Under the pieces are notes generated by a model. It was not told where the DNA came from, searched no databases, and saw only the letters and a list, made by a program, of their open reading frames with translations. A DNA stretch of 52,495 bases, from assembly GCA_016870975.1 (NCBI GenBank), contig VGAE01000010.1, positions 1 through 52,495 of the forward strand, in the 5' to 3' direction. Of this stretch, positions 1-52,495 are shown in pieces. The stretch comes from Actinomycetota bacterium (GTDB lineage: Bacteria; Actinomycetota; Actinomycetes; Nanopelagicales; Nanopelagicaceae). Positions within the stretch are counted from its first letter, which is position 1. The number at the start of each line of letters is the position of its first letter. The translations under genes were made by a program, and so were the position numbers.

Positions 1-402
1 GCAGTGATAGCCATCTTGCTGGGACCGCTTGGATTTAAGGGTGGCGCAGTTTACTTACTTGGGGTTGGCTGCGGCATCACTTACAATTTCTACTTTAAAT
101 TTAAGATTACGTCACCGCTACCTTACCTAATCGCTTGCGCCGCTCTTCCCGCCTCAATTTTTTATGCTGTTGATCGCAGTCCACCGATTTTGGTCCTTGT
201 AATTGGGTCACTTCTTGGTGTGGCTTTTCATTTTGCTAATGTCTTAAAAGACCTTAATGCCGATAGAAAAAGTCAAATAAGAGGATTGCCTCAAAGGGTG
301 GGACGAGAGCTTTCTATACTCTTAATTTTCTTGACTCTCATAGCAGTCTTCGTAATCTTAATCTTGAGTCCCGTTCTGACCGAATTGAGCACTTCTATAT
401 AA
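1..402 (+). CDS. UbiA-family prenyltransferase, C-terminal part (cut by window edge)
   Basis: The reading frame is open from the first base, so this is the C-terminal part (about 133 residues) of a longer protein. It is very hydrophobic, with about four membrane segments. A polar loop carries DLNAD followed by KSQIRGLPQRVG, which matches the second Asp-rich motif of UbiA prenyltransferases (DxxxD...G.P.R.G); that motif binds Mg-prenyl diphosphate. The family transfers polyprenyl chains to aromatic or other acceptors in the membrane. The first Asp-rich motif lies outside the window, so the acceptor cannot be guessed. Its 3' end overlaps the convergent mycoredoxin gene by 45 nt. Confidence 0.72.
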   Translation, partial: AVIAILLGPLGFKGGAVYLLGVGCGITYNFYFKFKITSPLPYLIACAALPASIFYAVDRSPPILVLVIGSLLGVAFHFANVLKDLNADRKSQIRGLPQRVGRELSILLIFLTLIAVFVILILSPVLTELSTSI

Positions 403-636
403 ATTAGCAAGTTTCTGTTGGACCTGCCGTGCAGAAGGATTAGTCATAACGCTTCCATCGAAGAAAATTAAGGTGGGAACGGTCTGGTTACCCCCATTTG
501 CTCTCTCTACAATTTGTGCGGCACCTGGAGTTACCTCAATATTGACCTCCTGAAAGCTAATGCTCATCTCGATTAACTGTGCCTTCAATCTTTTGCAATA
601 ACCGCACCAGGGGGTTGTGTACATCACGAATTCCAT
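358..636 (-). CDS. mrx1: Mycoredoxin / glutaredoxin-like protein
   Basis: A 92-residue thioredoxin-fold protein with WCGYC at residues 10-14, the CxxC motif typical of actinobacterial mycoredoxin-1. It also has the TVP cis-proline motif and the GNQTVPT and TNPS signatures of that family. Mycoredoxins use mycothiol as electron donor to reduce S-mycothiolated proteins and peroxiredoxins in the cytoplasm. The last 15 or so residues overlap the 3' end of the UbiA-like gene on the other strand. The start codon is ATG. Confidence 0.88.
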   Translation of the reverse strand: MEFVMYTTPWCGYCKRLKAQLIEMSISFQEVNIEVTPGAAQIVERANGGNQTVPTLIFFDGSVMTNPSARQVQQKLANLYRSAQFGQNGTQD

Positions 637-679
637 GGGAAAGGCTACTGTCCGGCGGGCATTCTGTTATCTTTTCGAC

Positions 680-1276
680 ATGAGATTTCGGGTTGCGTGC
701 TTGTGTGTTACTGCCCTCTCTATTGTAATGGCAGGAATCCACCCGGCGCAGACCGCTCCCCCCGCCCCAACTCAACCTCAACCTCAACCTCAACCTCAAC
801 CTCAAACTCAAACTCAAACTCCAACTCCAACTCCAACTCCAACTCCAACTCAAACTCCAACTCCAACTCCAACTCCAACTCCAACTCCAACTCCGGCAAA
901 ATTAACTCTGGTCGAGCGCTTGGCAACCTCGCTTACTCTTATAGAATCAAAGAATTGGGTTGAGGCGGAGAAAGCTCTTGAGGAGCTGCGACGCGAAGAT
1001 AGTAACAATCCGGAGGTTTGGAATCTTTCGGGATTCGCCGCTCGAAACATGGGGGATGTCAAGAATGCAAGCGTCTACTACCGAAGAGCGCTCTCTCTTG
1101 ACAGTAAACACCTAGGGGCGTTGGAATACCAGGGCGAGCTCTTTCTTAAACTGAAGCGGCTTCGCCAAGCGAAAAACAATCTTGCTAGATTGAAGGCCAT
1201 TTGTGGCACCTCGTGTGAGGAGTATCAGGAATTGAAGAATGAGATCGACGCGTATGAAAAATTAAGGCGAAAGTAA
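680..1276 (+). CDS. Secreted TPR protein with Pro-Gln/Pro-Thr repeat linker
   Basis: The ATG at 680 is chosen because it opens a clear signal peptide (MRFRVACLCVTALSIVMAG, cleavage near AQTA). An upstream in-frame GTG at 617 would lie inside the divergent mycoredoxin gene. After the signal come about 40 residues of alternating P with Q or T, encoded by a hexanucleotide array (about 769-894). The C-terminal part contains TPR-like helices (WVEAEKALEELR, NPEVWNLSGFAARNMGD, ASVYYRRALSLDSKHLGALEY). Most likely an exported protein-interaction protein whose linker crosses the cell-wall layer. A CGTSC pair near the end may form a disulfide. The specific role is unknown. Confidence 0.72.
   Translation: MRFRVACLCVTALSIVMAGIHPAQTAPPAPTQPQPQPQPQPQTQTQTPTPTPTPTPTQTPTPTPTPTPTPTPAKLTLVERLATSLTLIESKNWVEAEKALEELRREDSNNPEVWNLSGFAARNMGDVKNASVYYRRALSLDSKHLGALEYQGELFLKLKRLRQAKNNLARLKAICGTSCEEYQELKNEIDAYEKLRRK
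769..894 (+). repeat. Hexanucleotide tandem repeat (CAACCT/CAAACT/CCAACT)
   Basis: About 21 consecutive 6-nt units of three related types: first CAACCT (Pro-Gln), then CAAACT (Gln-Thr), then CCAACT (Pro-Thr) with one CAAACT interruption. The array lies in frame in the TPR gene and gives the PQ/QT/PT linker. Since the unit is a multiple of three, copy-number changes lengthen or shorten the linker without a frameshift. Confidence 0.9.
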
Positions 1277-1285
1277 GAGAAGACT

Positions 1286-1432
1286 CTATCCTTTAAAGAT
1301 TCCAATAATTGCAATAACAAAAAGGGTAACAAACGTGATTCTTTTCCAAGTTTTTTTATTTTTTTTAATTTCGTCATCTCGTAGCCGCTTTTTGTCCCTG
1401 AGGTCATCTTTCCAATCCTCATCATCGTACAT
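1286..1432 (-). CDS. Possible small membrane protein (48 aa)
   Basis: Starting at ATG 1432 the product has a highly charged N-terminus (MYDDEDWKDDLRDKKR...KKNKK) and one C-terminal membrane helix (ITFVTLFVIAIIGIF). The frame stays open to 1570, and ATG 1501 is another possible start. No convincing ribosome binding site precedes any of them. The polarity of charge and helix looks protein-like, but the gene is unproven. Confidence 0.35.
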   Translation of the reverse strand: MYDDEDWKDDLRDKKRLRDDEIKKNKKTWKRITFVTLFVIAIIGIFKG

Positions 1433-1679
1433 ACTATGGGAGGATACAAGAAGGACTCCGCATACATCAAATATCAGTAGGAAATCAAGGGTGACGCTCA
1501 TCCGGTCGCCAGAAGGGTTCAAAAAAAATGGAATCCAAGGCCCCCTTTTTTCGGGATTTTTGACTCGCACCCCAAAATACTCAACGTGTTAAACGATGAT
1601 TCATGTGTAAAGATTGCTTTTAGCACTGTAATTTGGCCCGTGAGTGACTAGTTAGCTAAAACTGCAAAAAATGTACTTT
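1433..1679. other. Intergenic stretch without recognised gene
   Basis: This stretch lies between the small candidate membrane gene and the ZIP transporter. It is AT-rich with homopolymer runs. Apart from the possible 5' extension of the small gene and a short C-run/A-run inverted repeat near 1539-1555, nothing supports a gene, an RNA or a mobile element. Confidence 0.5.
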
Positions 1680-2363
1680 TTAGAAATGACGACTGCGAAG
1701 TAGTACTTTGAAAGAGTGAGGGATTAATTCTTTTAAACAAATTGCAATCATTATGCCTGCAACACCACTAAGAAGAAATCCCACAGACTGCTCACTTTGG
1801 AGAAGCGGTTTACTTAAGTAAACAGCGATGGCTCCCAAAATCTCTGCAAGCGTAGCGGTAAGTGTCAGATAAAATGCAATTCTGCGACCATAGCCTGCCA
1901 TTAGGGCCGTCGCGCTTATGGCGATTCCTTCAGGAATATTGTGCAATGCAAGAACAATGGCTGTAGAGATCCCCGTTTGAACATTAACCAAAGTTGCGCC
2001 GATTGGAGCCGCGCCCTCGGGAAGGTTATGGAGACTGAGAGCAACGGTGATTAGAAGTGCCTGATTTTTTGCCCGTGAACCGTCCCTCTGGAGAGGAATT
2101 GAGGAAAACGAGAGCACGAGAAACAGACCGACCGTCATTGCGATAGCCACTTGTGTTTTATCAAGACCACTATCCAAAGCAGATGGAATCAGTTGTCCGG
2201 CGCTAATGGTCAGCATGACAATTGCCACGATAAGAAGCGTGATAGCTACAAGGCGCTCCGACGGATTCTTCCGAAGGCCAACAACACACCAGCCGATAAG
2301 AGTTGCAAGCCCTGACGCGAGGGCAAGGAGTAGTCCTGTATCTAACGAAGGAATATCGATCAC
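1680..2363 (-). CDS. ZIP family metal transporter
   Basis: About 227 residues from GTG 2363, which directly follows an AAAG stretch; an upstream GTG at 2429 would add 22 residues of no membrane character. Around eight hydrophobic segments are visible. Paired HNLPEG and HNIPEG motifs lie in TM4 and TM5, forming the ZIP binuclear metal site, and KELIP lies near the C-terminus. ZIP proteins import Zn(II), Fe(II) or Mn(II) into the cytoplasm. The metal cannot be assigned; no regulator or partner gene adjoins it. Confidence 0.85.
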   Translation of the reverse strand: MIDIPSLDTGLLLALASGLATLIGWCVVGLRKNPSERLVAITLLIVAIVMLTISAGQLIPSALDSGLDKTQVAIAMTVGLFLVLSFSSIPLQRDGSRAKNQALLITVALSLHNLPEGAAPIGATLVNVQTGISTAIVLALHNIPEGIAISATALMAGYGRRIAFYLTLTATLAEILGAIAVYLSKPLLQSEQSVGFLLSGVAGIMIAICLKELIPHSFKVLLRSRHF

Positions 2364-2439
2364 CTTTAATTGATCTTTTGAGTTGCTACATCCTCCATGT
2401 TGGGCGCAGAGAGAGGGGGCTCGTACCACTTTTGTACTT

Positions 2440-2553
2440 TCACTTTCCTGCTGGCTCCAATTCAGGGGTCACAGGGGGCTCACTTGGGATAGGGGCCGGC
2501 GAAACTTCACGTTCACGCCGAACCACTCGCTCAGGTTGTCCAATCTCAGCCAC
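2440..2553 (-). CDS. Short proline-rich hypothetical protein (37 aa)
   Basis: GTG 2553 is preceded by GAGGAG at a 5-nt spacing, one of the better ribosome binding sites in this part of the window. The product starts VAEIGQPERVVRRE and ends in a Pro/Glu tail (PAPIPSEPPVTPELEP). Short actinobacterial proteins with an IG-x-P-x-R-V start and a Pro/Glu-rich tail are familiar but have no known role. It lies 76 nt upstream of the ZIP gene on the same strand. An overlapping 33-residue frame from ATG 2570 looks less likely. Confidence 0.45.
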   Translation of the reverse strand: MAEIGQPERVVRREREVSPAPIPSEPPVTPELEPAGK

Positions 2554-2593
2554 AGAGACTCCTCAGTCATTGATCTAACGGGTCTCTAATGTA

Positions 2594-2613
2594 GCCAAAT
2601 TCTCTGATTTGGC
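2594..2613. other. Short inverted repeat (possible hairpin)
   Basis: GCCAAAT and ATTTGGC flank a 6-nt loop and are followed on the plus strand by CACTTTTATC. It lies 46 nt before the next plus-strand gene. It could be a leader hairpin or a weak terminator, but no plus-strand gene reads into it from upstream. Confidence 0.35.
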
Positions 2614-2658
2614 CACTTTTATCTCCCCGGTTCTTGGGAGGAAAAAACCAGCGCAACA

Positions 2659-3456
2659 GTGTTTACTCTTAGGGTGTCTTCAGCGGCCCTCAGGCGTGGC
2701 TTGATTCGTGGTGTTCGTCTTTATCCGATCCTGGCAGTGGGAGTTTTAGTTTTGGCTCACTTTCTCGGAGCTTTCAGTAAAAGTGAAAATCCCTTAATTT
2801 CGAGGAGCGTTGTGCTCAACTCGCTCTACGCCTTTGTAGGTCTCGTTCCGTTCCTTTTTATTGCCGGTTTCGTTTTCGTGGGAGCACGATCGGACCATGC
2901 CATGGTGCAGTCGCAGCGCAACAGAAAAAAATTAATCACATCCGATCCCTTTCTTCTTCCAAGTGAAGCCATGGTGGGATACAAGTTAGCGTTAATTACG
3001 AATCGCCCCCCCATGCTTACAGGCTTGACTGGGGATACTTATTCTGCAGATGACCATGCGAGATGCGATATCAAGGAGGAGCACATTCCTCCAATAGCAG
3101 ATTGCGATTGTGGATTTTACGCCTATCGGGAGTATCGTGATGCAAAATTTGAATTGACGCTTAATCCTGGAGCCTTCTTAATCGAGGTAGAACTCTACGG
3201 AATGGGTTTTGTCTATACCAAAGGATATAGAGCGGAGGTGCAACACGTAAACAAGTTGAAATTACCAAGACGATGTATGAATTGTCACCTCTTACCAGCT
3301 CACACTTTTGTGGCTAAATATAAATTAGGGTACTACGCGAATACATTCTGGCAGTGGAAATTTTGCTGCACCCTCTGTAGTAGTGTGACAAAAAACGAGA
3401 ATAAAATGACGGTCGAGGACATGAAGAACGCGCTATTAGTACCTTTGCGCTACTAG
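2659..3456 (+). CDS. Hypothetical membrane-anchored Cys-rich protein
   Basis: A 265-residue product of unrecognised family. Two membrane helices occur near residues 20-40 and 55-75, followed by a long soluble domain. That domain has CDCGFYAYREY, CMNCHLLPAH and a late CC-x2-C cluster, a likely zinc-binding pattern. The H-x-P-P...D-C-x-C-G-F-Y-A stretch resembles a motif seen in many unnamed actinobacterial proteins. The start is GTG 2659; GGGAGG lies upstream but 17 nt away, so a later start is possible. No function is proposed. Confidence 0.6.
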   Translation: MFTLRVSSAALRRGLIRGVRLYPILAVGVLVLAHFLGAFSKSENPLISRSVVLNSLYAFVGLVPFLFIAGFVFVGARSDHAMVQSQRNRKKLITSDPFLLPSEAMVGYKLALITNRPPMLTGLTGDTYSADDHARCDIKEEHIPPIADCDCGFYAYREYRDAKFELTLNPGAFLIEVELYGMGFVYTKGYRAEVQHVNKLKLPRRCMNCHLLPAHTFVAKYKLGYYANTFWQWKFCCTLCSSVTKNENKMTVEDMKNALLVPLRY

Positions 3457-3504
3457 GACTGAGGAAAGCAAACGTTGGAAATTGCCACCCAATTCCCCTT
3501 TCAC

Positions 3505-3978
3505 TTACTCCACAAGACTTCTGCTCTTTAATGGAATTAATTTGCTACCAACAACCATGGCGGCACCAATCAAAATCAAGTTCTTGACAATGTATTGACC
3601 CTCTAGGGTCAAGTTAAATGGGACGCTAGTGAAGCAGATCTCGGGACGCAGAAGCAAGGGCAAAAAAGTTCCAGGCATTTGTAACGCTAACAAAAAGAGG
3701 CCAAAGCGAATCCAGGGAGTAAAGAGCAGGCACAGGCCAATGAGCATCTCCCAATAACCCAAAATAGGGATGAAGATGTCAGGATCAAACCAGTAAATTG
3801 TTTTGACTATTACTTCGTTTGCGGGTGAGTTACCAAAAGGTTTTAGGGCCCCAAACCAGATAAAAACCACACCAAGGGATACTCGAAGCACAGGCATCGA
3901 GATTCTGCTCAAATAATTTATCAACAAAACGTCAAATGTTTTGATGTTGAAGTTCCTAATATCAAAAAGGTTTCGCAT
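3505..3978 (-). CDS. DoxX/YkgB-like membrane protein
   Basis: ATG 3978 is chosen because it is preceded by AAGGGGAG; the upstream GTG 3996 has no such site. The 157-residue product has four hydrophobic segments, with VLRVSLGVVFIWFGALKPF near the N-terminus and the EGQYIVKNLILIGAAMVVG end typical of DoxX-like or DUF417 proteins. These are small inner-membrane proteins linked loosely to redox or thiol stress; the biochemical role is unknown. The gene is convergent with the preceding hypothetical gene. Confidence 0.65.
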   Translation of the reverse strand: MRNLFDIRNFNIKTFDVLLINYLSRISMPVLRVSLGVVFIWFGALKPFGNSPANEVIVKTIYWFDPDIFIPILGYWEMLIGLCLLFTPWIRFGLFLLALQMPGTFLPLLLRPEICFTSVPFNLTLEGQYIVKNLILIGAAMVVGSKLIPLKSRSLVE

Positions 3979-4162
3979 ATCTCCCCTTATAAGCACTTAT
4001 TTTCAGCATAGGTTAACAAACACGAGTCCCGTGTAGACAGAGGTCGGCGACACACACTAACCAACAGTTCATTCCCTCTGGTCCGTGCTTAACCCAAATA
4101 CACTTTTTGGGAAGAGACAGTTATTGTGAGGAAAATAAAGCATGCGAAGAAAGGCCGAATGC

Positions 4163-5380
4163 TCATACCGAGAGAGTAATTGCCCCCCTCCAGGCGGAGA
4201 AGCTTTTGAGAGATTTACCGTGGGGATAGACGAGCCAGGGGTAGGGATAAGTCACAGCTCGCTGAGTAAACTTTTTAAATGACGGAACTGGGGCAAAGGT
4301 AATTGCTACTGGATTTTGTGTCGCAAATAGATAAGGATCGCCTAGAAAGACATTGAGCTCGCGTCGACAACTAAGATCCTTTAGAGTCTCAAGGTAAAAA
4401 CTTATTCTCTTTGCGCTCAATTGTAGTTTTGCAAGAGCCATATGATTGAAAATGAACACTGCCGGAATCCCCGGATTGGCTATTAGCGCTGGGTCACCAT
4501 CTCCCAAAGAATCAATGGTTAAAAGGACATATCGAGGCTTACCAAAAATTTCAGGCTTTTTTGGGCCGGTGGTGGCAGCCAAATCGTGATCCGACTCCAA
4601 GAGGGGCTCCCTGGGCAGTTGTTCAAGAATTCTTTCGTCCGGAAAGTTCTGAATTGGACAGCTGAATCTCAACTGACATCTTTTACACAACCCTGGCGCT
4701 CTTTTTTCCACTTGCCACCTGGCAAAGCCATAGACCCTGCCCGTGCTAGCTCCTACGCTCCATTGCCAACCAAGAAGATTTGCAGCTCTTGAGCCGTCGA
4801 TCAAATGGCGAAACATTTCCTCTTGCCCATGTATCCAGCCTTTATCGTTGCGAACACTCCAGTGCGAGGCTAGCCACATCCGAGCTTGATTTACTAACCA
4901 GCCATCTGTTTCCAATTCACCTACAACGCTCTTGATACACAGCATCTCTGTCTCCCAACCGGCACCTGAGCTATCCCGGTTAACGTTATACCGTAAATTC
5001 TCAAAAAGCCTCACGCCGATTCGGGCGTAAAGATGGCGGGCATACTCTTGCCACAAAAGTTCATCTTGATATTTCAGGCGATCTTTGAAAGGCGCATTAC
5101 TCACTGCCTCGTACACCTGCTTGAGAGTCAGAAGGTTGTGACGAATATAGGGTGAGAGCATGCTGGCTCCCCGCGCCTCTTTAGGCAATACCTGTGAGCG
5201 ATCGCAGGCATACCCCGAGATGTCAAGGCTCTCTAGCGCCCTATTTGCCGCACTTTGTCCACCAGGGATGGGGCTACGACTAGGATTCCCTGAGTAAAGA
5301 TTGACAAAATCTCTCTCAACTATCTCTAGTAAATCATCCTCGAGACTAATTGATTTCAGTGACGAGTTATCAAAGCCCAC
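4163..5380 (-). CDS. Photolyase/cryptochrome-like FAD protein with permuted domains
   Basis: 405 residues. Residues about 45-225 match the helical FAD-binding domain of photolyases: SMLSPYIRHNLLT (73-85), LLWQEYARHLY (108-118), GWLVNQARMWLASHW (160-174), then WQWSVG and YGFARWQVEKRAPG. Three cysteines follow (C232, C235, C241). Residues about 285-395 resemble the N-terminal antenna/Rossmann domain (AVFIFNH, LSAKRISFYLETLKDL, ELNVFLGDP), so the usual order is reversed. Photolyases repair UV lesions using light. The start is GTG, 3 nt after the DUF2945 gene, so they form an operon. Repair activity is inferred only. Confidence 0.72.
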   Translation of the reverse strand: MGFDNSSLKSISLEDDLLEIVERDFVNLYSGNPSRSPIPGGQSAANRALESLDISGYACDRSQVLPKEARGASMLSPYIRHNLLTLKQVYEAVSNAPFKDRLKYQDELLWQEYARHLYARIGVRLFENLRYNVNRDSSGAGWETEMLCIKSVVGELETDGWLVNQARMWLASHWSVRNDKGWIHGQEEMFRHLIDGSRAANLLGWQWSVGASTGRVYGFARWQVEKRAPGLCKRCQLRFSCPIQNFPDERILEQLPREPLLESDHDLAATTGPKKPEIFGKPRYVLLTIDSLGDGDPALIANPGIPAVFIFNHMALAKLQLSAKRISFYLETLKDLSCRRELNVFLGDPYLFATQNPVAITFAPVPSFKKFTQRAVTYPYPWLVYPHGKSLKSFSAWRGAITLSV

Positions 5381-5383
5381 GTT

Positions 5384-5623
5384 TCACGTGGCTTTTCGCT
5401 TGAGAGAACTAAGGCGATGAACAACCCGAACAGAAGTCAAGCCCCCCTCTTTTATCAATCCAATCAATGCCACAGGTTCATCAGGGTTTGCGCTCAGAGA
5501 AAAATTTGAGTGAGGCAATTTTAATCGACCCTTTCTTACTATTCGTAAGATCTTTCCTGATGCCTTACCGCCACGGTGACGCCATGTCACAATTGTTCCT
5601 ACACGAATTGGCTCCCTCCTCAC
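5384..5623 (-). CDS. DUF2945 / HVA1 TUDOR-like small protein
   Basis: 79 residues with the pattern VGTIVTWRHRGGKASGKILRI and a C-terminal H-x-L-S-S-L, matching the hypervirulence-associated TUDOR-like family (DUF2945). These are small beta-barrel proteins of unknown function, found in many bacteria. The start is GTG with AAGGAAG just upstream. It sits immediately ahead of the photolyase-like gene on the same strand, so it may be co-expressed with a light or DNA-damage function. Confidence 0.7.
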   Translation of the reverse strand: MRREPIRVGTIVTWRHRGGKASGKILRIVRKGRLKLPHSNFSLSANPDEPVALIGLIKEGGLTSVRVVHRLSSLKRKAT

Positions 5624-5681
5624 CTTTCTTCCTTATGTCTCAGTCGTTGAAACTGCCGATAAGTTTGAAAGCAACCAATCA

Positions 5682-6056
5682 TCAGCCCATTACTGCCAAA
5701 ACAACCGAGGCGAAGGTAATCAGACCTAAGCCCACCACCGCCAAAGCGGTGAGGGATAGATGCTTACTTGATGACGCAACTTTTTTAGTGAGAGCCGTCG
5801 GATTCGTAACTTTGTTCATATCAAGTAGAAGCGCTTGTGCCTCGCGAATAGCCGCATATTGTGAGACGATTCCTAAAAATCCTGTAGCCGCCACCACCGC
5901 GATTGCCAGATAGCCCGCGGCATCATTTGCAGATGCGAATGTTCCTTGAGCGGCCAAGACCAGAACTGGAATTAACACGATAGTTGGACCAATTTGGGCG
6001 ATAATGATTTGTAGACGCTTTTGATTCCATAACTGCAGGAAAACTCTTTCTTCCAT
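5682..6056 (-). CDS. Hypothetical membrane protein with three TM helices
   Basis: ATG 6056 is preferred because AGGA lies 8 nt before it; the frame is open to 6137. The product (about 124 residues) starts with a basic amphipathic helix (MEERVFLQLWNQKRLQ). It continues with two adjacent membrane helices (PTIVLIPVLVLAAQG and AAGYLAIAVVAATGFLGIVS), a charged cytosolic helix and a final membrane helix. The layout resembles small SLATT or DUF4231-type proteins, but I do not recognise a family with confidence. Confidence 0.5.
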   Translation of the reverse strand: MEERVFLQLWNQKRLQIIIAQIGPTIVLIPVLVLAAQGTFASANDAAGYLAIAVVAATGFLGIVSQYAAIREAQALLLDMNKVTNPTALTKKVASSSKHLSLTALAVVGLGLITFASVVLAVMG

Positions 6057-6187
6057 TTCTTTCATCCTATCCCAGGCAGACGCCTGACTTATCCGAAGCC
6101 TACCTGCAAGGAGTGAGACGAGGTGGCTTTGGGACAAAAGTTAAACGAACGCCAGATGGTTCTTATTGAGCTGTCAAAAAGCCTTCT

Positions 6188-6571
6188 CTATGACTTCTTC
6201 CCTATAGTTTGCGTGGCAAAAAGCGCCCAAAGAATCAGGATTGGCTGGAAGAGTAACCGGAGTGCTCTATCCCTGTCGCTATTAAGCCCAAATGCATCAA
6301 TCCCATCTATATATTGCCAGATATTCCCAGGAAAGATCACGACAAAAAACAAGGCAGTGACAACCCCGACTTGCTTTCGAATTTGCCAGAAGGTCACTAA
6401 AGCAATGCCAAGAAGTATCTCTATCGCTCCTGAGGCGACAACTACAAGATCTGCGTCAATCCCAAGCCAAGATGGTACTTGTGCCTGGAATTCATTCCGT
6501 CTTTTAGTCAGGTGCAGAATGCCCGTGTAACAGAGCATAAATCCAAGTAGAACCTGTAAGAGCTTCTGCAT
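6188..6571 (-). CDS. DoxX-like family membrane protein
   Basis: 127 residues with four hydrophobic segments. The features VPSWLGIDAD, VVASGAIEILLG and VVIFPGNIWQYIDG match the DoxX-like subgroup, where FPxN and SGxxExxLG are conserved. The function of the subgroup is unknown. It is a second, diverged DoxX-type protein within 3 kb of the first. The start is ATG; no strong ribosome binding site is seen. Confidence 0.7.
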   Translation of the reverse strand: MQKLLQVLLGFMLCYTGILHLTKRRNEFQAQVPSWLGIDADLVVVASGAIEILLGIALVTFWQIRKQVGVVTALFFVVIFPGNIWQYIDGIDAFGLNSDRDRALRLLFQPILILWALFATQTIGKKS

Positions 6572-6711
6572 CTGAGGAATCTACCTCTTGTTGGGGATTC
6601 TAGAAATCGTATAGTACTACCGCTACTCTCTGCAGATGGAGTGCATTCTGTGGTCATCCGTTGCCTTCGTTCGTCGTTTCCAGTCTTCACTTCGTTTAGA
6701 AAAGGGAGAGA

Positions 6712-7200
6712 ATGATCTCTAGGTACTTTGGCTCACTAAGAAAAACACTCAGGGAAGATAAGTCACTCATTCCCTCCACATTTATAGATAAGTTAGAGGA
6801 CATTGTCCACGGTTTTCTCGGAATACTCATTTTCATTATTGCGGTACTCGCAGCCCTATTTAGTCTCCAGCGATTAATTGACACTCGCCCTTTTTTCCCA
6901 ACTGGCATGATTCAAGGAATAAATGACATTCTACTTGTGGTAATTATTCTTGAGATTATGCGCACTGTTGTCGTTCGTTTTACTGACGGCATTTTTCAAT
7001 TAGATAGTTTCTTGATTATTGGAGTGATAGCCGCGGTACGCCATATATTAACCGTAGGCGCCGCTCTTACAATGGAGAAGGACAAACTTGGTGAATCGTT
7101 TAATCGATCGCTCTACGAGATGGGTGTCAACACAGGAATAGTTCTGGCATTGGTATTTGCACTTTTCTTGTCTAGATCTGCTCGCAAACCAAAGTCATAA
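6712..7200 (+). CDS. PsiE-like membrane protein (phosphate-starvation-inducible family)
   Basis: 162 residues with about four membrane helices. The central part, ILEIMRTVVVRF followed by FQLDSFLIIGVIAAVRHIL, is the hallmark of the PsiE family. PsiE in Escherichia coli is induced by phosphate limitation; its biochemical role is unknown. The ATG is preceded by AAAAGGGAGAG. No Pho-box-like repeat was recognised upstream. Confidence 0.8.
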   Translation: MISRYFGSLRKTLREDKSLIPSTFIDKLEDIVHGFLGILIFIIAVLAALFSLQRLIDTRPFFPTGMIQGINDILLVVIILEIMRTVVVRFTDGIFQLDSFLIIGVIAAVRHILTVGAALTMEKDKLGESFNRSLYEMGVNTGIVLALVFALFLSRSARKPKS

Positions 7201-7219
7201 TTTAGATCTAGATTTTCTA

Positions 7220-7345
7220 CTACTCGTTGAAGTCTCCACCCCGACCGGTAATCTTCCGCGGAGGTTTAGTAGGGTGATCAACCCAATATATAAGGACCCC
7301 AATCAAGATCGAAAAAAGAGCAATAATCAAAATTACAATTTCCAT
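7220..7345 (-). CDS. Small membrane peptide (41 aa)
   Basis: ATG 7345 opens a 41-residue product: one membrane helix (MEIVILIIALFSILIGVLIYW) followed by a short basic tail with KPPRKITGRGGDFNE. It ends in TAG, directly followed by a second in-frame TAG. It begins 2 nt after the stop of the 20-residue peptide described next, suggesting a two-peptide transcript. No family is recognised. The regular hydrophobic/basic layout argues for a real protein. Confidence 0.5.
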   Translation of the reverse strand: MEIVILIIALFSILIGVLIYWVDHPTKPPRKITGRGGDFNE

Positions 7346-7347
7346 TA

Positions 7348-7410
7348 TTAGCCAAAGACTACTGAGGCGACAAGTGAAAAAACGATAAGACCGAAGGCTA
7401 TTCGTGTCAT
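7348..7410 (-). CDS. Very small hydrophobic peptide (20 aa)
   Basis: ATG 7410 opens a 20-residue peptide (MTRIAFGLIVFSLVASVVFG), essentially one membrane helix with a single positive residue ahead. Its TAA stop is 2 nt before the ATG of the 41-residue peptide, so the two would be translationally coupled. There is no visible ribosome binding site; leaderless translation would be needed. Confidence 0.35.
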   Translation of the reverse strand: MTRIAFGLIVFSLVASVVFG

Positions 7411-7671
7411 AGTGGTTAAGGACTTAAACCCTTGAGATACAACCGCCCCTCGGAAACGATGTCGAGGACTTGCCGAGTTCCTGTGCCCAATCACCTTTCC
7501 ATTTTATATTAGATTTCAGTATCTCAGACTTTAGGTTTTGGTGGTGACAAAGCGATAGCACTATAGGCAGAGAGCAAGTAGAGCCAGAATCGGGACTAGG
7601 GCTCCGGCATCCATGCAATAATGATGCCGCGGTGCTTGTAATCGCATTAGGTGGGTGCGAGGCTTAACTCG

Positions 7672-8136
7672 ATGAAGCGAGTAATTGGACTCACTCGGTA
7701 TGCGGTCTTTGTCCCTGCTCTGGCTTCGATTTTTGGGGCGATACTTTTGATGGCACAGGGCTCGATTGGGATTGCGATAGTCGTGGTTGATGCAATTCTG
7801 AATGATCTAGGTTTGAAAGAAATGATAGTTGAGGTTCTTACAGCCGTAGATGCAATTCTTCTTGGAACAGTTCTTCTAGTAATTGGGTATGGATTGTATG
7901 AGCTGTTTATAGATACAGAGATTGAAGTTCCGTTATGGCTGAGAGTTGAAGATTTGGATGACTTGAAATCAAAGCTAATTGGAGTAGTTGTCGCAATTCT
8001 CGCCGTAGTTTTTGTGGGCGTTTTTGTCGATTCAAATAGATCTGATGATGTGATTTCTTATGGAGTAGGTGCAGGCGCACTGGTAGTTGGTCTCGCAATT
8101 TTTGCGTTTGCAACTAAGAAGTCCGAAAAGACGTAA
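7672..8136 (+). CDS. YqhA family (UPF0114) membrane protein
   Basis: ATG 7672 is preferred because GAGG lies 9 nt before it; GTG 7651 is in frame upstream. The 154-residue product has four membrane segments, with AVDAILLGTVLLVIGYGLYELFI typical of the YqhA/UPF0114 family. Members are inner-membrane proteins of unknown function. The C-terminus is basic and cytoplasmic. No operon partner on the same strand is closer than the MeaB-like gene, 60 nt downstream. Confidence 0.82.
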   Translation: MKRVIGLTRYAVFVPALASIFGAILLMAQGSIGIAIVVVDAILNDLGLKEMIVEVLTAVDAILLGTVLLVIGYGLYELFIDTEIEVPLWLRVEDLDDLKSKLIGVVVAILAVVFVGVFVDSNRSDDVISYGVGAGALVVGLAIFAFATKKSEKT

Positions 8137-8157
8137 GTCTCGAATGATTATGACGGC

Positions 8158-8177
8158 CGCCAGGCATTAATCTGGCG
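8158..8177. promoter_or_regulatory. Inverted repeat upstream of the meaB-like gene
   Basis: CGCCAG and CTGGCG flank an 8-nt AT-rich centre (GCATTAAT), 19 nt before the ATG at 8196. The short arms and AT-rich centre suit a dimeric repressor site, or a small leader hairpin. It lies in the only intergenic gap ahead of the mutase small-subunit operon. Confidence 0.4.
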
Positions 8178-8195
8178 AAATAGTAAAGTGCCGCT

Positions 8196-8975
8196 ATGGA
8201 AGCTAAGCGTTATATCAACATGACAACATTTGATGAAATCGTTACATTATTGGGATCGGAGGCAGATAAACCAAATTCCGTTTCTAAAGTTACGACGCTA
8301 CTTTTGGATTCAGGGATTGAGTACGAAAAGATCAAGAGTTCTCTTAAAAAGCGAACTACAAATTCACTATTGATTTGCCTTACAGGTCTCCCTGGCGCCG
8401 GAAAGTCATCGATTCTGAATTGTCTCTTAAAGCATAAAGATTTAATCAATTTCAAAGCAGCAGTTTTGGCATTCGATCCTTCTTCAAAAAAAGGAGGAGC
8501 GCTATTAGGCGATCGAATAAGACTGACGAGTGAACGTCCAGAGGATTCACTATTCTTTCGTTCAGTAGGACATAGAGGAAGTCTTACAACACTTCCAAGT
8601 AATCTTGACGCAATTATGGCAGCGTTGTTTCATTTTGGATATGACATCGTATTTGTGGAAACGGTCGGACTGGGACAGACCCAAGATAGTCTTCCGGAGA
8701 TTTTCGATTTGATTGTGAACGTACAAACACTTACCAACGGTGACGAAATACAATTTGCAAAGTCTGGACTGATAGAAACTGGCGATGTAATATTCTTTAA
8801 CAAAATAGAGAATGGACAGAATTTGAATCTCGTCAATGTCTTCAAGCAGCAACAGATGGCAAGTATCTCTGACGAGAGCAAACCGGCCAAGGTTCTCTCG
8901 GGATCTGCCCTTCAGAATCAAGGAATTGATGACTTAGTCTCAGAGATTATGGCTCTTCGTAATAGGGTGAAGTGA
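8196..8975 (+). CDS. meaB: MeaB/ArgK-like GTPase (B12 mutase chaperone)
   Basis: 259 residues, shorter than the usual 320 or so. A Walker A GLPGAGKSS (64-72), AFDPSSKKGGALLGDRIR (92-109) and VETVGLGQ (154-161) identify the MeaB/ArgK G3E GTPase family. MeaB proteins load adenosylcobalamin into B12-dependent acyl-CoA mutases and eject damaged cofactor. The G4 motif, normally NKAD, reads NKIE (202-205), which may change base recognition. Its GTG-coded 3' end overlaps the B12-binding subunit gene. ATG 8220 is an alternative start. Confidence 0.85.
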   Translation: MEAKRYINMTTFDEIVTLLGSEADKPNSVSKVTTLLLDSGIEYEKIKSSLKKRTTNSLLICLTGLPGAGKSSILNCLLKHKDLINFKAAVLAFDPSSKKGGALLGDRIRLTSERPEDSLFFRSVGHRGSLTTLPSNLDAIMAALFHFGYDIVFVETVGLGQTQDSLPEIFDLIVNVQTLTNGDEIQFAKSGLIETGDVIFFNKIENGQNLNLVNVFKQQQMASISDESKPAKVLSGSALQNQGIDDLVSEIMALRNRVK

Positions 8976-9415
8976 ATATGACGAATAGCCATTCCGGAGC
9001 CAAGGAGATTCCATCAAGAGTCTTGATTTCCAAGATCGGACTTGATGGACACGATAGGGGTGCCTTAATTGTCTCTAGGTATCTAAAAGATCAAGGTTAT
9101 GAAGTAGTTTATTCAGGGCTCCACAAAACTCCAGCTGATGTTGCCTCTATAGCACTCCAGGAAGATGTGCAAGCTATCGGACTTTCCATCCTCAGTGGTT
9201 CACACCTTCCCTTGATTAAGCAATTGAAGACTGAGCTAGAGAATCGAAACATTAATTCAGTAATTATCTTTGTCGGAGGAACAATTCCAAAAGCAGATGA
9301 AGCGCCGCTTCGTGAACTCGGTGTTGATGGAATATTCCCAACCGCTACGCCATTATCAAAAATTGGTGAATGGTTGAAGGATGAACTACAAAAAAGAAAA
9401 AGTCTTAAAAACTAG
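8972..9415 (+). CDS. B12-binding small subunit of an acyl-CoA mutase
   Basis: 147 residues forming one cobalamin-binding domain. GLDGHDRG (23-30) is the DxHxxG motif whose His is the lower ligand of cobalt. SILSGSH and GGTIPKAD are the other cofactor-loop motifs. Such stand-alone subunits pair with a separate TIM-barrel large subunit in isobutyryl-CoA, 2-hydroxyisobutyryl-CoA and some methylmalonyl-CoA mutases. The only large subunit in the window lies at 19542, 10 kb away. GTG 8972 overlaps the meaB-like stop as GTGA; ATG 8978 is an alternative. Its stop shares the palindrome CTAG with the convergent SDR gene. Confidence 0.9.
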   Translation: MNMTNSHSGAKEIPSRVLISKIGLDGHDRGALIVSRYLKDQGYEVVYSGLHKTPADVASIALQEDVQAIGLSILSGSHLPLIKQLKTELENRNINSVIIFVGGTIPKADEAPLRELGVDGIFPTATPLSKIGEWLKDELQKRKSLKN

Positions 9416-10179
9416 TTAGCCATCAATCGTCCGCCGTTAACATCAAGCACGGCGCCGGTGATGTAGGAAGAGGCTTCGCTGGCAAGGAAAAGAACCGGCT
9501 CTACACATTCCTCGATGCGCGGCATTCTCTTAAGCGGAATTCCATCAAGAACCTCTTTCTGTTCAGCTGGTGACATCGCATCAAACATTCCTTGAAGTCT
9601 TCCGGTTAGAAAAAGTCCAGGAGCTATTGAATTAACGCGAATGCCATCTCCGCCAACTTCACGCGCTAAGCGTCTCGTTAAACCGATAATTCCAGCTTTG
9701 GCAGCTGCGTATGCGACTCCGGTGACAGGACTTGCACTTCTTCCTCCAATAGAGGAAAAGGTAACGATGGAGCCACCGCCCCGTGACTTCATTGCAGGAA
9801 TGACTGCTTTCGCGCAGTGAAAGGTTCCCTTGATGTTTACATCGATTACTAAATCTAAGTCTTCTGCAGAAATATAATCCAAGTCTCTTGGGGTTCCAAG
9901 TGATCCTCCGGCTGCAGCGATCAAAATATCAATGCCGCCGAATTTAGAGATAACTTGAGCGACGGCCTCTTCAACTGATTCTTGGCTGCGAACATTTACA
10001 ACTTTGCCTAAAGCTTTCTTGCCATCAAGCGTCGATACAAGATTTGTAATCGCCTCAGAGTTGGTGTCGAAGATTGAAACGGTGGCACCTTCTTCAATCA
10101 GAGCTAGAACAATCTCGGCTCCAATTCCGCCCGCGCCGCCTGTGACGAGCGCAACCTTTCCATCGAACCTATTTTTCAT
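9412..10179 (-). CDS. SDR-family oxidoreductase
   Basis: 255 residues of a classical short-chain dehydrogenase. TGGAGGIG (13-20) binds the nucleotide, an Asp after beta-2 (IFDTN) suggests NAD(H), and the catalytic set is S in TFSSIGG with YAAAK. The substrate is unknown. Its divergence from the 2-aminobenzoyl-CoA monooxygenase/reductase across a 44-bp gap suggests it acts on a cyclic or ring-opened hydroxy/oxo-acyl-CoA of the anthranilate pathway. Its last codons overlap the B12 subunit gene. Confidence 0.85.
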   Translation of the reverse strand: MKNRFDGKVALVTGGAGGIGAEIVLALIEEGATVSIFDTNSEAITNLVSTLDGKKALGKVVNVRSQESVEEAVAQVISKFGGIDILIAAAGGSLGTPRDLDYISAEDLDLVIDVNIKGTFHCAKAVIPAMKSRGGGSIVTFSSIGGRSASPVTGVAYAAAKAGIIGLTRRLAREVGGDGIRVNSIAPGLFLTGRLQGMFDAMSPAEQKEVLDGIPLKRMPRIEECVEPVLFLASEASSYITGAVLDVNGGRLMAN

Positions 10180-10190
10180 TCTTGCGATAT

Positions 10191-10202
10191 CCCTTCGAAG
10201 GG
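10191..10202. promoter_or_regulatory. Perfect palindrome in a divergent control region
   Basis: CCCTTCGAAGGG is a perfect 12-bp palindrome lying between the SDR start (10179) and the GTG start of the monooxygenase (10224). The intergenic gap is only 44 bp, so a dimeric regulator bound here could control both directions. No regulator gene is present in the window. Confidence 0.4.
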
Positions 10203-10223
10203 CTCAAGGGTATCCTTCCACGC

Positions 10224-12620
10224 GTGAAGATTCTGTGCATCGGTGGCGGACCCGGCGGTCTCTACTTCGGACTATTGATGAAAAAGCAGAATCCATCACA
10301 TCAAATTACAGTCGTAGAGCGTAATCGACCTTATGACACCTTTGGCTGGGGCGTTGTATTTTCTGATGCGACGCTCGCTAACTTTGTTCGCGCAGATGAA
10401 GAGACGGCGCGCGAAATTCTTGGCTCATTCAACCATTGGGACGATATTGATGTTCATTTTAAAAATAAGAGCATTATTTCTGGAGGCCACGGTTTCTGTG
10501 GCATAGGACGGAAGCGATTGCTCAATATTCTTCAGGAGCGTTGCGAGCAACTTGGCGTTGAATTGGTATTTGAGACTGATGTCAAAGATGATCAAGAGCT
10601 AGCACTGAAATACGACGCCGATATTGTCATAGCTTCTGATGGACTAAATAGTGCAATTCGAACCAAGTATGCTGAAACTTTTCACCCTAATGTACAACTC
10701 AGAAATTGCAGATTTGTTTGGCTCGGAACTAAGAAGGTTTTTAAAGACTTTACTTTTCTTTTCGAAGAAACTGAGCATGGTTGGTTTCAGGCGCACATTT
10801 ACCAGTTTGATGGAGACACATCTACATTTATCGTAGAAACTCCAGAAGAGACCTGGCTTAAAGCTGGAATAGATAAGATGAGTCAAGAAGAAGGAATTGC
10901 TTTCTGTGAAAAACTCTTTGCGAAGCAATTAGATGGAGCAAGACTTCTCAGTAATGCGTCACACTTACGTGGCTCTGCCATTTGGATTAAGTTCCCAAGA
11001 GTCATCTGCCAGAATTGGATTCATTGGAATGAAATAAGAGGTAAGCGTTATCCGACGATTTTGTTGGGCGATTCGGCTCATACGGCACATTTTTCGATCG
11101 GCTCAGGTACGAAACTTGCGATGGAAGATGCGATTGAACTTGCCAAGGCGTTCGAAAGCGTAGACAAGGGTCAAGCATCAATCGAATCAGCTCTGGCTAA
11201 TTATCAAGATACCCGGTCTATTGAAGTCTTGAAGATTCAATCTGCTGCGAGAAATGCGATGGAGTGGTTTGAAAACGTTAAGCGATATGAGCATATGCAG
11301 CCACAACAGTTCAATTACTCTCTCCTTACTCGAAGCCAGCGAATTGGACATGAGAATTTAAGATTAAGAGATAAGAAGTACCTTGAAGAATATGAGAGTT
11401 GGTTCGCCACAAAAGCTTTTGCTGATGCTGGCCTAGCACTTCCAAAATCTGGAGCAAAAATTCCTCCCATGTTTACGCCTCTTAAAGTGAGAGATCTGGT
11501 CCTCAAGAATCGAATAGTGGTCTCTCCAATGGCCCAATATTCGGCTAAAGATGGAGTTGCGGGTGATTATCACCTGGTGCATCTCGGCGCGCGCGCGATG
11601 GGTGGAGCAGGCTTAGTTTTTACAGAGATGACTTGTGTTACTGCTGATGCCCGAATTACTCCGGGCTGTCCAGGAATGTACACAAAGGAACACACCGATG
11701 CTTGGACCCGAATTGTTGACTTTGTACATAACAACACCGATGCCAAGATTGCGCTACAAATTGGCCACGCTGGTGCAAAAGGTGCAACCAAATTAGCTTG
11801 GGAAGGAATAGATAAGCCGGTAGAAAAAGATGGCTGGCCGCTCGTCTCAGCTTCCGAACAACAATATCTCGAGGGAATATCCCAGAAATCTAGAGCAGCA
11901 ACCAAAGAGGATTTGGAGCGCATTAAGGCTGATTTTGTACGCGCCACAATTGAGGGCTATAAATGTGGATTCGATTGGTTGGAATTTCACGCAGCGCATG
12001 GATATTTCATTTCCTCTTTTATTTCACCACTTACGAATAAGAGAACCGATGAATATGGCGGTTCACTCGAAAATAGGTTGCGTTACCCAATAGAAGTTTT
12101 TAAAGCGATGCGAGCCGCATGGCCGAAAGGCAAGCCAATGAGCGTTCGTATTAGCGCGCACGATTGGGTCGATGGTGGAATAACCCCTGATGATGCCGTA
12201 GAAATTAGCCGTGCATTTAAGGAAGCAGGCGCAGATTTCATCGACGTTTCATCGGGTCAGGTATCAAAAGAAGAGAAACCTGTATTCGGTCGCATGTTCC
12301 AAACGCCATTTGCAGATCGAATTAGAAATGAGGCAGGAATTTCGACAATAGCGGTTGGTGCGATCTCTGAAGCAGATCACGCAAATACCATCATTGCAGC
12401 AGGTCGGGCTGATTTATGCGCGGTAGCAAGACCACATCTTGCAAATCCTGCGTGGACATTAATGGAGAGTGCGAAGTCCGGTTTCTTAGATATCGGCTGG
12501 CCAAAGCAGTATCTCTCCGGCAAGGTGCAACTTGAGAGAAATCTCGAGCGCGAGAAATTAATTGCGGAGGCGGCTAAATCAAGTATGACCTTTGAGGAGA
12601 TCCAAGCCAAATTTGGCTAG
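10224..12620 (+). CDS. 2-aminobenzoyl-CoA (anthraniloyl-CoA) monooxygenase/reductase
   Basis: GTG 10224 is chosen because it starts right at the FAD-binding strand VKILCIGGGPGG; a TTG at 10182 would add 14 unrelated residues. The 798-residue protein is a fusion. The N-terminal flavin hydroxylase resembles salicylyl-CoA 5-hydroxylase (GGGPGG at 7-12, FGWGVVFSD, GDSAHTAHF near 285). From about residue 416 an Old-Yellow-Enzyme domain follows (MAQYSA, HLVHLGARAMGG, HAAHGYFISSF, TDEYGGSLENR). In Azoarcus evansii this architecture hydroxylates and reduces 2-aminobenzoyl-CoA to 2-amino-5-oxocyclohex-1-enecarboxyl-CoA using O2 and NADH. The Trp-catabolic context supports that substrate; salicylyl-CoA is the main alternative. 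Confidence 0.9.
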   Translation: MKILCIGGGPGGLYFGLLMKKQNPSHQITVVERNRPYDTFGWGVVFSDATLANFVRADEETAREILGSFNHWDDIDVHFKNKSIISGGHGFCGIGRKRLLNILQERCEQLGVELVFETDVKDDQELALKYDADIVIASDGLNSAIRTKYAETFHPNVQLRNCRFVWLGTKKVFKDFTFLFEETEHGWFQAHIYQFDGDTSTFIVETPEETWLKAGIDKMSQEEGIAFCEKLFAKQLDGARLLSNASHLRGSAIWIKFPRVICQNWIHWNEIRGKRYPTILLGDSAHTAHFSIGSGTKLAMEDAIELAKAFESVDKGQASIESALANYQDTRSIEVLKIQSAARNAMEWFENVKRYEHMQPQQFNYSLLTRSQRIGHENLRLRDKKYLEEYESWFATKAFADAGLALPKSGAKIPPMFTPLKVRDLVLKNRIVVSPMAQYSAKDGVAGDYHLVHLGARAMGGAGLVFTEMTCVTADARITPGCPGMYTKEHTDAWTRIVDFVHNNTDAKIALQIGHAGAKGATKLAWEGIDKPVEKDGWPLVSASEQQYLEGISQKSRAATKEDLERIKADFVRATIEGYKCGFDWLEFHAAHGYFISSFISPLTNKRTDEYGGSLENRLRYPIEVFKAMRAAWPKGKPMSVRISAHDWVDGGITPDDAVEISRAFKEAGADFIDVSSGQVSKEEKPVFGRMFQTPFADRIRNEAGISTIAVGAISEADHANTIIAAGRADLCAVARPHLANPAWTLMESAKSGFLDIGWPKQYLSGKVQLERNLEREKLIAEAAKSSMTFEEIQAKFG

Positions 12621-12635
12621 AGGTTTTGCGAAGAG

Positions 12636-13433
12636 TTAGCGGTATGGCGAGAAATCTGGTGGGCGCTTCTCGGTAAAGGCTTTTCCGCCTTCCTTCGATT
12701 CATCTGTTGCGGTATACAAATCCAACACATCAAAAGCTAGAGATTGAATTCCCATAATATGATCGGTATCTGCGTTAAATGAATGTTTTAGAGCCTTGAT
12801 AGCGGTAGGAGATAAAGCAACAACTTTCTTCGCCCACTCCATTGCCGATTCCATTAATTTATCAGCAGGAACAACTCTATTTACTAGCCCCCAACGTTCT
12901 GCAGTAGTGGCGTCATACTGTTCGCAAAGGAACCAAATTTCGCGGGCTCTTTTCTCACCAACCACTCGCGCCAGGTAAGCAGATCCGAAACCAGCGTCGA
13001 ATGATCCAACGCGTGGCCCAACTTGGCCAAAACGCGCACTCTCGGAAGCAATAGATAGATCAGCTAGAACATGTAGGACATGGCCACCGCCTATTGCAAA
13101 TCCATTTACGGCTGCGATTACCGGCTTTGGGATTGCACGAATTATTTTATGGAGAGATTCAATTTCAAACATTCCAGTTTCAGTCTCACCGTAATTACCT
13201 TTTTCGGCCCGTTCCTTTTGATCGCCGCCGGTACAGAAGGCTTTCTCGCCCGCGCCTGTAAGAATTACCGCTCCAACTTTTTGGTCCACCCAAGCAAATT
13301 TGAAAGCCGATAGCAGTTCATCAACAGTGCGGCCACGAAGCGCGTTATACCGATCAGGTCGATTAATTGTTATTGTGGCGACGCCGTCGCTAATTTGATA
13401 CTTGATATCAGTGAAGTTGGCTTTTTCAATCAT
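12636..13433 (-). CDS. BadI/MenB-type crotonase, proposed ring-opening hydrolase
   Basis: 265 residues of the crotonase superfamily. FCTGGDQ (66-72), IGGGH (114-118) and FGQVGPRVGSFDAGFGSAYLA (136-155) place it in the clade of BadI (2-ketocyclohexanecarboxyl-CoA hydrolase) and MenB (DHNA-CoA synthase), not among ordinary enoyl-CoA hydratases. BadI opens a cyclic beta-keto thioester to pimelyl-CoA. Some residues (GGGHVLH, SFD) are MenB-like, but no menaquinone gene is nearby. The neighbourhood suggests ring opening of the dearomatised anthranilate intermediate. It sits 36 nt downstream of the thiolase gene and should be co-transcribed with it. Confidence 0.82.
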   Translation of the reverse strand: MIEKANFTDIKYQISDGVATITINRPDRYNALRGRTVDELLSAFKFAWVDQKVGAVILTGAGEKAFCTGGDQKERAEKGNYGETETGMFEIESLHKIIRAIPKPVIAAVNGFAIGGGHVLHVLADLSIASESARFGQVGPRVGSFDAGFGSAYLARVVGEKRAREIWFLCEQYDATTAERWGLVNRVVPADKLMESAMEWAKKVVALSPTAIKALKHSFNADTDHIMGIQSLAFDVLDLYTATDESKEGGKAFTEKRPPDFSPYR

Positions 13434-13469
13434 GCCGAGATACTACTCTGAAGTTGTTTTAACCAGTAA

Positions 13470-14660
13470 CTAGACTCGAATTGCAATTGCTACACCGAGA
13501 CCTACGCCGATACATGCGGCCGCGATGCCGATGCCGCCGCCACGTCTTCGTAATTCTCGTGTTGTATCAACTATGACTCGTGCCGCAGAAGCGCCAACCG
13601 GATGGCCAATCGCAATAGCTCCCCCATTTACATTTACTCTGTTGCGATCGATCTCAGGAAGTTCCTTCAAAACTGTAAGTACCATAGAAGCAAAAGCTTC
13701 ATTGATTTCCCAGATTTCAATATCTTTAAATGAGAGCAAGAGTTTTGAAAGAAGTCCGTTGATTGCATCAACCGGAGCCAAGCTAAATTCATCAGGAGAG
13801 CGAGCAACCACTTTACTTCCTAGAATTTCACCAAATCCACCCGAAAGATTGCTATCGATTGCTAAATCTTTGATGCCAGACTCATCCGTTAACAACATTG
13901 TGACAGCGCCATCGTTTATCGGAGAGGAATTGCCTGCGGTACCGGTGCCTCCCTCGGAGAACACTGAAGGTAGATCTGCCAACTTTGCAAGTGAGGTGTC
14001 TGTCCTTATCGACTCATCTCGAGTTAAGCCTCCGAATGGAAATACAAAACCATCGTGGAATTTTGAATTCCATGCTCGGTCGGCCAATTGATGTGAGCGC
14101 AAGGCCCATTCATCTTGTTCGACTCGAGATATTCCTAGTTTTGCGGCGACTTTTTCTGAACACCTGCCAAGACTCTCCGTCCAGTTACCTGGAAAATTTG
14201 GATTAGTCATTCGCCATCCGACCGTAGATTGATTTAGTTCGCCAATTTCAACTTTCTCTGGAAATTTCTTTTCAGTTCTTCGCACAATCCACGGAGCTCG
14301 CGACATGGATTCAACTCCACCAGCTATTAAAAACTTAGTGTCACCGGTCTTAATTGCTCGAGAACCTTGTATGACTGCCTCCGCACCCGACCCACAGAGA
14401 CGATTAATGGTTACTCCGGGAACTGTTTCAGGAAGTCCAGCAAGCAGTGCGCCCATGCGAGCAACATTTCGATTATCTTCACCCACTCCATTTGCATCTC
14501 CAATAACTACATCATCAATTTTGTTCTTGTTTAATGATGGAGTTTTCGCAACCAATTCTCGTATGGTTGCTCCGAGTAGGTCATCTGGGCGAATATTTGA
14601 GAGCGCACCGAAGTGTGCGCCGAATGGTGTTCGAGCGGCCTCTGCAATGAAGACCTTCAT
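13470..14660 (-). CDS. Acyl-CoA thiolase, beta-ketoadipyl-CoA-thiolase-like
   Basis: ATG 14660 starts the canonical MKVFIAEAARTPFG; earlier in-frame codons add non-homologous residues. 396 residues. Catalytic C89 lies in NRLCGSG, NEAF is present, H353 in AIGHPVG, and C383 near the end. GEDNRNVARMGALLAGLPE and AGGVESMSRAPW closely resemble PcaF-type enzymes, which cleave 3-oxoadipyl-CoA into succinyl-CoA and acetyl-CoA. In this locus it is the likely last step of anthranilate carbon breakdown. It is followed by the BadI-like gene on the same strand and diverges from the SDR-RidA-ligase operon. Confidence 0.9.
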   Translation of the reverse strand: MKVFIAEAARTPFGAHFGALSNIRPDDLLGATIRELVAKTPSLNKNKIDDVVIGDANGVGEDNRNVARMGALLAGLPETVPGVTINRLCGSGAEAVIQGSRAIKTGDTKFLIAGGVESMSRAPWIVRRTEKKFPEKVEIGELNQSTVGWRMTNPNFPGNWTESLGRCSEKVAAKLGISRVEQDEWALRSHQLADRAWNSKFHDGFVFPFGGLTRDESIRTDTSLAKLADLPSVFSEGGTGTAGNSSPINDGAVTMLLTDESGIKDLAIDSNLSGGFGEILGSKVVARSPDEFSLAPVDAINGLLSKLLLSFKDIEIWEINEAFASMVLTVLKELPEIDRNRVNVNGGAIAIGHPVGASAARVIVDTTRELRRRGGGIGIAAACIGVGLGVAIAIRV

Positions 14661-14706
14661 GGGGATGATTATCCCTGATAAGTTAAGGCTCTCAGACAAT
14701 TGAAGG

Positions 14707-15498
14707 ATGGGAAGCTCGGTGAGCAACAATCAGCAACAGTTACGCGTGCTCATTACTGGTGCTGGACGCGGAATCGGCCGCGCAATCGTGAGCGAGCTCA
14801 AGACCTCTCCTCTAAAACATAAGATTGCAGTAACCGCTAGAACTGAATCCGAATTACAAGAGTCAATTAAAGGCGCAACTGGCGAGACTTTGGTTGTAGC
14901 TGCAGATTTGCTTGATCCAAAATCACCTTCTCTGATTATTGATAGTGTTGTAAAGAAATTTGGCGGATTAGATTTTCTAGTTTTAAATGCAGGAGATGGA
15001 GCATCTGCCAAAATTGAAGGAACTGACGACGCGTTATGGCATCGAACAATGGAATTGAATGCAACTGCGCCATTCCGATTCATTCGAGCGGTGGCCCCAA
15101 TCATGCGTAATCAAGGCGGCGGAAAGATTGTGATCGTGGCGAGCGAAGCAGGACTTCAAGGCGCTCCAAATGTCGCCGCTTACACTGCATCAAAGCACGC
15201 TATCGTTGGATTAATGCGTAGCGCAGCTGCAGAATTATCTCGAGACGAGATTAAAGTAAATGCAGTCTGTCCAATCTTTGTAGACACCCCGATGATGCAA
15301 CGAAGTGTCCAAGCGGCTGCTGCGAGAACTGGTAAAAGCGTTGAAGAAGTGAGGACCACCTTGGCTTCACGCCAACCAGGTGGCCGAGTCCTAAAACCAG
15401 AAGAAGTTGCCTCTGCGGTAACCTCATATTTGAATGTTGAAACTACTGGTGAGGCTAAATACCTAGACGGAAGCAAAACGAACGGAGCAACTAAATGA
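14707..15498 (+). CDS. SDR-family oxidoreductase
   Basis: 263 residues; TGAGRGIG at the N-terminus, an Arg after beta-2 (VTARTESEL) that suggests NADP(H), and catalytic S in VASEAG with YTASK. ATG 14707 touches GAAGG; GTG 14719 with GGGAAG at a 4-nt spacing may be the real start. First gene of a tightly coupled plus-strand operon (SDR, RidA, ADP-forming synthetase, CoA ligase, mutase). The substrate is unknown; a ketone of the dearomatised ring or its open-chain acyl-CoA is plausible. Confidence 0.85.
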   Translation: MGSSVSNNQQQLRVLITGAGRGIGRAIVSELKTSPLKHKIAVTARTESELQESIKGATGETLVVAADLLDPKSPSLIIDSVVKKFGGLDFLVLNAGDGASAKIEGTDDALWHRTMELNATAPFRFIRAVAPIMRNQGGGKIVIVASEAGLQGAPNVAAYTASKHAIVGLMRSAAAELSRDEIKVNAVCPIFVDTPMMQRSVQAAAARTGKSVEEVRTTLASRQPGGRVLKPEEVASAVTSYLNVETTGEAKYLDGSKTNGATK

Positions 15499-15890
15499 CC
15501 TTCGAGCGAATCAATTCAGAGAATCTTACTGCCCCAATTGGCTTTTCGCATGCTGTAGCCGTTACCGGCAAGAAGATTGTTTTTCTAGCCGGACAAACTT
15601 CTATGGAACAGGGTGGAGCAATTGTTGGAAATGGCATTGTCGAACAATTTGAACGGGCGCTTTCAAATCTTTTGATTTCACTCAAAGCATCAGGTGGTAC
15701 TCCTAATTCTTTAACAAAACTAACCATTTTTTCTGTCGATCCGGAAGATTATCGAGCTCATGCCAAAGAGATCAGAGTGGTCTGGAAGCGATTAGTAGGT
15801 CGAGATTATCCAGCTATGACGCTGGTCGGAGTCACGAGATTATGGGACAAAGAAGCGCTAGTCGAAATTGAAGGGTATGCCGCGATCTAA
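15495..15890 (+). CDS. RidA/YjgF family, proposed enamine/imine deaminase
   Basis: 131 residues; starts ATGA over the SDR stop. R115 in GVTRLW matches the substrate-carboxylate Arg of RidA (R105 in Escherichia coli numbering), and VEIEGYA carries the conserved Glu. RidA enzymes hydrolyse reactive enamines and imines to ketones and ammonia. The predicted monooxygenase/reductase product is a 2-amino-cyclohexene thioester, itself a vinylogous enamine. A dedicated RidA inside the operon is therefore a good candidate to release the amino group. Confidence 0.85.
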   Translation: MTFERINSENLTAPIGFSHAVAVTGKKIVFLAGQTSMEQGGAIVGNGIVEQFERALSNLLISLKASGGTPNSLTKLTIFSVDPEDYRAHAKEIRVVWKRLVGRDYPAMTLVGVTRLWDKEALVEIEGYAAI

Positions 15891-17947
15891 TGTCGCAGGC
15901 AATAGCAAATCTCTGGCGTGCTAAATCAATCGCCATAATTGGCGCTTCGGCGCGCGAAGGAGCAATGTCGCGACTTCCAATATCTTATTTAAAGAAATAC
16001 GGATTCAAAGGCGAGATCTTTCCTGTTAACCCTAAAGGTGGCGAGATTGCCGGAATTACCGCCTATAAATCAATAAAAGATATTCCTAAGAAAATTGAAT
16101 TAGCTCTAATAATGGTTCCAGTGGATGCGGCTAAATCTGCCGTTAGAGAATGTGGTGAAGCTGGGGTTTCTATTATCACTGTGATGGGTTCCGGTTTTGC
16201 TGAGAGCGGTGAATCTGGCAAGCAACTTCAAGATGAGATCATTGCGATAGCAAAAGAATATGGAATGCGAGTAGTCGGGCCTAACTGCATCGGCTCAATT
16301 GGAAGCGAAGCAAAGCTCTTGGCCACCTTTTCACCTGTCTTCGCTTCGGATTCAACTGAGTTGGCGAAAAGTGGGTTAGCGCTAGTGAGTCAATCTGGAG
16401 CGCTTGGTTATGGAACTTACTCTCTTGGTGTTGATCGATCACTTCCCATTGGAATTGTCGTCACGACTGGTAACGAGGCGGATGTAACAGCACTAGAAGT
16501 TGCAAAAACTATCGCAGATGACAAATCCATAACTGGTTTGTTGATCTACGCAGAATCCATCGATGATTTAAGTGCACTGGAATATTTTGCCAAAGCAAAG
16601 CCAACCGCTATCTTGAAATCAGGTCGATCTGAAGCTGGTGCCCGCGCAGCTGAATCACATACGGGCGCACTAGCAACAAGTGATCGAGTGATGGATGCGG
16701 CAATAAAGCGTGCTGGCGCCGTTAGAGTAAATGATGTTGAAGAGTTGCTTGACGCTGGCGCCATTTTTGCAACCAAGAAACGATTAGCTGGAAATCGAAT
16801 TGCAGTAATCACAACCTCGGGTGGTAGCGGAATACTCGCGGCTGATGCGATAGAAAAATATGGCCTGCAGTTAGCCCAACTATCGAAGAAAACAAGGGAT
16901 GAACTTGATCAAATAATTCCTGCCTACGGCTCTTCGGTCAATCCAGTCGATTTGACTGCGGCCGTTATGGCCGATAAAAAGCTATTCAAGAAAGCAATCC
17001 AGGTATTAAGCCAGGATCCTGGAATCGATGCAATTGTTGCCGCCTTCTGTGTACTTGTTGGTGATGATGTAGAAATGATTGCAAATACCTTAAAGTCGAT
17101 AAATTTCGAAGCAGGCGAAAAACTCCCGATTGTTATTGCGCGAACCGGATCACCATCACTTGCGCCCTCGGCTGTAAAACTATTTATCGATGCTAACTTA
17201 CCGACTTTTCCAGTTCCCGAGCGAGCTGTTAGAGCGCTATCAATTTTGAAAGATGCTACTAAATCAAAAAGGAAAACTAGTTACAGAACACCGATCACAT
17301 CCGCTATTCCAGAACCGAAATCGGGAGTTACTGAAAAGGAACTTAAGGAGCTATGGCGCCAATCAGGAATCTCAGTGCCAGAAAATGTACTAATTGAAAA
17401 TTCCGCTAGAGCGAGCGAGGCGGTTAAGTCAGTTGGAGGCCGGGCGGTTATGAAAGTGGTTATCCCTGGAGTCATACATAAGACGGAAATTGGAGGTGTG
17501 CTTCTTGATATTGATGAAAAGACGGCTGAGAATTCAGCAGCAAAATTGTTATCGCTTAGTGAAGATGCGAAAGTTATGGTTGAACGGTTCATTCCCAAAG
17601 GAGTAGAGGCTTTGGTGGGTGTAACAACTTCTTCTATTGGAAAAGTGCTCACCGTTGGAGTGGGAGGCGTCCTTACAGAAGTCATTCGTGATTCAGCTAT
17701 AAGAATTCTTCCGGTGAGCAAGGATGACGTTGAAGAGATGTTGAATGAAACACGTTTAGGGCAGTTAATTGAGGGAGTTCGTGGGGAGAAGCCAGGAAAT
17801 CGAACCGCTTTGGTTGAGACTATCCTTCGCATAACTGATGCAACCGAGAAGTGGCAGGGAGATTTTGAATTAGATGTAAACCCAGTAACGATAACCGCCG
17901 AAGGTGCCTGGGTCCTTGATAGTGCTTATATCAGACGCGAGAATTAA
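15890..17947 (+). CDS. ADP-forming acyl-CoA synthetase (fused alpha-beta)
   Basis: 685 residues. The N-terminal CoA-binding domain (IAIIGASAREG, VGPNCIGSI) is followed by succinyl-CoA-ligase-like domains with the phospho-His H257 in ESHTGALA, then a C-terminal ATP-grasp region (residues about 460-685; MKVVIPGVIHKTEIGGV). These enzymes interconvert acyl-CoA, ADP and phosphate with free acid, CoA and ATP. Here it could activate a pathway acid or conserve energy from a product acyl-CoA. ATG overlaps the RidA TAA by one base. Confidence 0.88.
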   Translation: MSQAIANLWRAKSIAIIGASAREGAMSRLPISYLKKYGFKGEIFPVNPKGGEIAGITAYKSIKDIPKKIELALIMVPVDAAKSAVRECGEAGVSIITVMGSGFAESGESGKQLQDEIIAIAKEYGMRVVGPNCIGSIGSEAKLLATFSPVFASDSTELAKSGLALVSQSGALGYGTYSLGVDRSLPIGIVVTTGNEADVTALEVAKTIADDKSITGLLIYAESIDDLSALEYFAKAKPTAILKSGRSEAGARAAESHTGALATSDRVMDAAIKRAGAVRVNDVEELLDAGAIFATKKRLAGNRIAVITTSGGSGILAADAIEKYGLQLAQLSKKTRDELDQIIPAYGSSVNPVDLTAAVMADKKLFKKAIQVLSQDPGIDAIVAAFCVLVGDDVEMIANTLKSINFEAGEKLPIVIARTGSPSLAPSAVKLFIDANLPTFPVPERAVRALSILKDATKSKRKTSYRTPITSAIPEPKSGVTEKELKELWRQSGISVPENVLIENSARASEAVKSVGGRAVMKVVIPGVIHKTEIGGVLLDIDEKTAENSAAKLLSLSEDAKVMVERFIPKGVEALVGVTTSSIGKVLTVGVGGVLTEVIRDSAIRILPVSKDDVEEMLNETRLGQLIEGVRGEKPGNRTALVETILRITDATEKWQGDFELDVNPVTITAEGAWVLDSAYIRREN

Positions 17948-17974
17948 CGCAGAAAAGTTTGAAGGGAGATTTAA

Positions 17975-19537
17975 GTGGATGTCGGAACGATAGTTGCTCG
18001 CTCAATGCGGCGATATCGCGATCGCATTGCACTTGTCGGTCCCGACGGTACCAAGACTTACGGCGAAGTAGGATCAAGAATTTTTCAATTGGCTCGTGCG
18101 CTTCGCTCTTTAGGACTTGAGACAGAAGATCGAGTACTTGATCTGCAATCGAATCAAAACACTTATATTGAGACTGATTTAGGAATCTCCTCATCAGGTC
18201 TTTGCCGTGTTGCTTTGAATTATCGACTACATCCAAATGACTGGGTTCGCATCACTAAAGATTGCGGTGCCAAAGTACTAATCCTCGATGCGAAATTTTG
18301 GGATGACGCAGCGCCAGTTCGTGAATTCGTTGAACATATTATCGTCATTAATGGTGACGCCCAGGGCGCTATCCCCTACGAAAAGTTCCTTACGAAGGAA
18401 TCAACAGAACCACTCAAAATTGATATCTCTCCCGATACTTTGGTTTCTCTCAACTACTCCAGTGGGACAACCGGAAATCCAAAAGGAGCGATTCGCACAC
18501 ATAGAAATAGAATGGTAAGTCTCGGAAATATCGTCACCGATATTTTCGGGCGTACGCCAAACGAGAATGACATCTGGGTGCACGCAGGTCCAGTAACTCA
18601 TACCAGCGGCCTCTTTGTGCTGCCCTTCTTCACTTTCGGTGCCAAGCAAGTCATCCATGCTAAATATGAACCAGAGTTACTTTTGGAAGAAATTGAGAGT
18701 CGCGGAGCAAATGCAACGGCGCTCGTCCCGACTATGGTCGCAAGGCTATTGACGCTAGACGGAATTTCTCCCGATAGATTTAAAAACTTAAAGATGCTCG
18801 GTTATGCCGGCGCCCCAATGACACCTGAACAGATTCGAGAATGTTTCGAAAATATAACCACCCATATGGTCCAGTATTACGGATTGGTTGAAGCTATCCC
18901 ACCGGTAACAGTCTTGAGTGAGGCCGACCATAGGTTGGGCTTAGAGAAATCGCCCGAAGTCTTAACCAGTGCGGGAAATCCCTGTACCACCGTTGAAATC
19001 AAAATAGTTGATGATTCGGGTAACGAGGTAGCGAATGGCGAAATTGGTGAAGTGATTACTCGCGGCGATCTCGTGATGCGTGGATACTACGGCGCAGCAG
19101 GTAGTGATCCGAACGTAACAAAAGTTGTCCGAGACGGCTGGTTACATACCGGGGATTTAGGTCGACTAGATAGCGATAATCGACTCTATCTTGTAGATCG
19201 AAAAGGCGACATGATTATTAGCGGTGGTTACAACATCTACCCGCGTGAAATAGAGGATGTCATAGCCGAAGTATCTGAGATAAATGAAGTCGCTGTATTG
19301 GGCGCACCTGACAAAGAGTGGGGACAGCGTGTTACAGCGTTTGTTTCTCTTAAACCGAATTCCACGTTAGACGAGAAGATTGTTGTTGAGAATATTCTTG
19401 AGCACTGCAAATCCAAGATGGCCTCATACAAGAAACCGAAGGATGTTTTTGTTGTAAAAGAGTTTCCACTGAACTCAACAGGGAAGATTTCCAAGAAAAC
19501 ATTGAAATTACAGCTCGAGAAAGATCGCGGAGTCTAA
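17975..19537 (+). CDS. AMP-forming acyl/aryl-CoA ligase, probable anthranilate-CoA ligase
   Basis: GTG 17975 is preceded by AAGGGAG at a 6-nt spacing. 520 residues of the ANL superfamily: YSSGTTGNPKG (P-loop), GYAGAPM, YGLVE, DGWLHTGDLG, VDRKGDMIISGGYNIYP and the C-terminal catalytic Lys in NSTGKISKK. These enzymes form acyl-AMP and then acyl-CoA. Specificity cannot be read from the sequence by eye. Placement between the RidA/monooxygenase group and the mutase, in a locus that makes anthranilate, makes 2-aminobenzoate-CoA ligase the simplest assignment. A fatty-acid ligase is the alternative. Confidence 0.8.
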   Translation: MDVGTIVARSMRRYRDRIALVGPDGTKTYGEVGSRIFQLARALRSLGLETEDRVLDLQSNQNTYIETDLGISSSGLCRVALNYRLHPNDWVRITKDCGAKVLILDAKFWDDAAPVREFVEHIIVINGDAQGAIPYEKFLTKESTEPLKIDISPDTLVSLNYSSGTTGNPKGAIRTHRNRMVSLGNIVTDIFGRTPNENDIWVHAGPVTHTSGLFVLPFFTFGAKQVIHAKYEPELLLEEIESRGANATALVPTMVARLLTLDGISPDRFKNLKMLGYAGAPMTPEQIRECFENITTHMVQYYGLVEAIPPVTVLSEADHRLGLEKSPEVLTSAGNPCTTVEIKIVDDSGNEVANGEIGEVITRGDLVMRGYYGAAGSDPNVTKVVRDGWLHTGDLGRLDSDNRLYLVDRKGDMIISGGYNIYPREIEDVIAEVSEINEVAVLGAPDKEWGQRVTAFVSLKPNSTLDEKIVVENILEHCKSKMASYKKPKDVFVVKEFPLNSTGKISKKTLKLQLEKDRGV

Positions 19538-19541
19538 GAAA

Positions 19542-21020
19542 ATGGAGACCCCTGGCCAATTCCCATACACACGAGGCATTAAGGCCGAACCTTCGGTTTG
19601 GACTATGGGCCAATACGGTGGCTTTGGAACACCGCAAGAGACCAATCAACGTTTTAAAACTCTTCTTGAACAAGGCTTAACTGGCTTTAGCGTGGCTTTA
19701 GATCTTCCAACACAACTGGGCCTTGATTCAGATCATCCTCGTGCCCTCGGAGAAGTAGGTCGTGTGGGTGTCGCGATTGATTCGCTACGTGATATCGAGA
19801 TTCTAATGAATGAAATTCCACTTGAAAAAATTAATCAAGTACGAACTACTGCAAATTCGATTGGGTATATCTGGGCGGCGATGTTTATAGCCCTAGCGGA
19901 AATTAGAGGAGTTAATCCAAATAATTTTGGGATGTTCATTCAAAATGATGTACTCAAGGAATACATAGCAAGAGGTACACAGATTTTTCCGGCTGAAGCT
20001 GGTCTAAAACTCTCGGTTGACGTAATCGAATATGTTTCTGCCCATGTACCAAAGTGGGTTCCGCTAGCAATGAGCGGTTACCACATACGTGAATCCGGAT
20101 CTACGGCAGCTCAAGAAATTGCATTCACGTTTGCAAATGCCCAGGAATATCTTGATGCCGCAATAGCAAGAGGTGTTTCGGTAGACCAAGTTGCACCGAC
20201 TCTTTTTACATTCCTTTCTTCTCATATCGAAATTCTTCAAGAAGTCGCTAAATTTAGAGCAGCTCGCAGAGTTTGGGCCCAATTGATAAGAGAGAAATAC
20301 CAAGCTAAAGATCCTCGTTCAGAGCAACTACGGATTTTTGCTTTTACTGCTGGATCATCGCTGACCTATCAGCAACCGATGAACAATGTGACAAGGACAG
20401 CCGCTGAGATGGTGGCCGCAGCATTAGGTGGAATCCAAACTATGCACGTCTCGGCTTATGACGAAGCTCTAGGTGTGCCTACTCAAGATGCTGCAACGCT
20501 CGCACTCCGCACCCAGCAGGTAATCGCTTTCGAGACAGATCTTCTAAAAGTAGCTGATCCTCTCGGAGGAAGCCCGTACATCGAGGGATTAACCACTCAG
20601 TTATGCGATGAGATTTGGGGACTGCTTAAGGAAATTGAGAATCGAGGTGGCGCTCTTTCCTGCGTAAATAGCGGTTGGTTCAGTAAAGAGTTATCGGAGC
20701 GCGCATATCGTTTCCAACAATCAATTGAGAATGGCGAGCGAATATTGGTTGGTGTTAATAAATTTGAGACTGACGAAGAAGAGAAATTTGTGCCCTTTGC
20801 AATTAATCCCGATAGCGAACGTGCCCAAGTATCGGCTCTCCAAAGCCTTAGAAGCTCTAGAGATGCTCTAAATGTTGAAAATTCTCTAAAGAAACTTCAT
20901 GAAGATGCTAAAGCCAATTTGAATGTTATGCCGGCAACAATCGAAGCGATCAAAGCTTATGCAACTGTGGGTGAAATAGTCTCCGTCTTATCTTCCGTTT
21001 ACGGAACTTGGAAACCTTAA
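19542..21020 (+). CDS. B12-dependent acyl-CoA mutase, large subunit (divergent)
   Basis: 492 residues related to the methylmalonyl-CoA mutase TIM-barrel subunit: FPYTRG, DSDHPRALGEVGRVGVAIDS, IQNDVLKEYIARGT, SGYHIRESGSTAAQE, TRTAAEMVAAALGG. It begins almost directly at FPYTRG, so the usual N-terminal arm of about 50 residues is missing. The following segment is about 3 residues shorter than usual and lacks the TMY-x-R-x-R-P/L-W substrate-loop residues (it reads IKAEPSVW). Y25 (= Y89), R144 (= R207) and Y180/H181 (= Y243/H244, Propionibacterium numbering) are kept. Probably pairs with the B12 subunit at 8972 and rearranges a pathway-specific acyl-CoA. Its stop shares TTAA with the next, convergent gene. 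Confidence 0.88.
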   Translation: METPGQFPYTRGIKAEPSVWTMGQYGGFGTPQETNQRFKTLLEQGLTGFSVALDLPTQLGLDSDHPRALGEVGRVGVAIDSLRDIEILMNEIPLEKINQVRTTANSIGYIWAAMFIALAEIRGVNPNNFGMFIQNDVLKEYIARGTQIFPAEAGLKLSVDVIEYVSAHVPKWVPLAMSGYHIRESGSTAAQEIAFTFANAQEYLDAAIARGVSVDQVAPTLFTFLSSHIEILQEVAKFRAARRVWAQLIREKYQAKDPRSEQLRIFAFTAGSSLTYQQPMNNVTRTAAEMVAAALGGIQTMHVSAYDEALGVPTQDAATLALRTQQVIAFETDLLKVADPLGGSPYIEGLTTQLCDEIWGLLKEIENRGGALSCVNSGWFSKELSERAYRFQQSIENGERILVGVNKFETDEEEKFVPFAINPDSERAQVSALQSLRSSRDALNVENSLKKLHEDAKANLNVMPATIEAIKAYATVGEIVSVLSSVYGTWKP

Positions 21021-22543
21021 GATAAAGAATTAGCGACAATCGCGCCGCTTGCCCCTCCGACGCCGCCTCCAGGCCAAGTTCCTGAACCGCAAATCCAGAG
21101 ATTCTTTAGAGGAGTTCGATGTCGGCTCCAAGCTGGAAGTGGTCTCAAGAAAAAGAATTGCGAAATATGGTGACTTCCACCGAGAGAATCGCCACCAATA
21201 AGATTTGCATTAAATCGCTCTAAGTCTGTGGGTGTAAGAACAGCTCGACTCAAAATAGAAGATTTTGTACCTGGTGCGTAACTTTCAATTATGTCGATAA
21301 CGTGGTCTGCGTATCTCTCCCCTTCTTTACTCCAATCAATTCCATGAGGTAGGACTCGAACTTGAATCCAGAGAATATGTTTACCTTCTGGTGCGCGAGA
21401 GGGATCTGTCAGCGTTGGCTGACCTATAACTAACGTTGGAGTACTAGGAAGCTTTCCGGCTGCAGCTTCGGCATAGGCCAGAGCCATGTCATCAATGTAA
21501 GGACCAATATGAACATAGTTGTATTCACGGGCTTCCTGGGCAGTCCATTGCGGCAATTTGTCCATCGCAAGATGAATCATCATTGTGGATAAACCTGGGA
21601 CAAATTTGTCTATTTCTTTAATTTCAGGTCGTGATTGTTCTTCACGACTTAGCAAATTTGGAATCAAAGCTGGGTTGAGATTGGCAATTACATCCTTGGC
21701 TGAAATCACTTCTCCGTTCTCCAGTTTTACTCCAGTTGCCTGAGAATTTTCAGAAGTTATTGAACTAACTCTCGTAGAAGTTCTAATCTGACCACCATAC
21801 TGTTGTATGACTTTAGAGAGTGCGTTTGGAATCACATCTGCACCACTTTTGCCAAGTACCATGCCAAACATCTGGCCGCCGATTGATTCTAGGAAAGCAA
21901 ATAAAGCGCCGCCTGCAATATCAGGACCGTAATCGAGATGCATTCCCCAACTGGCCGCTAGCGCTCTTGTTTCACGTGCCTTGAAATTTTCTGCGGTGAA
22001 AGCTCGAGTTGATTGAAGTAAAAGGCGGATCAAAGATAGGAATTCTGTAGTTCCAAGAGTCCGCCAAGATTTCAGAAGGGCTTTAGCAACTTTAAATGAA
22101 GGTAATTCATTTCCAAGAATTGGAAGAATATGAGGGGCTAGTCGACCCAAGTTCTCTGATAAGGCCTTCCACGACTGGATATCTTCTGGTGCAATTCGCT
22201 TTAAATTCGCTTCAGTTGCAGCGAAATCTTGAATCACACCTAGAGCTTTTCCGTCCGGAAAGACCGAGCAGAAAGGTTTATTTGAAGGAACAAATTCCAA
22301 ACCATTTTTAATTAAATCATCTTTTAGCTCAGCCATTATTGGCCCACCGGCAAATAGAGAGAGATTTGTGGCGAATAAATCATGGCGAAAACCAGGCAAG
22401 GTAACTTCTTCAGTTCGTATGGCGCCGCCACATTTTTCATTCGATTCAAGCAAGAGAACTCGCTTGCCGCGCTTTGCCAAAAGTGCTGCTGCACCCATGC
22501 CGTTAACGCCACCGCCAATAATTATTGTGTCAAAATCGCTCAT
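21017..22543 (-). CDS. Phytoene-desaturase-like FAD oxidoreductase (copy 1)
   Basis: 508 residues with IIIGGGVNGMGAAALLAKRG (Rossmann GxGxxG), a second FAD motif near the C-terminus (LWICGSGTWPGGGVGGASG) and GGAIRTEEVTLPGFRHD, typical of the phytoene desaturase/PYROXD2-like flavoenzymes. No carotenoid gene is near, so a desaturase or oxidase role on a catabolic intermediate is more likely. It is about the same length as the divergent neighbour at 22586 and shares many motifs with it (for example VVIGQP/VVGQP...DPSRAP). The two are paralogues. Confidence 0.82.
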   Translation of the reverse strand: MSDFDTIIIGGGVNGMGAAALLAKRGKRVLLLESNEKCGGAIRTEEVTLPGFRHDLFATNLSLFAGGPIMAELKDDLIKNGLEFVPSNKPFCSVFPDGKALGVIQDFAATEANLKRIAPEDIQSWKALSENLGRLAPHILPILGNELPSFKVAKALLKSWRTLGTTEFLSLIRLLLQSTRAFTAENFKARETRALAASWGMHLDYGPDIAGGALFAFLESIGGQMFGMVLGKSGADVIPNALSKVIQQYGGQIRTSTRVSSITSENSQATGVKLENGEVISAKDVIANLNPALIPNLLSREEQSRPEIKEIDKFVPGLSTMMIHLAMDKLPQWTAQEAREYNYVHIGPYIDDMALAYAEAAAGKLPSTPTLVIGQPTLTDPSRAPEGKHILWIQVRVLPHGIDWSKEGERYADHVIDIIESYAPGTKSSILSRAVLTPTDLERFNANLIGGDSLGGSHHISQFFFLRPLPAWSRHRTPLKNLWICGSGTWPGGGVGGASGAIVANSLS

Positions 22544-22585
22544 GACCTCTATCTTGCCATGTGAAATCCCGCTTAGATAGGCCTT

Positions 22586-24190
22586 ATGGCTAAAGAGACA
22601 ATCATTGTTGGAAGTGGAATCAATTCCCTAGTAGCAGGCGCAATTCTTGCGCGCGCTGGGGTTAAGGTAAAAGTTCTCGAAAGAAATAAATACCTTGGTG
22701 GGGCAATAAGAACTGAGTCGGCGACTCTTCCTGGTTACGTCCATGAGCTTCTCTCAAGTTGGCATCCACTTTTTGTCGGCGGACCTGCATACGCCGAATT
22801 AAAAGAAGAGTTGGAAAAGCGAGGTCTCAGTTATAAGAACACTCCGATGCCGACTGGGGTTGTTTGTAAAGCTGGAAGCGCAGTTCTCTTTACCGATCCA
22901 AACCAACTTGGCGCTGAAATGTCACGCCTCGGCGATGGTGATAACTGGTCAAGCTTCATGGCTGAGTTTGGAAATAAAATTGATCTTGCTTTCGGTCTGC
23001 TCGGCACAGACTTCTGGCGCCCAAGTTCTCTCAAGCTTGCTCGTAATGCCCAAAAGAGATTAGGGCGTCGCGGAGTATTAGCGGCAGGTTCAGAATTATT
23101 GGAACCGGCAATTTCATGGTTAGAGCGAGAATTTAAATCAGAAGTTACGCGAGCGCTTCTTGCTCCATGGGCGCTACATAATGGTCTTGGTCCAGATGAT
23201 GCAGCGAGTGCATTTATTACCAAAGTTATCAGCGCAGCAATTGCTTTTGGAGGAATGCCAGTTCCGCTTGGCGGCGGAATTCACCTTGTTGAAGCTCTCT
23301 CTCAAATAATTACCGATAACGGCGGAACGCTTGAGACTAGCGCTGATGTAGTCGAGATCCTGGTAAATGATTCGAAAGACGAAGTTGCCGGAGTTGTGCT
23401 TAGCGATGGCAGAAGATTTGAAAGTGTAAATATCATCGCATCAACTACGCCAACATCTTTATACGGCCAACTACTCGCTAAGCTTGAAAAGCCTAAAGAG
23501 GTATCTAGTTCGGTGGCGAGTTTTAGATACGGTAGAGCCGCGATACAAATTCATCTAGCGCTTAGCGGAAAACCGGAATGGAAAGATGATTCTAGGCTTG
23601 GCGATGTTGCGATTGTGCATGTTCTAGATGATATGAATTCACTTTCAGAGTCAGTTAATGCTGCAAACCGAGGTTTTCTGCCGAAGCGTCCAACCATCGT
23701 TGTTGGCCAACCATGCGCAGTTGACCCATCTCGTGCACCTGCCGGTGCATCTATTCTTTGGATTCAACTTCAAGAGAACCCGAGGGTCATAAAGGGCGAC
23801 CTAGCTAGTGAAATCAGTTCAGGAGATGGAAGCTGGAATTCTGAGAGATTAAATGCCTACGCCGATCGCGTGATATCCCAACTTTCGGAGCGAATTCCAA
23901 ATCTGGCTTCGATAACAAAAGCGCGATTAGTACTAGGGCCAAATGAGATAGAGGCAATGAACAAAAATCTCGTTGGTGGTGATCCTTACGCAGGTGATTG
24001 CCGAGTAGATCAATATGCGCCATGGAGACCTCTCGCCGCAGCTTCAGGACATAAGACATTTTTAAAGGGTCTCTGGCATATCGGTGCTTCTACTCACCCA
24101 GGACCTGGCCTAGGTGGCGGCAGCGGATTTATGGTCGCTAAGAGATTAACGAAGCGCTCTTTCATCGAGCGCGTTCTATTTAGAAAATAA
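22586..24190 (+). CDS. Phytoene-desaturase-like FAD oxidoreductase (copy 2)
   Basis: 534 residues; IIVGSGINSLVAGAILARAG binds FAD, GGAIRTESATLPGYVHE and the C-terminal GASTHPGPGLGGGSGFMVA complete the fold. Paralogue of the minus-strand gene at 21017, with start codons separated by a 42-bp divergent gap. The pair might act as a heterodimer or in sequence; the substrate is unknown. A strong bidirectional terminator follows directly after its stop. Confidence 0.82.
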   Translation: MAKETIIVGSGINSLVAGAILARAGVKVKVLERNKYLGGAIRTESATLPGYVHELLSSWHPLFVGGPAYAELKEELEKRGLSYKNTPMPTGVVCKAGSAVLFTDPNQLGAEMSRLGDGDNWSSFMAEFGNKIDLAFGLLGTDFWRPSSLKLARNAQKRLGRRGVLAAGSELLEPAISWLEREFKSEVTRALLAPWALHNGLGPDDAASAFITKVISAAIAFGGMPVPLGGGIHLVEALSQIITDNGGTLETSADVVEILVNDSKDEVAGVVLSDGRRFESVNIIASTTPTSLYGQLLAKLEKPKEVSSSVASFRYGRAAIQIHLALSGKPEWKDDSRLGDVAIVHVLDDMNSLSESVNAANRGFLPKRPTIVVGQPCAVDPSRAPAGASILWIQLQENPRVIKGDLASEISSGDGSWNSERLNAYADRVISQLSERIPNLASITKARLVLGPNEIEAMNKNLVGGDPYAGDCRVDQYAPWRPLAAASGHKTFLKGLWHIGASTHPGPGLGGGSGFMVAKRLTKRSFIERVLFRK

Positions 24191-24224
24191 AAATACCCCA
24201 CCTAATTTCTTAGACGGGGTATTT
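24191..24224. terminator. Bidirectional intrinsic terminator
   Basis: AAATACCCC and GGGGTATTT form a 9-bp stem around a 16-nt loop, between the convergent FAD oxidoreductase and kynurenine formamidase genes. The A-rich left arm and T-rich right arm give a U-tract in either direction. Confidence 0.8.
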
Positions 24225-24232
24225 ATCAATTA

Positions 24233-25006
24233 TTAATTAGCAACCAAAGCCAAAACTCGACATGGACTGCCCGAGCCTTTAACAATCTTCAATGGTGCAG
24301 CAATAACAATGGCTCCGGTCGTCGGCAACTTATCTAAGTTGCGGAGTTGCGTTAGGCCGTACTTGTTATTGCCAAGGAAGAGCGAATGGCATGGAAACGG
24401 AGTTGAGAATCCAAAGGCGGCGCCAGCATCAGTTCCAACTGTTTCAACGCCCATTCCGAGAATCTCCGTCTTAGTTGCAAAATATTCTGCAGCAGCCACG
24501 GAGAGACCTGGGGTATGCGGGCCATTGGCATCAGCATTCGCATACTTCGCAGCATCTTCACCAAATTTTGACCAACCAGTTCGGAACATGATCCAAGCAT
24601 TTTTAGGAATTGCTCCGTTTTTCTCTTCCCAAGCTTTGATGTGTGGAACATCAAGCAGAAAGTCTGGATTGGCTTCTACCTCTTTGGTGAAGTCCAAAAC
24701 ACAAACCGGTCCGATGAGTCGTTGCGCAGGAACCTGTGAAACATCATCGAGATTCTTTCCAGTAACCCAGTGAATTGGTGCATCAAAGTGGGTGCCTGTG
24801 TGCTCACCGGTGTGGAAGTTGTTCCAGTACCAAGCTGGACCTCGATCGTCATAGCTAGAGATCTCTTCTAACTTAAACCGGGCTGTCTGGCCCATTGGTT
24901 CTGGCAACATCAAAATTGGAGTGTTCTCATCTAGTGGCGCAGTTAGGTCAACGACCTTAACTGAGCCGGCAACGATCTCCTTGGCGAGAGCGGATAAATC
25001 AGCCAT
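24233..25006 (-). CDS. kynB: Cyclase-family hydrolase, probable kynurenine formamidase
   Basis: ATG 25006 follows AAGGAGAT at a 6-nt spacing, the best ribosome binding site in this region. 257 residues with HTGEHTGTHFDAPIHW, the metal-binding H-x-G-T-H-x-D-A-P motif of bacterial kynurenine formamidase (KynB) and related cyclases, and a later H in PFPCHSLFLG. The enzyme hydrolyses N-formyl-L-kynurenine to kynurenine and formate. With tryptophan 2,3-dioxygenase in the same island this assignment is favoured over isatin or carbonate-type cyclase homologues. Confidence 0.8.
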   Translation of the reverse strand: MADLSALAKEIVAGSVKVVDLTAPLDENTPILMLPEPMGQTARFKLEEISSYDDRGPAWYWNNFHTGEHTGTHFDAPIHWVTGKNLDDVSQVPAQRLIGPVCVLDFTKEVEANPDFLLDVPHIKAWEEKNGAIPKNAWIMFRTGWSKFGEDAAKYANADANGPHTPGLSVAAAEYFATKTEILGMGVETVGTDAGAAFGFSTPFPCHSLFLGNNKYGLTQLRNLDKLPTTGAIVIAAPLKIVKGSGSPCRVLALVAN

Positions 25007-25183
25007 CAATATCTCCTTAATCGGGGCCTTCCGGAGACCCAATCGAGAGTACAAGATGTCACCAATTCGATATCTCCACAAGGGGGTTTCCACTAGACAT
25101 GGCGCACACCATTAGCGAGACTTCCCCATGTCCAGGCTAGGCAGATGCCCAGCCAGGTTAGTTAGCCGCATAAGGGGAGTAAA

Positions 25184-27337
25184 ATGGCAGAACGGTCATT
25201 CCTAGAAGAAGTTAAGAAATTGCGCACCGGCGCTGGTGAAGAGTTTGCTGGCGAAGGCATTCTGGCTGTAACTAAAGCGCTGCTTCAATCAGGAGTTTCT
25301 TATGTCGGTGGTTACCAAGGCGCACCTATTTCACACTTAATGGATGTTCTTGGTGACGCAAAAGAAATCTTGGATGAATTGGGTGTTCACTTTGAAAATA
25401 GCGCCTCTGAAGCAACTGCTGCCGCCTCTTTAGCTGCCTCAGTTCATTATCCACTGCGTGGCGCGATTACCTTTAAATCAACGGTGGGTACAAACGTTGC
25501 ATCTGATGCCTTAGCAAATTTAGCTTCTGGTGGCGTAACCGGTGGCGCTCTCATAATTGTTGGCGAAGATTACGGCGAAGGTTCCTCAATCATGCAAGAG
25601 CGTTCCCATGCATTTGCTATGAAATCTCAAATATGGTTGATGGACCCTAGGCCAAACCTAACTGCTATTGTCGATTCGGTAGAAAAAGGTTTTCAACTCT
25701 CTGAAATAAGTAACACTCCAGTTATGTTGGAATTGCGCCTTCGATCCTGCCATATGCATGGAAAATTTATTGCGAAAGAAAATATCACACCAGCTTTCAA
25801 GTTGAAGGATGCAATCGAAAATCCGAAGCAAGATCCAGCTCGAGTAGTTTTGCCGCCAGCTTCATTCGCTCATGAACAAGAGAAGATTCAGAAACGCTGG
25901 CCGGCTGCAGTTAAATTTATTAAAGACAATAAATTAAACGAATTTCTCAACGACGGTACGGAAGATATTGGAATCGCAGTCCAAGGCGGTCTCTACAACA
26001 TCGTAATTAGAGCGCTACAGCTACTAGGCCTCTCCGATGTTTACGGAAATACCAAGATTCCGCTTTATGTAATGAATGTGACTTATCCCGTTGTTGATGA
26101 TGAGATCGTCCAATTCGCCGCCAATAAGAAGGCATTTATTCTCGTAGAAGAAGGCCAACCCGACTACATCGAACAGAATCTTCATGCGGTTTTAAGACGC
26201 GCTGATGTCTCAACCAAGCTACACGGAAAAGATTTCCTCCCGGTCGCAGGCGAATACACACCGGCAGTGGTTACAAAGGGATTGCTTGAGTTCATTGCGA
26301 AATACCGCCCTAATTTGATTTCAAACGAAGAGGCTCTCCCCTCGGTTGTTAAACCAGCAGCCCCTCGCATCAAAGCGGAAAATATCCACGGCCGTCCACC
26401 TTCATTCTGTACCGGATGTCCAGAGCGACCTATCTTCACCGCGCTTAAACTTGCAGAGCGCGAGACTGGTAAACACCATGTCTCAGCAGATATTGGATGC
26501 CACCTCTTCTCGATTTTGCCGCCATTTAATATTGGAGCGACAACCATGGGATATGGCCTTGGTTCTGCTGGAGCTTCAGCTCTGCAATCAAAAGATACTG
26601 ATCGCGCAACCATTGCCTTTATGGGAGATGGTGGGTTCTGGCATAACGGCCTTACCTCAGGCATTGGAAATGATGTTTTCAATAAGAATGGAACGCTTAC
26701 AGTAGTTGTCGATAACGCATATTCGGCTGCCACCGGCGGTCAGGATCTGCTCTCGTCGAAAGCTGAAAATGAAATCCGTTCCACAAAACATCCAATTGAG
26801 CGTGCCGTTCGCGGTGTTGGAGTTAAATGGGCAAAGACGGTCACAAATACCTACAAGGTAAGCGAATTACGTGATTTGTTTATTGACGCTCTTAAGAAAA
26901 AGGATGATGAGCCAAAGGTGATAGTGGCGCAAAGTGAGTGCACCCTAAATCGCATGCGCCGTGAAAAACCAGCTATGGCTAAACGAATAAAGGAAGGTAA
27001 GCGCGTCGTTAAGGAGCGTTTCGGTATTGATCCTGAAACATGCACCGGAGATCATTCATGTATTCGTATTAATGGTTGCCCATCTTTGACTATTACTGAT
27101 AACCCAGATCCGATGAGGAAAGACCCCATCGCCACAATTCTTTCAAGTTGCGTAGGTTGTGGACTCTGCGGTGAAGCTGCTCACGCCGCAGTTCTCTGTC
27201 CCTCCTTTTATAAAACTGAAGTGATTTCAAATCCAGGTATCTGGGATAAGTTTAAACTAAGTATTAGAAAGTCAGTTATTTCAATTCTTCAGAACGGAAT
27301 TGATAAGCGATTAGCAAAGATTGAGGCTTATGCCTAA
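25184..27337 (+). CDS. iorA: Indolepyruvate:ferredoxin oxidoreductase-type alpha subunit
   Basis: 717 residues; AAGGGGAG precedes ATG 25184. The N-terminal pyrimidine-binding part carries YVGGYQGAPISH. The TPP-binding part carries GCHLFSILPPFNIGATTMGYG and GDGGFWHNG. The C-terminal ferredoxin-like region (about 607-680) has C-x5-C-x5-CP and C-x2-C-x2-C...CP clusters for two 4Fe-4S centres. IorAB oxidatively decarboxylates aryl pyruvates to aryl-acetyl-CoA and reduces ferredoxin. The Trp-related island makes indolepyruvate or another aromatic 2-oxo acid possible. No dedicated aminotransferase other than HisC is visible. Confidence 0.85.
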   Translation: MAERSFLEEVKKLRTGAGEEFAGEGILAVTKALLQSGVSYVGGYQGAPISHLMDVLGDAKEILDELGVHFENSASEATAAASLAASVHYPLRGAITFKSTVGTNVASDALANLASGGVTGGALIIVGEDYGEGSSIMQERSHAFAMKSQIWLMDPRPNLTAIVDSVEKGFQLSEISNTPVMLELRLRSCHMHGKFIAKENITPAFKLKDAIENPKQDPARVVLPPASFAHEQEKIQKRWPAAVKFIKDNKLNEFLNDGTEDIGIAVQGGLYNIVIRALQLLGLSDVYGNTKIPLYVMNVTYPVVDDEIVQFAANKKAFILVEEGQPDYIEQNLHAVLRRADVSTKLHGKDFLPVAGEYTPAVVTKGLLEFIAKYRPNLISNEEALPSVVKPAAPRIKAENIHGRPPSFCTGCPERPIFTALKLAERETGKHHVSADIGCHLFSILPPFNIGATTMGYGLGSAGASALQSKDTDRATIAFMGDGGFWHNGLTSGIGNDVFNKNGTLTVVVDNAYSAATGGQDLLSSKAENEIRSTKHPIERAVRGVGVKWAKTVTNTYKVSELRDLFIDALKKKDDEPKVIVAQSECTLNRMRREKPAMAKRIKEGKRVVKERFGIDPETCTGDHSCIRINGCPSLTITDNPDPMRKDPIATILSSCVGCGLCGEAAHAAVLCPSFYKTEVISNPGIWDKFKLSIRKSVISILQNGIDKRLAKIEAYA

Positions 27338-28904
27338 GAATTCGCGACCGATAACAATGGCAATCGTCGCGATGGGTGGAGAAGGCGGCGGAGTTCTTGC
27401 TGATTGGGCAGTCGACTTGGCTGAAAAGAGGGGTTACTGGGCTCAAGCCACTTCGGTTCCAGGCGTTGCTCAGCGAACTGGTTCAACCATTTATTACTTG
27501 GAATTTATGGAAAATGATGTATCGGGTCGAGAGCCAATTCTTTCAACCATGCCCACTCCAGGTGAAGTCGACATAGTCCTAGCCTCAGAATTGATGGAGG
27601 CAGGTCGAGCAGTTTTTAGAGGTCTCGTAACGCCTGATGTAACAACTTTAATTACTTCGACAAACCGTATGTATTCCATGCAAGAAAAGACGGCAATGGG
27701 CGACGGTCGAATATCTTCAGAGGAAATATTGGAATCTTGTGAAGCGGCGAGTAAGAGATTTATCGGTGACGATTTTGCCAAAGTAGCTGAGGAGTCTGGA
27801 ACTGTCATCTCGGCCTCTTTATTTGGTGCGCTGGCTAGTTCCCAAGCGCTACCTTGGTCAAAAGAAGATTTCATCGCAGCGGTGGAGCGAAGCGGCGTTG
27901 GAGTTGCTAATTCACTTAAAGCATTTGAGCGATCCTTCGAAATGGCTAAAGCACCAAAGAAAACTAAATCAACTCCAGTTGCAATCGAAATTGGCAAGCG
28001 ACCAGAAGAGTCGAAACCAACTGGCCTATCACCGCAGGAAGAGTTGGCATTAATTAGCAATCCCGCCTCCGGCGTGGGACCTGCGCTACGTGAATTAGCG
28101 GAGAGAATCAAATCTGAATTTCCTGAACCAGTGAGAATTATGTTGGTTCATGGCATTAAGCGTTGCGCTGAATACCAGGATGTTAAATATGCCTCTCAAT
28201 ATTTAGATAGATTGGCGCGCATAAAGGATCGAGATGAGAAACTCGGCGACGGTAGATACCAATTGCTCACTGAGGTAGCACGATATACCGCACTCTGGAT
28301 GACATACGAGGACACAATCCGCGTCGCAGATCTCAAAGCGAGAAGAAGACGATTTGATCGAGTTAGAAAAGAAGCTAGAGCAAATGATAATCAGATCACT
28401 CAAGTGCGAGAATTCTTCCATCCTGGTGTTGAGGAGATAACAGATACTCTCCCCGGCCCAATTGGACGCGCGATTCTAAAATCCAATTACGCAACAAGAA
28501 TCATCGAAAGAGTTACTAGAGATGGACTTAGGTTACACACGACATCCCTACATGGTTATCTACTTTTATATACCCTTTCCAGATTGCGCCCCTTGAGAAG
28601 GCGCTCGCTCAGGTTTTCACTAGAGCAAAATAGAATTGATACCTGGCTAGACCAGGTTTTTGATACTGCAAATGAGGATTACAACCTTGCGGTAGAAATT
28701 GCAGAAACGGCTAATGTAATAAAAGGATACGGCGATACGCATAAAAATGGTCTCAATAATTTCAATTCAATAATGCGAGAGGTAAATCAACTTAGAGCCA
28801 AGAAAGATTCTGGAGCCGCTTTACATATTGCTTCGCTGAGACAGGCAGCTCTCGCCGATGAGAGTGGCGCAAAATTGCGAGCTCTGCTCTCAACCTCTGC
28901 TTGA
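27330..28904 (+). CDS. iorB: Indolepyruvate oxidoreductase beta-family subunit with long C-terminal domain
   Basis: ATG 27330 overlaps the iorA stop by 8 nt, so translation is coupled. 524 residues, much longer than classical IorB (about 200). The first 200 residues hold the gamma-type domain (VAMGGEGGGVLADWAVDLA, TSVPGVAQRTGST). The rest is a mostly helical Arg-rich domain (EFPEPVRIMLVHGIKRCAEYQD) matching the extended IorB family annotated with DUF6537. The function of the extension is unknown. The 3' end overlaps the convergent livM by 15 nt. Confidence 0.85.
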   Translation: MPKNSRPITMAIVAMGGEGGGVLADWAVDLAEKRGYWAQATSVPGVAQRTGSTIYYLEFMENDVSGREPILSTMPTPGEVDIVLASELMEAGRAVFRGLVTPDVTTLITSTNRMYSMQEKTAMGDGRISSEEILESCEAASKRFIGDDFAKVAEESGTVISASLFGALASSQALPWSKEDFIAAVERSGVGVANSLKAFERSFEMAKAPKKTKSTPVAIEIGKRPEESKPTGLSPQEELALISNPASGVGPALRELAERIKSEFPEPVRIMLVHGIKRCAEYQDVKYASQYLDRLARIKDRDEKLGDGRYQLLTEVARYTALWMTYEDTIRVADLKARRRRFDRVRKEARANDNQITQVREFFHPGVEEITDTLPGPIGRAILKSNYATRIIERVTRDGLRLHTTSLHGYLLLYTLSRLRPLRRRSLRFSLEQNRIDTWLDQVFDTANEDYNLAVEIAETANVIKGYGDTHKNGLNNFNSIMREVNQLRAKKDSGAALHIASLRQAALADESGAKLRALLSTSA

Positions 28905-29939
28905 TTTTGAACTTGTCAGTTTTGGAATTTTGAATTCTCGCCCGCCAGTCAATCCCGCAAATCGCCAGAGCAATATTCCTACAAGACTTCCAGCAATTAT
29001 CAAGGAGCGGGCACCGTTGGGAAGATCAAATTGAATTCCGAGCACTGATTTTCCCTGCTCCCAGAGCAAAAGTATTTGGCCAACCGCTGTTACGACAAGA
29101 GTGCCTACGACCGCACCCCAAAGACTTGCTGAGCCACCGATCACAAGCATCGCGAGAGTTATAAAAGTGAAGACTAGGTAATAGTCCTGGACCTGCCACG
29201 TACCAGCAACATGTACATACATTGCTCCCGATATGCCTGCTAACGCTCCAGAAATAGTAAATGCGATCCAGCGAACTCTTTGAATACTTACTCCTAGAGC
29301 GGGAGCTGCAAGAAGATCTTCGCGGCTAGAGCGCAGACTGCGAGCCGTTGGAGAAATATTAAAAAAGTAAACTATGACAATCACTAGAAGTGCTAGAGCT
29401 AACGGCTCATAGATTCCAGAGAATTTTGGAACTGCCGGAAGCGCTTGCGAACCTGGACCAAACGTTATGTTGTTAAAAAAGAAGTTATACGAAAAACCAA
29501 GTAAGGCAAAAGTCGCAATTCCGGCTGCGAGTCCATTCAAGCGCATCAAGAAGGCTCCGGTAATCGCAGCAATCAGGGCGCCGACCAAAGCTCCGGCAAT
29601 TATGGAAACGTATAGATTTAATTTGAATCCGACCAGTGGTTCCCATAAATCTTGAAGGGCGAGCGCGTTTCCTTTGACTCTTTCACTGGCGGTGCTCATG
29701 CCAGAAATCCAAGCTCCTGCCATAGCAAATGCTCCGTGACCAAAGGAGAGAACTCCAGAATTTCCAACAAAAATTTGTAAGGCTAGAACCATAACCATGT
29801 TGCAGAGTGCAAACTGAACAGCTAACTGCAAACTTGCCGAGATAGCTCCCACTCCAATAGAAAGTAGAATTACGGTTGCGAGGGGTCCGAGAAGTTCTTC
29901 GGATTTAAATCGAGTAAGTCCCAGTAACTTTTGATTCAT
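28890..29939 (-). CDS. livM: Branched-chain-type ABC transporter permease (system 1)
   Basis: 349 residues with eight to ten membrane helices. GNSGVLSFGHGAFAMAGAW and the EAA-like loop SLRSSREDLLAAPALGVSIQRVR identify LivM. It forms the translocation pore with LivH and is driven by the LivG and LivF ATPases. Last gene of the minus-strand transporter operon; ATG overlaps the livH stop by one base. The substrate is likely an amino acid or aromatic compound related to Trp or kynurenine, judged from context only. Confidence 0.88.
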   Translation of the reverse strand: MNQKLLGLTRFKSEELLGPLATVILLSIGVGAISASLQLAVQFALCNMVMVLALQIFVGNSGVLSFGHGAFAMAGAWISGMSTASERVKGNALALQDLWEPLVGFKLNLYVSIIAGALVGALIAAITGAFLMRLNGLAAGIATFALLGFSYNFFFNNITFGPGSQALPAVPKFSGIYEPLALALLVIVIVYFFNISPTARSLRSSREDLLAAPALGVSIQRVRWIAFTISGALAGISGAMYVHVAGTWQVQDYYLVFTFITLAMLVIGGSASLWGAVVGTLVVTAVGQILLLWEQGKSVLGIQFDLPNGARSLIIAGSLVGILLWRFAGLTGGREFKIPKLTSSKSSRG

Positions 29940-30808
29940 CAGACTCGCTCCATTTCATTTCCTTTAGAAAGCAATCCACCCGGTCTGACCAAAAGAATAA
30001 TGACAACCGCAAGGAAGAGGTACGAGTAGGCATAAACCCGAGCGTTGCCAAGGAAGGTATTGAGAATGCTGAGAATAAAACCAACAATAAAGCCACCAAG
30101 AGCGGCTCCGCGAAGCGATGAAATTCCACCAATCACAATCCCAACTAGAGCCAAAATAGTTATGTTCAAACCAAACATAGGATCAACTTGAGGATTTTCA
30201 ACTACCAATATAAAACCCACAAAAGCAGCCAAGATTCCAGATATGGCAAATGCGGAACCTATTAATCGATTAGAGCGAACCCCTAAAAGTCTTGAGGTTT
30301 TAAAGTCCGTCGCTGCGGCGCGAAGTTGCAATCCAAGATTGGTTTGCTCTACTAGAAAGCCCATTGCCAGAAGTATCGCGACCGTTAGTCCAACTGTGAC
30401 GATACTTGAGACAGTTATATTCAGTCCGGCAATCTCAGATGACCCAGTCATCCACGGCGCAACTGCTGCAGACCTCGGCAAGGCGCCAAAGATTAATTCA
30501 AATGATTTTTGTAGACCTACCGAAAGACCAAAAGAAGCAATCAGCATAATGGCTGGACCGGTACCGCGTAACCTGCGATAGATTGTCAATTCGGTAAGTA
30601 TTGCAAGTAGTGCTGCAGTTAAAGCGGCGATACCGAAAGAAACAATTAGAGGTAAATCGTTAGTTACAACTATGACATATGCGGAAATAGTGATTAATTC
30701 AGCATGTGCAAAATTCACAAGACGCATCACGCCAAAGACGAGCCCCAGACCAAGGGCGGCTAACGCATAAGTGCCGCCGAGAGATATCGCATCAAGAAAT
30801 GGTTGCAT
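29939..30808 (-). CDS. livH: Branched-chain-type ABC transporter permease (system 1)
   Basis: 289 residues; GGTYALAALGLGLVFGVMRLVNFAHAELITI is reduced here to its hallmark core NFAHAE at the N-terminus, with LRAAATDFKTSRLLGVRSNR as the cytoplasmic coupling loop and SSLRGAALGGFIVG near the end. LivH-type membrane subunit, partner of LivM. It overlaps both operon neighbours by a single base (TAATG type junctions), so expression is tightly coupled. Confidence 0.88.
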   Translation of the reverse strand: MQPFLDAISLGGTYALAALGLGLVFGVMRLVNFAHAELITISAYVIVVTNDLPLIVSFGIAALTAALLAILTELTIYRRLRGTGPAIMLIASFGLSVGLQKSFELIFGALPRSAAVAPWMTGSSEIAGLNITVSSIVTVGLTVAILLAMGFLVEQTNLGLQLRAAATDFKTSRLLGVRSNRLIGSAFAISGILAAFVGFILVVENPQVDPMFGLNITILALVGIVIGGISSLRGAALGGFIVGFILSILNTFLGNARVYAYSYLFLAVVIILLVRPGGLLSKGNEMERV

Positions 30809-31524
30809 TATGAATTCGCTCCAAAATAAGCTCGACGTAAACCTTCTTCATCTTTCGCAGATTCAGGTGTGAGACTTGCTTGAATTTTTCCAGCGCGCAG
30901 AATCAATGTCTTATTGGCAAAGGCCGTTACGAGATGTGCTCGTTGTTCCACGATTACAACTGAAGTTCCTGAGGCAGTAATTTCTCTCAATTTTGAGAAG
31001 ACATCTGCGATAACCGTAGGTGCGAGACCAAGCGAAGGTTCATCAAGTAGGAGAACTTTCGGATCAGCAACTAGCGCTCGTGCAATCGCAAGCTGTTGCT
31101 GCTGTCCGCCGGAGAGCATTCCCGCTTGGTAGTCAGCATGGGTGTTGAGAACGGGAAAGAGTGATTTCACTTGTTCAACCGCAGCTTTCGCTGACGACTT
31201 ATCACGCCGTCCAGTCAATCCCAACATTAGATTTTCTGTAACAGTTAATCCACTAAAGATTTGTCGGCCTTCTGGAACTAGCGACAACCCAAGCCTCACA
31301 ATATCTTCTGGCTTATTGCCAGTTATTGAGGCTCCTTGCAAATTTACCTCTCCCGATTTGGTAGTTATCTCACCAGCAATGGTTTTGAGTAGCGTTGATT
31401 TTCCTGCTCCATTAGGTCCAACAATTCCCAAAGATTCTCCTGCCTCCAATGTAAACGAAATTCCAAAGAGAACATCAACCTTTCCGTAGCCAGACTTAAG
31501 ATCTCGGACATCTAATATTGCCAT
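30808..31524 (-). CDS. livF: Branched-chain-type ABC transporter ATPase (system 1)
   Basis: 238 residues. Walker A GPNGAGKST, signature LSGGQQQQLAIARAL, Walker B LLLDEPSLGL and switch His (rather unusually VEQRAH) define an ABC ATPase. Position after LivG and the short length match LivF. It energises uptake through LivHM at the inner face of the membrane. Confidence 0.9.
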   Translation of the reverse strand: MAILDVRDLKSGYGKVDVLFGISFTLEAGESLGIVGPNGAGKSTLLKTIAGEITTKSGEVNLQGASITGNKPEDIVRLGLSLVPEGRQIFSGLTVTENLMLGLTGRRDKSSAKAAVEQVKSLFPVLNTHADYQAGMLSGGQQQQLAIARALVADPKVLLLDEPSLGLAPTVIADVFSKLREITASGTSVVIVEQRAHLVTAFANKTLILRAGKIQASLTPESAKDEEGLRRAYFGANS

Positions 31525-32264
31525 TAGTTGACCTTCCCAAATGTAGCGTCGCCAAGATAGGCACTCTTTACTTCTGAATCAGTAAGAGCGTCTTGTGGCG
31601 TTCCATTAAAAATAATTACACCTGTCGCCAGAACAATGACGCGATCGCATGCTTCAGCAACGAGTCCTACATTGTGATCAACTAAAAACATTCCGCAACC
31701 TATATTATTTCTAATTGTCGCAAGCGCTTCTAGAACTCCTGGTACTTCACTTTCATTAAGACCAGCTGCGGGCTCATCCATTATTAGATACTTTGGTTGT
31801 GAAGCGACCGCACGAGCAAGACCAACCAAACGCGCATTTCCATGGCTAAGACTTCCGGCTTGCTGGCTCGTGAGTTTTCCTAAACCCAAAATTTCAATAA
31901 TTGATCTCGCACGCTCTTCTGCCACCTTACGAGATTCGCCGACTCCGAGAGCCCCTAGCGCGATATTTTCAGCTACTGTCAAAGAGTTAAAGAGTCTTCC
32001 GGACTGGAAAGTGCGAGCAATTCCGGCTCGAGCACGCTTATCTGGAGATAAGTTGTCGAGTGGAACGCCATCGGTAGTGACTGTTCCACCATCTTGTTTT
32101 TCGTATCCGGCCACAATATTTATTAGCGTGGTCTTACCGGCGCCATTAGGCCCAAGCAGTCCAACAGTTTCTCGAGGTTTGATGTTGATAGAAACATTAT
32201 CTAGAACCTGGAGCGCGCCGAACGCTTTACTAATCTCACGAGCACTAAAACCCTGATGGAGCAA
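31524..32264 (-). CDS. livG: Branched-chain-type ABC transporter ATPase (system 1)
   Basis: 246 residues; Walker A GPNGAGKTT, the LivG-typical ARTFQSGRLF and Walker B YLIMDEPAAGL. The ABC signature is divergent (LSHGNARL, not LSYGxQR). The start is TTG 32264, supported by GGAGAGGG 8 nt before it; no ATG or GTG is available nearby. It is first in the permease/ATPase segment, behind the hairpin that separates it from the binding-protein gene. Confidence 0.88.
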   Translation of the reverse strand: MLHQGFSAREISKAFGALQVLDNVSINIKPRETVGLLGPNGAGKTTLINIVAGYEKQDGGTVTTDGVPLDNLSPDKRARAGIARTFQSGRLFNSLTVAENIALGALGVGESRKVAEERARSIIEILGLGKLTSQQAGSLSHGNARLVGLARAVASQPKYLIMDEPAAGLNESEVPGVLEALATIRNNIGCGMFLVDHNVGLVAEACDRVIVLATGVIIFNGTPQDALTDSEVKSAYLGDATFGKVN

Positions 32265-32334
32265 TTAATTGGTCCCTCTCCACTTGAAAGTCTCACTTTA
32301 AAATAATTGAGACTCGAGTTGCATTAAGTATAAA

Positions 32335-32371
32335 GAACGGGGCGCACCGCTATTCTGCGGGCGCCCCGTTC
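32335..32371 (-). terminator. Strong hairpin between binding-protein and livG genes
   Basis: GAACGGGGCGC and GCGCCCCGTTC pair, extended inside by CCGC/GCGG with one bulged A and a 6-nt loop, giving about 15 bp. On the minus strand it is followed by TTCTTTATACTT. It lies 25 nt after the binding-protein stop and probably stops most transcripts, allowing partial read-through into livGFHM. It may also protect the upstream mRNA 3' end. Confidence 0.82.
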
Positions 32372-32395
32372 ATCGCTAATTGCGACTATTTACCC

Positions 32396-33601
32396 TTATA
32401 GAACTGGCTTTTCAGCAGCTCGGTATTCCACGAATTGGTGCTTGCCACCATTGACAGTAATGACAGCCATTGGTCGCTTCACGTTTACGTGAAGATCAGG
32501 TGTAAATGAGGTAGGACCTGCTGTTAGGTCCTCATTATCGAACTTGTTGAACTCTGCTGAAAGAGCTGCACCGTCAAATGACTTCGCGCGCTCCGCAGCA
32601 AGTTTGAAAGCTTCGATTGTTGAAGCACCGGTAATTAGACCACCTGTTGCAGCATCCTGACCTGTCTTCTCTTTGAAAGCAGCAAGCAGGTTTACTACCT
32701 TTTCATTTGGGTCATCGCCGAATACTGATGCGTAAGTGACGGTGTAGAAGTTGCTTAGGTTTGGAACTGCTCCAAGCCAGAAAGCGCCATCCATACCGAA
32801 TCCGGAAATGACCGGAGTTTGTACACCAGCGTTACGAATCGCTGCTAGCGCTTGTGCGCCACCACCAGGATATGAGCAGAGTGCAATTACGTCTGCGCCA
32901 TCCTTCTTAGCGTTTGCAACTTGAGCCGTTACTGGCTTATCAAGTGCTCCTGCTTGAGTTTGAGAGAACTGTTGAACAGACTTAATGGTCCCACCAAGTT
33001 CTGTGTAACGAGATTCGAATGCATCGCACTGTGAAGTTGTGTATGCAATTGACATATCTTTGAACAAAGTTGCGGTCTTGCCGAGTGCTTCGAAAGCATA
33101 CTCAGCCATAATTGCAGCTTCGCCTGGTACCGCAGATCCCATTGAATAACCGAGATCAAGTCCATTGTCTGGACTCATTGCAGTTGAACCAACGCAAGGC
33201 GCTACAACTAGTACGCCTGCGTCATTTGCGACCTGCGATGACTTCGCATTGATGTCATAGTCACAAGTAACTAGCAGCAACTTCGCACCCTTGGCAATTA
33301 AATCTGTTGCAATTTGTTGTCCCTTATCAGGATTTGTTTCAGTATCAACTGCCTCGAGGACAACCTGGCAACCATTTATGCCGCCTTCGGCATTGATCTT
33401 ATCTACAGCAATTTGCGCAGTAATGAGTGCTGGACCATCAAACGGTGACATAAAACCAGTCTGGGCCATGGCAGCGCCGATCAAAACCGGCTCGGTGCAA
33501 TCAGTAGCTTCTTCGCTGCTATTAGATGAGCAACCAGTAAGCCCTGCAAGTACAAGCAATAGCGCAGAGATTTTGATTGCGAATCTCTTAGTCTCTTTCA
33601 T
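32396..33601 (-). CDS. ABC transporter substrate-binding lipoprotein (system 1)
   Basis: 401 residues. A signal peptide ends in the lipobox LTGC, so the mature protein is membrane-anchored on the outer face. VLIGAAMAQTGFMSPFDGP and KINAEGGINGCQV are typical of type 1 periplasmic binding proteins for branched-chain amino acids and related ligands (LivK-like). GGAG lies 5 nt before the ATG. Probably captures the imported substrate for the livGFHM proteins. Ligand not readable from the sequence; Trp or kynurenine is suggested by the neighbouring genes. Confidence 0.9.
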   Translation of the reverse strand: MKETKRFAIKISALLLVLAGLTGCSSNSSEEATDCTEPVLIGAAMAQTGFMSPFDGPALITAQIAVDKINAEGGINGCQVVLEAVDTETNPDKGQQIATDLIAKGAKLLLVTCDYDINAKSSQVANDAGVLVVAPCVGSTAMSPDNGLDLGYSMGSAVPGEAAIMAEYAFEALGKTATLFKDMSIAYTTSQCDAFESRYTELGGTIKSVQQFSQTQAGALDKPVTAQVANAKKDGADVIALCSYPGGGAQALAAIRNAGVQTPVISGFGMDGAFWLGAVPNLSNFYTVTYASVFGDDPNEKVVNLLAAFKEKTGQDAATGGLITGASTIEAFKLAAERAKSFDGAALSAEFNKFDNEDLTAGPTSFTPDLHVNVKRPMAVITVNGGKHQFVEYRAAEKPVL

Positions 33602-33674
33602 CGACTCTCCTTTGAGTTAGTTGAACGCACAAATCGATTTAGCGCGCTCCTTACGGACCGCTGCAGAGTTTTGA

Positions 33675-33708
33675 GCTCTAGGCGGATGACTTATCCTCGC
33701 CCTAGAGC
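33675..33708. promoter_or_regulatory. Imperfect palindrome upstream of tryptophan 2,3-dioxygenase
   Basis: GCTCTAGGCG (33675-33684) and CGCCCTAGAGC (33698-33708) are inverted, differing by one extra G, and are separated by 13 nt. The site lies between the divergent binding-protein and tryptophan-dioxygenase genes, a natural place for an operator responding to Trp or kynurenine. A leader hairpin is the alternative. Confidence 0.45.
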
Positions 33709-33804
33709 GCGACCAGGTCAATGTTTGCCCGAGGTGATTCTTATCAAAGGGTTGCGCTCTCACGCCTGAATCAGGTTTATCAGGCCCTAGGAGGGCGCAG
33801 AGCG

Positions 33805-34530
33805 TTGAAGTATTCTGATGCTATGTCATACGGCGCGGATCAAATACTGACGGGTCAGGGAAATAGCGATTACGAGCGCTATATAAGAACGGTTGATTTA
33901 CTCAAACTACAACCGGAGCCAGATAGTTGGAAGCATCGAGACGAATTGTTGTTTACTATCGTTCATCAATCCTCCGAGCTTTGGTTGAAATTAGCGGTCG
34001 CGGAATGTGATGAAATCGTTATCAAACTTAAGTCTGGAGATATCCTGGCAGCACTTCGTTTGATGCCACGAATTCCACTCTGCATCACGAATGCGACCAT
34101 TGCCTTGGACATGTTGGAGCAGATGTCGCCATGGGACTATCAACAAGTTCGCCGGGCGCTCGGTCATGGCTCAGGTTTTGACTCGCCTGGTTTTAACGCA
34201 ATCCGCAGAGCAATTCCAAAATTGGGAGTCGAATTCTTCAGAATCTTAAATGAAGCAAAGATCACGCTGCTTCAAATGTATGTCAATCATGAGAAGCATG
34301 ATGAGATCTATCGACTTGCTGAATCGCTCGTTGAAATTGATGAGCGACTTATTACCTGGAGAGCGCGCCATTTCAAGGTTGTTGAGCGCAGCATTGGGCT
34401 ACATGTCTCTGGAACTCAGGGCACGCCGGTCGAAGTTATCGGAAAGTTAAGGGATAAGACTTTCTTTCCAGAATTTTGGGATGTCCGAACCGAGATTACA
34501 AATTACGCACTATCCGAAGAGAATAAATAA
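33805..34530 (+). CDS. kynA: Tryptophan 2,3-dioxygenase
   Basis: TTG 33805 is preferred: GGAGGG lies 9 nt before it, and it starts shortly before MSYG, the usual TDO beginning. ATG 33823 and ATG 33721 are alternatives. About 241 residues. RDELLFTIVHQSSELWLKL, LGHGSGFDSPGF and RARHFKVVERSIG match the heme dioxygenase: substrate-pocket residues, the GSGF-SPGF loop, and the proximal heme His in RH. The enzyme converts L-tryptophan and O2 to N-formylkynurenine in the cytoplasm. It is the first step of the island's proposed pathway and stands as a single plus-strand gene. Confidence 0.93.
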   Translation: MKYSDAMSYGADQILTGQGNSDYERYIRTVDLLKLQPEPDSWKHRDELLFTIVHQSSELWLKLAVAECDEIVIKLKSGDILAALRLMPRIPLCITNATIALDMLEQMSPWDYQQVRRALGHGSGFDSPGFNAIRRAIPKLGVEFFRILNEAKITLLQMYVNHEKHDEIYRLAESLVEIDERLITWRARHFKVVERSIGLHVSGTQGTPVEVIGKLRDKTFFPEFWDVRTEITNYALSEENK

Positions 34531-34533
34531 CCG

Positions 34534-34962
34534 TTAAGCAAGTGCTGCATCTAGCGTGATAACGGCACTCGAGAAGAGTTTTGAAACTGGACAAGTCTTC
34601 TTTGCCTTTTCGGCATACGAAATGAAATCTTCGTTGGAGCAAGATTGGTTTTTGCCGCGCGCAACTAAATGGACCTCGGTAATGTAAAAGCCATCGCTTT
34701 TCTGCTCTAGAGAAACTCTTGCTGAAGTTTCAATCGACCCAACATTTAACCCAGCATCTTCCAAAATACTGGTAAGCGCCATCGAGAAGCAGCCAGCATG
34801 AGCTGCACCTAACATCTCTTCTGGATTGGTACCTGCATTTTCTTCGGTACGTGATTTGAGAGAGAAGGGAATTGTGGTTCCGTAACGGCCAAGCGTCATT
34901 GATCCAGTACCTGTGGGTACCGGCCCGTTCCAAATCGCGCTAGCGTTGCGAAGTATCTTCAT
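34534..34962 (-). CDS. OsmC family peroxiredoxin-like protein
   Basis: ATG 34962 with AAAGG 8 nt upstream; 142 residues. Conserved Cys residues occur in AAHAGCFSMAL and KKTCPVSKLF, with the family's TNPEEMLGAAHAGC stretch. OsmC proteins reduce organic hydroperoxides with these two Cys. Its presence may protect against peroxides formed by the two oxygenases of the island. Its start codon abuts the start of the divergent cupin gene. Confidence 0.88.
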   Translation of the reverse strand: MKILRNASAIWNGPVPTGTGSMTLGRYGTTIPFSLKSRTEENAGTNPEEMLGAAHAGCFSMALTSILEDAGLNVGSIETSARVSLEQKSDGFYITEVHLVARGKNQSCSNEDFISYAEKAKKTCPVSKLFSSAVITLDAALA

Positions 34963-35751
34963 ATGCCGACCTTTCGAAAGGAGCTCGAGTTGGAGCCCGG
35001 AGTTGTTTATACCTCCCACACCCTAGCAAAGGATCGAGTTAAGCGTCGCGGCGATGCTACCTATTACGAAATCGTAAAAACTGATTTTTATGTAGAAGCA
35101 TTGAGTGCAATTGACTTACATCTAACAGGAACCGCGCCTTCAATTACAGCAAATAAATCAGATGTCCTCATATTTGTCAGGGAAGGTAACGGCGCGCTCG
35201 AAACCGGTGGTGAAACTGTTGAACTTTCCAGAGGTACTGCAGTGCAGATTAGGAGTGGTGAGAGTTTTCAATATGAACGTGGCGAAAATTTGCGATTAAT
35301 CGAGGTTTACATTCCAGATGCGAGCGGACCTTTCGGACGTAGATTAACTTCTCCCGCTTCTGGATTTACTCGATCTGTGCAACAAGGAATATCTTCAAAA
35401 GGAGCTGCTACCGGAAATCGCGAGTTTGAAGTGCTCTTTGATGCCGAGAGAGGGTGCGCAAGCGCAACCATGTTTGTTGGATTTATACCAACATCTGGCG
35501 CACCAGCACACTTTCATCTTTATGATGAAATCTGTCAGATAATTTCTGGTGGTGGTCGATTAGTAACTTATGGCAAAACTCAAGAGTTAGTGCCTGGTTC
35601 AACTTTTGCAGTTGTACCTCGAATGTTGCATTCACTGATAAACGATCGTGATGAAAATCTATGGGTCCTCGGGGTCTTCCGTCCGCAAGGCTCACCAGCG
35701 GCCGCTTACTACCCTGATGGAACGCCCGCACCGGGCTATACCGAGGTTTAG
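34963..35751 (+). CDS. Bicupin protein of unknown function
   Basis: 262 residues with two cupin domains. The second keeps a full metal site: PAHFHLYDE (H, H, E) and PRMLHSL (H). The first has the fold (GGETVELSRGTAVQI) but no obvious ligands. Bicupins of this type include ring-cleaving dioxygenases and isomerases; a specific reaction cannot be named. ATG 34963 directly abuts the OsmC start. TTG 34990, preceded by AAAGGAG at a 6-nt spacing, is an alternative start. It lies 93 nt ahead of the second transporter operon. Confidence 0.72.
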   Translation: MPTFRKELELEPGVVYTSHTLAKDRVKRRGDATYYEIVKTDFYVEALSAIDLHLTGTAPSITANKSDVLIFVREGNGALETGGETVELSRGTAVQIRSGESFQYERGENLRLIEVYIPDASGPFGRRLTSPASGFTRSVQQGISSKGAATGNREFEVLFDAERGCASATMFVGFIPTSGAPAHFHLYDEICQIISGGGRLVTYGKTQELVPGSTFAVVPRMLHSLINDRDENLWVLGVFRPQGSPAAAYYPDGTPAPGYTEV

Positions 35752-35767
35752 CCCGCTCACAGGCTTC

Positions 35768-35803
35768 GCTCATTTAACGACATTGCTTCTCTGGCTCATT
35801 TAA
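35768..35803. repeat. Two direct repeats before the second transporter operon
   Basis: GCTCATTTAA occurs at 35768-35777 and 35794-35803, a 26-bp spacing close to 2.5 helical turns. Both copies lie in the short gap before the binding-protein gene at 35845, so they may be regulator sites. Confidence 0.4.
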
Positions 35804-35844
35804 GGCACGATACGGGGGAATCCCTACACGAAAGGAATTTCTAC

Positions 35845-36978
35845 GTGAAGCTTTTCTCCAAGCTCAGCGCGATCATGGCTTCAAGTGCACTTGCCCTAAC
35901 AGGCCTGGTTGCGATTGCAACTCCAGCGAAGGCTGCAGACTGCACCGGAACTATCGCCATCATGGCGCCACTAACCGGTGGAGTTGCATTCATTGGTAAA
36001 GAACAATCAGGTTTTGCACAAGTTGCAATTGCTGATGTCAATGCCAAGAATGGTTCAAAAATTGATTTTAAAGAGTACGACACTCAACTTGATGCGGCTC
36101 AAGCAGCCACACAGGCACCAAACGTCGTTGCAAATAAGGGTGTAATCGGTGTTGTCGGACCTGCAGGTAGTCAGGAAGTTCTAGCTGTCGGTGGACTTTT
36201 CGGCGCAAATGACATTGCTGTCGTAAGCCCATCTGCAACTCGCACCAACCTAACAGCAGGAACTTATCCATCTTTCTTCCGTCCAATTCCAAATGATGGA
36301 TTACAAGGTCCTGGTAACGCTCGCTATATGGTTCAGAAGCTAAAAGCTAAAGAAGTAGCCGTCATCGAAGAGAAGACAGCTTACGGAACTGGCCTCGCTC
36401 AAGAATTCTTGGCTGAAATGAAGAAACTCGGAGTCAAGGCAACTAATTTCGCGGTAAACGAAAAGAATGCAGATTACGCTGCTGTTGTAACTCGTATTTC
36501 TAAGACCGCTGACTTTGTATTCGTAACTTTCCAAGATGCTGCTAAGTCACAACAAGTTGCACAGGAATTAATTAAGCAGAAGAAGAAGGCTGTTGTATTC
36601 GGCTCCGACGGATCCGATCAACCAACCTTTAAGACTCCCGGAACTTATGTGTCAGGATTCGCACCTGATGTTAGCGGCTTACAGGTTGCTGCTTCAGCCG
36701 TCGCTGCTTACAAAGCAAAGACTGGCGCGACCAGCATCACCACATTCGGACCACCAGCTTATGTAGCAGCTCAAGTAATTGCTGAAGCTGCAGTTCGCGC
36801 ATGTGCTGCTGGAAAGATTGGTGATCGCGCAACCGTTCTAGCTGAAATAAAGAAGACCAAGATTAAGAAAACCATCTTGGGCGGCTCACTTGAATTCACC
36901 GCCACTGGCGATGTGAAGGGTGGACGTTTCTATATCTTCCAGACACAGATGGACGGCTCACGCAAGTCAATTGGCTAA
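35845..36978 (+). CDS. ABC transporter substrate-binding protein (system 2)
   Basis: GTG 35845 with AAAGGAA upstream; 377 residues. A signal peptide ends at ATPAKA without a lipobox Cys, unlike system 1. The mature part (IAIMAPLTGGVAFIGKEQ, VVGPAGSQE, IAVVSPSATRTNLT) is a branched-chain-type type 1 binding fold. Likely binds an amino-acid-like or aromatic ligand for livHMGF. How it is held at the surface of a Gram-positive cell is not clear from the sequence. Confidence 0.9.
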   Translation: MKLFSKLSAIMASSALALTGLVAIATPAKAADCTGTIAIMAPLTGGVAFIGKEQSGFAQVAIADVNAKNGSKIDFKEYDTQLDAAQAATQAPNVVANKGVIGVVGPAGSQEVLAVGGLFGANDIAVVSPSATRTNLTAGTYPSFFRPIPNDGLQGPGNARYMVQKLKAKEVAVIEEKTAYGTGLAQEFLAEMKKLGVKATNFAVNEKNADYAAVVTRISKTADFVFVTFQDAAKSQQVAQELIKQKKKAVVFGSDGSDQPTFKTPGTYVSGFAPDVSGLQVAASAVAAYKAKTGATSITTFGPPAYVAAQVIAEAAVRACAAGKIGDRATVLAEIKKTKIKKTILGGSLEFTATGDVKGGRFYIFQTQMDGSRKSIG

Positions 36979-36999
36979 TCGCTAATTGAATAAGTAGTG

Positions 37000-37038
37000 A
37001 ACTAGGAGGCGGCAGTGTTAAATTGCCGCCTCCTAGTT
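37000..37038 (+). terminator. Perfect hairpin between binding-protein and livH genes
   Basis: AACTAGGAGGCGGCA and TGCCGCCTCCTAGTT form a perfect 15-bp stem with a 9-nt loop, followed by CTTTTAG. It lies 21 nt after the binding-protein stop and 20 nt before livH. This is the same layout as in system 1 and should raise binding-protein mRNA over permease mRNA. Confidence 0.85.
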
Positions 37039-37058
37039 CTTTTAGCGGAAGAAAGTGG

Positions 37059-37976
37059 ATGGATTACCTCGGTCAACAATTAATCAACGGGTTAACGCTC
37101 GGTGGCGTTTATGCGCTGATTGCTCTGGGCTATACGTTGGTTTACGGCGTTTTACAAATTCTTAATTTTGCACATGGTGATGTGTACATGATCGGCGCAT
37201 TCCTAGGATTCTTTGCAATGACCTGGCTAGGCGGCCCACTTGCTCCAACAGTTCCCATAGCACTGATGCTCTTAGTTATGTTCTTAATCGCCATGATGGG
37301 TACCGGATTATTAGGAATAGTTATTGAGCGGTTTGCATATCGGCCCTTACGAAATTCCACTCGGATTGCTCCGCTCATTAGCGCCCTAGGCATCTCAATT
37401 TTGCTTCAGAATGGTGCGCTGTTGATTTTCTCGCCAAGTATTAGAACTTACGATACTTCTTCTTACATACCTTCAACCTTAGGTTTTTCAATTGGTGAGA
37501 TAACAATTGACTCGGTACGTCTCGGCGTCCTAGTTCTATCTGCTGTTTTAATGATTCTTTTAACTAAATGGGTAAATGGAACTCAGGTTGGGCGGGCCAT
37601 GCGCGCAATTGCCTACGATAAAGATGCGGCGGTCATGATGGGAATCGATGTAGATAGAGTTATACGTTGGACATTTTTTGTCGGCGCTGCTCTTGCTGGA
37701 GCCGCCGGTGTAATGAATGGATTACTGATGAGGGGTGTTTCAAGTGGAATGGGATTGATCCCCGGACTAAAAGGATTTACTGCCGCAGTGATCGGAGGAA
37801 TTGGCTCGGTTCCTGGCGCCATGCTTGGTGGCTTACTCCTCGGAGTAATTGAGAGTTTGGCGCAGGGCTATCTTTCGACCAATTTCGCAGACACCATTAC
37901 ATTTATTCTGTTAATTACTTTCATGCTCTTTAGACCTAACGGAATTTTAGGCCGACCGATGATGGTGAAGGTGTGA
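37059..37976 (+). CDS. livH: Branched-chain-type ABC transporter permease (system 2)
   Basis: ATG 37059, preceded by GGAAGAAAG, starts MDYLGQQLINGLTLGG as usual for LivH; an earlier in-frame codon lies inside the terminator stem. 305 residues, about eight helices, with NFAHGDVYMIGAF, MRAIAYDKDAAVMMGIDVDRV (coupling loop) and GSVPGAMLGGLLLG. Forms the channel with LivM. Confidence 0.92.
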   Translation: MDYLGQQLINGLTLGGVYALIALGYTLVYGVLQILNFAHGDVYMIGAFLGFFAMTWLGGPLAPTVPIALMLLVMFLIAMMGTGLLGIVIERFAYRPLRNSTRIAPLISALGISILLQNGALLIFSPSIRTYDTSSYIPSTLGFSIGEITIDSVRLGVLVLSAVLMILLTKWVNGTQVGRAMRAIAYDKDAAVMMGIDVDRVIRWTFFVGAALAGAAGVMNGLLMRGVSSGMGLIPGLKGFTAAVIGGIGSVPGAMLGGLLLGVIESLAQGYLSTNFADTITFILLITFMLFRPNGILGRPMMVKV

Positions 37977-39400
37977 GCAATCTCAGAATTGGAACTGATG
38001 AGTGGGTTGCTCAGCATGAAGAACGTTTAGCGAGCCAATCACCCCTCAATAAATTATTTGCTCGAATTCCACTCTGGGCTAAATGGGGTTCTTTCTTTGT
38101 GATCGCCTTTGTTTTTGGGGCGTTTTCGGATAACCAGTACTTACTCCGAGTAGGTGTAAACCTTGCTCTATTCCTAATGCTCTCTTACGGATTAAATATT
38201 GTTGTTGGCTATGCCGGAATTCTCGATCTTGGCTATGTAGCCTTTTATGGTTTTGGAGCGTATGGATATGCGCTGCTTTCCTCAGAACAACTGGGCCAGC
38301 ATTGGCCGACTTATATAACCGTTCCATTTATAACGATTTTAACCGCGATACTTGGTTACCTAATATCACTCCCATCACGGAGACTTTTTGGTGATTATTT
38401 GGCGATTGTCACGCTCTTTTTTGGTCAAGTATTTGTCCAATTAGTTTTGGCCTCAGATAACATTACGTTTCCGTGGGCTGATGATTATGTCGATATCACT
38501 GCGGGCTCAAATGGTATTCCTGGATTAGATACCTTTAACTTCTTTGGATTCATATTTGATGACATTAAGGATTATTACTGGTTGCTTATGGTAAGTGTCC
38601 TCATTCTGACGATTGCGATTCATCGAGTTAGCGCAACTCGTATCGGTCGCGCCTGGCGTACCGTTCGAGAGGACGCTCTAGTTTCAGAAGTTATGGGAGT
38701 TAGCGTCAATCGAGTAAAGACAATCGCATTTGTTGCCGGAGCAACTATTGCTGGTTTTGCTGGAACGATTTTTGCGGGAATGCAGACCTCGGTTTTCATT
38801 AACGGGTTCGATTTACCGCTAATGATCATGATCTATGCAGCCGTAATTCTTGGTGGTAGCGGAAGCCTGGCTGGAGCTCTAATCGGAGCGACCATTATGA
38901 CAATCCTTCCGGAATTATTACGCGTTCCAAATTATGGTGCGATTCTGTTTTTTGTTGCTCTGACGCTTACTTTCTTTGTCATAAGCAAGAAATTCAATCG
39001 ATTCTTGATATACGTTGCTTTAATAATCCTTATTGGTTTTGCTTTCCAGTTAGCAATGAAAGCTATAGGTGTTACCCAGGCAAATGCCGAAGATTGGATG
39101 GTTGGACTTACCGGTGACCTTCTTAAAAATTGGCTTTTCGTTCCCGAAAATAGAATCCTCTGGGGCAATTTTGCTTTCATTCTTCTTCTCACGTTGATTG
39201 CATTCTTCTCTATTGCTAAGCCAATCTGGAAGCAAGTGCTACTGCCCTTCATTGGTTTTACGGCGATTTTCCTCTGGGAGGTAAGGCTTATTGCTGACGT
39301 CAGCACCACGCGCCAACTAATAATCGGAGCCATGTTGGTTGTACTCATGATTCTGCGCCCACAAGGACTTTTTGGACAGACTAGAGTGGAAATCCTCTGA
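37973..39400 (+). CDS. livM: Branched-chain-type ABC transporter permease with extra C-terminal helices (system 2)
   Basis: GTG 37973 overlaps the livH stop by 4 nt. 475 residues, longer than the usual 300-350. The core (VVGYAGILDLGYVAFYGFGAY, REDALVSEVMGVSVNRVK, GGSGSLAGALIGA) is standard LivM. Between about residues 325 and 445 there are some 110 extra residues with about three more membrane helices, before the family's usual ILRPQGLFGQTRVE end. The role of the insertion is unknown. Confidence 0.9.
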   Translation: MSNLRIGTDEWVAQHEERLASQSPLNKLFARIPLWAKWGSFFVIAFVFGAFSDNQYLLRVGVNLALFLMLSYGLNIVVGYAGILDLGYVAFYGFGAYGYALLSSEQLGQHWPTYITVPFITILTAILGYLISLPSRRLFGDYLAIVTLFFGQVFVQLVLASDNITFPWADDYVDITAGSNGIPGLDTFNFFGFIFDDIKDYYWLLMVSVLILTIAIHRVSATRIGRAWRTVREDALVSEVMGVSVNRVKTIAFVAGATIAGFAGTIFAGMQTSVFINGFDLPLMIMIYAAVILGGSGSLAGALIGATIMTILPELLRVPNYGAILFFVALTLTFFVISKKFNRFLIYVALIILIGFAFQLAMKAIGVTQANAEDWMVGLTGDLLKNWLFVPENRILWGNFAFILLLTLIAFFSIAKPIWKQVLLPFIGFTAIFLWEVRLIADVSTTRQLIIGAMLVVLMILRPQGLFGQTRVEIL

Positions 39401-40179
39401 TGTTAAAACTATCTAATATTTCGATGGAGTTTGGTGCGCTAAAGACGCTTAATGATCTCACCATCGAGTTGAAGGAAAAGGAAATTGTTAGCGTAATTGG
39501 TCCTAATGGTGCTGGAAAAACAACGCTGTTTAATGTGATAAGCGGCTTATACAAACCAACTAGCGGCAGCGTTAAATTGGGCACTGAAGAAATGTTGGGT
39601 CTCTCCCCTGCTGCAATAAATCGAGCTGGCATTGCCCGTACTTTCCAAAATGTACGACTCTTTTTAAATATGTCGGTCCTAGAGAATGTTATGTCTGCAA
39701 CTTTCGGAAGAACTCGCTCTGGTCTGTTCTCATCGGCTCTAGGCTTAAAGCGAAGCAGAAAGGAAGAGGCTGAGGTTAAAGAGAAAGCTCAAGAATTGCT
39801 TAAGTTCTTTGGAACTCGACTCACAGGATATAGATGGGATCAACCAGCATTCTCACTTTCTTATGCCAATCGTCGTCGTCTTGAGATTGCAAGGGCGCTA
39901 GCAACTGATCCAAAGGTTCTGCTGCTTGATGAACCAGCAGCAGGTATGAACCCCAAAGAGACCCAAGAGATAACCGAAATTGTGGGAAGTCTAAGAGCCG
40001 AGAGAGGCCTCACGGTTCTAATTATTGAGCACGATATGCACGTTGTCGAGGGCGTTAGCGATCGAGTTGTTGCTTTAGATTATGGAGTAAAGATTGCTGA
40101 GGGAGACTTCGATCATGTTGCGACGCACCCTGATGTCGTAGAGGCTTACCTAGGTAAAGGGAGTACCGCGACCAAATGA
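39400..40179 (+). CDS. livG: Branched-chain-type ABC transporter ATPase (system 2)
   Basis: 259 residues: Walker A GPNGAGKTT, ARTFQNVRLF (LivG hallmark), signature LSYANRRRLEIARAL, Walker B LLLDEPAAGMNP, switch His in IIEHDMHVV. The ATG overlaps the livM TGA by one base. Energises LivHM together with LivF. Confidence 0.93.
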   Translation: MLKLSNISMEFGALKTLNDLTIELKEKEIVSVIGPNGAGKTTLFNVISGLYKPTSGSVKLGTEEMLGLSPAAINRAGIARTFQNVRLFLNMSVLENVMSATFGRTRSGLFSSALGLKRSRKEEAEVKEKAQELLKFFGTRLTGYRWDQPAFSLSYANRRRLEIARALATDPKVLLLDEPAAGMNPKETQEITEIVGSLRAERGLTVLIIEHDMHVVEGVSDRVVALDYGVKIAEGDFDHVATHPDVVEAYLGKGSTATK

Positions 40180-40886
40180 GTAAATCATTATTAAAGATGG
40201 AGAATGTGGATACCTTCTACGGCTCTATTCACATTCTCCAGAAGGTGAATCTAGAAGTTGGCGTAGGCGAACTGGTATGTCTTCTAGGCGGAAATGCTTG
40301 CGGTAAATCAACCACTCTTAAAACAATTCTCGGGATTGTAAAACCAAAAGCTGGAACCATTACTTTTGCTGGCGAAGATGTAACAAAAGTAGGCACTCCT
40401 GGTCGAGTAAAGCTAGGAATGGCTGTTGTTCCTGAGAATCGACGCCTCTTTGCTCCGATGACGGTATTGGAAAATCTAAAATTAGGCGCATACGTGCTCG
40501 GTGAGGCAGATCCTGCTGATTTAGAGAGAGTTTTCGAACTATTTCCAAAACTTCGCGACCGCCAGAGTCAACTAGCGGGAACTTTATCTGGTGGCGAACA
40601 GCAGATGGTTGCAGTAGGACGCACCCTAATGTCTAGACCAAAATTGATTCTCATGGATGAGCCATCGATGGGATTAGCGCCAAAGTTCGTTGAACAGAGC
40701 TTCGAAATGATCTCAAATCTTCATAAGAGTGGCGTCTCAATGTTGGTTGTCGAACAAAACGCAAATATGGCTCTGGCCATCGCAGATCGAGGCTACGTAC
40801 TCCAGACCGGGCGAGTAGTATTAACAGGAAGCGCACAAGAGCTATCAGGTCATGAGGAGTTACGAAAGGCATACCTTGGACGTTAA
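40176..40886 (+). CDS. livF: Branched-chain-type ABC transporter ATPase (system 2)
   Basis: 236 residues. Walker A GGNACGKST (an unusual NAC in the loop), VPENRRLFAPMTVLENL, signature LSGGEQQMVAVGRTL and Walker B LILMDEPSMGL. ATG overlaps the livG stop as ATGA. The kynureninase-like gene begins inside or just after its 3' end, so transport and catabolism are coupled. Confidence 0.93.
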   Translation: MSKSLLKMENVDTFYGSIHILQKVNLEVGVGELVCLLGGNACGKSTTLKTILGIVKPKAGTITFAGEDVTKVGTPGRVKLGMAVVPENRRLFAPMTVLENLKLGAYVLGEADPADLERVFELFPKLRDRQSQLAGTLSGGEQQMVAVGRTLMSRPKLILMDEPSMGLAPKFVEQSFEMISNLHKSGVSMLVVEQNANMALAIADRGYVLQTGRVVLTGSAQELSGHEELRKAYLGR

Positions 40887-42030
40887 AACCGATTTATCTG
40901 TGAAATACCGAGTTGATTTTCCGGTATTCGAACACGTTACATATTTGAACTCGTGCTCACAGGGAGCCATCGCTAAATCAGTCCGCCAGAGTTTTACAAC
41001 TTATCTTAATTCACTTGAATTACATGGTTCTACCTGGGGTGATTGGGCCGGTCAGCAAGAGAAAGTTCGAGGTCTCCTTGCAAAGTTATTTAATGTAACC
41101 CCCGGAGAAATGGCAATCACGACCTCTACTTCTGCAGCGGTTAGCTCACTCGCTTCCGCGCTAGATTTCTCAATGAAGCGCAATCGCATTGTCACAACAG
41201 ATAATGAATTCCCAGCGATAGGCCAGATCTGGCATGCCCAGGAACGTCGCGGCGCCCGAGTTACTCATGTGCCGAGCTGTAGCGATAACACAGTTGACGT
41301 AGAAGCCATATTAAAAGAAATAAATGAAGAGACTCTTCTAGTCTCCATCACTTTACTCTGTTTCCGAAATGGTGCACTTACCGATATCGCTCCAATTATT
41401 GAAGCTGCTAATAAGGCAGGCGCCCTAGTTCTACTAGATTCCTACCAAGGTGCTGGCGCAATGAGCCTTGATCTCTCAAGAATTGGCGCTGACTTTGTAG
41501 TTGGTGGAGTTCTCAAATATATGCTCGGCGCTCCCGGCGTTGGCTATATGTATACGAAAGCAGAAACCACAAAGAACTTAATTCCAACTTCCACAGGATG
41601 GTTTGCAGCTAAAGATATTTTTAAAATGGGGATTCATGAATACGATCCTGCCTCGGATGCAAGACGTTTTGAGAGCGGAACTCCTCCAATCCCAAGTTTG
41701 TACCCAGCTGTTGCTGGCCTCGAATACCTTTTAGCGGTTGGAATGGATGAGATCGTGGATTACGTAAGTCATCTTCACGATGCCCTGAGAACCGGAATCG
41801 AAGAAATCGGCGGTTCCATCGCCACTCCTGCTCATGCCCATGCTGCTATGTTGGCGGTTAGATCTACTGACGAGAACGCTTTAGTGGCAACTTTAGAAAC
41901 TGAAAAAATCATCACCTCTTGTAGAGATGGAAATCTTCGAATCTCTCCTCACTTCTATAACAATATGGAGGATATAGATCGCACTGTAAAAGCTTTAGCA
42001 AAACATAAGGTTCTGCTTAAAACTCCGTAA
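40852..42030 (+). CDS. Class V aminotransferase-fold PLP enzyme, candidate kynureninase
   Basis: 392 residues from ATG 40852, which overlaps livF by 35 nt; GTG 40900 is an alternative start. The PLP Lys is K222 in GGVLKYMLGAPG, and the pyridine-N Asp is D196 in LLDSYQGAG. TSTSAAVSSLASAL is the phosphate-binding stretch. Kynureninases usually show D-x2-H where this has D-S-Y-Q, and the GNSLG motif is replaced by YLNSCSQG, so it is not a standard KynU by eye. Co-location with tryptophan dioxygenase, formamidase and anthranilate genes makes cleavage of kynurenine to anthranilate and alanine the likely role; a cysteine-desulfurase-like enzyme is the alternative. The next gene (hisG) abuts end to end. 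Confidence 0.65.
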   Translation: MRSYERHTLDVKTDLSVKYRVDFPVFEHVTYLNSCSQGAIAKSVRQSFTTYLNSLELHGSTWGDWAGQQEKVRGLLAKLFNVTPGEMAITTSTSAAVSSLASALDFSMKRNRIVTTDNEFPAIGQIWHAQERRGARVTHVPSCSDNTVDVEAILKEINEETLLVSITLLCFRNGALTDIAPIIEAANKAGALVLLDSYQGAGAMSLDLSRIGADFVVGGVLKYMLGAPGVGYMYTKAETTKNLIPTSTGWFAAKDIFKMGIHEYDPASDARRFESGTPPIPSLYPAVAGLEYLLAVGMDEIVDYVSHLHDALRTGIEEIGGSIATPAHAHAAMLAVRSTDENALVATLETEKIITSCRDGNLRISPHFYNNMEDIDRTVKALAKHKVLLKTP

Positions 42031-42879
42031 TTAGAGGCGGCAAGAATTGATATTGCTGACCAGAATTCCTTTGGCGCCTAGTTGCCAGAGTTTGTCCATG
42101 GCTGAGTTCACTTCTTTGCGCTTTACCATCGCCCTAACAGCTACCCATTCTGAATTTTGAAGAGGCGAAATAGTTGGGGATTCAATGCCAGGCGTGATTG
42201 CGCAAGCCCTCTCTAAATCCTTCTTTAGAACATCGTAGTCAACCAAGACATACTGGCGAGCAATGACAACTCCCGAGAGGCGTCTAGCTAAGGTATCAAC
42301 AGAAGTTTGATCGACTTTGCTATTGCCTTGTATTAGAACAGCTTCAGAATTTGTGATGATGTCCCCAAAGCTCTCTAAGTTCGCGGCACGTAGCGTGCTA
42401 CCGGTTGAGACGACATCCGCTATCAAGTCGGCGACCCCAAGAGCGATTGCGCTCTCGACAGCGCCATCAAGTTCAACGATCGTGGCATTAATCTTCTTAT
42501 CATCTAAATAATTCTTAAGTAAGCGTGGGTACGCAGTCGCTATCCTCTTATTTGAAACATCTTTAAGTTGATAATTCTTACCTTGAGGACCGGCAAATCT
42601 AAAGGTAGATTTTCCAAAGTCTAAGTCGAGAATTACGCGCGCTTGCGCTCCGCTGTCAAGGAGCAAATCACGACCAGTAATACCAAGATTTAATTCACCG
42701 TTTCCAACATAAACAGCGATATCGCGTGGTCGCAAATAATAAAACTCAACATCGTTTTCATTATCGATTAATGAGAGGTCTCGATCATCACTTCGCTGTC
42801 GGTATCCAGATTCTCTTAGAATTTGAGCAGCAGCTTCAGCGAGGCTTCCCTTATTTGGAAGCGCAATTTTCAATCTCAT
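42031..42879 (-). CDS. hisG: ATP phosphoribosyltransferase, long form
   Basis: 282 residues: KIALPNKGSLAEAA at the N-terminus, GITGRDLLLDSGAQ, the ADLIADVVSTGSTL PRPP-binding loop, and a C-terminal ACT-like domain (about 210-282) that mediates histidine feedback in the long form. It catalyses the first step of histidine synthesis, ATP + PRPP to phosphoribosyl-ATP. Last gene in the operon; the stop abuts the convergent PLP-enzyme stop with no intergenic base. Confidence 0.95.
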   Translation of the reverse strand: MRLKIALPNKGSLAEAAAQILRESGYRQRSDDRDLSLIDNENDVEFYYLRPRDIAVYVGNGELNLGITGRDLLLDSGAQARVILDLDFGKSTFRFAGPQGKNYQLKDVSNKRIATAYPRLLKNYLDDKKINATIVELDGAVESAIALGVADLIADVVSTGSTLRAANLESFGDIITNSEAVLIQGNSKVDQTSVDTLARRLSGVVIARQYVLVDYDVLKKDLERACAITPGIESPTISPLQNSEWVAVRAMVKRKEVNSAMDKLWQLGAKGILVSNINSCRL

Positions 42880-43143
42880 CTACAACTCCTTATAAACATC
42901 ATCTAGCGAAAGCCCTCGAGAAAGCATCAGAACTTGTAGATGGTAGAGCAGCTGTGAGATTTCTTTGGCCAACTCTTCTTTGGATTCATGTTCGGCTGCT
43001 AGCCAGACTTCGCCCGCCTCTTCGATAATCTTCTTACCAATTTCGTGCACTCCCGAATCTAATTCGGCAACGGTCCGTGAGCCACTAGGGCGTTCTTCTA
43101 TAGTCTTAGCGAGTTGTGCCCATAACTGGTCGAATGATTTCAT
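42880..43143 (-). CDS. hisE: Phosphoribosyl-ATP pyrophosphatase
   Basis: 87 residues from ATG 43143 (the frame is open to a TTG at 43149). [24 protein letters not shown] and [11 protein letters not shown] carry the Glu residues of the all-alpha NTP-pyrophosphatase fold. Second step of histidine synthesis. It stops one base before hisG starts. Confidence 0.93.
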
Positions 43144-43176
43144 AGTCAAGTTTACCGCAAGAAATAATTCTGTGAG

Positions 43177-43500
43177 TCAGAGAATTGTTTCTTCGAAACA
43201 GGTAATGGTCCCGTTATGACAAGCTGGTCCGGCGGGGTCAACCAAATAAAGAAGCGAATCACCATCACAATCAAGCTTTATCTCAATAATGCGTTGGAGG
43301 TTGCCAGACTCTTCACCTTTCATCCAAAGCTTATTTCTACTTCTACTCCAAAAAGTGGCATTTCTAGACTCAATAGATTTCTCAAGCGCTTCTTGATTTG
43401 CCCAAGCGACCATCAGAACTTGCTTAGTTGAACTATCCTGGACTACGACGCTGATTAATTCTCCGTCCTTAAATCGTTGAATTAGAGATGCTGGAATCAT
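43177..43500 (-). CDS. hisI: Phosphoribosyl-AMP cyclohydrolase
   Basis: 107 residues with VLMVAWANQEALEKSIE, TFWSRSRNKLWMKGEESGN, CDGDSLLYLVDPAGPACHNG; the Cys and Asp residues bind Zn and Mg. Opens the adenine ring in the third step of the pathway. It stands alone from hisE, as in other actinobacteria, rather than fused. Confidence 0.95.
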   Translation of the reverse strand: MIPASLIQRFKDGELISVVVQDSSTKQVLMVAWANQEALEKSIESRNATFWSRSRNKLWMKGEESGNLQRIIEIKLDCDGDSLLYLVDPAGPACHNGTITCFEETIL

Positions 43501-43519
43501 GTCAATATTCTCTCATCAA

Positions 43520-44290
43520 TTAGTTAGTATTTTCCAGGCGAACCGGAAAACCACTTCTAACTAACTCTTCCTTTACTTGTTTGATGCGAATTTCTCCGAA
43601 ATGAAAAATAGATGCAGCTAGCAGGGCATTAGCGCCGGCTGAAAGCGCATCTGGAAAATGATTCAAAGACCCTGCTCCACCGCTTGCGATGATTGGTAAA
43701 TTTGAATGCTCTCGAGCCACTTTAATCATTTCAAGGTCATAACCAGATTTGACGCCATCCCGATCCATCGAATTCAAAAGAATTTCACCCGTACCTCGAT
43801 CTTCAATTTCCTCAATCCAAGATCGCATATCTAAGCCAGTGCTTTTTTTACCGCCATGAGTGGTCACTTCAAAATCACCATTATTCGTTCTGCGTGCATC
43901 AACCGACAAGACAAGGACTTGGTTGCCGAATCTCTCACTTATCTCATTAATTAGATCGGGATTTGAAATTGCGGCCGTATTAATTGATATCTTGTCGGCG
44001 CCTGCGCGCAAAAGCGTATCTACTTGAGCCACGCTATTAATTCCACCTCCAACTGTTAAAGGAATAGATATTTCTTCTGCACATTTCTTTACAACTTCGA
44101 TTGTGGTTGATCGACCATCAGAGGAAGCTGAGATATCCAAAAAAGTTAATTCGTCTGCCCCATCCGATTGATATTTCTTGGCCATTTCAACCGGATCTCC
44201 CGCATCTATAAGATTTATGAAATTAATTCCTTTGACGACTCGACCAGCATCAACATCAAGGCAAGGAATAATTCTTATTGCAAGGCTCAT
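43520..44290 (-). CDS. hisF: Imidazole glycerol phosphate synthase, cyclase subunit
   Basis: 256 residues of a TIM barrel: [16 protein letters not shown] carries the catalytic Asp and [14 protein letters not shown] the second. Works with HisH glutaminase to make imidazole glycerol phosphate and AICAR. It lies one base after hisA. Confidence 0.96.
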
Positions 44291-44291
44291 C

Positions 44292-45023
44292 TCATTTGCT
44301 CCCGTGAGCTAGAGCTAATGCCTCACGTAAGGTAAAGGCACCGGCATATAGAGCTTTTCCAATAATGACACCCTCAACACCTGATTCACTTAGCGCTGAG
44401 ACACTTTTGACGTCTTGGATTGATGAGACTCCACCACTCGCAATAATTGGAGTGCTTGTGAATTTAGTGATTTGTCGAAGTAAATCAAGATTGGGTCCGA
44501 TTAGTGTTCCATCTCTAGAGATATCAGTGACAACATAACGAGAGCAGCCAGCCTTATCTAATCTATCGATAGTCTCGAAGAGATCGCCTCCGCTTTTTGT
44601 CCAACCCCGGCTAGAAAGTTTCTGGCCTTTTACATCTAATCCAACAGCCACCTTATCCCCGAACCGCGCTATTACATCTTCTGACCATTCAGGATTTTCT
44701 AGCGCTGCGGTTCCAAGATTAATGCGATTGCATCCAGTTGATAGCGCCTTGATCAATGAGTCTTCATTTCTTATGCCGCCCGACAGTTCAATTTTTACAT
44801 CGATGCTCTCAATAACTTTTTTAATAAGAGGGAAATTGCTGCCTTGTCCAAAGGCTGCATCTAGATCAACCAGATGTATCCATCGAGCTCCGGCAGCGGC
44901 AAATTCTTGAGCAACTTGAACCGGCTCGCCATATTGAGTCTCTGTGGAGAGTTCACCGCGTACCAGGCGAACTGCCTTGCCACCTTTGACATCTATAGCT
45001 GGAAGAATTTCGAATCCACTCAT
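44292..45023 (-). CDS. hisA: ProFAR isomerase, HisA/PriA type
   Basis: 243 residues: [18 protein letters not shown] and [14 protein letters not shown] hold the two catalytic Asp. In actinobacteria the orthologue (PriA) often also serves as TrpF in tryptophan synthesis; the sequence is compatible, but that is inference. Overlaps the hisH end by 4 nt. Confidence 0.95.
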
Positions 45024-45616
45024 AAACTTTCAACCCAATTCCTTATCAATTTCATACCGGCGGCACTTGATTTTTCCGGATGAAATTGGACTGCTGACAC
45101 TAATTTCGTCTCAACTGCGCTTATAAATCTGCCTTCATAATCAGTATACGAATTCAAGGCATCGTCGACTGGGTTTAGAACACCATAACTATGTACAAAA
45201 TAAAATCTCTCTCTTTCAATGCCATTAAACAGAGTTGAATTCTCGCCAGTTTCAACTTGGTTCCAACCTATATGAGGAAGAATCTTCGCGGGCAATAACT
45301 CCACGTTACCTTTAAGAATGCCTAATCCTTGGCTTGTAATCTTTTCAAAACCTTTATTGAACAAGATCTGCATTCCTACACATATGCCGAGAATCTTTTT
45401 CCCAACAGCAATATGGCTCTCGATAATTTCCCCACCATTTATAGCTCGAAGTTGATTCATGCACGCAGCAAATGCACCCACTCCAGGGATGACCAGTCCC
45501 TTGGCACGTTCACAAACTTGCGGGTCTGAAGTGACTATTACTTCACGCGATGCTGTTGCAAAAGCACGTTGTACTGAGCGAAGGTTTCCAGATCCGTAAT
45601 CAAGAATGGCTATCAA
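45020..45616 (-). CDS. hisH: Imidazole glycerol phosphate synthase, glutaminase subunit
   Basis: 198 residues: class I glutamine amidotransferase with [13 protein letters not shown] (nucleophilic Cys) and AVQFHPEKS (His-Glu). Supplies ammonia to HisF. Overlaps hisB and hisA by 4 nt each. Confidence 0.96.
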
Positions 45617-46197
45617 AGAGAACCTTTAGTCGAAGGTATCCCACCTACTCGAGAATCTAAAGACACAGCTTCTTTTAAAGCACGTGCAACTGCTTTGAAT
45701 TGAGCTTCATAAACATGATGCGCATTTCTTCCCTCAAAAACTCTTATATTTAGAGCGATTCGAGCCTCTGCTACAAAAGATTCCCAGATATGACGACCAA
45801 GCGTTGTGTCGAAGGTTCCAATCAATTCAACAATATTTGGCTCTTGATGAACAAGATACGGACGACCAGAGAGATCTACCGCTGCTTGAACCAATACTTC
45901 ATCCAATGGAACAAGGGCATCACCAAATCTTCTTATGCCTGACTTATCTCCAAGGGCTTCTCGCAACGCCTGTCCTAAAGCAAGCGAAGTATCTTCAACG
46001 CTATGGTGTGAATCAACTTCAATATCCCCCGTCGTATTTATCTCAAGATCGAAACTTGCGTGCTTACCCAATTGGCTCAACATATGATCAAAGAACGGCT
46101 CGCCAGTTGATATTTCTATCTTTCCAGTGCCGTCAAGATTTAACTTAACGGAGACGTCCGACTCTTTAGTCGTTCTCTTTACTGACGCTATTCTCAT
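45613..46197 (-). CDS. hisB: Imidazoleglycerol-phosphate dehydratase
   Basis: 194 residues: FFDHMLSQLGKH, DSHHSVEDTSLALGQAL and the later SGRPY and NAHHVYEA motifs bind the Mn cluster. Single-domain enzyme without the phosphatase part found in enteric HisB. Sixth step of the pathway. Confidence 0.96.
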   Translation of the reverse strand: MRIASVKRTTKESDVSVKLNLDGTGKIEISTGEPFFDHMLSQLGKHASFDLEINTTGDIEVDSHHSVEDTSLALGQALREALGDKSGIRRFGDALVPLDEVLVQAAVDLSGRPYLVHQEPNIVELIGTFDTTLGRHIWESFVAEARIALNIRVFEGRNAHHVYEAQFKAVARALKEAVSLDSRVGGIPSTKGSL

Positions 46198-46223
46198 AAT
46201 TCTCCTAAACGAGGTATTGAATT

Positions 46224-47306
46224 CTAGCGTAGAGAGGTTTTTAAGGAGTCAAGAAATTGCTCATTCTCATCAGGAGTGCCGATTGTGACTCGCAGATATC
46301 CTTCGATGCCCACATCTCTAATCAAAATACCTCTATCCAATATCGATTGCCAAAGTTCTTGGCTCTTAGGCTGAAATCCGGTGAAGAAAAGGAAATTTGC
46401 GCCACTTTCCATGACTCTAAGACCAAGCTTTGTCATCTCTTCGCGCAAGCGAATCCGCTCAGCAACAATAATTTGAATTTCAGATTGCATTAACTTCACG
46501 TTTTTTAGCGCAACCAGTGCAGCGGCTTGAGTTACAGCACTAAGATGATATGGCAGTCTTACAATCTTCAATCCCGAAATGATATTTGAGTCTGCTACTA
46601 GATATCCAACTCTAGCTCCAGCGAATGCGAAGGCTTTACTCATAGTCCTAACTACTGCTACTTGAGGATAATCTTCAATTAATTCAATAGCCGACTTCTC
46701 ACTTGAAAACTCAGCGTAAGCTTCATCGACAATTAATAGTGTGCTTCTTCCTTTTATGTATTCGGCTATTTTTTTGAGGTCATTATATTCAACAACTCCG
46801 CCGGTTGGATTATTAGGCGAGGTAATGAAGATGAGAGAAGGGCTAGTCTCTTGAATTCTCTTTAGGAGGGCATTTAAGTCAATAGTGAAATCTTTTTTAA
46901 GGGGAAGCGAATCCCACTCAGATCCAGTTATCTGGGCAATTAAAGGATGGACTGAATATGACGGTGATAAGCCAATACAACTCGAACTCGCGTAGGCTAG
47001 GAAAACTTGTTGCAGAATTTCGTTGCTTCCGTTTGCTGTCCAGACGTTTTCCGTTGTTACATGCTCACTCGAAAGATAATTCGCTAGAGCCGATCTTAAT
47101 TTAACCGCATCTCGATCCGGATATCGGTTAAGACTGGTAGCAATTGATGCAATCTCACTTGTAAGTTCTGTTACGACTGATTCAGGTAATGGATATGGAT
47201 TTTCATTTGTATTTAATTTGACAACATCCTGAAGTTGCGGCGCCCCATAAATCTTGTTCGCCCTAAGTGCGTTCTTAATCGGTAACCAGTCAGGCCAGTT
47301 TGCCAC
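46224..47306 (-). CDS. hisC: Histidinol-phosphate aminotransferase
   Basis: 360 residues of fold type I: KLNTNENPYPLP, TSPNNPTGG, VDEAYAEFS and the PLP Lys in RTMSKAFAFAGARVGY. First his gene in transcription order here; hisD is not in the window. Broad HisC enzymes also transaminate aromatic amino acids, which would be the only visible source of indolepyruvate for IorAB; that link is speculative. Confidence 0.94.
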   Translation of the reverse strand: MANWPDWLPIKNALRANKIYGAPQLQDVVKLNTNENPYPLPESVVTELTSEIASIATSLNRYPDRDAVKLRSALANYLSSEHVTTENVWTANGSNEILQQVFLAYASSSCIGLSPSYSVHPLIAQITGSEWDSLPLKKDFTIDLNALLKRIQETSPSLIFITSPNNPTGGVVEYNDLKKIAEYIKGRSTLLIVDEAYAEFSSEKSAIELIEDYPQVAVVRTMSKAFAFAGARVGYLVADSNIISGLKIVRLPYHLSAVTQAAALVALKNVKLMQSEIQIIVAERIRLREEMTKLGLRVMESGANFLFFTGFQPKSQELWQSILDRGILIRDVGIEGYLRVTIGTPDENEQFLDSLKTSLR

Positions 47307-47319
47307 TTGTTATCTCCCA

Positions 47320-47796
47320 TCAAGATTGCGCTTCCGGAGCTAATTTTGCTCCATCTACGCCCCATGCACCGTTAATTCTAGACAATAGATATTCCATCCA
47401 ATAAGCCTTGCCGTCATTTCCAGTCACTTTTACACCGAATACGAAGTAATCTTCACTTGAGTCACAAGAGTAAACTTCAAATTTTTCAAGGTCGAGCAGC
47501 ATTGAATATTGATTAGCAATTATGGAAGCAAATTGGTCGATCGAAATCGAAGCGCGAAATTCGGCGGAAGCAAAACCATAGGCAATTTTTGGATCGGTGT
47601 CGCTAAATGCATTTAATTGACCTTTTATCCATCTCGACCCCTCTTCGAAATATGTTTGGTCGCAATTATTCTGGAGTTCCAACGCGGAGCTCTCTTCGAT
47701 TTGCGTTGGCTCCTCAGCATTACTAGAGCATGAAGTAGCAATCAAGAGAGTGGCGAGTGATATCAAAAATACCTTAAACCTACTTGTGGCAGTCAT
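47320..47796 (-). CDS. Lipoprotein, DUF4864-like
   Basis: 158 residues. A signal peptide ends at LLIATSC, a weak lipobox, so probable lipid anchoring. The body reads QLNAFSDTDPKIAYGFAS then FRASISIDQFASII, the pattern of DUF4864/NTF2-like domains of unknown function. It lies 13 nt ahead of hisC on the same strand. Confidence 0.65.
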   Translation of the reverse strand: MTATSRFKVFLISLATLLIATSCSSNAEEPTQIEESSALELQNNCDQTYFEEGSRWIKGQLNAFSDTDPKIAYGFASAEFRASISIDQFASIIANQYSMLLDLEKFEVYSCDSSEDYFVFGVKVTGNDGKAYWMEYLLSRINGAWGVDGAKLAPEAQS

Positions 47797-47797
47797 T

Positions 47798-47893
47798 TTA
47801 TTTACCTATAAAGTGAGTGAATGACCAACCCCATAGCCAAGCAAATGTAAAGACGCCCAAGATATAGAGAATGTTCATTGCTGAAATATCCAT
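47798..47893 (-). CDS. Very small membrane protein (31 aa)
   Basis: ATG 47893 gives 31 residues with one membrane helix containing several Trp (ILGVFTFAWLWGWSFTHF) and a short GK end. It fills the gap between gltD and the lipoprotein gene on the same strand. The composition is unlike random intergenic DNA, but no family is known to me and the ribosome binding site is poor. Confidence 0.45.
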   Translation of the reverse strand: MDISAMNILYILGVFTFAWLWGWSFTHFIGK

Positions 47894-47910
47894 TCGGTAA
47901 GGGTAGTCGC

Positions 47911-49368
47911 CTAGACAGTAAGTGGCTTGCTAGAAGGTTCAATTGGTGAAGGGAGTTGGGTTCGACCCATCAGAAATTGATCTACTGCCGCCGCAGCGCT
48001 CCTGCCTTCAGCTATCGCCCAAACAATTAGTGACTGGCCACGTCCTGCATCACCGCAGACATAGACATTCTCTACATTAGTTGCAAAATCTTTATCTCGC
48101 TTGATAGCGCCACGTTCGTCGAGAGTTAGTTCCAGTTCGGTTACTAATTTATTTTGCTCCGGACCAGTAAATCCAAGGGCAAGCAAGACCATATCGGCAT
48201 CCAGTACACGTTCAGTTCCAGGCACCGGCTCAAACTTGCCATTTTCATATTTCGTTTCAACAATTTTCAATCCAATTAAGTTTCCCGCGGAATCCTTTAT
48301 AAATTCTTGCGTTGAGATGGCATAGAGGCGCTCTCCTGCTTCTTCGTGCGCGCTACTGACTCGGTAAACAGCTGGATAAGTTGGCCATGGTTGAGAAGAA
48401 GGTCGTTCGTCAGAAGGTCTCGGCAAGATTTCGATCTGGGTAATTTCGGCTGCACCTTGGCGAATTACTGTGCCTAAGCAGTCTGCGCCGGTGTCGCCAC
48501 CACCCAAGATAATTACTCGTTTCCCTTTTGCAGAGATTTTAGGTCCTTCTTTTAATTCACCGAGCGCTTGCTTGTTCCCCCAGGGTAGATACTCCATAGA
48601 TTGGTAGACCCCGTTTGCATCTCTGCCTGGGATATTTAGTTCGCGTGCTTGAGTAGCTCCGACAGCGAGCACAACTGCGTCATATCGAGTTTTCAAATCT
48701 GTTGCTGTTAAATCAACTCCGACATTTACGCCAGCGCGGAACTGGGTTCCCTCTTGCTTCATTTGATTGAGGCGACGATCCAATATGGATTTCTCCATTT
48801 TAAATTCAGGTATCCCGTACCTTAGTAAGCCCCCAATTTTGTCGGCTCTCTCATAGACAACAACGGTATGCCCAGCTCTTGTGAGTTGTTGCGCAGCTGC
48901 CAAGCCGGCTGGACCAGATCCAATTACCGCAACGGTCTTTCCTGTTATTCGATCTGGAGGAAGTGGGCGAACGGTGCCTGATTGAAATGCCTCTTCAATT
49001 GTCCGCAATTCAATCTGTTTTATGGTTACCGGTTCCTGGTTGATACCAAGTACACAGGCAGTCTCACAAGGTGCCGGGCAGAGTCTCCCCGTAAATTCTG
49101 GAAAATTATTGGTGGTATGTAAACGATTAATCGCTTCAAACTTTTCATTTCGCCAAATCAGGTCATTCCACTCTGGGATGAGATTTCCTAGCGGACAGCC
49201 CTGGTGACAGAAAGGAATTCCGCAATCCATACATCGTCCGGCTTGATTTCGTAGCGCACCAAATTCTTGCTCTTCGTAAACTTCCTTCCAATCTCTAATA
49301 CGTACATCTACCGGGCGGCGTTTCGGAGTTTCACGATTGAAGCGAAGGAAACCTTTGGAATCAGCCAT
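47911..49368 (-). CDS. gltD: Glutamate synthase small subunit
   Basis: ATG 49368 (overlapping gltB by 8 nt) starts [15 protein letters not shown], the usual GltD N-terminus. 485 residues. C-x2-C-x4-C-x3-C near the N-terminus ([13 protein letters not shown]) binds 4Fe-4S, followed by FAD ([10 protein letters not shown]) and NADPH ([11 protein letters not shown]) motifs. Supplies electrons from NADPH to GltB in ammonia assimilation. Confidence 0.95.
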
Positions 49369-52300
49369 TAAGCACCTCAATAATTGCGGAATCAACTGAC
49401 TTACCTGAACTTTCGGCGTTTGAAATTACCTTTAAGATTCGCGCGTAATCTCGAGGCATTAACCGAGTAAAGCGAGTGAGTGATTTCTGCCAATCTTTCA
49501 TCAGAGAATCTGCAATTTTTGAGCCAGTTTCAGCAAAGAATTTTGAAACAATGGCAAAGAGCCGATCACTATCTTCGGCGGGAACAGGTTGCAAGTCAAC
49601 CAATTCAGTATTGATCAGGCGCGCATCTAGATCTAATAGATAAGCCACACCGCCAGACATTCCAGCTGCAAAATTCCGACCAGTCTTTCCTAGAACTACG
49701 ACCGTTCCACCAGTCATGTATTCGCAACCATGATCACCCGTGCCTTCTACGACTGCAGTTGCACCCGAATTTCTTACACAGAAGCGCTCGCCTACTACTC
49801 CTCGGACAAATATCTCACCACTGGTTGCGCCGTAACCAACTACATTTCCAGCGATTATATTCTTTTCGGAATCTAATTTGGCTTTTTCATCAGGTCGCAC
49901 AATTAATCTACCGCCAGAAATACCTTTTCCAAGATGATCATTGACATCTCCATACAAGCGAATCGTCAAGCCACGAGGAATAAATGCACCCAAGGACTGG
50001 CCAGCTGAACCGTGAAGCGTTACATCGATTGTGTCTTCAGGCAGTCCCGCGCCACCATAACGCTTAGTGATTTCAGATCCGAGAATCGTTCCGACAGTTC
50101 GATTTCTATTTGTAATTGGCATTGAAATTGTCGTGTGTTTACTGGACTCTAGAGAGGGTTTCGCTAATTCCAGAAGTTTGAAATCCAAAGCGCCAGCTAG
50201 ACCATGATCTTGCGATATTTCACGTTTACGAGCCGGGAATTTACTCTGGCTCGGAAATTCCAGTATTGGAGAGAGATCAAGTCCAGAAGCTTTCCAGTGA
50301 TCAATCGCTTTCTTGGTATCAAGTAACTCGACCTGACCAATAGCTTCATCTAGCGAGCGGAAACCTAACTTGGCAAGCCATTCACGGACTTCTTCCGCAA
50401 TATATTCAAAGAAAGTTTCAACAAATTCCGGTTTTCCAGTAAATCGCTTTCGCAATTCGGGATTCTGCGTTGCAACTCCAACGGGACAGGTATCGAGGTG
50501 ACAGACCCGCATCATCACGCAACCTGATACGACTAGCGGTGCCGTGGCAAAGCCATATTCTTCAGCACCAAGTAGCGCTGCGATAATCACATCTCTACCA
50601 GTCTTCATCTGTCCATCGGTTTGAACAACGATTCGATCACGTAATCCATTTAGAATTAAAGTCTGTTGAGTTTCAGCCAATCCCAATTCCCAGGGTGCAC
50701 CAGCATGCTTTAGCGAGGTCAAAGGTGATGCTCCAGTTCCCCCATCATGTCCAGAAATCAAAACCACATCTGCATGGGCCTTGCTTACTCCGGCAGCAAC
50801 CGTTCCGACACCGACCTGAGCTACTAATTTCACGTGAATTCTGGCATCACGATTTGAATTCTTTAAATCGTGAATCAACTGGGCTAAATCTTCAATGGAA
50901 TAAATATCGTGATGCGGTGGAGGTGAAATCAATCCAACGCCAGGAGTTGAATGTCGGGTTTTGGCAATCCACGGATAAACCTTGTTACCTGGTAACTGTC
51001 CGCCTTCTCCAGGCTTCGCGCCCTGTGCCATCTTTATCTGAAGATCATCAGCATTTACTAGGTATTCGCTAGTTACTCCGAATCGCGCTGAAGCGACCTG
51101 CTTTATAGCGGAGCGTTTGGAATCTCCGTTAGACATCTTTATGTAGCGCTCAGGATCTTCTCCACCTTCTCCAGTATTTGATTTACCACCGAGGCGATTC
51201 ATCGCAATCGCTAGAGTTTCGTGCGCTTCTTGTGAGATTGATCCATAAGACATGGCACCCGTAGAGAATCGCTTTACGATGGAGCTAATCGGTTCAACCT
51301 CATCAATTGGGATGGGCTTACGCGAGCCCTCTTTAAAGGTAAATAGACCTCTCAAGGTCATTAGAGATTTAGCCTGCTCATCTACGCGCGAGGTGTAGCG
51401 GCGAAAAATGTCGTAGCGCTTAGCTCTCGTGGCATGTTGTAGAGCGAATACCGTTTCTGGATCGAATAGATGTGGCTCGCCATCGCGACGCCATTGATAT
51501 TCGCCGCCAATTTGCAGGCGCATCGTATTTGGAATTTCGCCGCCAGGTGGATAGGCAATGTGGTGGCGCTTGATAGTTTCTTCGGCAATTACATCAATTC
51601 CGACTCCACCTAACCTAGAGGTTGTTCCTGCGAAATATTCATCAATAAGTTCTTGCGATAAACCAAGTGCCTCAAAAGTTTGAGCGCCCGTGTAAGAAGC
51701 AATTGTTGAAATACCCATCTTGGACATCACTTTCAAAACTCCCTTGCCGAGGGATTTGATTAAGTTATAAACCGCAGTTTCAGGCGTTACATCGGTGATT
51801 ACACTTTGGAGTGCGAGATCTTCAGCGCTCTCCATCGCAAGATAAGGATTTACCGCAGCTGCTCCATAACCAACCAATAGCGCAACGTGGTGAACTTCTC
51901 TTACTTCTCCAGACTCGACAACTAAGCCAACCTGAGTTCGCGTCTTCTCGCGAATTAGATGGTGATGAACTGCGGCGGTCAATAACAATGACGGAATCGG
52001 CGCATTTTCTGCATCACCATCGCGATCAGATAGAACAATTATGTGCGCCCCATCCTTGATGGCTTGCGAAACTTCACGTCTAATCTCTTCGATTCGGCTC
52101 TTTAACCCCTCGCCCCCTTCAGCGATGGGGAATAGTCCCTTAACTTTGTAGGCAGTTAAACCCGGATGATTTCCATCCGCATTTATATGAATAATTTTTG
52201 CTAACTGATCATTATCAATAACGGGAAAATCAAGAGTGATTTGACGGCAGGATTCTGGGCCGGGATCAAGAAGATTGTGTTCTGGTCCGATTGAAACACC

Positions 52301-52495
52301 GAGCGAAGTGACTAACTCTTCTCGAATTGCATCCAGAGGTGGATTAGTAACTTGCGCAAAAATTTGGCTGAAGTAGTCAAAGAGCAGTCTTGGCTTTTCG
52401 GAGAGAACTGCAACCGGAGTATCAGTTCCCATAGAACCAATAGGTTCTGCGCCAGTTCTTGCCATTGGAGTGATGATTAGACGTAACTCCTCTTC
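49361..52495 (-). CDS. gltB: Glutamate synthase large subunit (C-terminal 1,044 residues, cut by window edge)
   Basis: The frame is open to the right window edge, so the N-terminal glutaminase domain is missing. Visible: [19 protein letters not shown] of the central domain, the FMN domain ([27 protein letters not shown]) and the 3Fe-4S Cys in [19 protein letters not shown], then the C-terminal beta-helix ([22 protein letters not shown]). Catalyses 2-oxoglutarate + glutamine to two glutamate together with GltD. Confidence 0.96.

Follow-up and report, generated by a model that had tools for sequence, protein, structure and literature searches.

A Rid protein encoded close to a 2-aminobenzoyl-CoA monooxygenase/reductase (ACMR) gene is a dedicated component of the aerobic 2-aminobenzoyl-CoA (anthranilate) pathway. 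We infer that it probably acts there as the deaminase of the ACMR product, 2-amino-5-oxocyclohex-1-enecarbonyl-CoA. The association of the Rid and ACMR genes across genomes is not due to chance, and this co-occurrence identifies the pathway rather than the reaction step. The Rid gene lies in a stretch of 52,495 nucleotides (hereafter the window), whose closest records are Nanopelagicales (acI) MAGs.

The Rid open reading frame lies exactly where the initial annotation had placed it, and its 131-aa product belongs to the Rid (YjgF/YER057c/UK114) superfamily by its match to PF01042 (Table 1). Against NCBIfam TIGR00004 the protein scored 44.1 bits, under the cut-off of 106.25. The AlphaFold2 model (pLDDT 85, pTM 0.80) has the Rid fold, with Z scores of 15-16 to the RidA, YabJ, RutC and AmnE structures. 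The start codon overlaps the stop codon of the upstream SDR gene (ATGA, 15495-15498) and the stop codon is shared in part with the start codon of the next gene, which encodes the ADP-forming acyl-CoA synthetase (TAATG, 15888-15892), making the translational coupling described in the initial annotation plausible. That annotation had further placed the Rid gene in an anthranilate operon. The Rid gene does belong to the anthranilate cluster, with ACMR about 3 kb away, but the BadI-like and thiolase genes that separate them run on the opposite strand, so ACMR is part of a neighbouring unit and not of the Rid operon. Promoter and terminator scans gave sites no more numerous than in shuffled sequences. 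Two branched-chain-type ABC transporter sets are found in the surroundings of the cluster.

Table 1. Features of the window and the evidence for their assignment.
Feature	Coordinates	Strand	Evidence
MeaB-like GTPase (mutase chaperone)	8196..8975	+	PF03308 147.7 bits
B12-binding mutase small subunit	8972..9415	+	PF02310; TIGR00640 130 bits, over cut-off
SDR oxidoreductase divergent from ACMR	9412..10179	-	Conserved beside ACMR in Nanopelagicales loci
2-aminobenzoyl-CoA monooxygenase/reductase-type fusion (flavin monooxygenase + old-yellow-enzyme domains)	10182..12620	+	NF006101 1339.8 bits (cut-off 1078)
Crotonase nearest MenB/BadI, candidate ring-opening hydrolase	12636..13433	-	badI 325.7, menB 333 bits, both below equivalog cut-offs
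Thiolase, 3-oxoadipyl-CoA thiolase-like	13470..14729	-	TIGR01930 over cut-off; pcaF 372.1 bits, below cut-off 597
SDR oxidoreductase; candidate reductase of 5-oxo group or opened-chain oxo group	14707..15498	+	PF00106/PF13561
ACMR-associated Rid-family protein, 131 aa; Met108 at Arg105 position, Glu124 at Glu120 position	15495..15890	+	PF01042 68.8 bits (cut-off 27.3), AlphaFold2 fold, residue mapping
ADP-forming (NDP-forming type) acyl-CoA synthetase	15890..17947	+	CoA_binding_2, Succ_CoA_lig, ATP-grasp_5
AMP-forming acyl-CoA ligase, candidate 2-aminobenzoate-CoA ligase	17975..19537	+	PF00501
B12-dependent acyl-CoA mutase large subunit, altered active site	19542..21020	+	PF01642 571.9 bits; best PDB match 4r3u HCM
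Cyclase-family hydrolase, tentative N-formylkynurenine formamidase	24233..25093	-	PF04199; TIGR03035 only 27.9 bits
Tryptophan 2,3-dioxygenase-like, divergent; candidate supplier of kynurenine route	33721..34530	+	PF03301 98 bits; TIGR03036 136 bits, below cut-off
Class-V aminotransferase fold, tentative kynureninase	40852..42030	+	PF00266; kynureninase model 74.6 bits, below cut-off

The association of Rid with ACMR was examined in 80 ACMR loci taken from species-representative genomes, together with 40 neighbourhoods sampled within the phylum of the window. Flanks of 9 kb or more on each side were available for 57 ACMR loci, and 55 of these encode a member of one Rid subfamily. The median distance from ACMR is 3.4 kb, and 50 of the 55 Rid genes share its strand; from the number of Rid genes in each genome, only 0.02-0.10 would be expected per 20 kb by chance. 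In L038 and L097, the two exceptions, the Rid gene is found at a greater distance, on the contig of ACMR or elsewhere in the genome. Whole-genome searches of the ACMR genomes seemingly without a nearby Rid gene (L097, L123, L136, L137, L139, L140 and others) located one elsewhere in all of them.

The phylum sample was one fixed draw of 396 genomes, 48 of which, spanning 32 genera, encode ACMR at a threshold of E at most 1e-100. A subfamily profile (A1) built from 30 ACMR-linked Rid proteins gave scores of 128 bits or more in 52 genomes, among them each of the 48 with ACMR, while every other Rid protein in the set scored 94 bits or less; the window protein scored 152.7 bits. The overlap between the Rid subfamily and ACMR has a Fisher p of ~1e-57, a figure uncorrected for kinship. 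Since no sequence from 28 of the 48 ACMR genomes is in the profile, these genomes are independent of it. In the four extra Rid-positive genomes (G178, G269, G317 and G327), the genes surrounding Rid again encode a ligase, an acyl-CoA dehydrogenase, an enoyl-CoA hydratase and an SDR; ACMR was not found in these four even on a repeat search at a loose threshold, and the contigs of three of them end inside the cluster. One of the four, G269, is 93% complete and carries the ACMR-type Rid gene among its usual neighbours (L241); the lack of ACMR in this genome would be explained by a gap in the assembly or by a different enzyme taking its place.

The pairing extends beyond this sample. In a set of 80 genomes of relatives, subfamily Rid was present in 9/9 ACMR genomes. 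It likewise adjoins ACMR in Pseudomonadota, and the pair is carried on plasmids of Aminobacter, Limnohabitans, Ensifer, Paracoccus and Deinococcus. In the haloarchaeon Haladaptatus, a divergent Rid relative (114 bits) is located beside an ACMR of 40% identity. On the Arthrobacter plasmid pAL1, from which the anthranilate-CoA ligase has been biochemically verified (PMC3534580), subfamily Rid is encoded 4.5 kb from ACMR.

By profile score, the ACMR-linked Rid proteins form a distinct subfamily, which we propose here and which is compatible with one clade. Eleven genomes carry between 3 and 32 Rid genes each; in these, the ACMR-linked copies scored 145-200 bits with the pathway model and their paralogs 76 bits or less. 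A tree of 82 sequences, resting on 118 columns and poorly resolved with many forks open, did not reject a single clade for the ACMR-linked proteins (p-AU 0.72), and the constrained tree had the higher likelihood. The genome of the window encodes three further Rid paralogs, all of which keep the catalytic Arg. Together with the tracking of ACMR by the subfamily, this upholds the earlier view that the Rid protein belongs to the pathway and is not a housekeeping copy.

To locate the catalytic residues, E. coli RidA, taken from its genome record, was aligned with all Rid sequences. The catalytic Arg105 of E. coli RidA aligns with Met108 of the window protein. Among 99 ACMR-linked proteins this position is Met in 91, Ile in 4, Val in 2, Ser in 1, Leu in 1 and Arg in none, compared to Arg in 33 of 59 other Rid proteins of the same genomes. 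R115, which the initial annotation had proposed for mutation, aligns with E. coli R112. Only 21 of the 99 relatives have Arg at this position and most have Gly or Ala; the alignment rules R115 out as the catalytic Arg. Glu124 (E. coli Glu120), Gln51, Tyr86, Gly102 and Ala121 are invariant in the subfamily; in Salmonella RidA, exchange of the Glu for Ala changed little. By the residues that define RidA and Rid1-3, the window protein thus lacks the Arg105 equivalent and has the Glu120 equivalent.

Replacement of Arg105 nearly abolishes RidA activity (PMC4433059) and the equivalent residue is required in RutC (PMC8113886). The published rule makes the Arg a requirement and denies deaminase activity to Rid groups that lack it (PMC4433059, PMC5619798, PMC8113886); every Arg-less Rid protein assayed so far was inactive, the substrates in those assays being imino acids (PMC8113886). 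Under this criterion no deaminase activity is predicted for the window protein. The Arg is, though, the residue that binds the substrate carboxylate (PMC4433059). Because the carboxyl group of the ACMR product is masked as a CoA thioester and needs no salt bridge, the change of Arg105 to Met fits, in our reading, a switch to this substrate.

The ACMR product is 2-amino-5-oxocyclohex-1-enecarbonyl-CoA according to PMC4539516, which cites Schuhle 2001. The enamine expected in the initial annotation thus agrees with the literature, and its assignment to Rid as the deaminase is the part against which Met108 speaks. ACMR converts 2-aminobenzoyl-CoA to this compound, a beta-enamino thioester. In the proposed reaction, Rid, a predicted trimer with active sites at the subunit interfaces, would then add water at C2, and loss of ammonia would give 2,5-dioxocyclohexanecarbonyl-CoA. 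This beta-oxo thioester could be opened by a crotonase hydrolase or a thiolase. A CoA ester of a C7H8O4 acid, possibly cyclohexanedione-carboxyl-CoA, was found in anthranilate-grown Arthrobacter Rue61a (PMC3534580), and C7H8O4 is the formula of the proposed deaminated product. As a formic-acid quench was used in that extraction and the enamine is unstable below pH 5 (PMC3534580), this ester may be a product of the extraction.

The genes downstream of this step differ between lineages. In most lineages the lower-pathway genes encode an acyl-CoA dehydrogenase, an enoyl-CoA hydratase and an SDR, to which Aminobacter adds a hydroxyacyl-CoA dehydrogenase and a pcaF-type thiolase. Nanopelagicales and two further actinobacterial lineages have a BadI-like hydrolase, a thiolase and a B12 mutase instead. 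Retention of the Rid subfamily with two different lower pathways suggests that its substrate is an early intermediate common to both. The substrate of BadI is a 2-oxocyclohexanecarbonyl-CoA, and the BadI-like gene of the cluster is in line with an oxo-ring CoA ester as the next intermediate.

It is rather unlikely, but deserves weight, that the enamine hydrolyses by itself fast enough and that Rid is otherwise employed in the pathway, for example in binding or tautomerising a CoA intermediate, in isomerising a ring double bond or in regulation. Such a role would agree with the loss of Arg105 throughout the subfamily, given that Arg-less Rid proteins were without deaminase activity in published tests (PMC4433059, PMC8113886), and the uracil pathway still functions in cells without RutC (PMC8113886). 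On chemical grounds, however, a conjugated beta-enamino thioester should hydrolyse slowly at neutral pH, and the enamine is described as unstable only below pH 5 (PMC3534580). The near-perfect retention of Rid across phyla argues for a needed step, and the invariance of Glu124 also speaks against this alternative.

Alternatively, Rid could clear imines or enamines leaked from PLP enzymes or FAD amine oxidases of the tryptophan island, as canonical RidA does. Rid genes cluster elsewhere with such enzymes (PMC4433059), and the window encodes two Amino_oxidase-family proteins (at 21017 and 22586) and a kynureninase-like class-V aminotransferase. We nevertheless regard this damage-control role as improbable: the ACMR-tied subfamily also occurs in clusters whose annotated neighbours include neither type of enzyme (Limnohabitans, Arthrobacter pAL1), and without Arg105 the protein lacks the binding group for imino-acid carboxylates. 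That a housekeeping RidA was caught in the operon by chance would be conceivable, RidA being common with 3 to 32 copies in each of the genomes examined, but this explanation is refuted by the co-occurrence in 48/48 ACMR genomes and the bimodal scores of a distinct subfamily, beside which the window's own genome keeps its three Arg-bearing paralogs. Deamination of the ACMR product by Rid is the reading that we prefer.

The B12 mutase of the window differs from P. shermanii MCM at R87G, F117L, T195F, Q246R and S285F and keeps Y89, Q197, R207, Y243 and H244. The five altered and the five kept positions are common to the 12 cluster mutases compared, one of which has Tyr rather than Phe at 285. Against NF006944, the methylmalonyl-CoA mutase equivalog, the window mutase scored 472.9 bits, under the cut-off of 876. 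A mutase with this altered active site is also linked to the RidA/ACMR module in L249, L250, L251, L252, L254 and L255. Since three genomes (G431, G436 and G450) carry a second, canonical-type mutase, their cluster mutase is unlikely to be an ordinary methylmalonyl-CoA mutase; in the genome of the window, no mutase besides the cluster mutase was found. In the lower route that we envisage for Nanopelagicales, the BadI-like hydrolase would open 2,5-dioxocyclohexanecarbonyl-CoA to 4-oxopimeloyl-CoA, the mutase would turn this into 2-methyl-3-oxoadipyl-CoA, and the 3-oxoadipyl-CoA-type thiolase would split the latter into succinyl-CoA and propionyl-CoA. It is a speculative and doubtful extension that the subfamily represents the first Arg105-less Rid enamine deaminases, with CoA-thioester substrates, and at the same time feeds a new Nanopelagicales lower route via BadI-like hydrolase, B12 mutase and thiolase.

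By its domains and its NF006101 score, the ACMR-type fusion of the window is a 2-aminobenzoyl-CoA monooxygenase/reductase with a putative substrate. NCBI labels the NF006101 family 'bifunctional salicylyl-CoA 5-hydroxylase/oxidoreductase'. On pAL1 (L261), the ACMR gene (26656-29049) comes after the verified anthranilate-CoA ligase gene, and Arthrobacter Rue61a does not grow on salicylate (PMC3534580). This suggests that the salicylyl-CoA name is often misleading. The window ACMR is 71-74% identical to Oxalobacteraceae homologues, and the sequences suggest horizontal transfer between Nanopelagicales and Burkholderiales. In G431 (L250), a genome of the window's own family, the RidA/SDR/ligase/mutase module is 56-73% identical to that of the window compared to only 48% for ACMR, from which ACMR seems to have been exchanged in place while Rid was retained.

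Anthranilate is formed in tryptophan breakdown. The tryptophan dioxygenase-, arylformamidase- and kynureninase-like genes are all divergent and all score below NCBIfam equivalog cut-offs; judged from sequence, they suggest an unusual kynurenine route. A pair of neighbouring genes at 25184-28904 encodes relatives of the subunits of indolepyruvate ferredoxin oxidoreductase (717 and 527 aa, the latter product carrying DUF6537), and Nanopelagicales retain this pair next to ACMR. The Nanopelagicales clusters also retain two divergent FAD proteins (508 and 534 aa, 21017-24190), which are of the Amino_oxidase/phytoene-desaturase type. The B12 mutase and the indolepyruvate-oxidoreductase-like pair led us to consider an indoleacetate-type route via an aminophenylsuccinyl-CoA mutase, which was set aside: anthranilate is the better match for the dioxygenase-, formamidase- and kynureninase-like genes and the CoA ligase, and the mutase remains tied to the RidA/ligase module.

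To our knowledge, available reviews assign no enzyme to nitrogen release in the 2-aminobenzoyl-CoA pathway. The Rid protein provides a named candidate, present together with ACMR in every ACMR genome tested. Its sequence challenges the rule that Arg105 decides the deaminase activity of Rid proteins and offers a defined substrate for an Arg-less Rid group, as well as a hint of function for many 'RidA family protein' database entries. NCBI annotation places a 'RidA family protein' next to ACMR, uncommented, and regulon studies earlier suggested enamine deaminases in benzoate-type pathways (PMC6449761). No link of Rid to 2-aminobenzoyl-CoA was found in the open-access literature, the scope of our search.

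Among known Rid proteins, Rid4-Rid7 (Niehaus et al. 2015, PMC4433059) resemble the ACMR-linked subfamily in having no catalytic Arg and keeping the Glu. Rid4 and Rid7 have Trp at the Arg position and Rid5 and Rid6 variable residues (PMC4433059); the ACMR-linked group may belong to Rid5, to Rid6 or to a new subfamily. Canonical RidA (E. coli and Salmonella RidA, TdcF) shares the fold and the Glu120 equivalent, but has Arg105 where the window protein has Met108, differs by an insertion of ~3-4 residues near 88-91, and scores 51 bits with the subfamily model compared to 145-200 for members. AmnE, the 2-aminomuconate deaminase of aminophenol degradation (PMC6742747), has the Rid fold (6izh, Z 15.3) and likewise performs a dedicated nitrogen-releasing step in aromatic breakdown. 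In contrast, its substrate is an open-chain dicarboxylate formed after ring cleavage, and Arg117 is among its conserved cleft residues (PMC6742747). RutC, the 3-aminoacrylate deaminase of the E. coli uracil (Rut) pathway (PMC8113886), is similar in fold (3v4d, Z 15.4), in its setting in a catabolic operon and in acting on a beta-enamine of a carboxylic acid. It differs in having and needing the Arg (R104) and in its free-carboxylate substrate, compared to the Met and the presumed CoA-thioester substrate of ACMR-linked Rid; the RutC model matches the ACMR-linked relatives at only 21-28 bits (cut-off 169). Collectively, pathway-dedicated Rid deaminases are already known from RutC and AmnE, and what is new here is the Rid subfamily, its near-absolute tie to ACMR and its loss of the catalytic Arg.
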